A stretch of 39,555 bases of DNA from Gammaproteobacteria bacterium (GTDB lineage: Bacteria > Pseudomonadota > Gammaproteobacteria > Pseudomonadales > Azotimanducaceae). A model generated the notes under the pieces. That model had not been told where the DNA came from. It worked only from the letters and a program-made list of their open reading frames with translations, and made no database searches. How positions within the stretch are numbered: the first letter of the stretch is position 1; each line of letters opens with the position of its first letter. The DNA lies in assembly GCA_009839505.1 (NCBI GenBank), contig VXPO01000137.1, forward strand, positions 4,403 to 43,957. Direction: 5' to 3'. Of the stretch, positions 1 through 39,555 are shown piece after piece. A program made the position numbers and the translations under genes.

Positions 1-13
1 TGCATTTTGTTTT

Positions 14-442
14 ATGGGAGGGATGGCGGACAAACCGTTGCCAGCGGTGGCGTACCTGAAGATTCCGGACGACGGCGAGCCGTATCTGGAAGGAACCCGT
101 TGCGGTTCGTGCGGCGCCACATTTCTAGGCGAACGCGACAACTGCTCGAAGTGCGGAGCCCGGGGCCGGATGGAGCCGGTGCGGTTGTCCAACCAGGGCG
201 AGCTGTACTCGTACTGCATAGTTCACCGGTCGTTTCCGGGGATCGACGTGCCCTACGTCTCGGCTATCGTCGACCTCGAGGGCGGCGGCACGGTCAAGGG
301 CAACCTGATCGACGTTGAGCCGGATCCCGCCAAGATCGACTTCGGCATGCCCGTGGACGTGGTCTACGACGACGCCTTAGGGCGCAAGGATGCCGACGGC
401 AACTCGTACCTGTCCTACTTCTTCAGACCCCGAGCCAATTGA
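14..442 (+). CDS. DUF35 OB-fold / Zn-ribbon acyl-CoA-associated protein
   Basis: This is a 142-residue protein. Near residues 31-49 it has a rubredoxin-like zinc ribbon (C-x2-C, about ten residues, then C-x2-C), followed by a beta-rich OB-fold segment. This is the normal layout and length of DUF35 proteins, which pair with thiolase-like enzymes and often bind acyl-CoA. The gene lies 25 bases upstream of a thiolase, the usual partner, so the two probably form one complex and one operon. An in-frame ATG at 23 is an alternative start. The purine-rich GGGAGGG sits directly against that ATG, which is too close for normal spacing, so the outer start is kept. The upstream region is cut by the window edge. 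The substrate cannot be told from sequence. Confidence 0.88.
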   Translation: MGGMADKPLPAVAYLKIPDDGEPYLEGTRCGSCGATFLGERDNCSKCGARGRMEPVRLSNQGELYSYCIVHRSFPGIDVPYVSAIVDLEGGGTVKGNLIDVEPDPAKIDFGMPVDVVYDDALGRKDADGNSYLSYFFRPRAN

Positions 443-467
443 GCGAACAACCTTAGGAGCATTCAAC

Positions 468-1610
468 ATGGCAGACGCCTACATCGTCGGTGTGGACATG
501 ATCAAATTCGGACGGTTTCCCGAGAAATCGGTCCCACAAATCGGCTCGGAGGCGGCGCTCTTGGCGCTCGACGACTGCGGGCTCTCCATCCAGGACATGC
601 AGGCTCTGTACTGCGGCAACCTCGGCCAGGCGAGCGGCATGGTCGGCCAGCGCATCCTGCAGGAGATCGGCCAGACCGGGATACCCGTGGTCAACGTCGC
701 CAACGCCTGCGCCACCGGCGCGACGGCGTTCCGGGAGGCGTGGGCCTCGGTCAAGGCGGATCTCTACGACATCGTCCTCGCAGTCGGCGTCGAACAGATG
801 GGCAAGGGGCTTCTCGGGGGCGGCGGCGGCAGCCGCGGCATCTCCAAGGAGGGGCTATTGGGCTCCGGCACCATGCCTTCGGTGTTCGCCGAGGCGGGCA
901 TGGAGCACACTCGTCAATACGGCACGACGTTCGAGCAGTTCGCCAAGGTGTCGGTGAAGAACCACCACCACTCGACCATGAACCCGAAGGCCATGTACCA
1001 GATCGAAACACCGCTCGAGACGGTGATGAACGCCGAGATGATCTCGTACCCGAACACCAAGCTGATGTGTTCGGTGAACGTCGACGGCTCGGCCGCAGCG
1101 GTCATCGCCTCGGAGAAGAAGGCGCGCGAGCTCGGCCTCATGGACCGCGCGGTCAAGGTGCGCGCCTCGGTGCTCACCTCGGATCCCTGGCAGGAGCGCG
1201 ACCTCGTCATGCCCGACGTCAACACCTGCACCCGCAAGGCGGCCGCAGCGGCCTACGAGATGGCGGGCCTCGGGCCGGACGACATCGACCTCATCGAACT
1301 GCACGACTGCTTCGCCACCGCGGAGATCCTGCACTACGAGAACCTCGGGCTGTGTGGCGACGGCGAGGCTGGACGGCTGATCGACGACGGCGACGTAGCG
1401 CTAGGCGGCCGCGTTCCGGTGAACGTCTCCGGTGGGCTGCTCTCCAAGGGCCATCCCCTCGGCGCCACCGGGATCGCGAACATCTACGAAGTGTCGACCC
1501 ACCTGCGCGGCAACGCCGGACAGCGCCAGGTCGAGGGCGCCCGCATCGGGATGACCCACGTCATCGGTCTCGGCAGCGCGTGCGGGATCCACATCCTGGA
1601 AGCCGCGTAG
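468..1610 (+). CDS. SCP-x/lipid-transfer-type thiolase (acetyl-CoA acetyltransferase family)
   Basis: This is a 380-residue thiolase-fold protein of the sterol-carrier-protein-X type. The nucleophilic cysteine is C81 in NACATGATA. The HDCFA motif, the SKGHPLGATG histidine loop and a C-terminal GSACG cysteine are all present, so an active enzyme is expected. Members cleave or form carbon-carbon bonds on acyl-CoA thioesters. Some, when paired with a DUF35 protein, act as steroid side-chain aldolases. I chose the ATG at 468 because TAGGAG at 454-459 is a well-placed ribosome site and the family signature starts right there. The in-frame ATG at 390 would overlap the DUF35 gene. The DUF35 gene directly upstream is the probable partner subunit. 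Thiolase versus aldolase activity is undecided. Confidence 0.9.
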   Translation: MADAYIVGVDMIKFGRFPEKSVPQIGSEAALLALDDCGLSIQDMQALYCGNLGQASGMVGQRILQEIGQTGIPVVNVANACATGATAFREAWASVKADLYDIVLAVGVEQMGKGLLGGGGGSRGISKEGLLGSGTMPSVFAEAGMEHTRQYGTTFEQFAKVSVKNHHHSTMNPKAMYQIETPLETVMNAEMISYPNTKLMCSVNVDGSAAAVIASEKKARELGLMDRAVKVRASVLTSDPWQERDLVMPDVNTCTRKAAAAAYEMAGLGPDDIDLIELHDCFATAEILHYENLGLCGDGEAGRLIDDGDVALGGRVPVNVSGGLLSKGHPLGATGIANIYEVSTHLRGNAGQRQVEGARIGMTHVIGLGSACGIHILEAA

Positions 1611-1725
1611 GCGCGCCCTGCGGTCGCGACCGAGGGTGCTCCGCATTCTCGCGCACTGCAAACCGAAGCCAACCGGAGGATCCAGATGCGCCGTGCGGGC
1701 GTAAGCAGCGCCCGTGGTGTGCCGT

Positions 1726-2211
1726 ATGAGAATCGGCGTCGTCAGCGACACCCACAACAATCTCGCCAACGTCCGCGAAATCGTCAAGCTGTTCAACGCC
1801 GCCGGCGTCGACCGGGTCGTGCACACGGGCGACATCACACGCGCGAAGACCCTTGATGTGCTGGCCGAGCTCGATGCGCCGCTGGTGGGCGTGTTCGGCA
1901 ACAACGACGTCGAGCGCGATGACCTGGAAGCCAGCGCACGCGCACACGGCTTCAACTTTGCGGACCCGCCCCTGGAAGTGACCTGGGCGGGCCGGCGGAT
2001 CGTGGTGGTCCACGATCCGCGGGATCTCGATGCGCTCTCTCCCGCCGACCACGACCTCGCCCTGCACGGACACACCCACTTCCACCGCCTCGAGCGGACC
2101 GGCAGGCGCCTGGTGTTCAACCCGGGCGAGTGCGCCGGCCACATGAAGGGGTACAACGCCGTGGGGGTAGTGAATCTCGCTGACCTACACGCTTCGCTGC
2201 TGAAGTTCTAG
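1726..2211 (+). CDS. YfcE/MJ0936-type metallophosphoesterase
   Basis: This is a 161-residue single-domain calcineurin-like phosphoesterase. The metal-binding motifs appear in order: SDTHNN near the N-terminus, HTGD, GNND, a lone histidine in VVHDP, and GHTH. This is the set and length of the small YfcE/MJ0936 group, cytoplasmic Mn-dependent phosphodiesterases with unknown natural substrates. The ATG at 1726 starts the first beta strand (MRIGVVSDTH). A GTG twelve bases upstream is possible. The stop codon TAG falls at the first bases of dispersed repeat copy A. The gene is probably not functionally tied to its neighbours. Confidence 0.88.
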   Translation: MRIGVVSDTHNNLANVREIVKLFNAAGVDRVVHTGDITRAKTLDVLAELDAPLVGVFGNNDVERDDLEASARAHGFNFADPPLEVTWAGRRIVVVHDPRDLDALSPADHDLALHGHTHFHRLERTGRRLVFNPGECAGHMKGYNAVGVVNLADLHASLLKF

Positions 2212-2230
2212 TGTCACGTCAACCCTCACG
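2208..2230 (+). repeat. Dispersed short repeat, copy A
   Basis: The sequence begins CTAGTGTCACGTCAACCCTC. Related copies in the same orientation lie at 9462-9486 (B) and 14745-14769 (C). Copy A starts on the stop codon of the phosphodiesterase gene and ends 75 bases before the ATG of a GT4 glycosyltransferase. No transposase is nearby. It may be a mobile-element end or a shared leader element. Confidence 0.5.
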
Positions 2231-2305
2231 GTGTCGGTTGGTCAAGACGGTCGACCACAAGGGTCGCCCCTACGGCTTGTTCAGAACCCTCCTAGGTGTC
2301 GCGCC

Positions 2306-3523
2306 ATGAAGATCCTCATGGTGAACGACAACGACCCGGACGAAGTCGTCGGCGGCTGCGAGCGCTATATCATCGACGTGACCCGGGAACTCGAGGCCAC
2401 CGGACACGAGGTCCACTGGTTCACGATACGGGACACGCCCAAGGGGGTCGCCGCGGATCGGCGTCAGCCGACGGGCCATCGAGCCGACGCCCAGGAACGG
2501 CACCGGGCGTTCGCAGTCCCCCACGCCGGTTGGCTGCGCTGGTTCATGCGGCATGCCGCCGTCTACCCTGCCCTGTGGCGCGCCCTCCGAGGCCGCATTG
2601 CCGCAGTACGACCCGATGTTGTCCATTTGCACAACAACTATCGGTATCCGTTGACGATCCTCACCGCGTCTCGCGGATTCCGGGTCGTCCAGACGGTGCA
2701 CGACTACTGCCTGGTCCAGCCCACCGCCTACTGCAGGCACGCCGAGTCCTGCGCGGGACGATCGGTCTTCACCGCGCTCAACCACGGCTGCATGAACTGG
2801 AAGCTGCTTCTGACCGAGGGCTGGCTGCTCTACGGCCGAGGATTTATGGACCCCCGGTTCGTCGACCGCTTCATCGCGCCCAGCCAGAATCTCGCTACCC
2901 GCCTGCGCCGCTGCCTCGGCTCCGCCGACGTTCGCATGCTCGGCAACTTCCGGTCGCTGATCGCCGTCCCAGAGTGTCCGCTTCCAGAGTCGCGGGCGAT
3001 GCTCTACGCGGGCGGGCTGATAGCGCACAAGGGTGTCGATGTGCTGATCGCCGCCTACGCGGCACTCGCCGACGAGTATGCCGACGCCGAGCTATGGATC
3101 GCGGGCGACGGGCCCGATCGAGCCGAACTCGAGGCAGCCGCAGCGAACGTCCCCCGCATCCACTTCTTCGGGCAACTAGGCGAGCAGGAGTTGGCGGACC
3201 GCTACCGCCGTGCGCGCCTTGTGGTGATCCCCAGCCTCGGCTTGGAGAGCTCAGGCCTGGTCGCCATCGAGGCCATGGCCCACGGACGCCCCGTCGTCGC
3301 CACGTCCGTGGGCGGGCTTCCCGAACTGGTCGATGACGGGCAGACGGGCCTCATTTTCCGACGGGGTGACGTGTCCGACCTGACGACCAAGCTACGCCTG
3401 CTGCTCGATGATCGCGAAACGGCCCAGCGCCTGGGCACCGCCGGGCGCGCCAAGTACGCCGAGACGGCCACACCGGACCGTCACATCGACCGCCTCGTCG
3501 CCCTCTACGAGGAGCCGGTGTGA
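2306..3523 (+). CDS. GT4 family glycosyltransferase (GT-B fold)
   Basis: This is a 405-residue retaining glycosyltransferase of the GT4 type. The N-terminal Rossmann half carries the acceptor-side GGCER loop (residues 16-20), HLHNN and the HDYCL motif. The C-terminal donor half runs from about residue 232, with AHKG, AGDGP and the E-x7-E pair E314/E322 (ESSGLVAIE). The family transfers sugars from nucleotide-sugar donors at the cytoplasmic face of the membrane. It is the first gene of a three-glycosyltransferase string (2306-6547) and its stop overlaps the next start in GTGTGA. The ATG at 2306 opens the first beta strand. No strong ribosome site is visible. The donor and acceptor are unknown; a role in surface polysaccharide is inferred from context. 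Confidence 0.9.
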   Translation: MKILMVNDNDPDEVVGGCERYIIDVTRELEATGHEVHWFTIRDTPKGVAADRRQPTGHRADAQERHRAFAVPHAGWLRWFMRHAAVYPALWRALRGRIAAVRPDVVHLHNNYRYPLTILTASRGFRVVQTVHDYCLVQPTAYCRHAESCAGRSVFTALNHGCMNWKLLLTEGWLLYGRGFMDPRFVDRFIAPSQNLATRLRRCLGSADVRMLGNFRSLIAVPECPLPESRAMLYAGGLIAHKGVDVLIAAYAALADEYADAELWIAGDGPDRAELEAAAANVPRIHFFGQLGEQELADRYRRARLVVIPSLGLESSGLVAIEAMAHGRPVVATSVGGLPELVDDGQTGLIFRRGDVSDLTTKLRLLLDDRETAQRLGTAGRAKYAETATPDRHIDRLVALYEEPV

Positions 3524-5310
3524 CACGTCTTGGCCGGTTTCTCCGACTTGCGGCGGCGCTCGGCGTCGCGCGGCGCCCGGTCGGCGGCTGGCGCAGACTG
3601 CTGCGACACTTGGCCCGCAGCTTCGCCCGTGGCGGCTGGCGGAGCGCCTACGGGGCGCTGATCGGGCTGGTTGCCATCGGCGGTCGCAATCGGGACCGCG
3701 CGTATCGGCGGTGGCTCTCGGAAGTGGAACCGGATGGCGTGCCCCGCGAACCGAGCAGACTCATCGTGGTGGCTGCCCCGGGGGATCTGGACGACGCCGA
3801 ACTCGGCGTGCTTCTCCCGCGACTGGCGTCATGCGCGTTCAACGACCGCGTGTTCTTGCACGCCCGGTCACCACGCGCCGACTCGGCAATCGAGATGCTC
3901 GCCGAGGCAGGGGTCGCCGCCGCTACGACCCTTGGCGACTTTCGGCCCGACGCGACCCCGGTGCCCGGCAACTGTACCGGGCTGGTCTTTCTCGGGACCA
4001 CCTCGTGCCCCAACCCGCCCGCCCTGGCTGCCCTTTCGGAAGCCATCGAAGGGGGCGCGGACCTCGTCTACGGCGACGCCGACGAGATCGATCTACAGGG
4101 CCGGCGTCGGCGACCGCGCTTCAAACCCGGCTTCACCCTCGATCTGTTCCTCTACGACGACTACCTGTCGGACTGTGTCGCGGTCTCCCCCGCTCTGCTC
4201 CGCAAGGCCGGCCAGTGGGACTTCGACGATCCGCACGGCACCTTGCTCCGGTGGGTGTCCCATGCGTCCCGCATCGAGCACGTGCCGGTGGTCGCAAGTC
4301 ACGCATTGCGCCCGCCGCCCGCCCCGGACGGCCCCTCCGCCACCATCGGACAATTCCTCAAAGCACGCCACGGCGACGACGCCGGCTTGAACGTGCCCGG
4401 GCCGTCCACGCCCTGGCAGTGCCGGTTTGGAGCGGATCCCCGTACGCGCGCATGCGTGGTAGTCCCGACACGCGACCGCCTCGACCTGCTCGCACCGTGC
4501 GTGGATACCCTCTACGGGACGAACGACCCGGACCGAATCGAACTCCTGGTCGTCGACAACGGGTCCGAGGAGCCCGAGACCCGCGACTGGCTCGCGGACC
4601 TGGAGAAGCGCAATGGTGTGCGCGTCCTCGGCGCGCAAGGACGTTTCAACTGGTCATGGTTGAACAACCTGGCCATCGAGGTCGGCACCGCCGAAGTCTT
4701 CGTGTTTCTCAACAACGACACCGAGTCGATCACCGAAGGCTGGCTTGACCGGCTGGCCGAGTACGCCCTGCGTCCAGATGCCGGGGCCGTAGGACCGCTC
4801 CTGCTCTATCACGACGGAAGCATCCAGCACGCCGGTCTCGTCGTCGGAAGCGGCGACCTCGCCGACCTGCTCTACCGGGGCATCCGCCCCTCGTTCGACG
4901 ACCACGCCTTCGTCTCCCCGCTCATGCCCCGGAACGTCGCGGCGGTCAGCGGCGCGTGCATGGCCGTGAGCCGGCGGACCATCGCCAAGGTGGGTCGGTT
5001 CGACGAGCGGTTCCCGATCTCCGGAGACGTGGAGTTCTGCCTCAGGGCGCACGCCCTGGGCCTGGCCAACATCTATGCAGCGGACGTCGTTCTGCACCAC
5101 CACGAAAGCCAGACCCGGGCGCGGCAGACCGACCCCGACGATCACCGCCGACTCGCGGCGTTGGTGGCACGCCGAATGCCACGCGACCCCTTCTACAACC
5201 CCAATCTCGCCGGGATCGCCGGCGTCGGGCGCGGCGGCCCTGCGTTCGCGCTGTTGCACGCCGACACGAGCCCGGCGCACCTCGCCGACGCGGCCGCGAA
5301 CGAGCAGTAG
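3520..5310 (+). CDS. Two-domain GT2 family glycosyltransferase
   Basis: This is a 596-residue protein. The C-terminal half (about residues 311-540) is a complete GT-A-fold GT2 domain: VVPTRDR, VDNGS (345-349), the NNDT metal/nucleotide motif (398-401), FNWSWLNN and a GDVEFCLRA acceptor-side motif. The part at about 80-265 resembles a second, decayed GT2 domain. It keeps a YGDADEID/FKPG segment typical of the later half of such domains but lacks a clear N-terminal nucleotide-binding strand. Two-domain GT2 proteins of this kind are common in O-antigen and rhamnan clusters. The GTG start at 3520 overlaps the upstream TGA by four bases, so the genes are translationally coupled. Substrate is unknown; rhamnosyl transfer is plausible because rml genes are in the locus. 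Confidence 0.88.
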   Translation: MTRLGRFLRLAAALGVARRPVGGWRRLLRHLARSFARGGWRSAYGALIGLVAIGGRNRDRAYRRWLSEVEPDGVPREPSRLIVVAAPGDLDDAELGVLLPRLASCAFNDRVFLHARSPRADSAIEMLAEAGVAAATTLGDFRPDATPVPGNCTGLVFLGTTSCPNPPALAALSEAIEGGADLVYGDADEIDLQGRRRRPRFKPGFTLDLFLYDDYLSDCVAVSPALLRKAGQWDFDDPHGTLLRWVSHASRIEHVPVVASHALRPPPAPDGPSATIGQFLKARHGDDAGLNVPGPSTPWQCRFGADPRTRACVVVPTRDRLDLLAPCVDTLYGTNDPDRIELLVVDNGSEEPETRDWLADLEKRNGVRVLGAQGRFNWSWLNNLAIEVGTAEVFVFLNNDTESITEGWLDRLAEYALRPDAGAVGPLLLYHDGSIQHAGLVVGSGDLADLLYRGIRPSFDDHAFVSPLMPRNVAAVSGACMAVSRRTIAKVGRFDERFPISGDVEFCLRAHALGLANIYAADVVLHHHESQTRARQTDPDDHRRLAALVARRMPRDPFYNPNLAGIAGVGRGGPAFALLHADTSPAHLADAAANEQ

Positions 5311-5320
5311 GGACCCGACG

Positions 5321-6547
5321 ATTTCCGACGAACTCGACATCGTCTTTTTCTGGAAGCAGAACGACACGGGCATCTACGGCCGCCGCCAGGACATGTTCGT
5401 CAAGTACCTGGCCCGGGATCCGCGCATACACCGCATCTTCCACTTCGACGCACCCGCCGACGTACGCCAATGGCTCCGCTACCCACGCTCCCTCGGCTTC
5501 CGCGGTACCGAGGCGATCGCCGTGATGCGCCAGACCCTCGCCCGCAAGCTGCGCCTTGCCGACGTCGGCAAGGTTCGGTTCGATACGTTCCTGCGACTCG
5601 ACAGCAGACGTCGTGGATTGGGCACGCTGTTCCGCCGCCTGGGGACCGGCGGGAGCTTCGCGGACTACCTGGATCGCACCCTGCGCCGGCGTGGCTTGGG
5701 CGAACGACGAACCGTGTGCTGGGTGTGTCCGACCGTGCCCGATTTCGCGGAAATCCATGACCGGCTGCGACCGGATCTTGTGGTTGCCGACGTCATCGAC
5801 GACCAGCGCCTGTGGCCCTTGGGTGCGGACGAGCGGAACGCGGTCGACCGAAACTACGCGGACGTCCTAGGCCTCGCCGACGTGGTGCTGGCGAACTGCG
5901 AGAGCGTGCGCGAGGCGATGCTCTCCTACAACGACCAGATCCATGTCGTTCCCAACGCGGCCGAGGCCGTCGACGAGGCAGAGACATGGAAGCAGCCGCA
6001 GGAACTTCGCCGCCTGGCCAAGCCCATCATCGGCTACGTCGGCAACCTCGAGGCGGTACGTCTCGATGTCGACCTCGTGGCAGCCGTCGTCGCCGCGCGG
6101 CCCGGATGGCAATTCGTGTTCATCGGTTCGGCTGCCCGCGACAATCCGCTGCGCGAATTGGGCAACCGTCCCAACGTGCATCTCCTCGGCGTCCGCCGCT
6201 ACCACGAGGCCCGGCGGTTTATCCGCCACTTCGACGTCGCGATCGTCCCGCATCTCGACAACGCACTGACCCGGCACATGAACCCGCTGAAGCTGTACGT
6301 CTACTTCTCCCTCGGCGTACCCATCGTCGCGACGCCGATCGCCAACGCCGGCGCCGCCGGAGAATTCGTCCGGGTTGGCCAGACGGCGAGCGAATTCGTC
6401 GACCGGATCGAGGCGTGTCTCGCGAGCGGGCCTCCGGCGGACTCGTCGAGGATCAGCGAGCTGTTGAAGGAGAACTCCTGGGAGGCACGTGTTGCGCAGG
6501 TTATCTCGCTGATCGACGAGGCCTTGCGGGCGAGCGTCAGTCGGTAG
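5321..6547 (+). CDS. GT-B glycosyltransferase (TuaH/GT4-like), probable ATT start
   Basis: This is a glycosyltransferase of about 408 residues. The N-terminal strand reads DELDIVFFWKQND, and a conserved GYVGNLE/LLGVRRY/PHLDN donor half is followed by YVYFSLGVPIVATPI. The likely start is odd. Between the previous stop at 5310 and the conserved N-terminus there is no ATG, GTG or TTG in frame. ATT at 5321 follows AGGGA (5309-5313) by seven bases and is the best candidate. ACG at 5318 is the alternative. The ATG at 5393 would remove the first beta strand, and the in-frame ATG at 5075 would overlap the previous gene by over 200 bases with unlikely protein. It is the third gene of the glycosyltransferase string, and its end overlaps the convergent DUF1499 gene by 11 bases. 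Confidence 0.8.
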   Translation: MSDELDIVFFWKQNDTGIYGRRQDMFVKYLARDPRIHRIFHFDAPADVRQWLRYPRSLGFRGTEAIAVMRQTLARKLRLADVGKVRFDTFLRLDSRRRGLGTLFRRLGTGGSFADYLDRTLRRRGLGERRTVCWVCPTVPDFAEIHDRLRPDLVVADVIDDQRLWPLGADERNAVDRNYADVLGLADVVLANCESVREAMLSYNDQIHVVPNAAEAVDEAETWKQPQELRRLAKPIIGYVGNLEAVRLDVDLVAAVVAARPGWQFVFIGSAARDNPLRELGNRPNVHLLGVRRYHEARRFIRHFDVAIVPHLDNALTRHMNPLKLYVYFSLGVPIVATPIANAGAAGEFVRVGQTASEFVDRIEACLASGPPADSSRISELLKENSWEARVAQVISLIDEALRASVSR

Positions 6548-7271
6548 CGCTTGCCCAACGCCGCCGGAACTCGCGAATGCGCTCTGCATTCACACCGAGA
6601 TCCACCAAGCCCACGCGGGATACGGATCTCAGGTCCACGACCGAACCGTCATCCGTGCTCCGCACCCGGATGACGATGTCGTCCTTGAAGCCAAACCAGA
6701 AGGTCGTGTCGACAGCTTCAACGATGCCTAGCCCGGCATCCTCGTTGGCGATCTCCCAACCGAGCGCACGTGCGATGTCCGTCGCGCGGGCCAAGTCGCC
6801 CTCGACCTCTCCGGAGGAGACGATGGTGGCGACGTCCGGATATCCCTCGACCTGCATCGCCGCCTCTTCATCGGTGAATACCAGCGAGTTGGAACCCGGC
6901 GGTCGACGTTCGACGAGCACGTCGAAAGCCGGCGGATCCACCACGTCCGTGGAGATGTCGTGGGTCGGCACGACCGAGATCGCCTTGTTGTACTGCACCG
7001 CCATCCACCCGAGGACCAGCACCCCCGCCACGACGCCCACCAGCGCCGGCACCCTGTCCGCCGGGCGTTTCCGGGTTAGAGCGAAAATGAACGCGGCGGC
7101 CCCGAGTACAAGAGCCAACACCGCGAGCACCGTGCCGCTGAACACCAGGGTGAGGCCCATCATGTGGTCCCACAGGCGAACGCGGTGTCCCAAGGCGCCC
7201 ACCGGCAAAGCGACCGCAGCGATTAGGCCGATGAAGAAGGCGAACTTGGCGAGCAGTCCTGTCTTGGCCAT
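6537..7271 (-). CDS. DUF1499 membrane protein
   Basis: This is a protein of about 244 residues. It has three predicted membrane segments in the first half (FAFFIGLIAAVALPVGAL, a second near GLTLVFSGTVLAVLALVLG, a third near VGVVAGVLVLGWMAV). A C-terminal DUF1499 domain follows, ending in VVDLRSVSRVGLVDLG and a NAERIREF helix, both typical of the family. The biochemical role of DUF1499 is not known. It is the last gene of a three-gene reverse-strand operon that starts at 8175. I prefer the ATG at 7271 because AGGGG lies just upstream and it avoids overlap with the previous gene. An in-frame ATG at 7298 would add nine residues. Confidence 0.82.
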   Translation of the reverse strand: MAKTGLLAKFAFFIGLIAAVALPVGALGHRVRLWDHMMGLTLVFSGTVLAVLALVLGAAAFIFALTRKRPADRVPALVGVVAGVLVLGWMAVQYNKAISVVPTHDISTDVVDPPAFDVLVERRPPGSNSLVFTDEEAAMQVEGYPDVATIVSSGEVEGDLARATDIARALGWEIANEDAGLGIVEAVDTTFWFGFKDDIVIRVRSTDDGSVVDLRSVSRVGLVDLGVNAERIREFRRRWASATD

Positions 7272-7282
7272 CCAAGCGACCC

Positions 7283-7804
7283 CTATCTTCCGCGCCACGC
7301 CACGCCCTCCGCGGGAGGTTCGAGGTGCTCACCGATGTGTGCGGCAGGGGCTTGCCCAACGACCGGAGAGTCCGGACCCATCGGTTCGCCGATGTGTCGT
7401 AGCCCGGCGCCAGGCACCGGTCGCCAGTCGTCCTCGGGGTCACGCGGAACGCCAATGTGGAGCGTGGGCCCCTTCCCACCACCAACGTGGTCGCCACCCG
7501 GGTCTAGGAAGTCCCCGATATGCCGCGTTTCGCTATTCGGGGGTGAGTGTTCGGCATCGGGATCCAAGGGTTCGCCGATGTATGAGACCGTAGAGCCCTC
7601 GTCCAAATCCCCGCGGCCTTGCTCAGGTCGCGCGGTCGCCGAGGCCACTACCCGGTGCCGCCCTTCGGCGTGCAGCCTAGACCCATCGACGCGCTTGCTC
7701 GAATCGTCCGGGAGGTCGCCCGAGTCCATCCACATGCGAGCGCCTACAGCACCCGCCACTACGGCCAGGGCAAGAATCGCGCCCAGAGGCGACCGCCACT
7801 TCAT
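7283..7804 (-). CDS. Membrane-anchored protein with five IGE-type repeats
   Basis: This is a 173-residue protein that I cannot assign to a named family. Residues 5-23 are hydrophobic and probably form a signal anchor. After a polar linker, a motif of the form [HY]IG-x3-x-P recurs five times, beginning near residues 75, 95, 116, 137 and 156 (for example YIGEPLDPD, HIGDFLDPG, HIGEPMGPD), with a period of 19-21 residues. Acidic and proline-rich spacers separate the copies. I have a general memory of similar IGE(P/F)(L/M)DPD repeat proteins in marine gammaproteobacteria, but cannot check it. The gene is translationally coupled to the upstream secreted protein by an ATGA overlap (7801-7804) and lies 11 bases before the DUF1499 gene. 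Function is unknown; an extracytoplasmic location is inferred. Confidence 0.75.
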   Translation of the reverse strand: MKWRSPLGAILALAVVAGAVGARMWMDSGDLPDDSSKRVDGSRLHAEGRHRVVASATARPEQGRGDLDEGSTVSYIGEPLDPDAEHSPPNSETRHIGDFLDPGGDHVGGGKGPTLHIGVPRDPEDDWRPVPGAGLRHIGEPMGPDSPVVGQAPAAHIGEHLEPPAEGVAWRGR

Positions 7805-8175
7805 GGGCTCAGTACGTCGATCCTATTGACGAAACACAAGCCGTTGTGGGTCTTTTCGTCGTCGATCCAGACCCGAACGCTCCTGCCTAGGGCGAACGCC
7901 ATCAAGGCAGCATCGTAGTTGCGCGCCGCAGCGGACTTGGTCGCGTGGTCGCCCGTGCAGCTAAACGTCACCCAGTCACTCGAACAATTCAAGCCCGTCT
8001 CGCTAGGGTGGTCCGCCAGCCGTACGGCGCAGCCGCCCCACCGGTAGTCGGAAACGGAAAGGGTTCGGGTGACCGTTGTGGTGATTCCCTCGACCGTCGC
8101 GCTCGCTGGCAGCGTCGCCGACGAAACCGCGAGCACGACCACGACCACGCAGTTGACTATCGAACGATGGATCAT
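7801..8175 (-). CDS. Small secreted four-cysteine protein
   Basis: This is a 124-residue protein with a clear Sec signal peptide (positively charged start, hydrophobic run at about 8-20, likely cleavage after PASA near 26). The mature part of about 98 residues has four cysteines (WGGC, GLNC, FSC, GLC), which suggests two disulfides. It ends in HNGLCFVNRIDV. AAGGAGGT directly upstream is a strong ribosome site, and a consensus-like promoter lies at 8233-8261. It is the first gene of the operon with the IGE-repeat protein and the DUF1499 protein. I do not recognise a family with known function. A structural or binding role in the envelope is a guess from its form. Confidence 0.75.
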   Translation of the reverse strand: MIHRSIVNCVVVVVLAVSSATLPASATVEGITTTVTRTLSVSDYRWGGCAVRLADHPSETGLNCSSDWVTFSCTGDHATKSAAARNYDAALMAFALGRSVRVWIDDEKTHNGLCFVNRIDVLSP

Positions 8176-8232
8176 GCGACCTCCTTTTGGTCACTAGGAG
8201 CCGGGATACAACTTAGGAACCAAGCCATCGGC

Positions 8233-8261
8233 AAGTTAAGGCCACCACCATAGGCTGTCAA
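8233..8261 (-). promoter_or_regulatory. Sigma70-type promoter of the three-gene envelope operon
   Basis: On the reverse strand a perfect -35 hexamer TTGACA (8261-8256) is followed by exactly 17 bases and a -10-like TAACTT (8238-8233). Transcription would start near 8226, about 50 bases before the ATG at 8175. No operator is evident. Confidence 0.55.
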
Positions 8262-8376
8262 TCGCTCGACCCTACGAGCCCCAACCCCAAGCGACGCATC
8301 GGGCTACGCTCTACGCGCAGCCTTGTCCAATGACGAGGTGCCCGCAGCAAGAGGCTGATTCGAAGCGAAGTGAGGC

Positions 8377-9339
8377 TCATTGCCGACGACGACCGTCTCG
8401 CGCCAACCTCGACCGTCTCGACGACAACACCTCCCCTGGCCACCGCCACCGCTGGCGGAATCTCCGTTTGTCGGGTTCACTTTCGTTCTGGAACGGACTC
8501 TCATTCGCAATGACCCCCCGGACCAGCGAGACATCGTCGAGCAGCGCCGAGACTTCACCATTTTGATTCGACTCGAAGCTCGGGTGTTTACTTGCCAAGG
8601 CAAGTTCTAGGAGTCCGAGCAACACGTGAAACCGCCGGTCTAGGTGGCGGCGAACTTCACGCCAGGCGCGATGACGGCGCAAGGCACAGTAGAACTCGAG
8701 ACGTGCCTTCGACTCGACGCCCCAGCCAGCCGGGGCATAGCCATCCACGGCGGTGGGAAGCGGAGCTCGGTTGGGACTTAGGTGATAGCCGTGTGTGGGC
8801 CGGCCCAAACCACCGGGCGGCAAGGGCAGACCACGCCTCGTAACGAGCTGGTAAAGGAGAGCCTCGTCGAGATTCAGGTCGGCATCGGCGGGAATCTCGA
8901 CCGGGTAATACGCATCACTCCGCGTGAAGTGCAACCCGCTCAGAGCCTCTCTACCGTCACGCTGGACATTGCTGTAGGGCAAGCCCGAGTCACTCATCCG
9001 AGCGATGTGTATGGGGCTGATGGCCTCCAGGATCAGGATGTCGACATCACCGATGTAGGTGAACTCGGTGTTGACCTGGGGCGTCTCGAGAAACCGGACG
9101 GTGTTCGGGGACGGTATGCCGATGCCTGCCACAATGTCTCGAAACAAGAAGCGGTCCGCTCCAAAGTGTCGATCCAAAATGTCGATTGCATCCGCGTTGT
9201 TCGACTCGAACTCCGCTGCGTCCTCAAGGCACACTTCGACGCGTGCATCGTCGTTGTGAATCAGGCTGGTCACGACGAACGGCACAACGAACATCTCGTA
9301 GAGCTTGTTCACAGAGGTGAAAATCGTAGTGCGGATCAT
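8377..9339 (-). CDS. Unidentified protein, possible GT-A-fold glycosyltransferase
   Basis: This is a 320-residue protein with no family I can name. The N-terminus (IRTTIFTSV, then a run of strands and helices) and the segment TYIGDVDILIL near residues 94-103, with D98 and D100 forming a DxD-like motif, resemble a nucleotide-sugar-binding GT-A fold. A proline/histidine-rich loop follows (GRPTHGYHLSP). The last 50 residues are strongly basic and probably disordered. It lies on the reverse strand between two glycan modules, upstream of the envelope operon, with a 200-base gap to it. Its base composition looks somewhat less GC-rich than its neighbours by eye. The start at 9339 has only a weak ribosome site. 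Glycan transfer or modification is inferred from the motif and place only. Confidence 0.6.
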   Translation of the reverse strand: MIRTTIFTSVNKLYEMFVVPFVVTSLIHNDDARVEVCLEDAAEFESNNADAIDILDRHFGADRFLFRDIVAGIGIPSPNTVRFLETPQVNTEFTYIGDVDILILEAISPIHIARMSDSGLPYSNVQRDGREALSGLHFTRSDAYYPVEIPADADLNLDEALLYQLVTRRGLPLPPGGLGRPTHGYHLSPNRAPLPTAVDGYAPAGWGVESKARLEFYCALRRHRAWREVRRHLDRRFHVLLGLLELALASKHPSFESNQNGEVSALLDDVSLVRGVIANESPFQNESEPDKRRFRQRWRWPGEVLSSRRSRLARDGRRRQ

Positions 9340-9461
9340 CGAGCCTAGTCCGTCGTTCCATGCAGCATAATACTCTCAACGCCCGGCTAGGCTGCCGATG
9401 CCCGCGACGCTGCCGACGTGGGGGAACAGGCTTGCACGACGTATTTCGGAACGGCAGCGAC

Positions 9462-9486
9462 CTAGTGTCCCGTCAACCCTCAAACG
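9462..9486 (+). repeat. Dispersed short repeat, copy B
   Basis: The sequence begins CTAGTGTCCCGTCAACCCTC. It matches copy A (2208-2230) at all but one position over the first 21 bases, and copy C (14745-14769) at most positions. It lies in the 215-base gap between the unidentified gene and the next glycosyltransferase, and ends 68 bases before that gene's ATG, nearly the same offset as copy A. Confidence 0.5.
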
Positions 9487-9554
9487 GCGCGTCGGCGGCC
9501 AGGCCGGATCTCGGTCTAGAAGCGCCGGTACGCCCGGTACATTAGGTGGCCAGC

Positions 9555-10772
9555 ATGCCCACGTTACTGGTGCTGGCTTGGGACGTCGGCCACAATCCCC
9601 TGGGTCGAGCACACCTATTGGCACAAGCCCTTGCCAGAAGCTATCGGGTCACGCTTGCGGGCTTTCAGTTCCCACGATACGGCAACGCAGTCTGGAAGCC
9701 TCTACGCGATAGCGACTTGAGAATCGCGTCGATCCCAGGCTCCGCGTTCCCCAGCTTCCAGCGCACCCTCGAGGATCTCGCCCATCGCGTCGACCCCGAC
9801 GTGGTCATTGCGTGCAAGGCACGACTACCCAGCGTCCAGGCCGGCTTGATGATCAAGGCGGTTCGCAATCGCCCGCTCATCATCGACATCGATGACTACG
9901 AACTCGCTTTCTTCGAGAACCGGGAACCGTTGGTCGACCCAGACGAAACAGATGAAAAAGCGTTGAAGGAGCCTTTCGAGGAGGCTTGGACCCGCTACAC
10001 CGAAAACCTGCTGACGGCGGCCGACCGCCTTCTGGTGTCGAACGCAGAACTCCAGCGTCGGTTCGGTGGCGTGGTCGTTCCCCATGCGCGCGACGAAACG
10101 GCATTTCGTCCCAATCAGTTCGACCGGCCCTCCGTACTCAGGCGTCTAGGCTTGAAGCCCGACCAAAAGGTCATCTTGTTCGCCGGCACGCCGCGACCAC
10201 ACAAGGGCCTGCTGCACGTTCTCGACGCCGTGAAACGGGTGCGGCGTCGCCACGATTGCCGGCTTGTCGTCGTCGGAACCCCTCCCGATCGCGCGTTCGA
10301 GGACGAACTCAGGCGTCGCGGCGGGAGGGCGTTGTCCATGATCCCCGACCAACCCTTTCAACGGCTTCCGGAGATTCTGACCGCCGCGGATCTGGTATGC
10401 GCTGTTCAAGATCCCAATTCCATGGTTTCCGAGTATCAGCTGCCGGCGAAAATCGTTGACGCCATGGCGATGGAGGTGCCAGTGATCGCCACCGACGTAC
10501 CGCCCTTGCGGAACCTGATCGAGGCTGGCGCAGTGGAACCGGTGACCCTCAACAACCTCGCCGCGCGGATAGCCTCGTGGCTAAGCGCATCCGCACAGGG
10601 ACGGTCACCCCAGGTCGAACGTGCCCGAGCCCTGTTCCAGCAACAGTACAGCTACCGGGCGATCAACCGAACCCTGGTTGGTGTCGTGGAGCGCTGCCTG
10701 TCGGCGCCCAAGCCTCTCCCCGGCCCGATCGTCGATTTCCTTGGTGCACAGGCGCGTCGATACCCGAGCTGA
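9555..10772 (+). CDS. GT4 family glycosyltransferase (GT-B fold)
   Basis: This is a 405-residue GT-B glycosyltransferase. The N-terminal half has LLVLAWDVGHNPLGRA and an IDIDDYELAFF segment. The C-terminal donor half has ILFAGTPRPHKG, VVVGTPPD and a region around SEYQLPAKIVDAMAMEVPVIATD, where GT4 enzymes bind the donor nucleotide. The first glutamate of the usual E-x7-E is less clear, with E in SEYQLPAK the likely counterpart. The ATG at 9555 is preferred over the GTG at 9546 because AGGTGG (9544-9549) is correctly spaced. It lies upstream of rmlB in the same direction, with a possible promoter between them. The sugar transferred is unknown. Confidence 0.88.
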   Translation: MPTLLVLAWDVGHNPLGRAHLLAQALARSYRVTLAGFQFPRYGNAVWKPLRDSDLRIASIPGSAFPSFQRTLEDLAHRVDPDVVIACKARLPSVQAGLMIKAVRNRPLIIDIDDYELAFFENREPLVDPDETDEKALKEPFEEAWTRYTENLLTAADRLLVSNAELQRRFGGVVVPHARDETAFRPNQFDRPSVLRRLGLKPDQKVILFAGTPRPHKGLLHVLDAVKRVRRRHDCRLVVVGTPPDRAFEDELRRRGGRALSMIPDQPFQRLPEILTAADLVCAVQDPNSMVSEYQLPAKIVDAMAMEVPVIATDVPPLRNLIEAGAVEPVTLNNLAARIASWLSASAQGRSPQVERARALFQQQYSYRAINRTLVGVVERCLSAPKPLPGPIVDFLGAQARRYPS

Positions 10773-10814
10773 TCCAAGGGGACCGTGCCGCCGACCCGGC
10801 TCGCTGCTCGTTCG

Positions 10815-10844
10815 TGTACACCGCGGGCGACCACCGAGTAGAAT
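10815..10844 (+). promoter_or_regulatory. Possible promoter upstream of rmlB
   Basis: TGTACA (10815-10820) is followed by 18 bases and TAGAAT (10839-10844). The -10 matches the consensus at five of six positions and the -35 at four of six. It lies in the 189-base gap before rmlB and would give a leader of about 110 bases. The leader holds nothing else recognisable apart from the AAGGGAGA ribosome site. Confidence 0.3.
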
Positions 10845-10961
10845 GCGCAACCCTTCTGGACCGCACGCCGAGGCATCTCGGGTTGCGGTGGACAGTCCAA
10901 GGGCCTGACCTCAAAAGACCAACGCCGCGACGCAAAGGCATCAAGGGAGACTCTCGCACCT

Positions 10962-12014
10962 GTGGCCAACATCCTAGTAACCGGTGGTTCCGGCTTCATC
11001 GGTACCAACTTCATCCGTTACTGGTTAGCCGAGCACCCCGCCGACCGAGTCGTCAACTACGACCTGCTCACCTATGCGGCGAACCCTGCCAACCTTGCGG
11101 ATCTAGAGTCCGGCGCGCCGGGACGCTATGCGTTCGTCCACGGCGACATCGGCGACTACGACCTCGCCCATGGAGCCCTGCGAGACCACGACATCGACAT
11201 CGTCGTGAATTTTGCGGCCGAGTCCCACAACAGCCGCGCCGTTGTCCAACCCGAAACCTTCTTCGAGACCAACGTCGTCGGCACCGTGCAGTTGATGCGC
11301 GCAGCGCTGGCGGCGGACGTTTCGCGATTTCACCACGTCTCGACCTGCGAGGTCTTCGGTGACCTGCCGTTGGACTGCGACGATGCATTCACCGAGTCGT
11401 CACCGTTGGTGCCGAGGACGCCTTACAACGCCTCCAAGGCCGGAGCGGACCTGGCCGTGAACGCATTCTTCGGCACCTACGGCTTGCCCGTGACCATCTC
11501 CAACTGCGCGAACAATTACGGGCCCTACCAGTTCCCCGAGAAACTGATACCGCACTTCGTGGTCAGCGTTCTCCAGGGCAGACCCATGACGCTCTACCGC
11601 AGCAGCCGCAACCGACGCGAGTGGCTGCACGTGGACGACCACTGCCGTGCCATCGACCTCATACTCGAGCGCGGCATCGTGGGCGAGACCTACAACGTCG
11701 GCAGCGGCGTCGAGGTCGACGTCGAGGGCATCGCCGACCGTATTCTGAGACTGCTCGACGCGGACGATTCGCTTAAGACCTACGTGCCTGACCGCCCCAG
11801 CCACGACCGTCGTTACCTGCTCGACTCGACGAAGCTTCGAGAGGAGCTTGGCTGGCTGCCTGAGGTCGACTTCGAGGCGGGATTCGAACAAACCGTGCAG
11901 TGGTACCGTAGCAACCGGGACTGGTGGCAACCCCTGCTCGCGCGCATCGAAATCGACGAGACCGCCTGGTCGGATGCGACGCATTCAGGCAGCCCGTCCG
12001 AAGTACCGGCGTAG
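10962..12014 (+). CDS. rmlB: dTDP-glucose 4,6-dehydratase (variant active-site motif)
   Basis: This is a 350-residue extended short-chain dehydrogenase/reductase. The NAD-binding GGSGFIG is at 8-14, the catalytic Y155-x3-K159 is in YNASK, and [14 protein letters not shown] and [14 protein letters not shown] are hallmarks of dTDP-glucose dehydratases. The family removes water from dTDP-glucose to give dTDP-4-keto-6-deoxyglucose, the second step to dTDP-rhamnose. The usual S-T-D-E-V-Y-G is S-T-C-E-V-F-G here, so the general-acid aspartate is replaced by C129, while E130 is kept. AESHVDR is also changed to AESHNSR. A related subgroup may exist in other bacteria. GTG at 10962 follows AAGGGAGA. 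rmlA, rmlC and rmlD lie 10 kb away on the other strand. Confidence 0.9.
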
Positions 12015-12042
12015 CGAGCGAAGAAACCCGGAAAGACTTCGA

Positions 12043-13401
12043 ATGCCTGCCCAGTCGATGGAGGATCTGGTTGCGCTCTGCAAGCGTCGGGGTTTCGTAT
12101 TCCAAGCGAGCGAAATATACGGCGGAATCCAAGGCGTCTACGACTACGGGCCCCTGGGCGTGGAGTTGAAGAACAATCTGAAGAACGCGTGGTGGCGTTC
12201 CATGGTGTACGAGCGTGACGATGTCGAGGGATTGGACTCCGCGATACTCACGAACCCTCGAGTGCTGCACTACTCCGGCCATGAGGAAACCTTCGCCGAT
12301 CCGCTCGTGGACTGCCGGCAGTGCAAGTCCCGCTGGCGCGCCGACCACCTCGACGACGGTGCATGCCCGCGTTGCGGCTCTTCGGATATCACCGAACCCC
12401 GACCATTCAATCTCATGTTCAAGACCAACTTGGGGCCCGTCGAGGACGACTCCTCGTTCGCCTACCTTCGGCCGGAGACCGCGCAGTCCGTATTCACCAA
12501 CTTCAAGAACGTCCTGGACTCCACTTCGGCGAGACTGCCTTTCGGCATCGCCCAGATCGGCAAGGCGTTCCGCAACGAAATCACTCCACGCAACTTCATC
12601 TTCAGAGTACGCGAGTTCGAGCAGATGGAGCTCGAGTTCTTCGTCGAACCCGGTACCGACGAGGACTGGCATGAACGCTGGGTGGAGGATCGACTCGACT
12701 GGTGGCGGCAGCAGGGCATCAACGGCAACAACCTCAAACTTCTGCATGTGCCCGAGGACGAACTTGCCCACTATTCGAAAGCCACGGTGGACGTGATGTA
12801 CCAGTTTCCCCACGGCCTGGAGGAACTCGAAGGAATAGCCAATCGAACGGACTTCGATCTCGGCTCGCACACCAAGAACCAACGCGACCTCGACATCGAC
12901 GCAACGGTCCTGGCGAACGACGAATCGAACGCCCGGCTAGCGGTGCAGGATCAGGCCGACCGCCGTTGGAGCGTTCCCTACGTGATCGAGCCCTCCGCCG
13001 GGGTCGATCGGGGCGTGCTTGCAGTGTTGAACGAAGCCTACCGCGTGGATCGGCTAGCCAACGGCACGGAGCGCACACTGCTGTCTCTCCCCGCGCACCT
13101 GGCACCGATCAAGGCAGCAGTGATACCCCTCAAACGCAACCACCAAGGTCTTGTCGATCGGGCACGCGGCATCAAGACCGAACTCATGAGGCTGGGTCTC
13201 GGCCGTATCGTGTTCGAGAACACCGGCAACATCGGCAAGGGCTATCGGCGGCACGACGAGGTCGGCACGCCGCTTTGCATCACCGTCGACTTCGAGACCT
13301 TGGAAGATGAGTCGGTAACCGTTCGAGACCGGGACACGATGGCCCAGGAGCGGGTCGCCACTACCAGTCTCGCCAACTACCTGCGGGAGCGCATCGCATG
13401 A
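12043..13401 (+). CDS. glyQS: Glycyl-tRNA synthetase, dimeric alpha2 type
   Basis: This is a 452-residue class II synthetase of the alpha2 (eukaryote/Gram-positive-like) type. It begins with a helix and [17 protein letters not shown]. It then has a zinc-like C-x2-C ... C-x2-C insertion (CRQC near residue 91 and CPRC), a motif-2 region [13 protein letters not shown], and motif 3 with [11 protein letters not shown]-terminal anticodon-binding domain ends in a ThrRS-like fold. It charges tRNA-Gly with glycine. The ATG at 12043 follows GGAAAG at a good distance; the ATG at 12058 is an alternative. The gene starts 28 bases after rmlB and overlaps gcvR by four bases, so all three are probably co-transcribed. 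Most gammaproteobacteria instead carry the alpha2beta2 enzyme. Confidence 0.93.
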
Positions 13402-13919
13402 CCCGTGCCGTGATCGCGACGATCGGTGAGGACCGCCCTGGTTTGGTCAACAACATCGCGGAGATCATCCACGACCTGAACCTGTCCATCGAGGACAGCC
13501 GAATGACGGTTCTCGGCGGCGAGTTTGCCGTGCTGATGTCCGTCGCCGGCGGCGATCTACCACTTAAGCGGCTTGAGACGAAGCTCGGCAAGCTCGCCGA
13601 AGCAATGGACCTCGCGTTCCTGTTCAGGCGCACTGGTGGACGCAGCAACGTGGAAGGACGCGTGCCGTACACGGTCAGCGTGACCGCGATGGATCATCCG
13701 GGAATCGTCCATCGCGTCGCCAGCTTCTTCTCCTCGCAGAACATCAACATCTACAACCTCGACACGGTCACGGAGCGCGCCGCACACACGGGGACGCCGA
13801 TCTTCTCGCTGGTGATGGAGGTGGAGGTACCGCCCGAAATCCGGATCGTCGAGCTGCGCGACAGCTTCTTCTACTTCTGCGACGATCACGACCTTGACGG
13901 CGAGTTGCGCCCAAGCTAG
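13398..13919 (+). CDS. gcvR: GcvR-like double-ACT regulator
   Basis: This is a 173-residue protein made of two ACT domains (about 1-80 and 90-165), each opening with a strand and a D-x-P-G type ligand loop (GEDRPGLV and AMDHPGIV). This matches GcvR, which in Escherichia coli binds glycine and holds the activator GcvA in check, so controlling the glycine cleavage operon. The ATGA overlap with the glycyl-tRNA synthetase gene couples the two, joining glycine use and glycine sensing in one transcript. No gcvA or gcvTHP gene is in the window. A different amino-acid-sensing role for the ACT pair cannot be excluded. Confidence 0.82.
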
Positions 13920-13990
13920 ATACCTTGAGCGGGGCGGATGTTAACGGTCTGGTTGCATTTCATGGACGGACGCTCCGAGTCGCTCCTTGA

Positions 13991-14012
13991 CGCCTCGCGT
14001 ACTCGCGAGGCG
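13991..14012. other. Perfect 9-bp hairpin downstream of gcvR
   Basis: CGCCTCGCG and CGCGAGGCG flank a four-base TACT loop. It lies 71 bases after gcvR and 59 before cysC. No T-run follows, so it is not a classical intrinsic terminator; it could act as a Rho-linked or RNA-stabilising stem. Confidence 0.5.
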
Positions 14013-14071
14013 CGCTAGTAGCTCAGATCGGGCAGTCCATCCGTCGTGTCAGCAAACCATCCACTCCGACG

Positions 14072-14677
14072 ATGACAAACTCGGACAACACCACTCGGAT
14101 CGAACACCGCATAGATACGCGGGAACGCGCAGGCAAGAACCGGCATTCGGGCGGGGTGCTCTGGTTCACTGGTCTGTCGGGTGCAGGCAAGTCGACCCTC
14201 GCGTTCGCGCTGGAAGAACGCCTGTTCCGGATGGGCTACCAAGTGTATGTGCTGGACGGTGACAATATTCGTCACGGTCTGTCGTCAGACTTGGGGTTCA
14301 CCCCCGTCGATCGCACCGAGAACATTCGTCGTGTCGGTGAGATCGCCGCCTTGTTCGCCGATGCCGGCTTCATCTGCATTGCGGCGTTCATCTCACCCTA
14401 CCGCGACGACCGAATGGCAGCGCGCCGTGCGGCAATGGGCAACTTCCACGAGGTCTTCATCCGCGCGGACTTGTCGGTGTGCGAGGGCCGGGATCCGAAG
14501 GGTCTGTACCGGAAGGCCCGTGCTGGCCTCATCGACAACTTCACGGCCATCGACGACCCATACGAAGAGCCCGAAGAGCCATCGCTGGTGGTCGACACCA
14601 GTTCGTCGACGATCGAGGAGTCCTTGGGGATCCTGGTCGCCTACGTGACCAGCGCGTTCACCGTCGACGCCCGCTAG
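14072..14677 (+). CDS. cysC: Adenylylsulfate (APS) kinase
   Basis: This is a 201-residue stand-alone APS kinase of normal length. The P-loop is GLSGAGKST (34-42), followed by DGDNIRHGL, ENIRRVGE, FISPYRDDR (the APS-binding region) and DPKGLYRKAR, all diagnostic. It phosphorylates APS to PAPS in the cytoplasm. No cysD, cysN or cysH is adjacent, and the nearest large gene encodes a sulfotransferase domain on the opposite strand. A role supplying PAPS for glycan sulfation is therefore more likely here than cysteine synthesis, although this is inferred from place. No strong ribosome site is seen before the ATG. The stop codon lies inside a 15-bp hairpin stem. Confidence 0.95.
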   Translation: MTNSDNTTRIEHRIDTRERAGKNRHSGGVLWFTGLSGAGKSTLAFALEERLFRMGYQVYVLDGDNIRHGLSSDLGFTPVDRTENIRRVGEIAALFADAGFICIAAFISPYRDDRMAARRAAMGNFHEVFIRADLSVCEGRDPKGLYRKARAGLIDNFTAIDDPYEEPEEPSLVVDTSSSTIEESLGILVAYVTSAFTVDAR

Positions 14678-14706
14678 GGAAGCTCTGATTAAGAGCTTCC
14701 CTAGCG
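14672..14706. terminator. 15-bp perfect hairpin between convergent genes
   Basis: CGCTAGGGAAGCTCT (14672-14686) pairs perfectly with AGAGCTTCCCTAGCG (14692-14706) around the loop GATTA. The 5' arm contains the cysC stop codon. It lies between convergent cysC and the giant glycosyltransferase gene, so it could stop transcription in both directions, but no clear U-tract follows on either side. Fused inverted ends of a lost insertion element are an alternative reading. Confidence 0.5.
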
Positions 14707-14744
14707 CGGCACAGGGATGTGCCGCCAAATTCGATGGCGCAAGC

Positions 14745-14769
14745 CATTGTCCCGTTAACCCGCAAACGC
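14745..14769 (+). repeat. Dispersed short repeat, copy C
   Basis: The sequence begins CATTGTCCCGTTAACCCGC and is a diverged version of copies A (2208) and B (9462), in the same orientation. It covers the last codons and the TAA stop of the giant reverse-strand gene, so the element may have supplied that gene's present end. Confidence 0.4.
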
Positions 14770-17700
14770 CTGGAAATAGCGCCACGCGTGTCGGTTGAGG
14801 GTGTGCCCGGTCTCCAAGTCGTAGGCGGCTTGAGAAGCGAGCGCGTCGCGAAGATCAATATCGTTGACGAGGCTCAGCAGACCGTCGATCCAGTCCTGCC
14901 GGGATGAGCCAACGAGCAGTGCGCTTTCGCCGTTGCGGGTTAACGCGGCATGGGAGCCACAATCGGAACCGACGGTCGCGACACCCAATGCCGACAACCA
15001 AAGAAACCGAAGGTCCGCATCGACGCTCGACTCGGTGACCGGGAGAACCGCGATATCCCATAGATTGTGCGCACGCAGCGACTCCACGAAGTCCTCGTGG
15101 CTTGACTTCGATCCCGGGAACACGCGATAGCCCAGTTCCGAATCCGACGGCAATTCGCCCACCAACGTCAGAGTCAAGGGGTGTTCCGATCGGGCGAGAA
15201 CCTCCCGCCATGCAGGTAGCACGATCTGCAACTCGTCCTCGCTGCCGATGAACAGTACCTGTGTCACGTCCGATCCGTGGCGTTCTGCGACGCTGCGCTC
15301 ACCAACCACCGAAGACTCCAGCCAAAGCGACTCGTCGAGCGCCGGCGGCACCTGCCGCACCTCGGCACCAACGTCGGCATAAGATCGAGCGAGTGACGCC
15401 GATGGCACCACCACGCGGTCGGCAGCCCGCGCCAAGGCCATCGCGTTCTCGGACCAGACATCGCCAGTGGCGCATACGAGTCTGGCTCCTGCTTTCCGGC
15501 ATGAGGCGGCGATCTCGTCGACGCCGCAATCCGCGGTGAGCACCGCATCGTGGACCACACACGCGCCGCAGTTGCCATCACGCAGTTCCGCAAGCGAGTG
15601 CACCTCGCGAACGACAACCCGCGCGCGGAGGCTCCGATGCCGGAGCGGTCTCAACACCCGCTGTTCAAGCTTGCTCTGCGCAACCGGGTCGCCGCCGCCT
15701 CGGGCGACGAGCACTGCCACCGTCACTTCGCCGGTTTCGTCCGCGGAAACGGGTTCGACCCCGCGTCGCAGCGCGATTGGATGAGGCTTGCGACCTAGAT
15801 CGGCGTGGCGCCATGCCAATCGAAACGCCGAAAGCTCGGAGAGACTCGCTCGCACAATGCTGTATCTCGATGCAGTCTCCAAGCCCTGTTGCCTGAGCTT
15901 GTCGCGCAGGGAACGATCCTTGACAAGGCGGATTACCGCATCCTCCACGGCATCGGGCACCGCCGTGTCCACCACGCACGCGTTGTCGCCATCGACCGCG
16001 TACTCGTACACGCCGCCCCGAGCCGGCAAGACCACCGCGCATCCGCAGGCCATCGCTTCAAGCCCGGTTCTGCCGAACGCTTGGTAGTCCGACAGGTCGA
16101 CGAAGATGTCGGCGCTCCGCATCAGGTCGGCCACCGCGTCTCGGGTCAAGACACCGTGGTTCTCGAGTTCGAAATCCAGCTTCAAGTCAGACTTGTGGGT
16201 CTCGATGCAATCAGAAATGTCCTGCGTCTCACACCCGAACGAGACGACTCGCGCCTCGGGTACCGACAGGGCGACACGCCGCAAGACGCGTAGAGTCCGC
16301 AATGGTGCGCGCCGGGGAGTCACCGGTCTGATCATGGCGAGGACGGTAACCGTCGCATCACGGGTGTCATGAGCGCGGTCTGGGTGGAATACTTCGTGAT
16401 CCAAGCTGGGCGAGACCCGGCAGACCTCCATTCGATGATGCTCACGTACGGTTCTACAGATCCAATCGGTCTTGGCCATGAGCAGCATGCCGGGAACGCG
16501 TGTGTAGGAGGCGAACGCAGCGGAACGTTCATCGGAATCCGGGGCGTAGAACCAGGGTTCGTAGTCCTGAACGTAGTAGGCAAAGAGCTTGTCAGGCCAT
16601 CGCGCCGCGATCGGCTGCAGTAGCTGAGGCGTCGTCCACAACGTTGCCACGACGACATCGAATGGCTCGGCCTTCTCCACCAGATCCGCCGGCGAGTCGT
16701 AGGAGACCAGGCTACCGTCGAGCAATTCGCCATAGAAGTGGCGCATGGATTCGACGGATTGCCAGTTCGTGGCCACCCGCGCGTCCACGCCCAGATCACG
16801 CATTCCCGCAGCTTCCTGTATCACCGAGTTGGCCCCGCCGCTGCCTCCGCGGACGGGAAGTACGAAGAGCACGCTCCTGGGTCCACCTCCAGCATCGGTG
16901 TCGCGTCCCGGTTCGGATACGCCCACCGTCGGGCGCCCGTCTCGGATGAAGGACGTCACTCTCGAACGGATGGCCGCCAATTCAGGGGATTTCCGAACTG
17001 CATCGGTACCTACTTCGACGAGCGCCCGACCGTACTTTCGAAACAGCGCCTCATGTCCGTCCTTGGCCAACTTGTCGCGGTTGGCACTGCCGAAACTCCT
17101 GGACTTGGCATGGTAGACGTAGCAGTGATCCGCGACGGCAAGTTCGAAACCCGCCTCGCGTGCCCGGAGGCAATAGTCGTTTTCTTCTCCGTAGCCGCGA
17201 GGAAAAGACTCCTCGTCGAGATAACCGACTTGGTCGATGACCCTCCGGTCGATCAGGAGACAAAAGCCGTTGAGAAACGCCACTCGGGGAAACCGGAACT
17301 CCGACACGCGGTGGACCAACTCACCGAACTCGTCCACGTTGTAGCCTGACGGGAGATCGTTGACGGCCCAACCGCCCTGTGCGTCGGACCGCTCTGGAAT
17401 CGATTGCCAGCTGGCGGCATTGGAGAGCGGACCCACCATGCCTACGCTCTCGTCGCTGGCCATGCACTGCAGCAGCCCTTCCAGCCATAGCCTGGGAACG
17501 ATCGTGTCGCTGTTCAGCAGGACAACCTTGCCCCTTGAGCTTGAGCGCAACCCCTGGTTGGCAGCACAGGTGTAACCGACCGGGCCGCCGGTCTCGATCA
17601 ACTGAACGACCGGCCAGCGGGCCGCGAACCGGCGCAACCAAAGGGTGGTGGCCTCACTGGAGCCGTCGTTTACGACGATCAGGCGGTAGTCGACGGTCGT

Positions 17701-19776
17701 ATTCGCGATGATGGAGTCGAGACACCGCTCGACGTGATCGAGCGCGTTGTGGACGCACACGACGACGTCGACCCCCGTACTTTCCACCGGAGGAACCTCT
17801 CGGCGTGGTCGCCACGTCTCAGTCGTCCGCGCTGTCGGCGTTTCGGCGACGGGTACGGAGACACTCGAAGGGTCTTTTGGTCGCGGCTTCGGCGGCGCCA
17901 TCGGCGGCACCGCAAGCAGCTTGTCGGGGCTGGTTCGTTGATACTGCCGGTACTTGCCGATGAGCGATCTTGCGCTGTCGGCGGCAGTTGGTGAGATACG
18001 TTTCCCCAACAACCTACGCGGCGAGGAGAGGATCAAGTCTCCCCATCGCCATCGTCGGGAACCGACCAGCGCATCGAAAGTTCCGATAAGGGCGGCGATG
18101 TACGCCCGTTCGCCGCCAATCTGGCTAGCCCGCCGCCGCAGTTCCAAGCTGTGCTCAACTAGACTCCGGGCAAGATCCGCGTGACGGTGCTTCCCCACCT
18201 GCAGGATCTTCTCCACTGCCGGAGTTTCCATCGGCAGACCACGGGTCAGATCCCGCAGTGAATCGTTCTCGGACGTGGCAAACTCGTGGAAAACGCGTGT
18301 ACTTGCGCGATGCTCCGCCGTTGCACGGGACAGCTGTTCGACTACCGTCGAGGTTTTTCTTCTCAGTGCGAGGCGTCGCATGATCGAAACGACTGCATTT
18401 CCCAACCGCCAGCGACGTGAGACAAGCAGGCTTTCGATAGCTGCCCACAGGTCTTCGGCTAGGGATTCGAGCTCGTCTAGCAGAGCCTTCCGACGCTTTA
18501 GCTCGATCGACCAACCGGATATCGTCGACTTGATCTGCTCGCGTCGTTGGGACGCTTCAAACGCGGCGTCGTTGACGGCAGTCCTAGCAGCGCGTAGCCC
18601 CTCTTCCAAGGTCGCAGAATTCAGCTCAAGCTGCGCTTTCTCCGTGACAAGCTGCGCTTTCGCAGTGACAAGCTCCGCTTTCTCGGTGAGCAGTCCCTTC
18701 CGTTCCCGATCGAGGCGGGACTGTTCACCTTCCAGCGCCGCGACCCGCTGCTGACTCAGTTCCAGGCTCGTCTTCAATTGGATCCGCTGCCGGCGCAGGC
18801 TGATGGAATCACGCTCGAGGTTTCTCACGCGGGAGGACTGTTCCCGAATCGACTCGCGGGCATGGCGAAGCTCGGCATTCCGTAGCGTCAACTGCAGCTC
18901 GAGATTCGCTGCACTCAGCTTGCTCTGTGTTTCGCTGGCCTTTTCGGCCCGTTGATCGATGTCGACCGACCGCTCGTGGCGTCCCAGCGCCGCCAAGCAT
19001 GCTTTCGAGACGGCTACTGCAGCCACGGTGTCCTCGCCATCTTCCGCGCCTCGAAGGAGCTCGTAGAGGGTGCGCTGGCTCGACGTTGCCACGGCGTTAA
19101 ATGATCGGATCGTCCTTCGCTGACGATACAAACCATCGTCTAAGAATCTCGCGAGTTCCGTTTGCGTGGGCTTGCGCAACCGGTAGTTCTCCCTTCCGTC
19201 GAGAGCCGCATGCAGCTTGTCGACCGTCCTTGCTGGATCCTGCATGAGATCTTCGTACGCCACGAAAATCCGGTCGAGGCCGGCGGAGTCATTCAGCGCG
19301 CAGCTGGTGTAGTACTCCCACAGGGCGAGTCCAGTGCGGACGGGGATGCCGTCGCGTGCCTTCAGTGAGTCAGCGACCTCCAACGGATTGCGATGGATGA
19401 GAATGCACACCGGAACATCGACCACCTCGCGCCAGACTGGGAACAAAACGCACATTCGCGGCTCCTTGATGAACCACGGACGGTGTGCGTCCAAATTGAG
19501 CACGATGTCGCCAGCCGAAGTGAAATGCGACTCCCGGGCATCCTCAGGTACGGCGTCGAAGTCAAACTTCGACACGCAATCCCAGTCACAGCCTGCCGCG
19601 AAGAGAACGGTGTCGTTGAGCGTGCGAACGTCACGTCGCTCCCAAAACCCCTTTTGGTTTTCGGCGCTGCGTCCAGTACCGATTCGCTCATCACCGAAGT
19701 ACAGTCCCATGAGATTCAGGACTCGGGCCAACGCCGAAGTACCGGACCGGTGCATCCCGAGGACGAAAACCTGCAT
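14755..19776 (-). CDS. Giant sulfotransferase / coiled-coil / multi-glycosyltransferase fusion
   Basis: This is a 1673-residue protein. Residues 1 to about 245 form a sulfotransferase domain: the PAPS 5'-phosphosulfate loop is LGMHRSGTSAL (6-16), and R129 and S137 in HRNPLEVADSL fit the 3'-phosphate site. Residues 270-440 are coiled coil, with heptad-length repeats near 362-385. Two SRRWR membrane-proximal-like motifs (453-457 and 573-577) each close a helical block. A GT2 domain spans about 668-925 (VVNDGSS at 701, NSDT at 755, GEEND near 863). A GT4/WsaF-like domain spans about 967-1345; a Q takes the first place of its E-x7-E motif (Q1232 to E1240). A further GT-B-like half occupies 1350-1673. 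It would sulfate and elongate one glycan. Neighbouring cysC can supply PAPS. No transmembrane helix is obvious. It could be a natural fusion of three or four separate genes. Confidence 0.88.
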   Translation of the reverse strand: MQVFVLGMHRSGTSALARVLNLMGLYFGDERIGTGRSAENQKGFWERRDVRTLNDTVLFAAGCDWDCVSKFDFDAVPEDARESHFTSAGDIVLNLDAHRPWFIKEPRMCVLFPVWREVVDVPVCILIHRNPLEVADSLKARDGIPVRTGLALWEYYTSCALNDSAGLDRIFVAYEDLMQDPARTVDKLHAALDGRENYRLRKPTQTELARFLDDGLYRQRRTIRSFNAVATSSQRTLYELLRGAEDGEDTVAAVAVSKACLAALGRHERSVDIDQRAEKASETQSKLSAANLELQLTLRNAELRHARESIREQSSRVRNLERDSISLRRQRIQLKTSLELSQQRVAALEGEQSRLDRERKGLLTEKAELVTAKAQLVTEKAQLELNSATLEEGLRAARTAVNDAAFEASQRREQIKSTISGWSIELKRRKALLDELESLAEDLWAAIESLLVSRRWRLGNAVVSIMRRLALRRKTSTVVEQLSRATAEHRASTRVFHEFATSENDSLRDLTRGLPMETPAVEKILQVGKHRHADLARSLVEHSLELRRRASQIGGERAYIAALIGTFDALVGSRRWRWGDLILSSPRRLLGKRISPTAADSARSLIGKYRQYQRTSPDKLLAVPPMAPPKPRPKDPSSVSVPVAETPTARTTETWRPRREVPPVESTGVDVVVCVHNALDHVERCLDSIIANTTVDYRLIVVNDGSSEATTLWLRRFAARWPVVQLIETGGPVGYTCAANQGLRSSSRGKVVLLNSDTIVPRLWLEGLLQCMASDESVGMVGPLSNAASWQSIPERSDAQGGWAVNDLPSGYNVDEFGELVHRVSEFRFPRVAFLNGFCLLIDRRVIDQVGYLDEESFPRGYGEENDYCLRAREAGFELAVADHCYVYHAKSRSFGSANRDKLAKDGHEALFRKYGRALVEVGTDAVRKSPELAAIRSRVTSFIRDGRPTVGVSEPGRDTDAGGGPRSVLFVLPVRGGSGGANSVIQEAAGMRDLGVDARVATNWQSVESMRHFYGELLDGSLVSYDSPADLVEKAEPFDVVVATLWTTPQLLQPIAARWPDKLFAYYVQDYEPWFYAPDSDERSAAFASYTRVPGMLLMAKTDWICRTVREHHRMEVCRVSPSLDHEVFHPDRAHDTRDATVTVLAMIRPVTPRRAPLRTLRVLRRVALSVPEARVVSFGCETQDISDCIETHKSDLKLDFELENHGVLTRDAVADLMRSADIFVDLSDYQAFGRTGLEAMACGCAVVLPARGGVYEYAVDGDNACVVDTAVPDAVEDAVIRLVKDRSLRDKLRQQGLETASRYSIVRASLSELSAFRLAWRHADLGRKPHPIALRRGVEPVSADETGEVTVAVLVARGGGDPVAQSKLEQRVLRPLRHRSLRARVVVREVHSLAELRDGNCGACVVHDAVLTADCGVDEIAASCRKAGARLVCATGDVWSENAMALARAADRVVVPSASLARSYADVGAEVRQVPPALDESLWLESSVVGERSVAERHGSDVTQVLFIGSEDELQIVLPAWREVLARSEHPLTLTLVGELPSDSELGYRVFPGSKSSHEDFVESLRAHNLWDIAVLPVTESSVDADLRFLWLSALGVATVGSDCGSHAALTRNGESALLVGSSRQDWIDGLLSLVNDIDLRDALASQAAYDLETGHTLNRHAWRYFQAFAG
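18628..18690 (-). repeat. Three 21-bp tandem repeats inside the coiled coil
   Basis: Three consecutive, nearly identical 21-base units encode seven-residue units such as LVTEKAQ, LVTAKAQ and LLTEKAE in the giant protein. They keep the reading frame and lengthen the coiled coil by whole heptads, as expected from recent replication slippage. Confidence 0.75.
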
Positions 19777-19840
19777 TCCGAAAAGATCTCCTGCTGCGCG
19801 GCTGGCCGATCCAGCCGACTAGCCGGGCTGGAGGCAAGTG

Positions 19841-20695
19841 ATGCCTTGGTATGGCTGCGGCGTGTGGTACGCTTCAACGGCCACGGAGCTTATCACGGAA
19901 CCACCAAGGTCCTTGGGTACCGACATCGAGATGACCCCCCCGTCAGCAGGCCAACACGCCGTCGCCCATGCCGTGCCCGAGGAGGTGTCGAGTCCCTCCA
20001 ACTCCGAGCGGTTGGCGGACTTCGACTTTCTGGATTTGGGTGCCTCCAAGGGCATGATGATCGACTTCGCCAAACGGGAGCTCGGTGGTACCCGGGGGAT
20101 GGGAATCGACATCAATGCCGCCAAGGTCGAGGTCATGCAGCAGCGCGGCTACGACTGCCTTCTGGCCGACGCGACGAGAATGGAATTTCCCTCCGACTCC
20201 GTGCGTTTCGTCACGATGTGCCACTTCCTCGAACACCTTCCCAACTACGCTGCCATAGAACGGTCCATTCAGTGCGCTGCCAGCGTCGCGACGGACTTCA
20301 TCTATATTCAAGGTCCGTATTTCGATGCGGACAGGTATCTCCATGATCGCGCTCTCAAGTATTTCTGGTCAGACTGGAGCGGGCACACATGTCACTTGAC
20401 CACCGACTTCCTCGGCGCGTTGCTCGACGGCAATGGTCTGAGCGACTACGTGATGCTGGGGCGCAAGCCCGTGGAGGACTCGTCGCACCCGAGCATTCTT
20501 CCCCTCGACGCGCCGATCGATCAGCACGAATACGATCCCGACATTCATTCTCCCAAGAGTCTCGTTGCATTCGATGCCAGTCTCTACATGGAGATCATCT
20601 GCGTCGTGGCTCTGCGGCCGCTGGAAAACTGGAACGAGATCGTAACCGCCCCGACTGACTGCCACCTCATTCGCGGGACGCTGCCGTACGGATAG
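19841..20695 (+). CDS. Class I SAM-dependent methyltransferase
   Basis: This is a 284-residue protein. Motif I of a Rossmann methyltransferase is FLDLGASKG (63-71). It is followed by an acidic end of strand 2 (GIDIN), a LLADATRMEFPSDS motif and the CHFLEHLPN post-motif, all typical of class I enzymes. A C-terminal WSDWSGHTCH segment is unusual and could hold acceptor-binding residues. It starts 64 bases from the divergent giant gene, so it probably belongs to the glycan locus and may methylate a sugar, though no acceptor can be read from sequence. GGAGG at 19829-19833 supports the ATG at 19841; a GTG at 19838 and an ATG at 19931 are alternatives. It is convergent with rmlD, 24 bases away. Confidence 0.83.
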   Translation: MPWYGCGVWYASTATELITEPPRSLGTDIEMTPPSAGQHAVAHAVPEEVSSPSNSERLADFDFLDLGASKGMMIDFAKRELGGTRGMGIDINAAKVEVMQQRGYDCLLADATRMEFPSDSVRFVTMCHFLEHLPNYAAIERSIQCAASVATDFIYIQGPYFDADRYLHDRALKYFWSDWSGHTCHLTTDFLGALLDGNGLSDYVMLGRKPVEDSSHPSILPLDAPIDQHEYDPDIHSPKSLVAFDASLYMEIICVVALRPLENWNEIVTAPTDCHLIRGTLPYG

Positions 20696-20719
20696 TCGCA
20701 GCCGCGACAGCCGCGGGCT

Positions 20720-21601
20720 TCATCGTCGACGGCACAGACTCTCGACGTAGGCCCGCAAACACGGCTCCCATGCAGGGGGCTCCAAGTTGAAGGTCTCGGC
20801 CAGCCTTGCGGACCCGAGGCTTGAATTGCGCGGCCGCAACGCTTTGGTGGGCCATTGCGACGAGCGGATCGCATGCACTGCGGGCCGAGTGGCCAACAAG
20901 CCGGTCTCGACCCCGGTGTCGACGATGGCACGTGCGAACTGGCACCACGACAGCGACGGCTTCGTGGAGAAGTGATAGGTTCCCCAAGCGTGTTCCCGAG
21001 TAGCCCCAAACTTGGCGATCCGGCGCACGGCGGACGCGATCTCTACCGCAGGACACGGCGTTCCGATCTGATCGTCCACGACGGAAATCTCGCGTCGCTC
21101 TCCGGCGAGCCGAAGCATGGTGTCGACGAAGCTTCTTCCCGTGCTGCCGAAGACCCAGCTCACGCGCAGGATCAAGTGTCTGTCCGTGGCTGAACGCAGG
21201 GACTCCTCCCCCGCGAGCTTCGTCGCGCCGTAGACGTTCAAGGGGTTCGGAACGTCGTCCTCCACGTACGGTCCGTCCTTGGTGCCATCGAACACGTAGT
21301 CCGTGGACAGATGGACGAGGCCGATGCCACGGTCGTGACATGCCCGACCCAAACCCCCGACCGCCTCGGCGTTTACCCGGCGTGCGGTGGCCGGTTCATC
21401 CTCGGCCCGGTCCACGGCGGTGTATGCCGCGCAGTTCACCAGCATCTCGGGCGCACACTCGTCGAGCCGTAGTCCGACCTGCTCCGCGTCCGTGATGTCC
21501 AAGTCGTGCCGGTCGAATCCCACGACCTGGAAGTCGTCCTGGGCTAGGCGCAGCATCTCCGACCCGACCTGTCCGCCGGCGCCGGTGACCAGAACCTTCA
21601 C
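20720..21601 (-). CDS. rmlD: dTDP-4-dehydrorhamnose reductase
   Basis: This is a 293-residue short-chain dehydrogenase/reductase. The nucleotide loop is GAGGQVG (7-13). The DLDITD strand, NCAAYTAVDRAE, the STDYVFDG motif and the catalytic YGATK are all as in RmlD. It performs the last step, NAD(P)H reduction of dTDP-4-keto-rhamnose to dTDP-L-rhamnose. It is the final gene of the rmlA-rmlC-rmlD operon; its ATG overlaps the rmlC stop by four bases. Length and motifs are normal, so an active enzyme is expected. Confidence 0.95.
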   Translation of the reverse strand: MKVLVTGAGGQVGSEMLRLAQDDFQVVGFDRHDLDITDAEQVGLRLDECAPEMLVNCAAYTAVDRAEDEPATARRVNAEAVGGLGRACHDRGIGLVHLSTDYVFDGTKDGPYVEDDVPNPLNVYGATKLAGEESLRSATDRHLILRVSWVFGSTGRSFVDTMLRLAGERREISVVDDQIGTPCPAVEIASAVRRIAKFGATREHAWGTYHFSTKPSLSWCQFARAIVDTGVETGLLATRPAVHAIRSSQWPTKALRPRNSSLGSARLAETFNLEPPAWEPCLRAYVESLCRRR

Positions 21602-22137
21602 TTCGACAGGTACTCGTCGAGAGTGGGGTTCACACGATCAGCAGCCGACACGATCGGATCCCGAACCGGCCAGTCGATGCCGATGGCGGGATCATTCCAG
21701 AGCACGCCTCGGCTGTCGCCCGGGCGATAGTAGGCGGTGCACTTGTACTCGAAGTCGGCGACGTCGGAAAGAACGCAGAACCCGTGGGCGTAGCCTGGGG
21801 GAATGAACAATTGCCGGTGGTCCGTGTCGTCCAGGTAGACACCCACATGCTGACGAAACGTCGGCGAGGTCGGATCGATGTCCACGGCGACGTCGAACAC
21901 GCGGCCCCGGGCTATGCGTACCAGCTTGCCCTGGGGTTCGGTCTCCTGGAAGTGCAACCCGCGCAACACGCCCCGCCGGGACCGCGAGTGGTTGTCCTGC
22001 ACGAAGTCGCGGCCGAAGGCGCGGTGTGCGTCGTAGCGCTCCTTGCTGTAGGCCTCGAGAAGGAAACCGCGGTCGTCGCGATGCACGTCGGGTTGGACGA
22101 TCACCACCCCGGCAAGCGCGGTCTCCTCAATACGCAT
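21598..22137 (-). CDS. rmlC: dTDP-4-dehydrorhamnose 3,5-epimerase
   Basis: This is a 179-residue cupin epimerase. DDRGF (21-25), the base-bearing RGLHFQ (H62), GKLVR, the IPPGYAHGF loop and KCTAYY are diagnostic. It inverts C3 and C5 of dTDP-4-keto-6-deoxyglucose. The ATG at 22137 is chosen because MRIEET is the usual beginning and the alternative upstream start at 22218 lies wholly in rmlA. The gene overlaps the rmlA stop by 11 bases and the rmlD start by four, so all three are translationally coupled. Confidence 0.95.
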   Translation of the reverse strand: MRIEETALAGVVIVQPDVHRDDRGFLLEAYSKERYDAHRAFGRDFVQDNHSRSRRGVLRGLHFQETEPQGKLVRIARGRVFDVAVDIDPTSPTFRQHVGVYLDDTDHRQLFIPPGYAHGFCVLSDVADFEYKCTAYYRPGDSRGVLWNDPAIGIDWPVRDPIVSAADRVNPTLDEYLSK

Positions 22138-23038
22138 CGTTCTTGCCGTCGGCGTCCGGATTCGCCACGAGGTCGTGGAGGTAGTCGGCGTAGCCCCGCC
22201 CCTGGAGGCTGTCGGCAAGCGCCGCCAGTTCGCCGTCGGTAATCCAGCCCATGCGCCAAGCGACCTCCTCGGGGCACGCTACTTTCAGTCCCTGGCGGTG
22301 TTCGATGGTCTGCACGAACTGGCTGGCTTCGAGCAGCGACTCCGGCGTACCCGTGTCCAGCCACGCCATGCCGCGTCCAAACTGCACCACGTCCAGCATC
22401 CCGCGCCGAAGGTACACGCGGTTCAGGTCGGTGATCTCGAGCTCGCCCCGCGTCGACGGTTGGAGCGACTCGGCGATCCGTACGACCTCGTTGTCGTAGA
22501 CGTAGAGTCCGGTGACCGCCAGGTTTGACTTCGGCGTCGCGGGTTTCTCCTCGATGTCCACCGGACGGCCGTCGGCATCGTGGGTCAGCACGCCGAACCC
22601 GCGTGGATCCTTGACGGGATACGTAAACACCGTCGCGCCGCGGTTGTTGGCGATCGCCTGCTGAGTCTTCAGCGCCAGTTCGCTGCCGAAGAAGACGTTG
22701 TCGCCGAGGATCAACGTCACCGGATCGCCGCCAACGAAGTCGCGACCAATGACGAAGGCGTGGGCCAGCCCCTTGGGTTCGTCTTGGACCGCATACGACA
22801 AGGCCATTCCCCACTGTGAGCCGTCGCCGAGCAGCTCCTTGAGCCGCGGCGTGTCTTTCGGCGTGGAGATGATGAGAATCTCGCGTACCCCGCCGAGCAT
22901 GAGCGTCGTCAACGGGTAGTAGACCATCGGCTTGTCGTAGATCGGCAGCAGCTGCTTGCTGACCGCGATCGTGATCGGATGCAGGCGGAGGTTGCGCCCG
23001 CCGGCGAGGACGATTCCCTTGCTTGCCGCGAAGTTCAT
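22127..23038 (-). CDS. rmlA: Glucose-1-phosphate thymidylyltransferase (variant nucleotide loop)
   Basis: This is a 303-residue nucleotidyltransferase. It has SKQLLPIYDKPMVYYPL, the LGDNVFFG metal/sugar motif, GFGVLTHD, EEKPATPKS and the WLDTGTPESL segment typical of RmlA. It joins glucose-1-phosphate and dTTP to give dTDP-glucose, the first step of the rhamnose pathway. The usual nucleotide loop GGSGTRL is GGRNLRL here, so the inner glycine and threonine are replaced by N and L, while the arginine and the following HPIT are kept. It is the first gene of the rmlACD operon. The ATG at 23038 opens the first strand. The 49 bases before it, up to the end of the PMT-like gene, show no clear promoter. 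Confidence 0.94.
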   Translation of the reverse strand: MNFAASKGIVLAGGRNLRLHPITIAVSKQLLPIYDKPMVYYPLTTLMLGGVREILIISTPKDTPRLKELLGDGSQWGMALSYAVQDEPKGLAHAFVIGRDFVGGDPVTLILGDNVFFGSELALKTQQAIANNRGATVFTYPVKDPRGFGVLTHDADGRPVDIEEKPATPKSNLAVTGLYVYDNEVVRIAESLQPSTRGELEITDLNRVYLRRGMLDVVQFGRGMAWLDTGTPESLLEASQFVQTIEHRQGLKVACPEEVAWRMGWITDGELAALADSLQGRGYADYLHDLVANPDADGKNDAY

Positions 23039-23087
23039 ACCCGCTCCATTATCGAGCTAATCCGCCGCCGCGCGTGGCGCATTCTGC

Positions 23088-24800
23088 TCAGGAGTTCAGA
23101 AGACGAATTTCGACCGCAGGTCTCCCGGTGGGCGCTGCGACAGGATAGTTGAACTTCAGGTTTCGGCCGCCAAACGACTGGAGCACCTTCATTCCTGCAC
23201 CGTCTACGGCTTCATTCAACGCCGCCGCCTGTTCCTCCCCGGGGAAGCGAGGATCGAAACCCCACCTTGGTACGAGCACCACCACGGGGCCATCCGTCGG
23301 CTTGGCCAACGCTTTGATAGCGCCTATGGAGTCGAGGGACTTGAAGTCATTCATCCGAATGTCATAGCCGCGCGAGTTGAGCCGCCGCACGTCGAGCCCG
23401 AGTTCATTGGGGACAACGACTGCCCAGTCCAACGGTACGTTGTCCTCGATCCAAGACACGGCCTCGACCCGCGACTCCGGAGGCACGCGAAATTGGTCTG
23501 GGAAGGCGATGCACGGACCCGCCATCGCGCCGACGAAAGCCAAAGGGACCACCACCGTGCCGACAAGCCTGCGCGTTGCGCCCGGCACCCATCGGTCGAC
23601 GACGTGTCGGTTCACCACCGCCGCAATCCCGTAGACGCCTGCGGCAACCAGCACCGCAAAGAGGGGGAAGATGGGCAGGATGTTGCGCGGGAACTCTACG
23701 CGCTGACTGGCGAGCAGCGCGAGTAGCACGAGCGGGAATGAGACCAGTATGAGCGTTCGTCTCCAATCCGACATCGCGCTCGTCACCAGCCCGACCAATG
23801 CTACGCCTAGCGCGATGACCCCGAAGTCCTTCGCCAGCACGTTGCCGTAATAGATGAGTTTGCCCAGTCCCGGATCGTCCTCGTAGCCGGGGTGGCCCGA
23901 CGCATAGTGATAGGCGTCATAGGCCAATCCACCGAGAAAGGCCGGCAGGTCCAAGACGGTGTACGGGCTGGTGGCCACGAAAGCGACACCCGCAATGAGC
24001 ACCGCAGCGGCGACCCTGTCGAGTCGTCGTCCACGCTCGCTGAACAACCAGATGGACAAGCATACGGGCACCAGCACAAGGCAATAGATGTACTTGCTGC
24101 CCGCCGCCAGGCCAGCGCAGATCGCCGGCACGACGACTAGCCATCGTAGGCCGGGGCGGTGGGTACCCCTTAGCGCCGCGGCAACGGCCAGCGCGACAAA
24201 GCAAGTTCCGACAATGTCGACGTTGACGTACCTCCACGACATGAGAAAGAAAAACGGCGACAACGTTAGGATCAACGGCGCCAACACCAGCGCACCGGGT
24301 CTCTGCAGAAGGCAGAACGAAACGGCTCCCGTTGCTGCGAGAGCGACCACCGAGAACACCGCGAAGAGTCGCCTCGCGGTCTCCGCGATGGTAGGGACCG
24401 AGTAGTACGGATAGGACACGTTGCCGATGTCCTCGACTGTCTGGACTTCGAGCTTTGCCGCGGCCCGGACGAACCCAACACCCAATCCACCGGCCGCCAA
24501 ATAGATCGGCAGTGACGGGTAGATGAACCGGCCAGGATGGTAGTGTCCAGTCTTCAAGATGTTCGCGGCCGGTTTCATGACGGCTCCCTCGTCGGGGTGC
24601 GTGGGATAGGGCAAGGAGCCGTCGATATGCTGGTTCCGCAGCCAAAAGGAGACCGCGCAGATGAGCAAAAGCACGAGCAGCCACCCGATCATGGACGTCC
24701 CCGGTTTGCCGAATACCCGTGCGGCAAGGGCGCGCAAGGACCAGCGTAGCCCAACGGTTTCGTGATCCTCACTGGCCACGGCTTTGGACACTCCCCCCAT
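23088..24800 (-). CDS. PMT/ArnT-like membrane glycosyltransferase
   Basis: This is a polytopic protein of about 570 residues with roughly ten membrane segments, starting with IGWLLVLLLICAVSFWLR. The first extracytoplasmic loop ends in YPTHPDEGAVMK, the acidic DE motif of GT39/PMT-type transferases, which use lipid-linked sugars. A soluble C-terminal part (about 450-570) follows the last helix. It would act on the outer face of the inner membrane, adding a sugar from a polyprenyl donor to glycan, lipid or protein. The start is uncertain: ATG at 24800 is given, and a GTG somewhat downstream is possible. Longer in-frame extensions run antisense to mnmC and are not credible. It lies upstream of rmlACD in the same direction, and the two may share a transcript. 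Confidence 0.78.
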   Translation of the reverse strand: MGGVSKAVASEDHETVGLRWSLRALAARVFGKPGTSMIGWLLVLLLICAVSFWLRNQHIDGSLPYPTHPDEGAVMKPAANILKTGHYHPGRFIYPSLPIYLAAGGLGVGFVRAAAKLEVQTVEDIGNVSYPYYSVPTIAETARRLFAVFSVVALAATGAVSFCLLQRPGALVLAPLILTLSPFFFLMSWRYVNVDIVGTCFVALAVAAALRGTHRPGLRWLVVVPAICAGLAAGSKYIYCLVLVPVCLSIWLFSERGRRLDRVAAAVLIAGVAFVATSPYTVLDLPAFLGGLAYDAYHYASGHPGYEDDPGLGKLIYYGNVLAKDFGVIALGVALVGLVTSAMSDWRRTLILVSFPLVLLALLASQRVEFPRNILPIFPLFAVLVAAGVYGIAAVVNRHVVDRWVPGATRRLVGTVVVPLAFVGAMAGPCIAFPDQFRVPPESRVEAVSWIEDNVPLDWAVVVPNELGLDVRRLNSRGYDIRMNDFKSLDSIGAIKALAKPTDGPVVVLVPRWGFDPRFPGEEQAAALNEAVDGAGMKVLQSFGGRNLKFNYPVAAPTGRPAVEIRLLNS

Positions 24801-24884
24801 ACGGTTTGCCGAGACGCATCGTGCTCGTCGCCGCCATGCTAACCCACTTGCCGCTGTAGGACGTTCACTCCCAAACGAGTACCG

Positions 24885-26621
24885 ATGACCGACCCGGCAA
24901 GGAAAGCGACACGCCTCCTCCCAGCCCGCGTGGACTTCGATGGGCATCGCCCGGTCTCGGTCGACTTCGACGACGTCTACTACGACGCCGACGGGCCGGC
25001 CGAGGTCGAGCGCGTGTTCGTCGCTCCCGCCCGCATCCCGGAACGTTCGAAGGAGACCGACATCCTCACGGTTGGCGAACTCGGCTTCGGTACGGGCCTC
25101 AACTTCATCGTGACGGCAAGCAAAATCCGGTCGCGGCTGCACTACATCTCGTTCGAACGCCATCCCCTTGCCCAGGCGGACGTCGCCCGGGCACTCACCC
25201 CGTGGAAAGCCGCCTACGAGTTCGGGAGCACTCTCATCGACGCCTACCCCCCACCCGTTCCCGGCTGGCACCGGCGGATCTTCGACGCGGGTCGGGTGCG
25301 TCTGTCGGTGTTCTTCGGAGATGTCGCCGAGGGCATGGCCGACCTGGTGCGGCAGCAGCAGCGTGGCGTGGACGCGTGGTTCCTGGACGGCTTCGCACCG
25401 AGGAAGAATCCCGAGATGTGGGAGGGGGCGTTGTTCCGCGCCATGGCGGGGCTGTCGGCCACGGCCGCAAGTGTCACCACCTTCAGCGCCGCCGGCCAGG
25501 TTCGACGCAACCTGGCCGCGGCGGGATTCGAGACCCGTCGCGTGGATCAGCGTCCGCACAAGCGGCACACCACGGTCGCGACATTCACGGGCGCAGGCCG
25601 GTCGTTCACGTCGCCTCCTCAGGTCACCGTGCTCGGCGCGGGTCTCGCCGGTGCCGCCACGGCGCGTGCGCTGGCCGAACGGGGGATTCGCGCAATTGTT
25701 CACGACCGTGTCGGCATTGCCGCCGGAGCTTCTTCAATCCCCGCCGCCGTGCTGCACCCAAGGTTGTCGCCGCACGCGTCCGCTGAGTCGCGCCTACGCG
25801 CACACGCCTATCTCTTCGCCGCCAACCGCTGCCGGCATTGGCTTGGCACGGGCGCAAGCGGCGCTCTGCAGCGGCCAAGGGCGGGGACCGATGTCGAACG
25901 TCTGCGTGGGATCGCCGACGCTGTTCCGGACGAGGTCGCGGCCCTCGTGGACGCGGCACGGGCGAGCGAGTTGGCCGGCATCGAACTGCCAACGCCAGCC
26001 CTGTTCTACCCCGGTGCGCTGACCGTGGATGGGGCCGCACTCACCGCGGACTTGGCGACCCATGCCGACATCGAACTGACGACCTACGCAAACGCCGATG
26101 GCCCGGTAGTGCGCGCCACCGGCAACGCCATCGACGGCTTCGAGTGGCTCGAGGTGACGGGATTGGCGGGTCAGATGGACCGTTTCCCCTGCCCCGGACC
26201 GCCACGACTACCGCTCGTCGGCGACAGCACGATCGTCCCCGCCCGAGAGAGCGTCTGGGCCGGCGCCACCTACGAATACCGGCCCTGGAATCCGGAACGC
26301 GCGACCGCGGCGAACAGCCAACGCTTCGAAGACGTCCTCCGACAGACGCCTGGCCGTGCCCTGGAGCGGTTCCGCGGCGTGCGGGCCGTGACCTCGGACC
26401 ACTTGCCCGTCGTCGGTTGCGCGGCCAGCGACTGGTTCAACCTCGGCCACGGTTCGCACGGCACATCCACCGCGATCCTTGGCGCCGAGATCATCGCCAG
26501 CATAATCGACGGCGAGGTCGGGCCCGTGACGTCGGAACTCTTGGCCCTGCTGCGTCCGAGTCGATTCAAGGAACGACAGGAGCGACGTCCGAATCCATTC
26601 CTGGCTACGCGAGGTGGGTGA
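24885..26621 (+). CDS. mnmC: Bifunctional tRNA mnm5s2U biosynthesis enzyme MnmC
   Basis: This is a 578-residue fusion of two enzymes. The N-terminal methyltransferase (about 1-235) shows GELGFGTGLNF (64-74), FERHPL and WFLDGFAPRKNPEMW. The C-terminal FAD oxidoreductase starts with VLGAGLAGAATARAL near residue 249 and ends in WFNLGHGSHGTSTA. MnmC removes the carboxymethyl group from cmnm5(s2)U34 and then methylates it, finishing wobble-base modification. It is about 90 residues shorter than the E. coli enzyme; the shortening lies mostly in the oxidoreductase. It runs divergently from the PMT-like gene with an 84-base gap, and marks the housekeeping edge of the glycan locus. Confidence 0.93.
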   Translation: MTDPARKATRLLPARVDFDGHRPVSVDFDDVYYDADGPAEVERVFVAPARIPERSKETDILTVGELGFGTGLNFIVTASKIRSRLHYISFERHPLAQADVARALTPWKAAYEFGSTLIDAYPPPVPGWHRRIFDAGRVRLSVFFGDVAEGMADLVRQQQRGVDAWFLDGFAPRKNPEMWEGALFRAMAGLSATAASVTTFSAAGQVRRNLAAAGFETRRVDQRPHKRHTTVATFTGAGRSFTSPPQVTVLGAGLAGAATARALAERGIRAIVHDRVGIAAGASSIPAAVLHPRLSPHASAESRLRAHAYLFAANRCRHWLGTGASGALQRPRAGTDVERLRGIADAVPDEVAALVDAARASELAGIELPTPALFYPGALTVDGAALTADLATHADIELTTYANADGPVVRATGNAIDGFEWLEVTGLAGQMDRFPCPGPPRLPLVGDSTIVPARESVWAGATYEYRPWNPERATAANSQRFEDVLRQTPGRALERFRGVRAVTSDHLPVVGCAASDWFNLGHGSHGTSTAILGAEIIASIIDGEVGPVTSELLALLRPSRFKERQERRPNPFLATRGG

Positions 26622-26725
26622 CTCCACGGTGGCGAACGTCTCACACGGTTACGAGCCGATGTCCGCTACTCGGCGTTCTCCCAAAGTCGGACACTGGCAT
26701 TTCCAATCAGATGAAGGAGACCCGT

Positions 26726-27235
26726 GTGGACTGGGCGCACAAGTGGCTACCGTCACCCGTGCCGCGGCTCGGCGATCATGTGTCGATCTGGAGCGTCACC
26801 GCCCGGGACGCCCGGACGTTTTTCCGAATCGCCGCGTTGCTGTGGCTTGTGGCGTTCATCTTCATCGTGTATCAAAAGCTCGTGGGCCAAGGGCCGCCGC
26901 CAGCGGATCGAGACTGGCGAATCGGCGGCGAGTTCCTCCTCGTCGTCCTTGCCGATCTCGGCACCGTCGGCCTCGGCATCGCCATCGTGTCGATGCTGTT
27001 GACCCGTGCGGTGAACAAGACAGGAGAAGTGCTGATGTCGTTCTATCAGTTTGTGGTGAACCGGTTCGTCATTCCGGTAATCGAAGAACACGAGGCCAGG
27101 GGTCGGGCGGAAGGGCTCGAGCAGGGCCGGGCCGAATCTCAGGCCGAGTGGCGGGCATGGAACGAGCGTCGTCTCGCTGCTGAGCTCGACGGACGGGAAT
27201 TCACCGAATCACCGCCGCAGGGTCAACGTTCTTGA
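26726..27235 (+). CDS. Small two-helix membrane protein with charged C-terminal helix
   Basis: This is a protein of about 169 residues that I cannot assign. It has two membrane segments (about 35-52, IAALLWLVAFIFIVY; about 75-95, LLVVLADLGTVGLGIAIVS). A long charged helix rich in E, R and A follows (EEHEARGRAEGLEQGRAESQ), likely a coiled coil. The GTG at 26726 is preferred because AAGGAG (26714-26719) sits seven bases upstream; the in-frame ATG at 26711 would place that site inside the gene. It lies 104 bases after mnmC in the same direction, is convergent with serA, and may form oligomers through its charged tail. Confidence 0.68.
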   Translation: MDWAHKWLPSPVPRLGDHVSIWSVTARDARTFFRIAALLWLVAFIFIVYQKLVGQGPPPADRDWRIGGEFLLVVLADLGTVGLGIAIVSMLLTRAVNKTGEVLMSFYQFVVNRFVIPVIEEHEARGRAEGLEQGRAESQAEWRAWNERRLAAELDGREFTESPPQGQRS

Positions 27236-27279
27236 GGCATGGCCTCGTAGTCCACCCGGGGCCGGGGTGCGAATGCCCC

Positions 27280-28464
27280 TCAGTCCGTCAACGGGTCGAA
27301 CAGGCGAACGCTCAGCACCTCGTCGATCGCCGAGATCTGCGCCATCAGTTCATCATCCGGCGGCGTGTCTAGGTCGATGAGGTTGTAGGCCACCCGGTCG
27401 CGGCTCTTGTTGATCATGTCGATGACGTTGATGCGGGCATCGGCGAGCGTAGACATGATCTGGCCCAGCATGCCGGCGACGTTGGCGTTGGTGACGCCCA
27501 CTCGGTAGCCGTCGGCGGGGTCGAGCGCCACGTTCGGAAAGTTCACCGAGTTCTCCACGTTGCCGTATAGCAGGAACTGGCGGAGCTGGTCGGCGGCCAT
27601 CACGGCGCAGTTCTCCTCCGCCTCCGCCGTGCTGGCGCCTAGGTGCGGTGTCGTGTGGGCATTGGGTTCGCCCGCGAGGACGGTACTTGGAAAGTCCGCG
27701 AAATAGGCTGCAAGGCGCCCGCCGCCGAGGGCGGTCTTCACGGCGGCCTCGTCGACGATCTCCTGGCGCGCGAAGTTCAGCAGCACCGAGCGGGGCTGAA
27801 GGTTGGCCAGCAGATCCTCGTTCACGAGCCCAACGTTCTGCGCGATCGCCGGTATGTGCAGGGAGACGTAGTGGGAGCGGGCGAACAGCGTCGGCAGGTT
27901 CTCCATGCGTTTGACGTCGCTCGGTAGGCGCCACGCAGCGTCAACGGACAGCGCCGGATCGTAGCCGAGGACGTCCATGCCGAGGTTCAGCGCCGCGCGG
28001 GCTACGCGCGAGCCAACCGCGCCGAGTCCCACGATGCCCAGCGTCCGGCCCGCAACTTCGTGCCCCTTGAAGCGGCTCTTTTCCTGCTCTACGAGGCGGT
28101 GTAGCTCCTCGTCGTCGGTGACGGTCGTCAGCGTGCGGACGTAGTCGAAACCGCCGAGCACGTCGCGCGAGGTGAGCAGCAGCGCCGCCAGCACCAACTC
28201 CTTGACGGAGTTGGCGTTCGCCCCCGGGGTGTTGAAGACGACGATGCCCCGCCGCGAGCAGAACTCCACCGGGACGTTGTTTACCCCGACGCCTGCGCGG
28301 GCGACCGCCGCCACGTGTCCCGGAAGATCGCCCTCGGTGAGGCGGTGGCTGCGCAACAGGACCGCGTGGGGGTCGTCCACCCCCGCGCCGACCTCAAAAC
28401 CGTGGTCGGGGAATCGTGCCAGGCCCTTCGGCGCGATCTTGTTGAACGTCTTTACTCGGTACAT
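27280..28464 (-). CDS. serA: D-3-phosphoglycerate dehydrogenase (short type, ACT domain)
   Basis: This is a 394-residue D-2-hydroxyacid dehydrogenase with a C-terminal ACT domain (about 320-394). The NAD motif is GLGAVGSRVA, the catalytic arginine is in NFARQEIVDE and the catalytic histidine in HLGASTAEAEEN. The region between them reads YFADFPSTV rather than the more common A-x-DVF, a form seen in the short SerA group. It makes 3-phosphohydroxypyruvate, the first step to serine, and the ACT domain suggests serine feedback. It is the last gene of the reverse-strand chain DUF2066 - CDP-alcohol transferase - hda - murG - serA. An 11-bp tandem repeat array lies at 28466-28509, ending two bases before the start codon. 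Confidence 0.93.
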   Translation of the reverse strand: MYRVKTFNKIAPKGLARFPDHGFEVGAGVDDPHAVLLRSHRLTEGDLPGHVAAVARAGVGVNNVPVEFCSRRGIVVFNTPGANANSVKELVLAALLLTSRDVLGGFDYVRTLTTVTDDEELHRLVEQEKSRFKGHEVAGRTLGIVGLGAVGSRVARAALNLGMDVLGYDPALSVDAAWRLPSDVKRMENLPTLFARSHYVSLHIPAIAQNVGLVNEDLLANLQPRSVLLNFARQEIVDEAAVKTALGGGRLAAYFADFPSTVLAGEPNAHTTPHLGASTAEAEENCAVMAADQLRQFLLYGNVENSVNFPNVALDPADGYRVGVTNANVAGMLGQIMSTLADARINVIDMINKSRDRVAYNLIDLDTPPDDELMAQISAIDEVLSVRLFDPLTD

Positions 28465-28465
28465 T

Positions 28466-28509
28466 TCATCCGCCGGTCATCCGCCGGTCATCCACCGTTC
28501 ATCCACCGT
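28466..28509 (-). repeat. Four tandem 11-bp repeats at the murG-serA junction
   Basis: On the given strand the unit is TCATCC(G/A)CCG(G/T), four copies end to end: two with GCCGG, two with ACCGT. On the coding strand each unit contains GGTGGATGA or GGCGGATGA, that is, a Shine-Dalgarno-like G-run with an overlapping ATG/TGA. The array includes the murG stop codon and ends directly before the serA start. Since 11 is not a multiple of three, copy-number changes would alter the murG end and the serA spacing. Confidence 0.85.
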
Positions 28510-29611
28510 CGTCCCGTCCCGCGGCACGCACCAACTCGTCGACGATCAGCGCAACGCTGTCGCGTGCGTTGAATGCCTGGAGCCGCTCGCGTAGCTCGCC
28601 CGAACGGGACGCTAGTTCGGCCACGCCGGAGGTCAACGTAGCGGCGTCAAGTCTATGTTCCGACACGACCAGACTCCAGCCCTTCGCTTCGGCGTATGCG
28701 GCGTTCTCGATCTGATCGCCCCGGCTCGCACTGCGCGGCAGTGGCACCAGGAGGTGGGGTTTGCCGAGCGCGAGCCATTCGTAGAGAGCATTCGCGCCGG
28801 CGCGGGAGACGACGAGATCCGCTGCGGCGATCAGGTCGCCCCAGCCATCGGAGACGAACTCGCGCTGCTCGTAGCCCGGTCTGTCGGCGAGGGTCTCGTC
28901 GAGCTTTCCGGGACCGCAGACGTGGACCACGACGTAGTCTTCGAGCAGCGTGTCGAGTGAGGCGCGGACCACCTCGTTCAGACGCGCCGCCCCCAGACTG
29001 CCACCAACCACGAGCAGTAGCGGTCGGTCCGGCGCGACGCCAAGGCGTGACCGGCCACGTCCCGCATCGCCTTCGGCAAGCGCCCGGCGGACAGGCGTCC
29101 CGGTGGTGACGACGCGACGCACGTCCGCCGCCGTGGCCTCGAAGTTCACGCACAGGCACTGCACGAAAGGCTGTGCCAAGCGGTTGGCAAGGCCGGGAGT
29201 GAGGTCGGACTCGTGTGCGACCACCGCCACGCCATTCAGCCATGCGCCGACCACCGCGGGGAAGGAGACGAACCCGCCCTTCGAGAACAGCACATCGGGC
29301 TTGAGCCGCCGCAGCAACCGCCACGCCTGCCAGACACCCAGCGGAATGCGCAGGGCGTCGACTAGGTTCTCGACCGAGAAGTAGCGCCTCAGCTTGCCGG
29401 TCGCGATGCCGTAATAGGCGATGCCCAGGGGCGCGACCAAGTCCTCCTCCAGTCCCGACTTGCTGCCCACGAAATGCACCTCGACTCCCGTCGCGAGCAG
29501 GGCCTCCACAACCGGCAAGGCCGGTACGACGTGTCCGGCGGTTCCGCCGCCGGTCACCACCACGGTCTTCAGCCGCCCCCGGTCACCCCTACGGACGGTA
29601 CGAGGCGTCAA
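28499..29611 (-). CDS. murG: MurG-family UDP-GlcNAc transferase
   Basis: This is a 370-residue GT28 enzyme. The N-terminal glycine-rich loop is TGGGTAGHVVPA. HESDLTPGLAN corresponds to the acceptor-side HEQN region of E. coli MurG, and VSRAGANALYEW is the donor motif. MurG adds N-acetylglucosamine to lipid I to make lipid II at the inner-membrane cytoplasmic face. This variant (GGTAGH, HESD) matches a subgroup of extra MurG copies known from Firmicutes, and it lies outside a division/cell-wall cluster, so it may be a second paralogue. The TTG start overlaps the hda stop in TTGA; a CTG a few codons downstream is the other possible start. It is the fourth gene of the overlapping chain. Confidence 0.87.
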   Translation of the reverse strand: MTPRTVRRGDRGRLKTVVVTGGGTAGHVVPALPVVEALLATGVEVHFVGSKSGLEEDLVAPLGIAYYGIATGKLRRYFSVENLVDALRIPLGVWQAWRLLRRLKPDVLFSKGGFVSFPAVVGAWLNGVAVVAHESDLTPGLANRLAQPFVQCLCVNFEATAADVRRVVTTGTPVRRALAEGDAGRGRSRLGVAPDRPLLLVVGGSLGAARLNEVVRASLDTLLEDYVVVHVCGPGKLDETLADRPGYEQREFVSDGWGDLIAAADLVVSRAGANALYEWLALGKPHLLVPLPRSASRGDQIENAAYAEAKGWSLVVSEHRLDAATLTSGVAELASRSGELRERLQAFNARDSVALIVDELVRAAGRDDGG

Positions 29612-30270
29612 AGGCCCAGCGCCTTTTTGACGAACGGGATGGTGATCCGCCGGCCTTCCGCCAGGGAGGCCTCGTCCAGGCGGTCGAACGCACGCAGCAG
29701 GCTGCCCTGGTCGCGACGAGTTCTCGCCAGCAGGAAGCCAGCCACATCCTCGGGCAGCTCCAGACCTCGCGCCGCGGCGATATCGGCGAGCAAACGAACC
29801 CTGTCTTCGTCGGTCAGCGGCGCAACGCGGAAGCAGGCCGCGGCACGCAATCGAGAACTCAGATCCGCCAGTGCGAAGTCGACATCCCGGGGCGAGCGGT
29901 CGGCCGTCACGACCAGACTGCCGCCCTTGCTGGCCAAGGTGCCGTAGAGCGCCATCAGCGCCGTCTCCGCCACCTTCTCGCCAATCCAGGCCGTGACGTC
30001 GTCCACGGTGACCACGTCGAAGCTGCCGTAGACCCGCAGTTCGGCATCCATCTCACCGGCCGGGATGTACGCTGACCGCGGGCGCGCGTGACACACGGCC
30101 TGGAGCAAATGGGTCTTGCCGGTGTCCCGCTCTCCGTACAACCACAGGCACTCGAACCCGGGGCGGGGGCTCTTCAGGCGGTCGACGAGCTCCCGGTTGG
30201 GACCGGTGACGAAGCTCTCGAACGTCCCACGCTCACCGATAACCCACGGCAGGACCGACTGCTCGCTCAC
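29608..30270 (-). CDS. hda: DnaA regulatory inactivator Hda
   Basis: This is a 220-residue AAA+ protein close in sequence to the DnaA core. Walker A is GERDTGKTHLL (K52), Walker B is VVTVDDV and an arginine-rich sensor part follows (DLSSRLRAA). Hda with the DNA clamp stimulates ATP hydrolysis on DnaA and so stops re-initiation of replication. The GTG at 30270 is chosen from the GTGA overlap with the upstream gene and the usual short N-terminus ending in the clamp-binding QSVLPW. The loop reads GERDTGKT rather than the more usual glycine-rich GxxGxGKT/S. The order DUF2066 - CDP-alcohol transferase - hda beside purM is a known gammaproteobacterial arrangement. Confidence 0.9.
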   Translation of the reverse strand: MSEQSVLPWVIGERGTFESFVTGPNRELVDRLKSPRPGFECLWLYGERDTGKTHLLQAVCHARPRSAYIPAGEMDAELRVYGSFDVVTVDDVTAWIGEKVAETALMALYGTLASKGGSLVVTADRSPRDVDFALADLSSRLRAAACFRVAPLTDEDRVRLLADIAAARGLELPEDVAGFLLARTRRDQGSLLRAFDRLDEASLAEGRRITIPFVKKALGL

Positions 30271-30911
30271 GGCCCGGTCCCCGCCGTTTCGCGACGGCCG
30301 CGCAACTCCACCCGGGCACGCAGGCCCCAGACGATCACGTAGTGGGCACCCGTCGCCACACCGGATACACCAACGAGCACGAATCCCCACGGATCAGCGA
30401 TCCCGGCCGCGTAGATCGCCACCGGATCCACACCAAGCAGGCCGAGGAGGACGAGCAACAGCAGGACGATCTGCAGGCCGGTGTTCACCTTGCTCATTTT
30501 CGTCGGCTCGACTTCGTACTTGCCGAGGACGAGGCGGTAGGCCAAGGCGCCCGCCACGATCACCAGGTCGCGCCCCACCACGATACCCAGCAGCCACGCT
30601 GGAACATGGCCCTGGAGCACCAGCACGACGAAGACGACGAGTACGAGGAGCTTGTCCGCGGCCGGATCGGCGATGGCGCCGAACGCGGTGCGCCAGTTGA
30701 ACCGGCGGGCCAGCTCGCCGTCAATGAAGTCCGTCGCGCCCGCAATCGCGATCAGGACCAGGGCATCGGCAACCGCGCCGTGCCAGAGCAGCCAGCCGGT
30801 GGGAAACACCAGCACGAAGCGCACGATCGTGAAGAAATTGGGCAGGTGCCGCGCCGGCCCCGTCTCCTGGTCTTCCGGTTCGACCGTCGCCTTGTCGGAG
30901 TCTTCGGTCAT
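30267..30911 (-). CDS. CDP-alcohol phosphatidyltransferase family protein
   Basis: This is a 214-residue membrane enzyme with about six helices. The family signature D-G-x2-A-R-x8-G-x3-D-x3-D is complete (DGELARRFNWRTAF, then GAIADPAAD), so it should be active. It moves a phosphatidyl group from CDP-diacylglycerol to an alcohol in the inner membrane. Glycerol-3-phosphate (PgsA type) is the most common acceptor, but the substrate cannot be read here. A short acidic N-terminal tail precedes the first helix. The ATG at 30911 overlaps the DUF2066 stop in ATGA; an in-frame GTG at 30926 is possible. Confidence 0.9.
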   Translation of the reverse strand: MTEDSDKATVEPEDQETGPARHLPNFFTIVRFVLVFPTGWLLWHGAVADALVLIAIAGATDFIDGELARRFNWRTAFGAIADPAADKLLVLVVFVVLVLQGHVPAWLLGIVVGRDLVIVAGALAYRLVLGKYEVEPTKMSKVNTGLQIVLLLLVLLGLLGVDPVAIYAAGIADPWGFVLVGVSGVATGAHYVIVWGLRARVELRGRRETAGTGP

Positions 30912-32074
30912 CTTGCACCTGTCCACTTCAGGTCCAGCATTCCCGATGGCACCGGGCGCTCGAAGCCCGGCACACGTCCACCCGAATCCGCTGCCAAGAG
31001 CGATCCGCCCATCAGCAGCAGTTCCTGCAGCTGCTCGCGAGTCGACCGGGAGTGTAGGCGCAGTAGAACCGCTCCTGACTCCACGCTGTTCACCTCCACT
31101 CGGTCAATGTACTCCCGCGACTGCAGATGATCGAGCAGGGAGGCGTAGGCGCCCACGGTGCGCACGCCCCGCACGGTCACACGGACGGCATCGAGGTCGC
31201 CGCCGCGAACCGCGAACCGCTCGGCAAGCGCGTCTGCCAATCGATGCACCGCCTCTCCCGCCGCCTCCGCGGCCGATGTAGCGTCGTGCTGGAACACCGC
31301 CGCCGGCCCCTCGAAGTCCACTGCCGGACGCAGCTCCCAGTGCGAAGACCAACGATCGGTGCCGGTCGCGACGATCCGACCCACGACCAACAGATCGGGT
31401 GCGTACCGCCGCGACACGTCGACCACCGTCCGCCAGAACCCGCCCCTGAGGTCCAAGGGCGAGACGCGGTGATCCTCAAGATCCATCAGTGGCAACGACA
31501 CCTTGACGCCACGCCGGCGGGCAACGGCGCCGAACGCCGCCGCAACATCGCCGATTTGGCCCGCGGAAGTTGCGGCGACGATGTCGCGCCGACCGGCTTC
31601 GTCGACGACGGCCCATACGAGTACCGTTGGTCGATCGGCGCTCCAGATCGGCAATCCGGCCTCGCGCAGCAGGTAGAGCAGCGCGTCCGGTTCGAAGCGG
31701 ACCTCGAAGTGCGTCTCGGCTTCGGCGACCTCCGGGTCCAAGGCCTCCCGGGTCGCGAACGCGTAGCGAACGTAGAAGCGCTCCGGGTCCGCGAATGCCC
31801 GATCGATCCTCCGGCTGACCGGTATCTCGCGCATCCCGGTGATCCGGGTCAGGACTTCGGCCAACGCCAACCCCGCGGCACGTCGTCGCTCGGGGTCGGT
31901 CTGGGACTCCACCTTGACTTGGGCCTCGTACAGCCAGGGCACGACCTCGCCCCAGGCCGAGCCCGCCGCCATGAGGCAGATGAACGAGGCCACGCGCCAG
32001 CGTCGGCAAGCTACGGTCGCCTGGCCGAATTCAACTGCCGGTCGGGAATTTCTGGAAGATGCAACTGTGGACAC
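30908..32074 (-). CDS. DUF2066 exported protein
   Basis: This is a protein of about 350-390 residues, depending on the start, that matches DUF2066 in layout and gene neighbourhood. A hydrophobic run ([15 protein letters not shown]) acts as signal peptide, and the mature part starts near [17 protein letters not shown] with long stretches of alternating strands. Function is unknown; export to the periplasm is likely. GTG at 32074 is given as start; GTG at 31993 and ATG at 31972 are alternatives that would leave only a short, weakly charged n-region. It is the first gene of the overlapping chain to serA, and diverges from purM across about 150 bases in which I see no firm promoter or PurR box. 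Confidence 0.8.
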
Positions 32075-32227
32075 GACAATGAGTCCGAACGCGCCGCCGG
32101 GGTAGCGATGCAAAGTGTAATGCAACGGTGCGACGCAACGGGATACCAACAGTCCTGGCAGTCCTCGGATGTCACTCACCGCTCGTCGTTTCCCTTAAAC
32201 TGCCCCAAGCATCAGGAGGGACGTCAT

Positions 32228-33256
32228 TTGGCACGCCTCACCTATCGTGACGCCGGTGTCGACATCGATGCCGGCAACGAACTCGTCAGGCGCATCGCAC
32301 CCGCCGTCGAGCGCACGCGCCGTCCGGAACTGCTCACCGGCCTTGGCGGATTCGCCGCCCTGTCCGCCCTTCCGGAACGCTATGCGGATCCGGTTCTGGT
32401 AACCGGAACCGACGGCGTCGGGACCAAGCTCCGGCTCGCCATCGACCACGACCGTCACGACGATGTCGGCCAGGATCTCGTGGCCATGTGCGCCAACGAC
32501 GTGCTGGTCGCCGGTGCCGAGCCGCTGTTGTTCCTCGACTACTACGCCACCGGTTCGCTCGACGTGGATGTGGCTGCGCGGGTGGTCACCGGGATCGCCA
32601 AGGCTTGCGAGCTCGCCGGCTGCGCGCTGGCGGGGGGCGAGACTGCCGAGATGCCGGGGTTCTACCCGCAGGGCGACTACGATCTCGCAGGCTTCTGCGT
32701 TGGCGTCGTGGAGCGGGACGGGATCATCACCGGGGAGGACATCGAGGCAGGCGACGTGCTGATCGGCCTCAAGTCCAGCGGTCCACACGCCAACGGCTAC
32801 GCGCTGATCCGGCGCATCCTCGACGCCCAGGGACGCGAGCTTGCCGGCGAGCTGCTCGACACCCTGCTCGCGCCGACGCGTATCTACGTGCCGACCGTGT
32901 TGCCGTTGCTGCCGCAGGCCAAGGGGTTGTGCCACATCACCGGCGGCGGCTTTGTCGAGAACCTGCCGCGGATGTTCCCATCACATCTGGCCGCGGCGAT
33001 CGACCTCGACGCCTGGTCCCGGCCCACGGTGTTCAACTTCCTGCAACAGGCCGGCAACATCGAGGAGCAGGAGATGCTGCGCACGTTCAACCTCGGCATC
33101 GGCTTCGTGCTGTGTGTCCCCGAGGAGGACACCGAGCACGTCCGTGCTCAGCTCCAGATGGGCGAGTCGGTCGTCATCGGTCGCATCGTGGCGCAAGGAA
33201 CGACCCCTTCGCCCGGCCAGTTCGTCGTATCAGCGACCGGAGCAACGCTCGGGTAG
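32228..33256 (+). CDS. purM: Phosphoribosylformylglycinamidine cyclo-ligase (AIR synthetase)
   Basis: This is a 342-residue protein with all PurM marks: the N-terminal [62 protein letters not shown] and [13 protein letters not shown]. It closes the imidazole ring in purine synthesis, using ATP. The start is TTG at 32228, supported by AGGAGG at 32214-32219. A -10-like TAAACT lies at 32196-32201 without a good -35. In most relatives purN follows purM; here dcd follows on the other strand, five bases from the purM stop, so purN must lie elsewhere or be replaced by purT. Confidence 0.96.
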
Positions 33257-33261
33257 TTCTG

Positions 33262-33822
33262 CTACGCCCGCGGCAGGGTGACGCCCTGCTGTCCCTGGTA
33301 CTTGCCGCCGCGGTCCTTGTAGGTCACCTCGCAGGGTTCGTCGCTCTGGAAGAACAGCAACTGCGCGACGCCCTCGTTGGCATAGATCTTCGCCGGCAGA
33401 TTGGTGGTGTTGGAGAACTCCAAGGTGACGTGGCCTTCCCACTCGGGCTCAAGCGGCGTCACGTTGACGATGATGCCGCAGCGCGCATAGGTGGACTTGC
33501 CCACGCACAGCGTCAGTACATCGCGGGGAATACGGAAGTACTCCACCGTGCTCGCAAGCGCAAAGGCGTTGGGCGGGATGATGCAACTGTCACCCTCGAC
33601 GTCGACGAAACTCCGTTCGTCGAACGCCTTCGGGTCGACCGTGGCGGAGAAAATGTTGGTGAACACCTTGAACGCCGGTGCGCACCGCACGTCGTAGCCG
33701 TAGCTCGAGGTGCCGTAGGAGATCACCCGGCGGTCGTCGACCACGCGTACCTGGTCGGCTTCGAAGGGTTCGATCATGCCCGCGCCGGCCATCTTCCGAA
33801 TCCAGCGATCCGACTTGATCAT
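33262..33822 (-). CDS. dcd: dCTP deaminase
   Basis: This is a 186-residue protein of the dCTP deaminase/dUTPase superfamily. [17 protein letters not shown], the catalytic NEGVAQ and the C-terminal [13 protein letters not shown] are all as expected. It turns dCTP into dUTP, feeding dTMP synthesis. The ATG at 33822 overlaps the apbC stop in ATGA, giving the known apbC-dcd pairing of Pseudomonas-like bacteria. The end is convergent with purM. Confidence 0.96.
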
Positions 33823-34856
33823 GCGTCGTCCATGCTGATCGACGGTGGCTTCGGCGCGTCGCCCGCCAATTGCCACAGCCGCCCCGCCACCCGACGCGCA
33901 CAGTCCACGAAGAGCCCGGCGACCCGGCCTTCGGGATCCGCAGCCACCGTGGGCATGCCCGCGTCGGTTGACTCGCGAATCCCCGGATCCAAGGGAAACT
34001 CGCCGAGCAGTTCGACGCCGTATTCCTCCGCCACCCGGGCGCCGCCGCCGCGACCGAACAGGTGGTGGACGTCGCCGCAGCCGTTGCACTCGAACCAGCT
34101 CATGTTCTCGACGATGCCGAGAATGGGGATGTCGACCTTCTGGAACATCTCGATCCCCTTGCGGGCGTCGAGCAGGGCGATGTCCTGGGGGGTCGTGACG
34201 ATGACCACGCCGCTGACCGCGGCTTGCTGGGACAGGGTCAACTGGATGTCTCCGGTACCCGGCGGCATGTCCACGATCAGGTAGTCGAGGCCGCCCCACC
34301 CGGTCTGCTCAAGCATCTGCCGCAATGCGCCGGACGCCATCGGACCCCGCCACACCATGGGGGTGCGCTCCTCCACGAGCATGCTCATGGACATGGCCTC
34401 CACGCCGTGGGCACGCATGGGTACGAAGGTCCGCTGGTCGCGCACCTCCGGCCGCCGACCCTCGGCGATGCCGAGCATCTTGCCCTGACTCGGCCCGTAG
34501 ATGTCCGCGTCGAGGATTCCGGTCTTCGCGCCGGCGCGGTCAAGCGCAAGTGCCAAGTTCACGGCCGTGGTGGACTTGCCGACGCCGCCCTTGCCCGAAG
34601 CGACCGCGATCAGATGGCCGGCCCCGGGTGTGCCTCGGGTCGGGGGCGCTGAAAAGGTGAGGTCGAGCACGACATCGTCGCCCAGCGCCGCCGCCAACGC
34701 CTCGGTGTAGGGCTCGGCCAAGCCGTCGACCGGGTAGCCGAGAACGGCATCCACATGCCAGCGTTCGTCCAGCCGCGCAGCCCGGCGCACGGCACCAAGC
34801 TCGCCCCATGGGACGCCCAGCACCGGGTCCGCAAACGTGTCGAGGGGGTTCGCCAT
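33819..34856 (-). CDS. apbC: Mrp/ApbC iron-sulfur cluster carrier ATPase
   Basis: This is a 345-residue MRP-type P-loop ATPase. A short DUF59-like N-terminal part (about 1-85) precedes the deviant Walker [11 protein letters not shown] near residue 100. The switch region [19 protein letters not shown] and the cluster-binding C-x2-C (ECNGCGD) are intact. Such proteins bind and hand over iron-sulfur clusters in the cytoplasm. It is coupled to dcd by a four-base overlap. In Pseudomonas-like genomes metG lies directly upstream and divergent; here a transporter and a sulfur island lie between them (34870-38454). Confidence 0.95.
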
Positions 34857-34869
34857 GGGACGCCGGGCA

Positions 34870-35529
34870 CTACGTCCGGGAGACGTTCGGGGACTGAGCC
34901 GCGACGGTGTTCGGTGTCGCGCGAGGCAGTTCCCGCGACGCGTTTCGAAGCACCCGAATCGCCGAGCGGACGAAGACGACCAGGAGGACCAGGGCCACGA
35001 TGATGTCGGGCCAAGCGGACTGGAACACGGCAACCGCCACGGCCGCGGCGATGACGCCGAATCCCTCGATCACGTCGTTGCGGGAGCATTCCCACGACGA
35101 CGACAGGTTCACGTCGCCGTTTCGGTAGGGGCTCAGCAATAGCAGGCAAACGCCGTTCGCGGCCAAGTTGATGACCGCGGCGACGGACATCGTGGTTGCC
35201 ACCGGCGCTTCGAAATCCGTAAGCCGCCAGGCGATCTGGACGGCCACGACCAGGGCCGCCGCCAGGATCAAGAACCCCTTCAGAAGAGCGACGCGGGCCT
35301 TGGCACGCACCGAAGCGCCAACGACCGCCAGGCTCAGTGCATAGGTGAGGGCGTCGCCGAAGTTGTCCAGGGCACCGGAAAGCAGCGCCGACGAACCGCT
35401 CAGCACCGACGCCGCGACCATCCCCGCGAATGTCGCGAGATTGATGCCGAACACCCACGCCAACACCCGCCGCTGGCGCGAGGCCAGGTTGGTCACGTCG
35501 ACCATGTCGCTGCAGCAGTAGTCCGACAT
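34870..35529 (-). CDS. Short CDF-family cation transporter
   Basis: This is a 219-residue membrane protein with six expected helices and an N-terminal DYCCSDM cysteine pair that may bind metal. The family's metal site shows as D-x3-D in LDNFGDAL (second helix) and as the CSRNDVI region (fifth helix), where the first acidic or histidine residue is replaced. Cation diffusion facilitators export Zn2+, Mn2+ or Fe2+ in exchange for protons. It lacks the usual C-terminal cytosolic domain, so it is about 80 residues shorter than common forms; this minimal group exists elsewhere. It lies 13 bases upstream of apbC and diverges from sorA across a 50-base gap. The ion is unknown. Confidence 0.82.
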   Translation of the reverse strand: MSDYCCSDMVDVTNLASRQRRVLAWVFGINLATFAGMVAASVLSGSSALLSGALDNFGDALTYALSLAVVGASVRAKARVALLKGFLILAAALVVAVQIAWRLTDFEAPVATTMSVAAVINLAANGVCLLLLSPYRNGDVNLSSSWECSRNDVIEGFGVIAAAVAVAVFQSAWPDIIVALVLLVVFVRSAIRVLRNASRELPRATPNTVAAQSPNVSRT

Positions 35530-35540
35530 CAGCGAGCGTG

Positions 35541-35550
35541 ATTGTACAAT
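35541..35550. promoter_or_regulatory. Palindrome with two-way -10 elements between CDF and sorA genes
   Basis: ATTGTACAAT is a perfect palindrome. TACAAT reads as a -10 box on both strands, 30 bases before the sorA ATG and 12 bases before the transporter ATG. No good -35 is visible either way. A dimeric regulator could use it as operator. Confidence 0.3.
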
Positions 35551-35579
35551 GCGGCCAGACCCCAAAGCCGTCGCGAGCC

Positions 35580-36803
35580 ATGCCGCCAGTGACCAAGCCG
35601 ACCGGATTCCGCGCTGGGAACCGTGCCCCGTTGACCCGCCGTGAGATTCTTCGTCGTTCCGCGATGGCGACCGCGGCGATGCTCGCTCCCGTCGTGCGCG
35701 GACAGGCGACGTCCGTACCCGGCAAAGAGGGCTTGCGGGTCCTGAACGAACGTCCTCTCAACGTGGAAACGCCCGCGCACCTGCTCGACGACCGCGTGAC
35801 GCCCGCCGCGAGGATGTTCGTGCGCAACAACGGCATCCCGCCCGACACGCGCGACATCGATCCCCTCGACTGGACCCTGGAATTGGCGGGCGAGGCGTGT
35901 GTGCGCCCGACCCGGCTCACCTTGCGCGAGCTGAAGGAACGGTTCGAGCACCGCACGCTGCAACTGCAGCTCGAATGCGGCGGCAATGGCCGCTCCGAGT
36001 TCCATCCACCGGCGAGGGGCAACCAGTGGACCACCGGTGCCGTCGCCTGCCCTGCGTGGACCGGGGTCCGTCTCCGCGATGTGCTCGACTATTGCGGCAT
36101 GACCGACGATGCCATTTACATCGGCTACGAATCGGCCGATACGCATCTCTCCGGCGATCCGACCAAGCAACCCATCTCCCGCGGAGCGCCGGTCCCCAAG
36201 GCCGTCGAGGACGAGTCCATGATCGCCTGGGCCATGAACGGCGAACCGCTGCCGCCGCTTCACGGGTTTCCGTTGCGCCTTGTCATTGGTGGCTGGCCCG
36301 GTTCGGTCAGCGGCAAGTGGCTGTCGCGCATCCTCGTTCGAGACCGCGTCCACGACGGTCCCAAGATGGGCGGCCAGTCCTACCGCGTGCCTTGCGACCC
36401 GGTGGCGCCGGGAGCGACCGTCGCCGACGAGGACATGTGCATCATCGAGTCGATGCCGGTGAAGTCGCTGATCACACACCCGCAGTCGGGTGTTCACCGG
36501 GTACGCGGCGAACCCTTCGTCGTGCGCGGCCACGCCTGGGCGGGGGATCTCCGCGTGGCCGAGGTGTTCACGTCGGTGGACTACGGCGCTAGCTGGCAGA
36601 AGACCGTGCTGGAACGCCCCGTCAACCGCCTCGCGTGGCAGCACTGGTCGACGTCCGTCACCTTGCCCCGTCCGGGCTACTACGAGGTCTGGGCGCGCGC
36701 AATCGATGAGCAAGGGCGGTCCCAGCCTGTGGTGATGCCCGCCTGGAACCCGCGCGGCTACCTGAACAACGCCTGCCACAGGGTCGCCCTGGCGGTCACG
36801 TGA
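35580..36803 (+). CDS. sorA: Sulfite dehydrogenase molybdopterin subunit
   Basis: This is a 407-residue sulfite-oxidase-family enzyme. The N-terminus has a twin-arginine export signal (LTRREIL at 18-24, then a hydrophobic run ending near VVRGQA). The molybdenum-binding cysteine is C133 in LECGGNGRSEF. Conserved family segments around GWPGSVSGKW and PKMGGQSYR, and a C-terminal immunoglobulin-like dimer domain (about 290-400), follow. It oxidises sulfite to sulfate in the periplasm, passing electrons to a cytochrome c, which is encoded next with a four-base overlap. The ATG at 35580 is chosen from the signal peptide. Other family members act on different substrates, but the cytochrome partner supports SorAB. 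Confidence 0.88.
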   Translation: MPPVTKPTGFRAGNRAPLTRREILRRSAMATAAMLAPVVRGQATSVPGKEGLRVLNERPLNVETPAHLLDDRVTPAARMFVRNNGIPPDTRDIDPLDWTLELAGEACVRPTRLTLRELKERFEHRTLQLQLECGGNGRSEFHPPARGNQWTTGAVACPAWTGVRLRDVLDYCGMTDDAIYIGYESADTHLSGDPTKQPISRGAPVPKAVEDESMIAWAMNGEPLPPLHGFPLRLVIGGWPGSVSGKWLSRILVRDRVHDGPKMGGQSYRVPCDPVAPGATVADEDMCIIESMPVKSLITHPQSGVHRVRGEPFVVRGHAWAGDLRVAEVFTSVDYGASWQKTVLERPVNRLAWQHWSTSVTLPRPGYYEVWARAIDEQGRSQPVVMPAWNPRGYLNNACHRVALAVT

Positions 36804-37216
36804 GCTTCCGATGGCATCTACCCCTCGGCATCGCGGCGGCTTGCCTGCTCGCGGGCGCCACCACCGTTAGCCTCGGGGCCGATACCGACGCCGACACCGG
36901 GCTCGCCGTTGCTCCCGGGTGGGAGGACATCCGTACACATTGCGGGGGCTGTCATTCGTTCGGACTGATCACCAACCAGCGCGCCAACCGCGAAGGTTGG
37001 CGCGACATGATCCGTTGGATGCAGCGGACGCAGAACCTGTGGGAATTGCCGCCGGAGAGCGAGACCCGGATTCTCGACTACCTGGCGGAGAACTACGCGC
37101 CGCGGACGCTCCGGCAGCGCAGGCCGCCCATCCCACCCGAGCTGTTGCCCGCGGAAGACGCGGCAGCCGACGACCGCGTGAGGGGATCCTCAGAAAAAGG
37201 ACGGCGCGAAGGGTAG
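36800..37216 (+). CDS. sorB: Sulfite dehydrogenase cytochrome c subunit
   Basis: This is a 138-residue exported cytochrome c. The signal peptide runs to about residue 26 (LPLGIAAACLLAGATTVSLGA). A single haem motif CGGCH lies at 48-52, and a methionine in DMIRWMQ downstream can be the sixth ligand. The C-terminal tail (about 105-138) is proline and charge-rich. It takes electrons from the SorA molybdenum site to the respiratory chain. The GTG start overlaps the sorA stop in GTGA. After it, 104 bases hold nothing I can recognise before the convergent dioxygenase fusion. Confidence 0.85.
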   Translation: MSFRWHLPLGIAAACLLAGATTVSLGADTDADTGLAVAPGWEDIRTHCGGCHSFGLITNQRANREGWRDMIRWMQRTQNLWELPPESETRILDYLAENYAPRTLRQRRPPIPPELLPAEDAAADDRVRGSSEKGRREG

Positions 37217-37320
37217 AACATAGAGGCGACCGCGCACCCAGGCCCATGCGTTGTGGTCGCCCATCTCGGTGCAAAAACACCGTAGCAGATTCCGTCGCGG
37301 GCGGGGACGGCTTTGGGCGC

Positions 37321-38454
37321 TTACCCGACGGCGGCGGCGTAGTCCGCCTGGTCCCAGACGCAGGTCGCAAGCAGGTGACGCGACATGGGACGGGACGCAT
37401 CCCATCCGTGTGCGGCCAAACGGTTGTTGACAACCAGGATGTCGCCCCTGTTGAGTGCCACGCGGCTGGTGTGGTCGACGATGGTGTCGTGCATGTGCCG
37501 ACACGCCTCGGCCGCATCGGCGTCGACCGGCACGGCATCGGCTCCACATCGCATCCGAAGCCTGCCGCCATCCATGGCGACCGCTGCCCGGGGCGGTGAC
37601 AAACACGGTTTCCCGGCGGTCGGGCGGGAGAATCGGAACGCTGGACGACGCAGATGGTCGACGTCTTCGCGGTTGAGCGTTCGCAACGCACCAACGGGGC
37701 TCAACAGCATGGCGTCCTCGCCGGTGTCGTCGATGCAGGTCATGACGACATAGGTGGGGGGTTGCGCCAAGTGGGCGTGGGCAGAGTGAACGGCGAAGTC
37801 GTCGGCCCAGCCGCCGAATGCCGTCGCTGACCGCACGGTCGGCACCACGGTTCCGCTGCCGTCCGGCTCGCGTGCGGGGGGCTGAACGGACGTCCCCAAC
37901 CGGCGGACGACATCGTTGTGCACGGAACCGCACCCGCCGGGCCTGGCGCCGGCCCGCACCACCATCCATGGCCGGGATCTTGCGTCATCCTGCAGTTTCG
38001 CAAGGCTGTCGTCCGTTTCGTCGCCGAGCTGGACCGAGTCCGCGAACATCGCGTCGGGCGCGTCGCCGAGCGGAGGTCGGTACCTGTGCACGGTGACCGC
38101 CAACGTCTCTTGGCAACGCACGTCGTGTTCGCAACCCGCGCCGCAGGCGTTGACCGCGCCAGGGCCGAGCGTGTGCCAGCCGTCGTCCTCACGACTCTCC
38201 TCGACGGCGCCGGTGAGAACTTCGAACTCGCAATCGCTGATGCCGTGGCAATGAACCCCCGCGGCGGAGTCGGATCCCCACAGGATCACCACGGTCTCTT
38301 CGTCCGCGGAGCGTTGAACGACATGCCTTTCGACTTCCCCCGGCGCGGGTCCCCGCAGGTGGCTCGCGTCCCAAGTGACGCCGCGACACGCCAGCGCTCG
38401 ATCGATATCAGCCTTCCACGACGCCACCGCTCGAGTCTCCGTCAACGTGCCCAT
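37321..38454 (-). CDS. Cysteine dioxygenase / TauD-like Fe(II)-2OG oxygenase fusion
   Basis: This is a 377-residue protein that looks like two joined iron oxygenases. Residues about 30-130 form a cysteine dioxygenase cupin: R43 at the carboxylate-binding position, H68 and H70 (GVHCH), C75 at the cross-link cysteine, H110, and Y125 in HRYRPPL. Residues about 160-377 resemble the TauD/clavaminate-synthase group. They have [13 protein letters not shown] (H223-S-A225), [17 protein letters not shown] with the distal H349, and R359 for 2-oxoglutarate. Position 225, normally D or E, is alanine, as in radical halogenases of this family. It is convergent with sorAB, whose sulfite substrate arises from cysteine sulfinate breakdown. 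The ATG at 38454 is supported by the loss of family sequence upstream. The order of reactions is unknown. Confidence 0.78.
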
Positions 38455-38645
38455 GCCCGTGCTGCATCTTTTCCGCGGCCCCGACCCAAGGCAACCGAAA
38501 GTGGCGCACCTTGGACATTCGCAACTCTCATACTCGGTCGCGGGACAGCCGCCGGAGCTCTGAGGGCCGACGTCGCGTAGCGATTCGCAACGGTCCCGCG
38601 TATAGTCTCGCGCCCTTGACGCCACCCTCCCGCTTTGAGCCCGCC

Positions 38646-39555
38646 ATGCGCCGCATCCTCGTCACCAGCGCGCTGCCGAATGCCAATGGTGCGATGCACC
38701 TAGGGCACCTGTTCGAGCACATCCAGACGGACATCTGGGTGCGCTTCCAACGCATGGTGGGAAACGAGTGCTACTACGTCTGCGCCGACGACGCCCATGG
38801 CACGGCGACCATGCTCGCAGCCGAGCGGGCCGGCACGACGGCGGAGGCGATGATCGAGTCGTTCCGCCAGGAGCACGCCGAGGACTTCCGCCGCTTCCTC
38901 GTCGAACACGACAACTACTACTCGACACACTCTCCCGAGAACGAGCAGTTGACGGCGGCGATCTACGAGCGCCTGGCGGCCGACGGTCGGACGTTCACCG
39001 CCGAGGTGGAGCAACTCTACGATCCGGAGCGAGAGCTCTTCTTGGCCGACCGCTTCGTCCAGGGAACCTGTCCGCGTTGCGGCGAGGAAGACCAGTACGG
39101 CGACAACTGCCAAGAGTGCGGCGCGACCTACGACGCCACCGAACTCGGCAATCCGCGCTCGCTGTTGTCCGACGCCACACCCGAACTGCGATCATCCGCC
39201 CACTACTTCTTCGATGTCGCGCAGTTCAGCGACTTCCTCAAGGAGTGGACGGCCAGCGACGCGGTCCAGCCCGAAGTCGCGAACAAGCTGGCGGAGTGGC
39301 TGACCGGCGGACTCAAGGCCTGGGACATCAGCCGCGACGGGCCGTACTTCGGCTTCATCATCCCCGGCGCCGAGGACAAGTACTTCTACGTCTGGATGGA
39401 CGCACCCGTCGGCTACATGGCGAGCTTCAAGAATCTCTGCGACCGCACCGAGGGGCTCGAGTTCGACGACTTCTGGCGCCTTGACTGCGAAGGCGAGGTC
39501 CACCACTTCATCGGCAAGGACATCATCAACTTCCACTGCCTGTTCTGGCCGGCGG
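38646..39555 (+). CDS. metG: Methionyl-tRNA synthetase (5' part, cut by window end)
   Basis: These are the first 303 codons of a class I methionyl-tRNA synthetase. The HIGH motif appears as GAMHLGHL near residues 15-22. The zinc-binding connective peptide has CPRC and CQEC pairs, and [11 protein letters not shown] and [11 protein letters not shown] follow. The KMSKS loop and anticodon domain lie beyond the window. The family's N-terminus is usually ALPYANGPIHLGH; here it reads [13 protein letters not shown], a mild change. Upstream, TATAGT at 38601-38606 could be a -10 box, but no -35 fits. It charges initiator and elongator tRNA-Met. It is normally the divergent neighbour of apbC. Confidence 0.95.

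Follow-up and report, generated by a model that had tools for sequence, protein, structure and literature searches.

A single gene in the window, the 39,555-nucleotide stretch of gammaproteobacterial DNA analysed here, encodes a protein that joins a sulfotransferase (ST) head, a coiled coil and several glycosyltransferase (GT) modules. We consider it somewhat probable that this fusion combines, in one polypeptide, a polysaccharide polymerase, a ruler of chain length and a terminator that adds sulfate. Observations in support of this reading are the domain order, the folds, the PAPS motifs, a coil of variable length that runs continuously in heptad register, the recurrence of the fusion and the presence of Wzm/Wzt in relatives.

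Domain organisation of the fusion protein

The gene is a 1673-codon open reading frame at 14755-19776, with its ATG at 19776, zero internal stops and GC contents of 0.67/0.47/0.72 at codon positions 1/2/3. This confirmed the original prediction of one 1673-residue multidomain protein in an open frame and supplied the strand, minus, which had not been given. The N-terminus MQ(I/V)FVLGMHRSGTS is common to close orthologues. Pfam matched Sulfotransfer_3 at residues 3-193, GT2 at 669-902 and GT4 at about 1146-1298, and returned no match for residues 1340-1673. Together with Foldseek and the AF2/heptad analysis, these matches bore out the ST, coil, GT2 and GT4 domains that had been proposed. The gene and its parts are:

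14755-19776, minus strand: whole fusion gene, 1673 aa, ST - coiled coil - linker - GT2 - GT4 - degenerate GT-B
19132-19776, minus strand: ST head, residues 1-215, with P-loop GMHRSGTS at 7-14 and R129/S137 (Pfam, invariant motifs, Foldseek)
18421-18978, minus strand: coiled coil, the putative ruler, residues 267-452 (AF2 helices, heptad hydrophobicity)
18627-18689, minus strand: 21-bp (one heptad) tandem repeat, 3 copies, within the coil (TRF)
17917-18420, minus strand: fixed-length module, its two SRRWR(L/W)G motifs spaced by 120 residues
16942-17781, minus strand: GT2 module, residues 666-945 (Pfam, PDB sequence matches)
15772-16914, minus strand: GT4 module, residues 955-1335, with Q1232-x7-E1240 (Pfam, PDB sequence matches, alignment)
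14758-15771, minus strand: third GT-B module, divergent and lacking the GT4 glutamates, residues 1336-1673 (hhalign, alignment)

Family profile, fold and PAPS-binding motifs predict that the head is a PAPS-dependent sulfotransferase. Sulfotransfer_3 scored 31.6 bits against a 27-bit cut-off (2.6e-7). When the N-terminal model was compared with the PDB by Foldseek, the best 28 rows were sulfotransferases, including at rank 19 a structure that we take to be Teg14, a sulfotransferase; 11 rows lay at E <= 0.001, and kinases began at rank 29. A PDB sequence search with the head gave 0 matches. The anticipated PAPS loop and R129/S137 were both located: GMHRSGTS, the 5'-phosphosulfate P-loop, is kept by all but one of the 14 genus proteins inspected, the window protein included, and R129 and S137, which form the R-x7-S 3'-phosphate motif, are invariant in the 12 ST sequences aligned. 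The scripted R-x7-S pattern was unmatched in G014, G007, G006 and G015 and matched wrongly in G008, whose sequence has the motif. One of two copies in genome G013 (G013a) retains the fusion with a degraded P-loop (GTHCSGAA), and the second copy is intact.

The GT2 and GT4 modules scored well above their Pfam cut-offs (Glycos_transf_2, 57.6 against 23.3 bits; Glycos_transf_1, 73.2 against 26.4 bits), and the C-terminal model matched GT4 and GT-A enzymes in Foldseek. The usual GT4 motif is E-x7-E. The motif predicted at 1232-1240 is present, with both residues invariant in the 6 sequences aligned, but its form is Q-x7-E. The C-terminal piece, predicted to be a further GT-B-like half, is indeed GT-B-like; it is, however, an entire divergent GT-B and not just half of one, related to the fusion's own GT4 module, to which it aligned with an hhalign probability of 92.9 (E 3.7e-7). 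In a sequence alignment, the third module has no glutamate at the place of the GT4 motif. A PDB sequence search with the third module returned nothing meaningful, and the homologous region of the Pseudomarimonas arenosa protein (L028) scores positive in Pfam.

In the AF2 model, the coil region forms helices at residues 258-380 and 389-471. Hydrophobic residues occupy 49% of a/d positions and 14% elsewhere, a bias reached by 0/500 shuffles. The heptad-length tandem repeats reported earlier are real, as the three 21-bp units found by TRF demonstrate, and tandem repeats of 21, 63 and 84 nt occur in the coils; the main coil repeat of G007 is 96 nt, which is no heptad multiple. Pairwise identity to the window protein is 49-64% for the ST, a level of conservation similar to that of GT2 (60-65%) and GT4 (57-59%), and 24-32% for the coil. 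Measured from a YE/HE anchor at the coil start to the motif, coil lengths of 81, 186, 242, 333, 333, 417 and 424 residues all equal 4 modulo 7, and that of G008 (323) equals 1. For 6/7 distinct lengths sharing one class, P = 4e-4, with the anchor chosen in place of the P-loop after inspection because of a 1-residue loop indel in G000 and G004; P-loop anchoring gives a shared class in only 5/8. The P value covers two-motif sequences; the one-motif sequences G014, G007, G013b and L028 (classes 5, 2, 1 and 5) have a different link module and were excluded for that reason. No heptad quantisation is seen in the flanking Pro-rich linker (4/8, P = 0.13), and the periodicity of the 81-residue coil of G013a is not significant (62/500 shuffles). 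With a rise of 0.1485 nm per residue, the series of coils, from 81 to 424 residues, spans 12 to 63 nm, and the 186 residues of the window protein about 28 nm. The fixed-length module is possibly a membrane-associating region, on a tentative membrane-helix reading of its SRRWRLG motifs; the hydrophobic moments of these motifs are unexceptional.

Recurrence of the fusion and its gene neighbourhood

The ST-coil-GT2-GT4 architecture is present in 8/16 genus genomes including that of the window, and the entire architecture also occurs in the Pseudomarimonas arenosa assembly. The source genome of the window is in 181 contigs, a state in which separate genes might be joined by a sequencing or assembly error. 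We regard such a join as having a negligible probability because relatives carry the same fusion: the proposed check of whether the fused order recurs was answered by 7/15 other genus genomes, one of them with the fusion on a single 5.07-Mb contig (G013 = L025), together with P. arenosa, and the refuting result, the same parts as separate genes in relatives with a join here, was not found.

The ST-coil head precedes many unrelated tails, namely GT2-GT4, WbsX-GT4-GT2, twin GT2, RgpF and methyltransferase-weak GT4. Beside its fusion, G008 has an ST joined to an ABC ATPase, according to Pfam, together with a free protein of 261 aa whose P-loop was judged ST-like by eye only. The genes flanking the fusion in the window are:

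9546-10772, plus strand: free GT4, whose counterpart is fused behind the ST-coil in G007, G014 and G013b
10962-12014, plus strand: rmlB-like dehydratase (Pfam only: GDP_Man_Dehyd and Epimerase)
14072-14677, plus strand: stand-alone cysC (APS kinase), which makes PAPS, convergent to the fusion (Pfam, NCBIfam, conservation)
19838-20695, plus strand: methyltransferase
20720-21601, minus strand: rmlD (TIGR01214 above cut-off)
21598-22218, minus strand: rmlC, start probably nearer residue 30 (TIGR01221 above cut-off)
22127-23038, minus strand: rmlA (TIGR01207 above cut-off)

The free GT4 is 54-64% identical to the GT4 fused in the three relatives, and this resemblance indicates that modules switch between fused and free states. 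In 6/7 other core loci, a homologue of the methyltransferase is found about 4 kb or less from the fusion. Stand-alone cysC was found in 15/16 genus genomes. The idea that cysC is always near holds locally, 12/16 genus genomes having it no more than about 6 kb from an ST-headed gene, but fails outside the genus, where it was found at 1/11 ST-headed loci; cysC was therefore rejected as a universal partner of ST-headed genes. Among individual genomes, cysC occurs in G005 with no ST match, in G009 with just a short ST fragment (residues 2-56, 51%) close to the end of a contig, and in G014 on a separate contig; it is absent from G001, an 81% complete genome.

Export genes at sulfotransferase-headed loci

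Outside the genus, Wzm was found at 8/11 ST-headed loci and at 3/22 control GT loci (Fisher P = 0.0014), and was absent at 3/11. A Wzt with a carbohydrate-binding module (CBM) was detected by tblastn at four of these ST-headed loci (L106, L107, L109 and L110); ORFs were parsed in 9/11, L110 and L114 being unparsed. The gene order wzm-wzt(CBM)-ST gene occurs in L107 and L109 and in Pseudomonas L042 and L045, the L045 permease being assigned from predicted TM segments only. The CBM family PF14524 is present in L042 and L045 and was not found in any of the 16 genus genomes, that of the window included. In the flanks examined of the ST-headed ORFs of L033 and L037, an ABC ATPase signature was absent.

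Within the genus, a Wzm protein was used as the query because PF01061 alone missed Wzm-like permeases such as that of G008. Only four genus genomes, G013, G008, G007 and G012, have a Wzm homologue inside the fusion locus. The window's genome has a Wzm/Wzt pair on a different contig from the fusion; its nearest named family is a galactan exporter, and its scores (NF050109, 2.3e-86; NF050108, 1e-84) are both under the equivalog cut-offs. A Wzx/Wzy/Wzz pathway for the fusion locus was also considered and is unsupported by the distribution of Wzx and Wzz: Wzx (PF01943) occurs in 5/16 genus genomes, with the copy of the window's genome on a different contig (C29), and Wzz occurs in 1/16, which is another genome.

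A proposed ruler with a sulfate cap

In the proposed mechanism, the C-terminal GT2 and GT4 modules would lengthen a glycan carried on a lipid at the inner membrane, with dTDP-L-rhamnose supplied by the genes next door. The PAPS-dependent sulfotransferase at the N-terminus would be kept at a fixed distance by the coiled coil. When growth has brought the non-reducing end of the chain as far as the head, that end would be sulfated and further extension blocked, and a Wzm/Wzt ABC transporter would export the finished chain. We infer, that is, that sulfate is placed on the chain end and halts growth, and that the length of the chain is dictated by that of the coil. The most likely product is a rhamnose-containing glycan, sulfate-capped when the chain spans the coil. 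The earlier suggestion that the coil is a spacer coordinating sulfation with chain growth is plausible, but it missed the link to ruler proteins.

That link comes from polymerase-terminator rulers such as Klebsiella O12 WbbB and O7 ORF6, which, in the sections of PMC11231755 cited here, combine a terminator, a coiled coil and polymerising transferases. The window protein has this ruler-type layout, with a modifying enzyme at the distal coil end and polymerising GTs at the other. Like WbbB of K. pneumoniae O12, it carries an N-terminal terminator candidate, a coiled coil and two C-terminal polymerising GT modules in one protein, and the O12 glycan is described as ABC-dependent (PMC11231755), as the glycan made here would be in the proposed mechanism. 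The terminator of WbbB is a GT99 beta-Kdo transferase, whereas the window protein has a PAPS sulfotransferase fold; a transporter CBM, which known terminated O-antigen systems use (PMC11231755), is present in O12, whereas none was found in the window's genome. ORF6 of K. pneumoniae O7 is described as a terminator, a coiled coil and two C-terminal GT2 modules using TDP-rhamnose, with one more GT encoded separately (PMC11231755); its terminator is a methyltransferase-kinase, whereas the window protein has an ST, plus a GT4 and the third GT-B module. In WbdD of E. coli O9a, too, the terminator sits at the far end of a coiled coil that serves as ruler (PMC3482155, PMC11231755), but its polymerase, WbdA, is a separate protein and its cap a methyl-phosphate. 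A sulfate cap has a counterpart in animals, where the HNK-1 sulfotransferase is reported to terminate matriglycan, sulfate on the last sugar stopping chain growth (PMC10955480), although the capping enzyme and the polymerase LARGE1 are separate there. Aeromonas salmonicida has an ABC-exported O-antigen, a WbbB-like polymerase and an ST domain adjoining Wzt, but its ST is a separate 216-aa protein (ORF19) beside WbbB, and sulfate in the O-antigen is not reported in the part of PMC4483657 cited. This case counts against a sulfate cap. The ruler-type layout is thus already known, and an ST in the terminator slot would be the new element. Our literature search, at title and abstract level, found no bacterial sulfotransferase chain terminator or ST-coil-GT fusion; an earlier mention is possible.

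An unlikely but serious alternative is that the sulfotransferase modifies many residues as the chain grows, so that the product is a sulfated polymer, and that the coil tethers this enzyme to the polymerase and measures nothing. Marine Cobetia marina (Rhap2S) offers a precedent of sulfated capsules with ABC exporters and rhamnose, as far as PMC11766843 is cited here; the extra ST-like proteins of G008 exceed the need of one cap, and a dedicated cysC suggests a sizeable PAPS demand. However, a sulfotransferase some 28 nm away on a heptad-registered coil fits the chain end better than each repeat, and the head sits in the terminator position of the coil proteins in the cited sections of PMC11231755. 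End-capping is likelier than sulfation along the chain because the modifier-coil-polymerase order matches that of known polymerase-terminator rulers. Several relatives also own a Wzt with a CBM, which argues against decoration. In known systems, this module reads the chain end.

It is improbable that the parts were fused for convenience, to channel substrates in a capsule or exopolysaccharide pathway, while chains are neither measured nor capped and coil length drifts neutrally in heptads. The shuffling of modules between fused and free genes, the fast divergence of the coil and the expectation that any coiled coil keeps register would fit such a fusion, but not the recurrence of the ST-coil head ahead of so many unrelated tails or the enrichment of ST-headed loci next to wzm. 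Still more remote is a head that is no longer an enzyme at this locus and serves only as a glycan- or partner-binding domain: G013a keeps its GT modules conserved with a degraded P-loop, but nearly all of the genus proteins examined have GMHRSGTS intact, R129 and S137 are invariant, and cysC is retained nearby.

Several observations count against a ruler with a sulfate cap, namely the degraded P-loop of G013a, a genus without the Wzt CBM, the unlinked exporter of the window's genome, ST-headed loci without an exporter, the 96-nt repeat of G007 and the 5/8 register with the P-loop anchor.

More broadly, and tentatively, since we hold it to be slightly doubtful, sulfate may terminate ABC-exported polysaccharides of bacteria, a role previously unrecognised. 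Fitted as a module to many different polymerase tails, the ST-coil head would then cap and measure these glycans, and in this lineage the ruler would be resized by whole heptads through in-frame tandem repeats, an evolvable dial for glycan length. The ruler-system caps described so far in the cited papers, as far as these are drawn on here, are methyl, methyl-phosphate and Kdo. If the ruler model is true, a sulfate cap would add to this chemistry, and long "sulfotransferase" ORFs beside wzm/wzt would be offered a role. It would predict a single terminal sulfate, which repeat-unit analysis could miss. The natural orthologues, with transferases 54-88% identical and coils of 81 to 424 residues, would provide an engineering-free test series for the ruler idea.

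The sulfotransferase fusion and its recurrence in the genus

The fusion protein is encoded by a single open frame:
14755-19776, minus strand: sulfotransferase (ST) fusion ORF of 1673 aa, with an ATG start and without an internal stop.

Pfam places Sulfotransfer_3 at residues 3-193, GT2 at 669-902 and GT4 at about 1146-1298, and its search returned no match for the last 330 residues. The AlphaFold2 model of residues 1-655 (12 sequences, mean pLDDT 72.8, pTM 0.49) predicts the ST head well, with block means of 82-96 for residues 1-30 and 51-200 and of 47 for 31-40; after the head come helices 258-380 and 389-471. The best 28 PDB rows for this model are sulfotransferases (11 rows at E <= 0.001), followed by kinases; the row at rank 19 is presumably a sulfotransferase. 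A second model, covering residues 640-1673 (mean pLDDT 76.0), resembles GT4 enzymes (MshA, HepE) and GT-A enzymes (chondroitin polymerase). The original prediction of a further GT-B-like half was right about the fold but not about its extent, as the last 338 residues form a whole divergent GT-B. By hhalign (probability 92.9, E 3.7e-7) it is akin to the GT4 of the same protein, and the GT4 glutamates are absent from it in the alignment. The GT4 motif proposed at 1232-1240 is present and takes the form Q-x7-E, both residues being invariant across six aligned sequences. The P-loop GMHRSGTS is retained in 13 of the 14 genus proteins examined, and R129/S137 are invariant across 12 ST sequences.

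The fused architecture is not an artefact. Its order recurs: ST-coil-GT2-GT4 was found in 8 of the 16 genus genomes, the window's own (G000) included (G000, G002, G003, G004, G008, G010, G011, G013). Three of these (G000, G004, G008) also have the third GT-B. The G013 fusion lies on one single 5.07-Mb contig (OY282447.1, L025). The full architecture is also present in Pseudomarimonas arenosa (L028), whose best segment is 36% identical. In G007, G014 and the second G013 copy, the ST-coil is followed by a gt4_408-type GT4, like the free GT4 of the window, and a second GT-B-like part. The ST ORF carries RgpF in G012 and a twin GT2 in G015; in both, the ST call comes from BLAST (31-33%) together with the GMHRSGTS motif, not from Pfam. 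G009 has only an ST fragment, close to a contig end, and G005 (L089) has no ST match to the fusion protein, yet a stand-alone cysC is present. In most core loci the fusion is flanked by a tRNA-synthetase-like gene, gcvR and cysC at one end and by a methyltransferase, rmlD and rmlA at the opposite end. Comparison of the loci shows a GT4 that moves between free and fused states. Further features were observed:
Window 11848-13401: protein with tRNA-synthetase class II core and anticodon-binding domain, beside gcvR and cysC; 72-83% identical in genus loci where present.
Window 9546-10772: free GT4, 54-64% identical to the GT4 fused behind the ST-coil in relatives.
Window 28466-28508: intergenic tandem repeat with an 11-bp unit in 3.9 copies.
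L079 (G013), 12098-15769 and 2904-7499, both minus strand: two ST fusions in one locus.
L088 (G001), 2065-4730, and L084 (G006), 7847-10051: apparently broken ST-coil frames; the signs are overlapping frames, and coil repeats that are out of frame and contain an N gap.

Stand-alone cysC occurs in 15/16 genus genomes, the 81%-complete genome alone being without it. Longer ORFs (666-970 aa), probably cysNC, give a second and weaker APS-kinase match and are separate from it. The supposition that cysC is always near did not hold: in 12/16 genus genomes its distance from an ST-headed gene is about 6 kb or less. The distance is 78 bp from the fusion gene in the window; cysC directly or almost directly adjoins the ST-headed gene in G002, G003, G006, G010, G011, G012 and G015, and in G004, G007, G008 and G013 the gap is 2 to 6.3 kb. 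In G014 cysC sits on another contig, and G009 also has it. Outside the genus, cysC was found in 1 of 11 ST loci. PAPS supply is thus tied to the site in the genus, but not universally.

Coil length and repeats

The coil was measured between the conserved YE/HE with which it begins and the first (S/T)RRWR-G motif. In the eight core orthologues it spans 81, 186, 242, 323, 333, 333, 417 and 424 residues, and 7/8 lengths equal 4 modulo 7, the exception being G008 (323). For at least six of seven distinct lengths to share one class, P = 4e-4, with an anchor picked after a one-residue loop indel was noticed; a P-loop anchor puts 5/8 in one class. The lengths of four further sequences, which have one motif each, belong to other modulo-7 classes. 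The segment separating the two RRWR-G motifs is exactly 120 residues in seven orthologues and 118 in G008, and the Pro-rich linker after this segment varies without heptad steps (commonest class 4/8, P = 0.13). The kept register shows a true continuous coiled coil; alone, it does not prove that the coil measures.

Among 13 genes scanned, 21-nt tandem arrays were found in the coils of G000 and G008, and a 63-nt array ranks as best or among the main rows in G004, G011, G003, G002 and G006. The second G013 copy (G013b), with an intact P-loop, has nine copies of 84 nt at 98% identity. The G007 coil carries a non-heptad 96-nt array and a weaker one of 45 nt; weaker non-heptad rows also occur in G002 and G006. 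No tandem array was detected in G010, G013a, G014 and L028. G013a, the other G013 fusion, is a natural exception, with a degraded ST P-loop and the shortest and least periodic coil (62/500 shuffles reach it); its GT2 and GT4 remain 54-63% identical to other orthologues.

Exporter context

Outside the genus, we took, among the matches listed, all 11 loci whose ST match falls within an open frame of 979 aa or more. The controls were 22 author-chosen GT loci that lacked an ST match and came from the same family/order set (8 from genomes of test loci, 14 from others; each stretch 10.5 to 20 kb long). A Wzm match was found in 8/11 ST loci versus 3/22 controls (Fisher P = 0.0014, kinship ignored), and in 0/8 same-genome controls. 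Pseudomonas L042 has the order wzm, wzt with Wzt_C, ST-coil-GT4. L045 has the same wzt and ST genes by Pfam, its permease being seen from predicted TM segments only, and L044 (by ST ORF) and L046 (by gene layout) are homologous to these loci. CBM-type Wzt is present in L106, L107, L109 and L110, and L107 and L109 have wzm, wzt and the ST gene side by side. The flanks of L033 and L037 contain no ABC ATPase signature. A heptad-patterned stretch follows the head in 9/9 parsed ORFs (of 11). Pfam detects the ST in 5/7 scanned ORFs, and tblastn in L112 and L115. The tails of these seven differ (WbsX-GT4-GT2, WbsX-GT2-GT4, twin GT2, methyltransferase-weak GT4, and RgpF in three, one with a HAD domain), so that the ST-coil head is constant and the polymerase variable.

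Within the genus, a Wzm-like permease (at least 32% identical to that of G013) lies in the fusion locus of G013, G008, G007 and G012; in G014 and G009 it sits on another contig. G002, G003, G004, G010 and G011 have a PF01061 permease above cut-off on other contigs. The Wzt_C module was found in none of the 16 genus genomes. Two arrangements were recorded:
L102 (G000:C151), 4629-5453 and 5450-6193: Wzm/Wzt pair on another contig of the window's own genome (NF050109 2.3e-86, NF050108 1e-84, below both models' equivalog cut-offs).
L073 (G008), 4296-5837, minus strand: ABC-transporter ATPase with a fused sulfotransferase at its C-terminus (Pfam ABC_tran, Sulfotransfer_3).
The L102 pair (4629-6193) is isolated and closest to NCBI's galactan exporter models; much of the genus has similar permeases, likewise on other contigs. 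The L073 ATPase-ST adjoins a KpsM-like permease, a free 261-aa protein, which by eye has an ST-like P-loop, and the big fusion.

A putative sulfotransferase terminator

In polymerase-terminator systems, as described in PMC11231755, the terminator sits at the distal end of the coiled coil and the polymerising GT modules opposite; in Klebsiella O12 and O7, terminator, coil and polymerising GTs are within one protein. The fusion protein has the same order, with the ST filling the terminator slot. A literature search of partial coverage found no description of a sulfotransferase terminator in bacteria. In animals, sulfate acts as a stop signal on matriglycan, according to PMC10955480. The GT modules probably use dTDP-L-rhamnose, since rml genes are nearby (rmlA, rmlC and rmlD above NCBIfam cut-offs, rmlB by Pfam) and a Metabacillus relative has a GT2-GT4 fusion beside rml homologues.

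A capping cycle is opposed by the missing CBM, the unlinked exporter, the further ST-like domains at the G008 locus and the ST-headed loci without a visible exporter. Aeromonas also counts against it, having a free ST beside WbbB without a known sulfate product (PMC4483657). Because Wzt in the genus has no CBM and the ST activity is predicted, we class the fusion protein as one that would work like WbbB and the O7 ORF6, not as a proven member of their group. By analogy with these proteins, a cycle of extension, sulfation and export is the most likely reading: the glycan would be extended near the membrane, its end would be sulfated on reaching the ST head, and export would follow.
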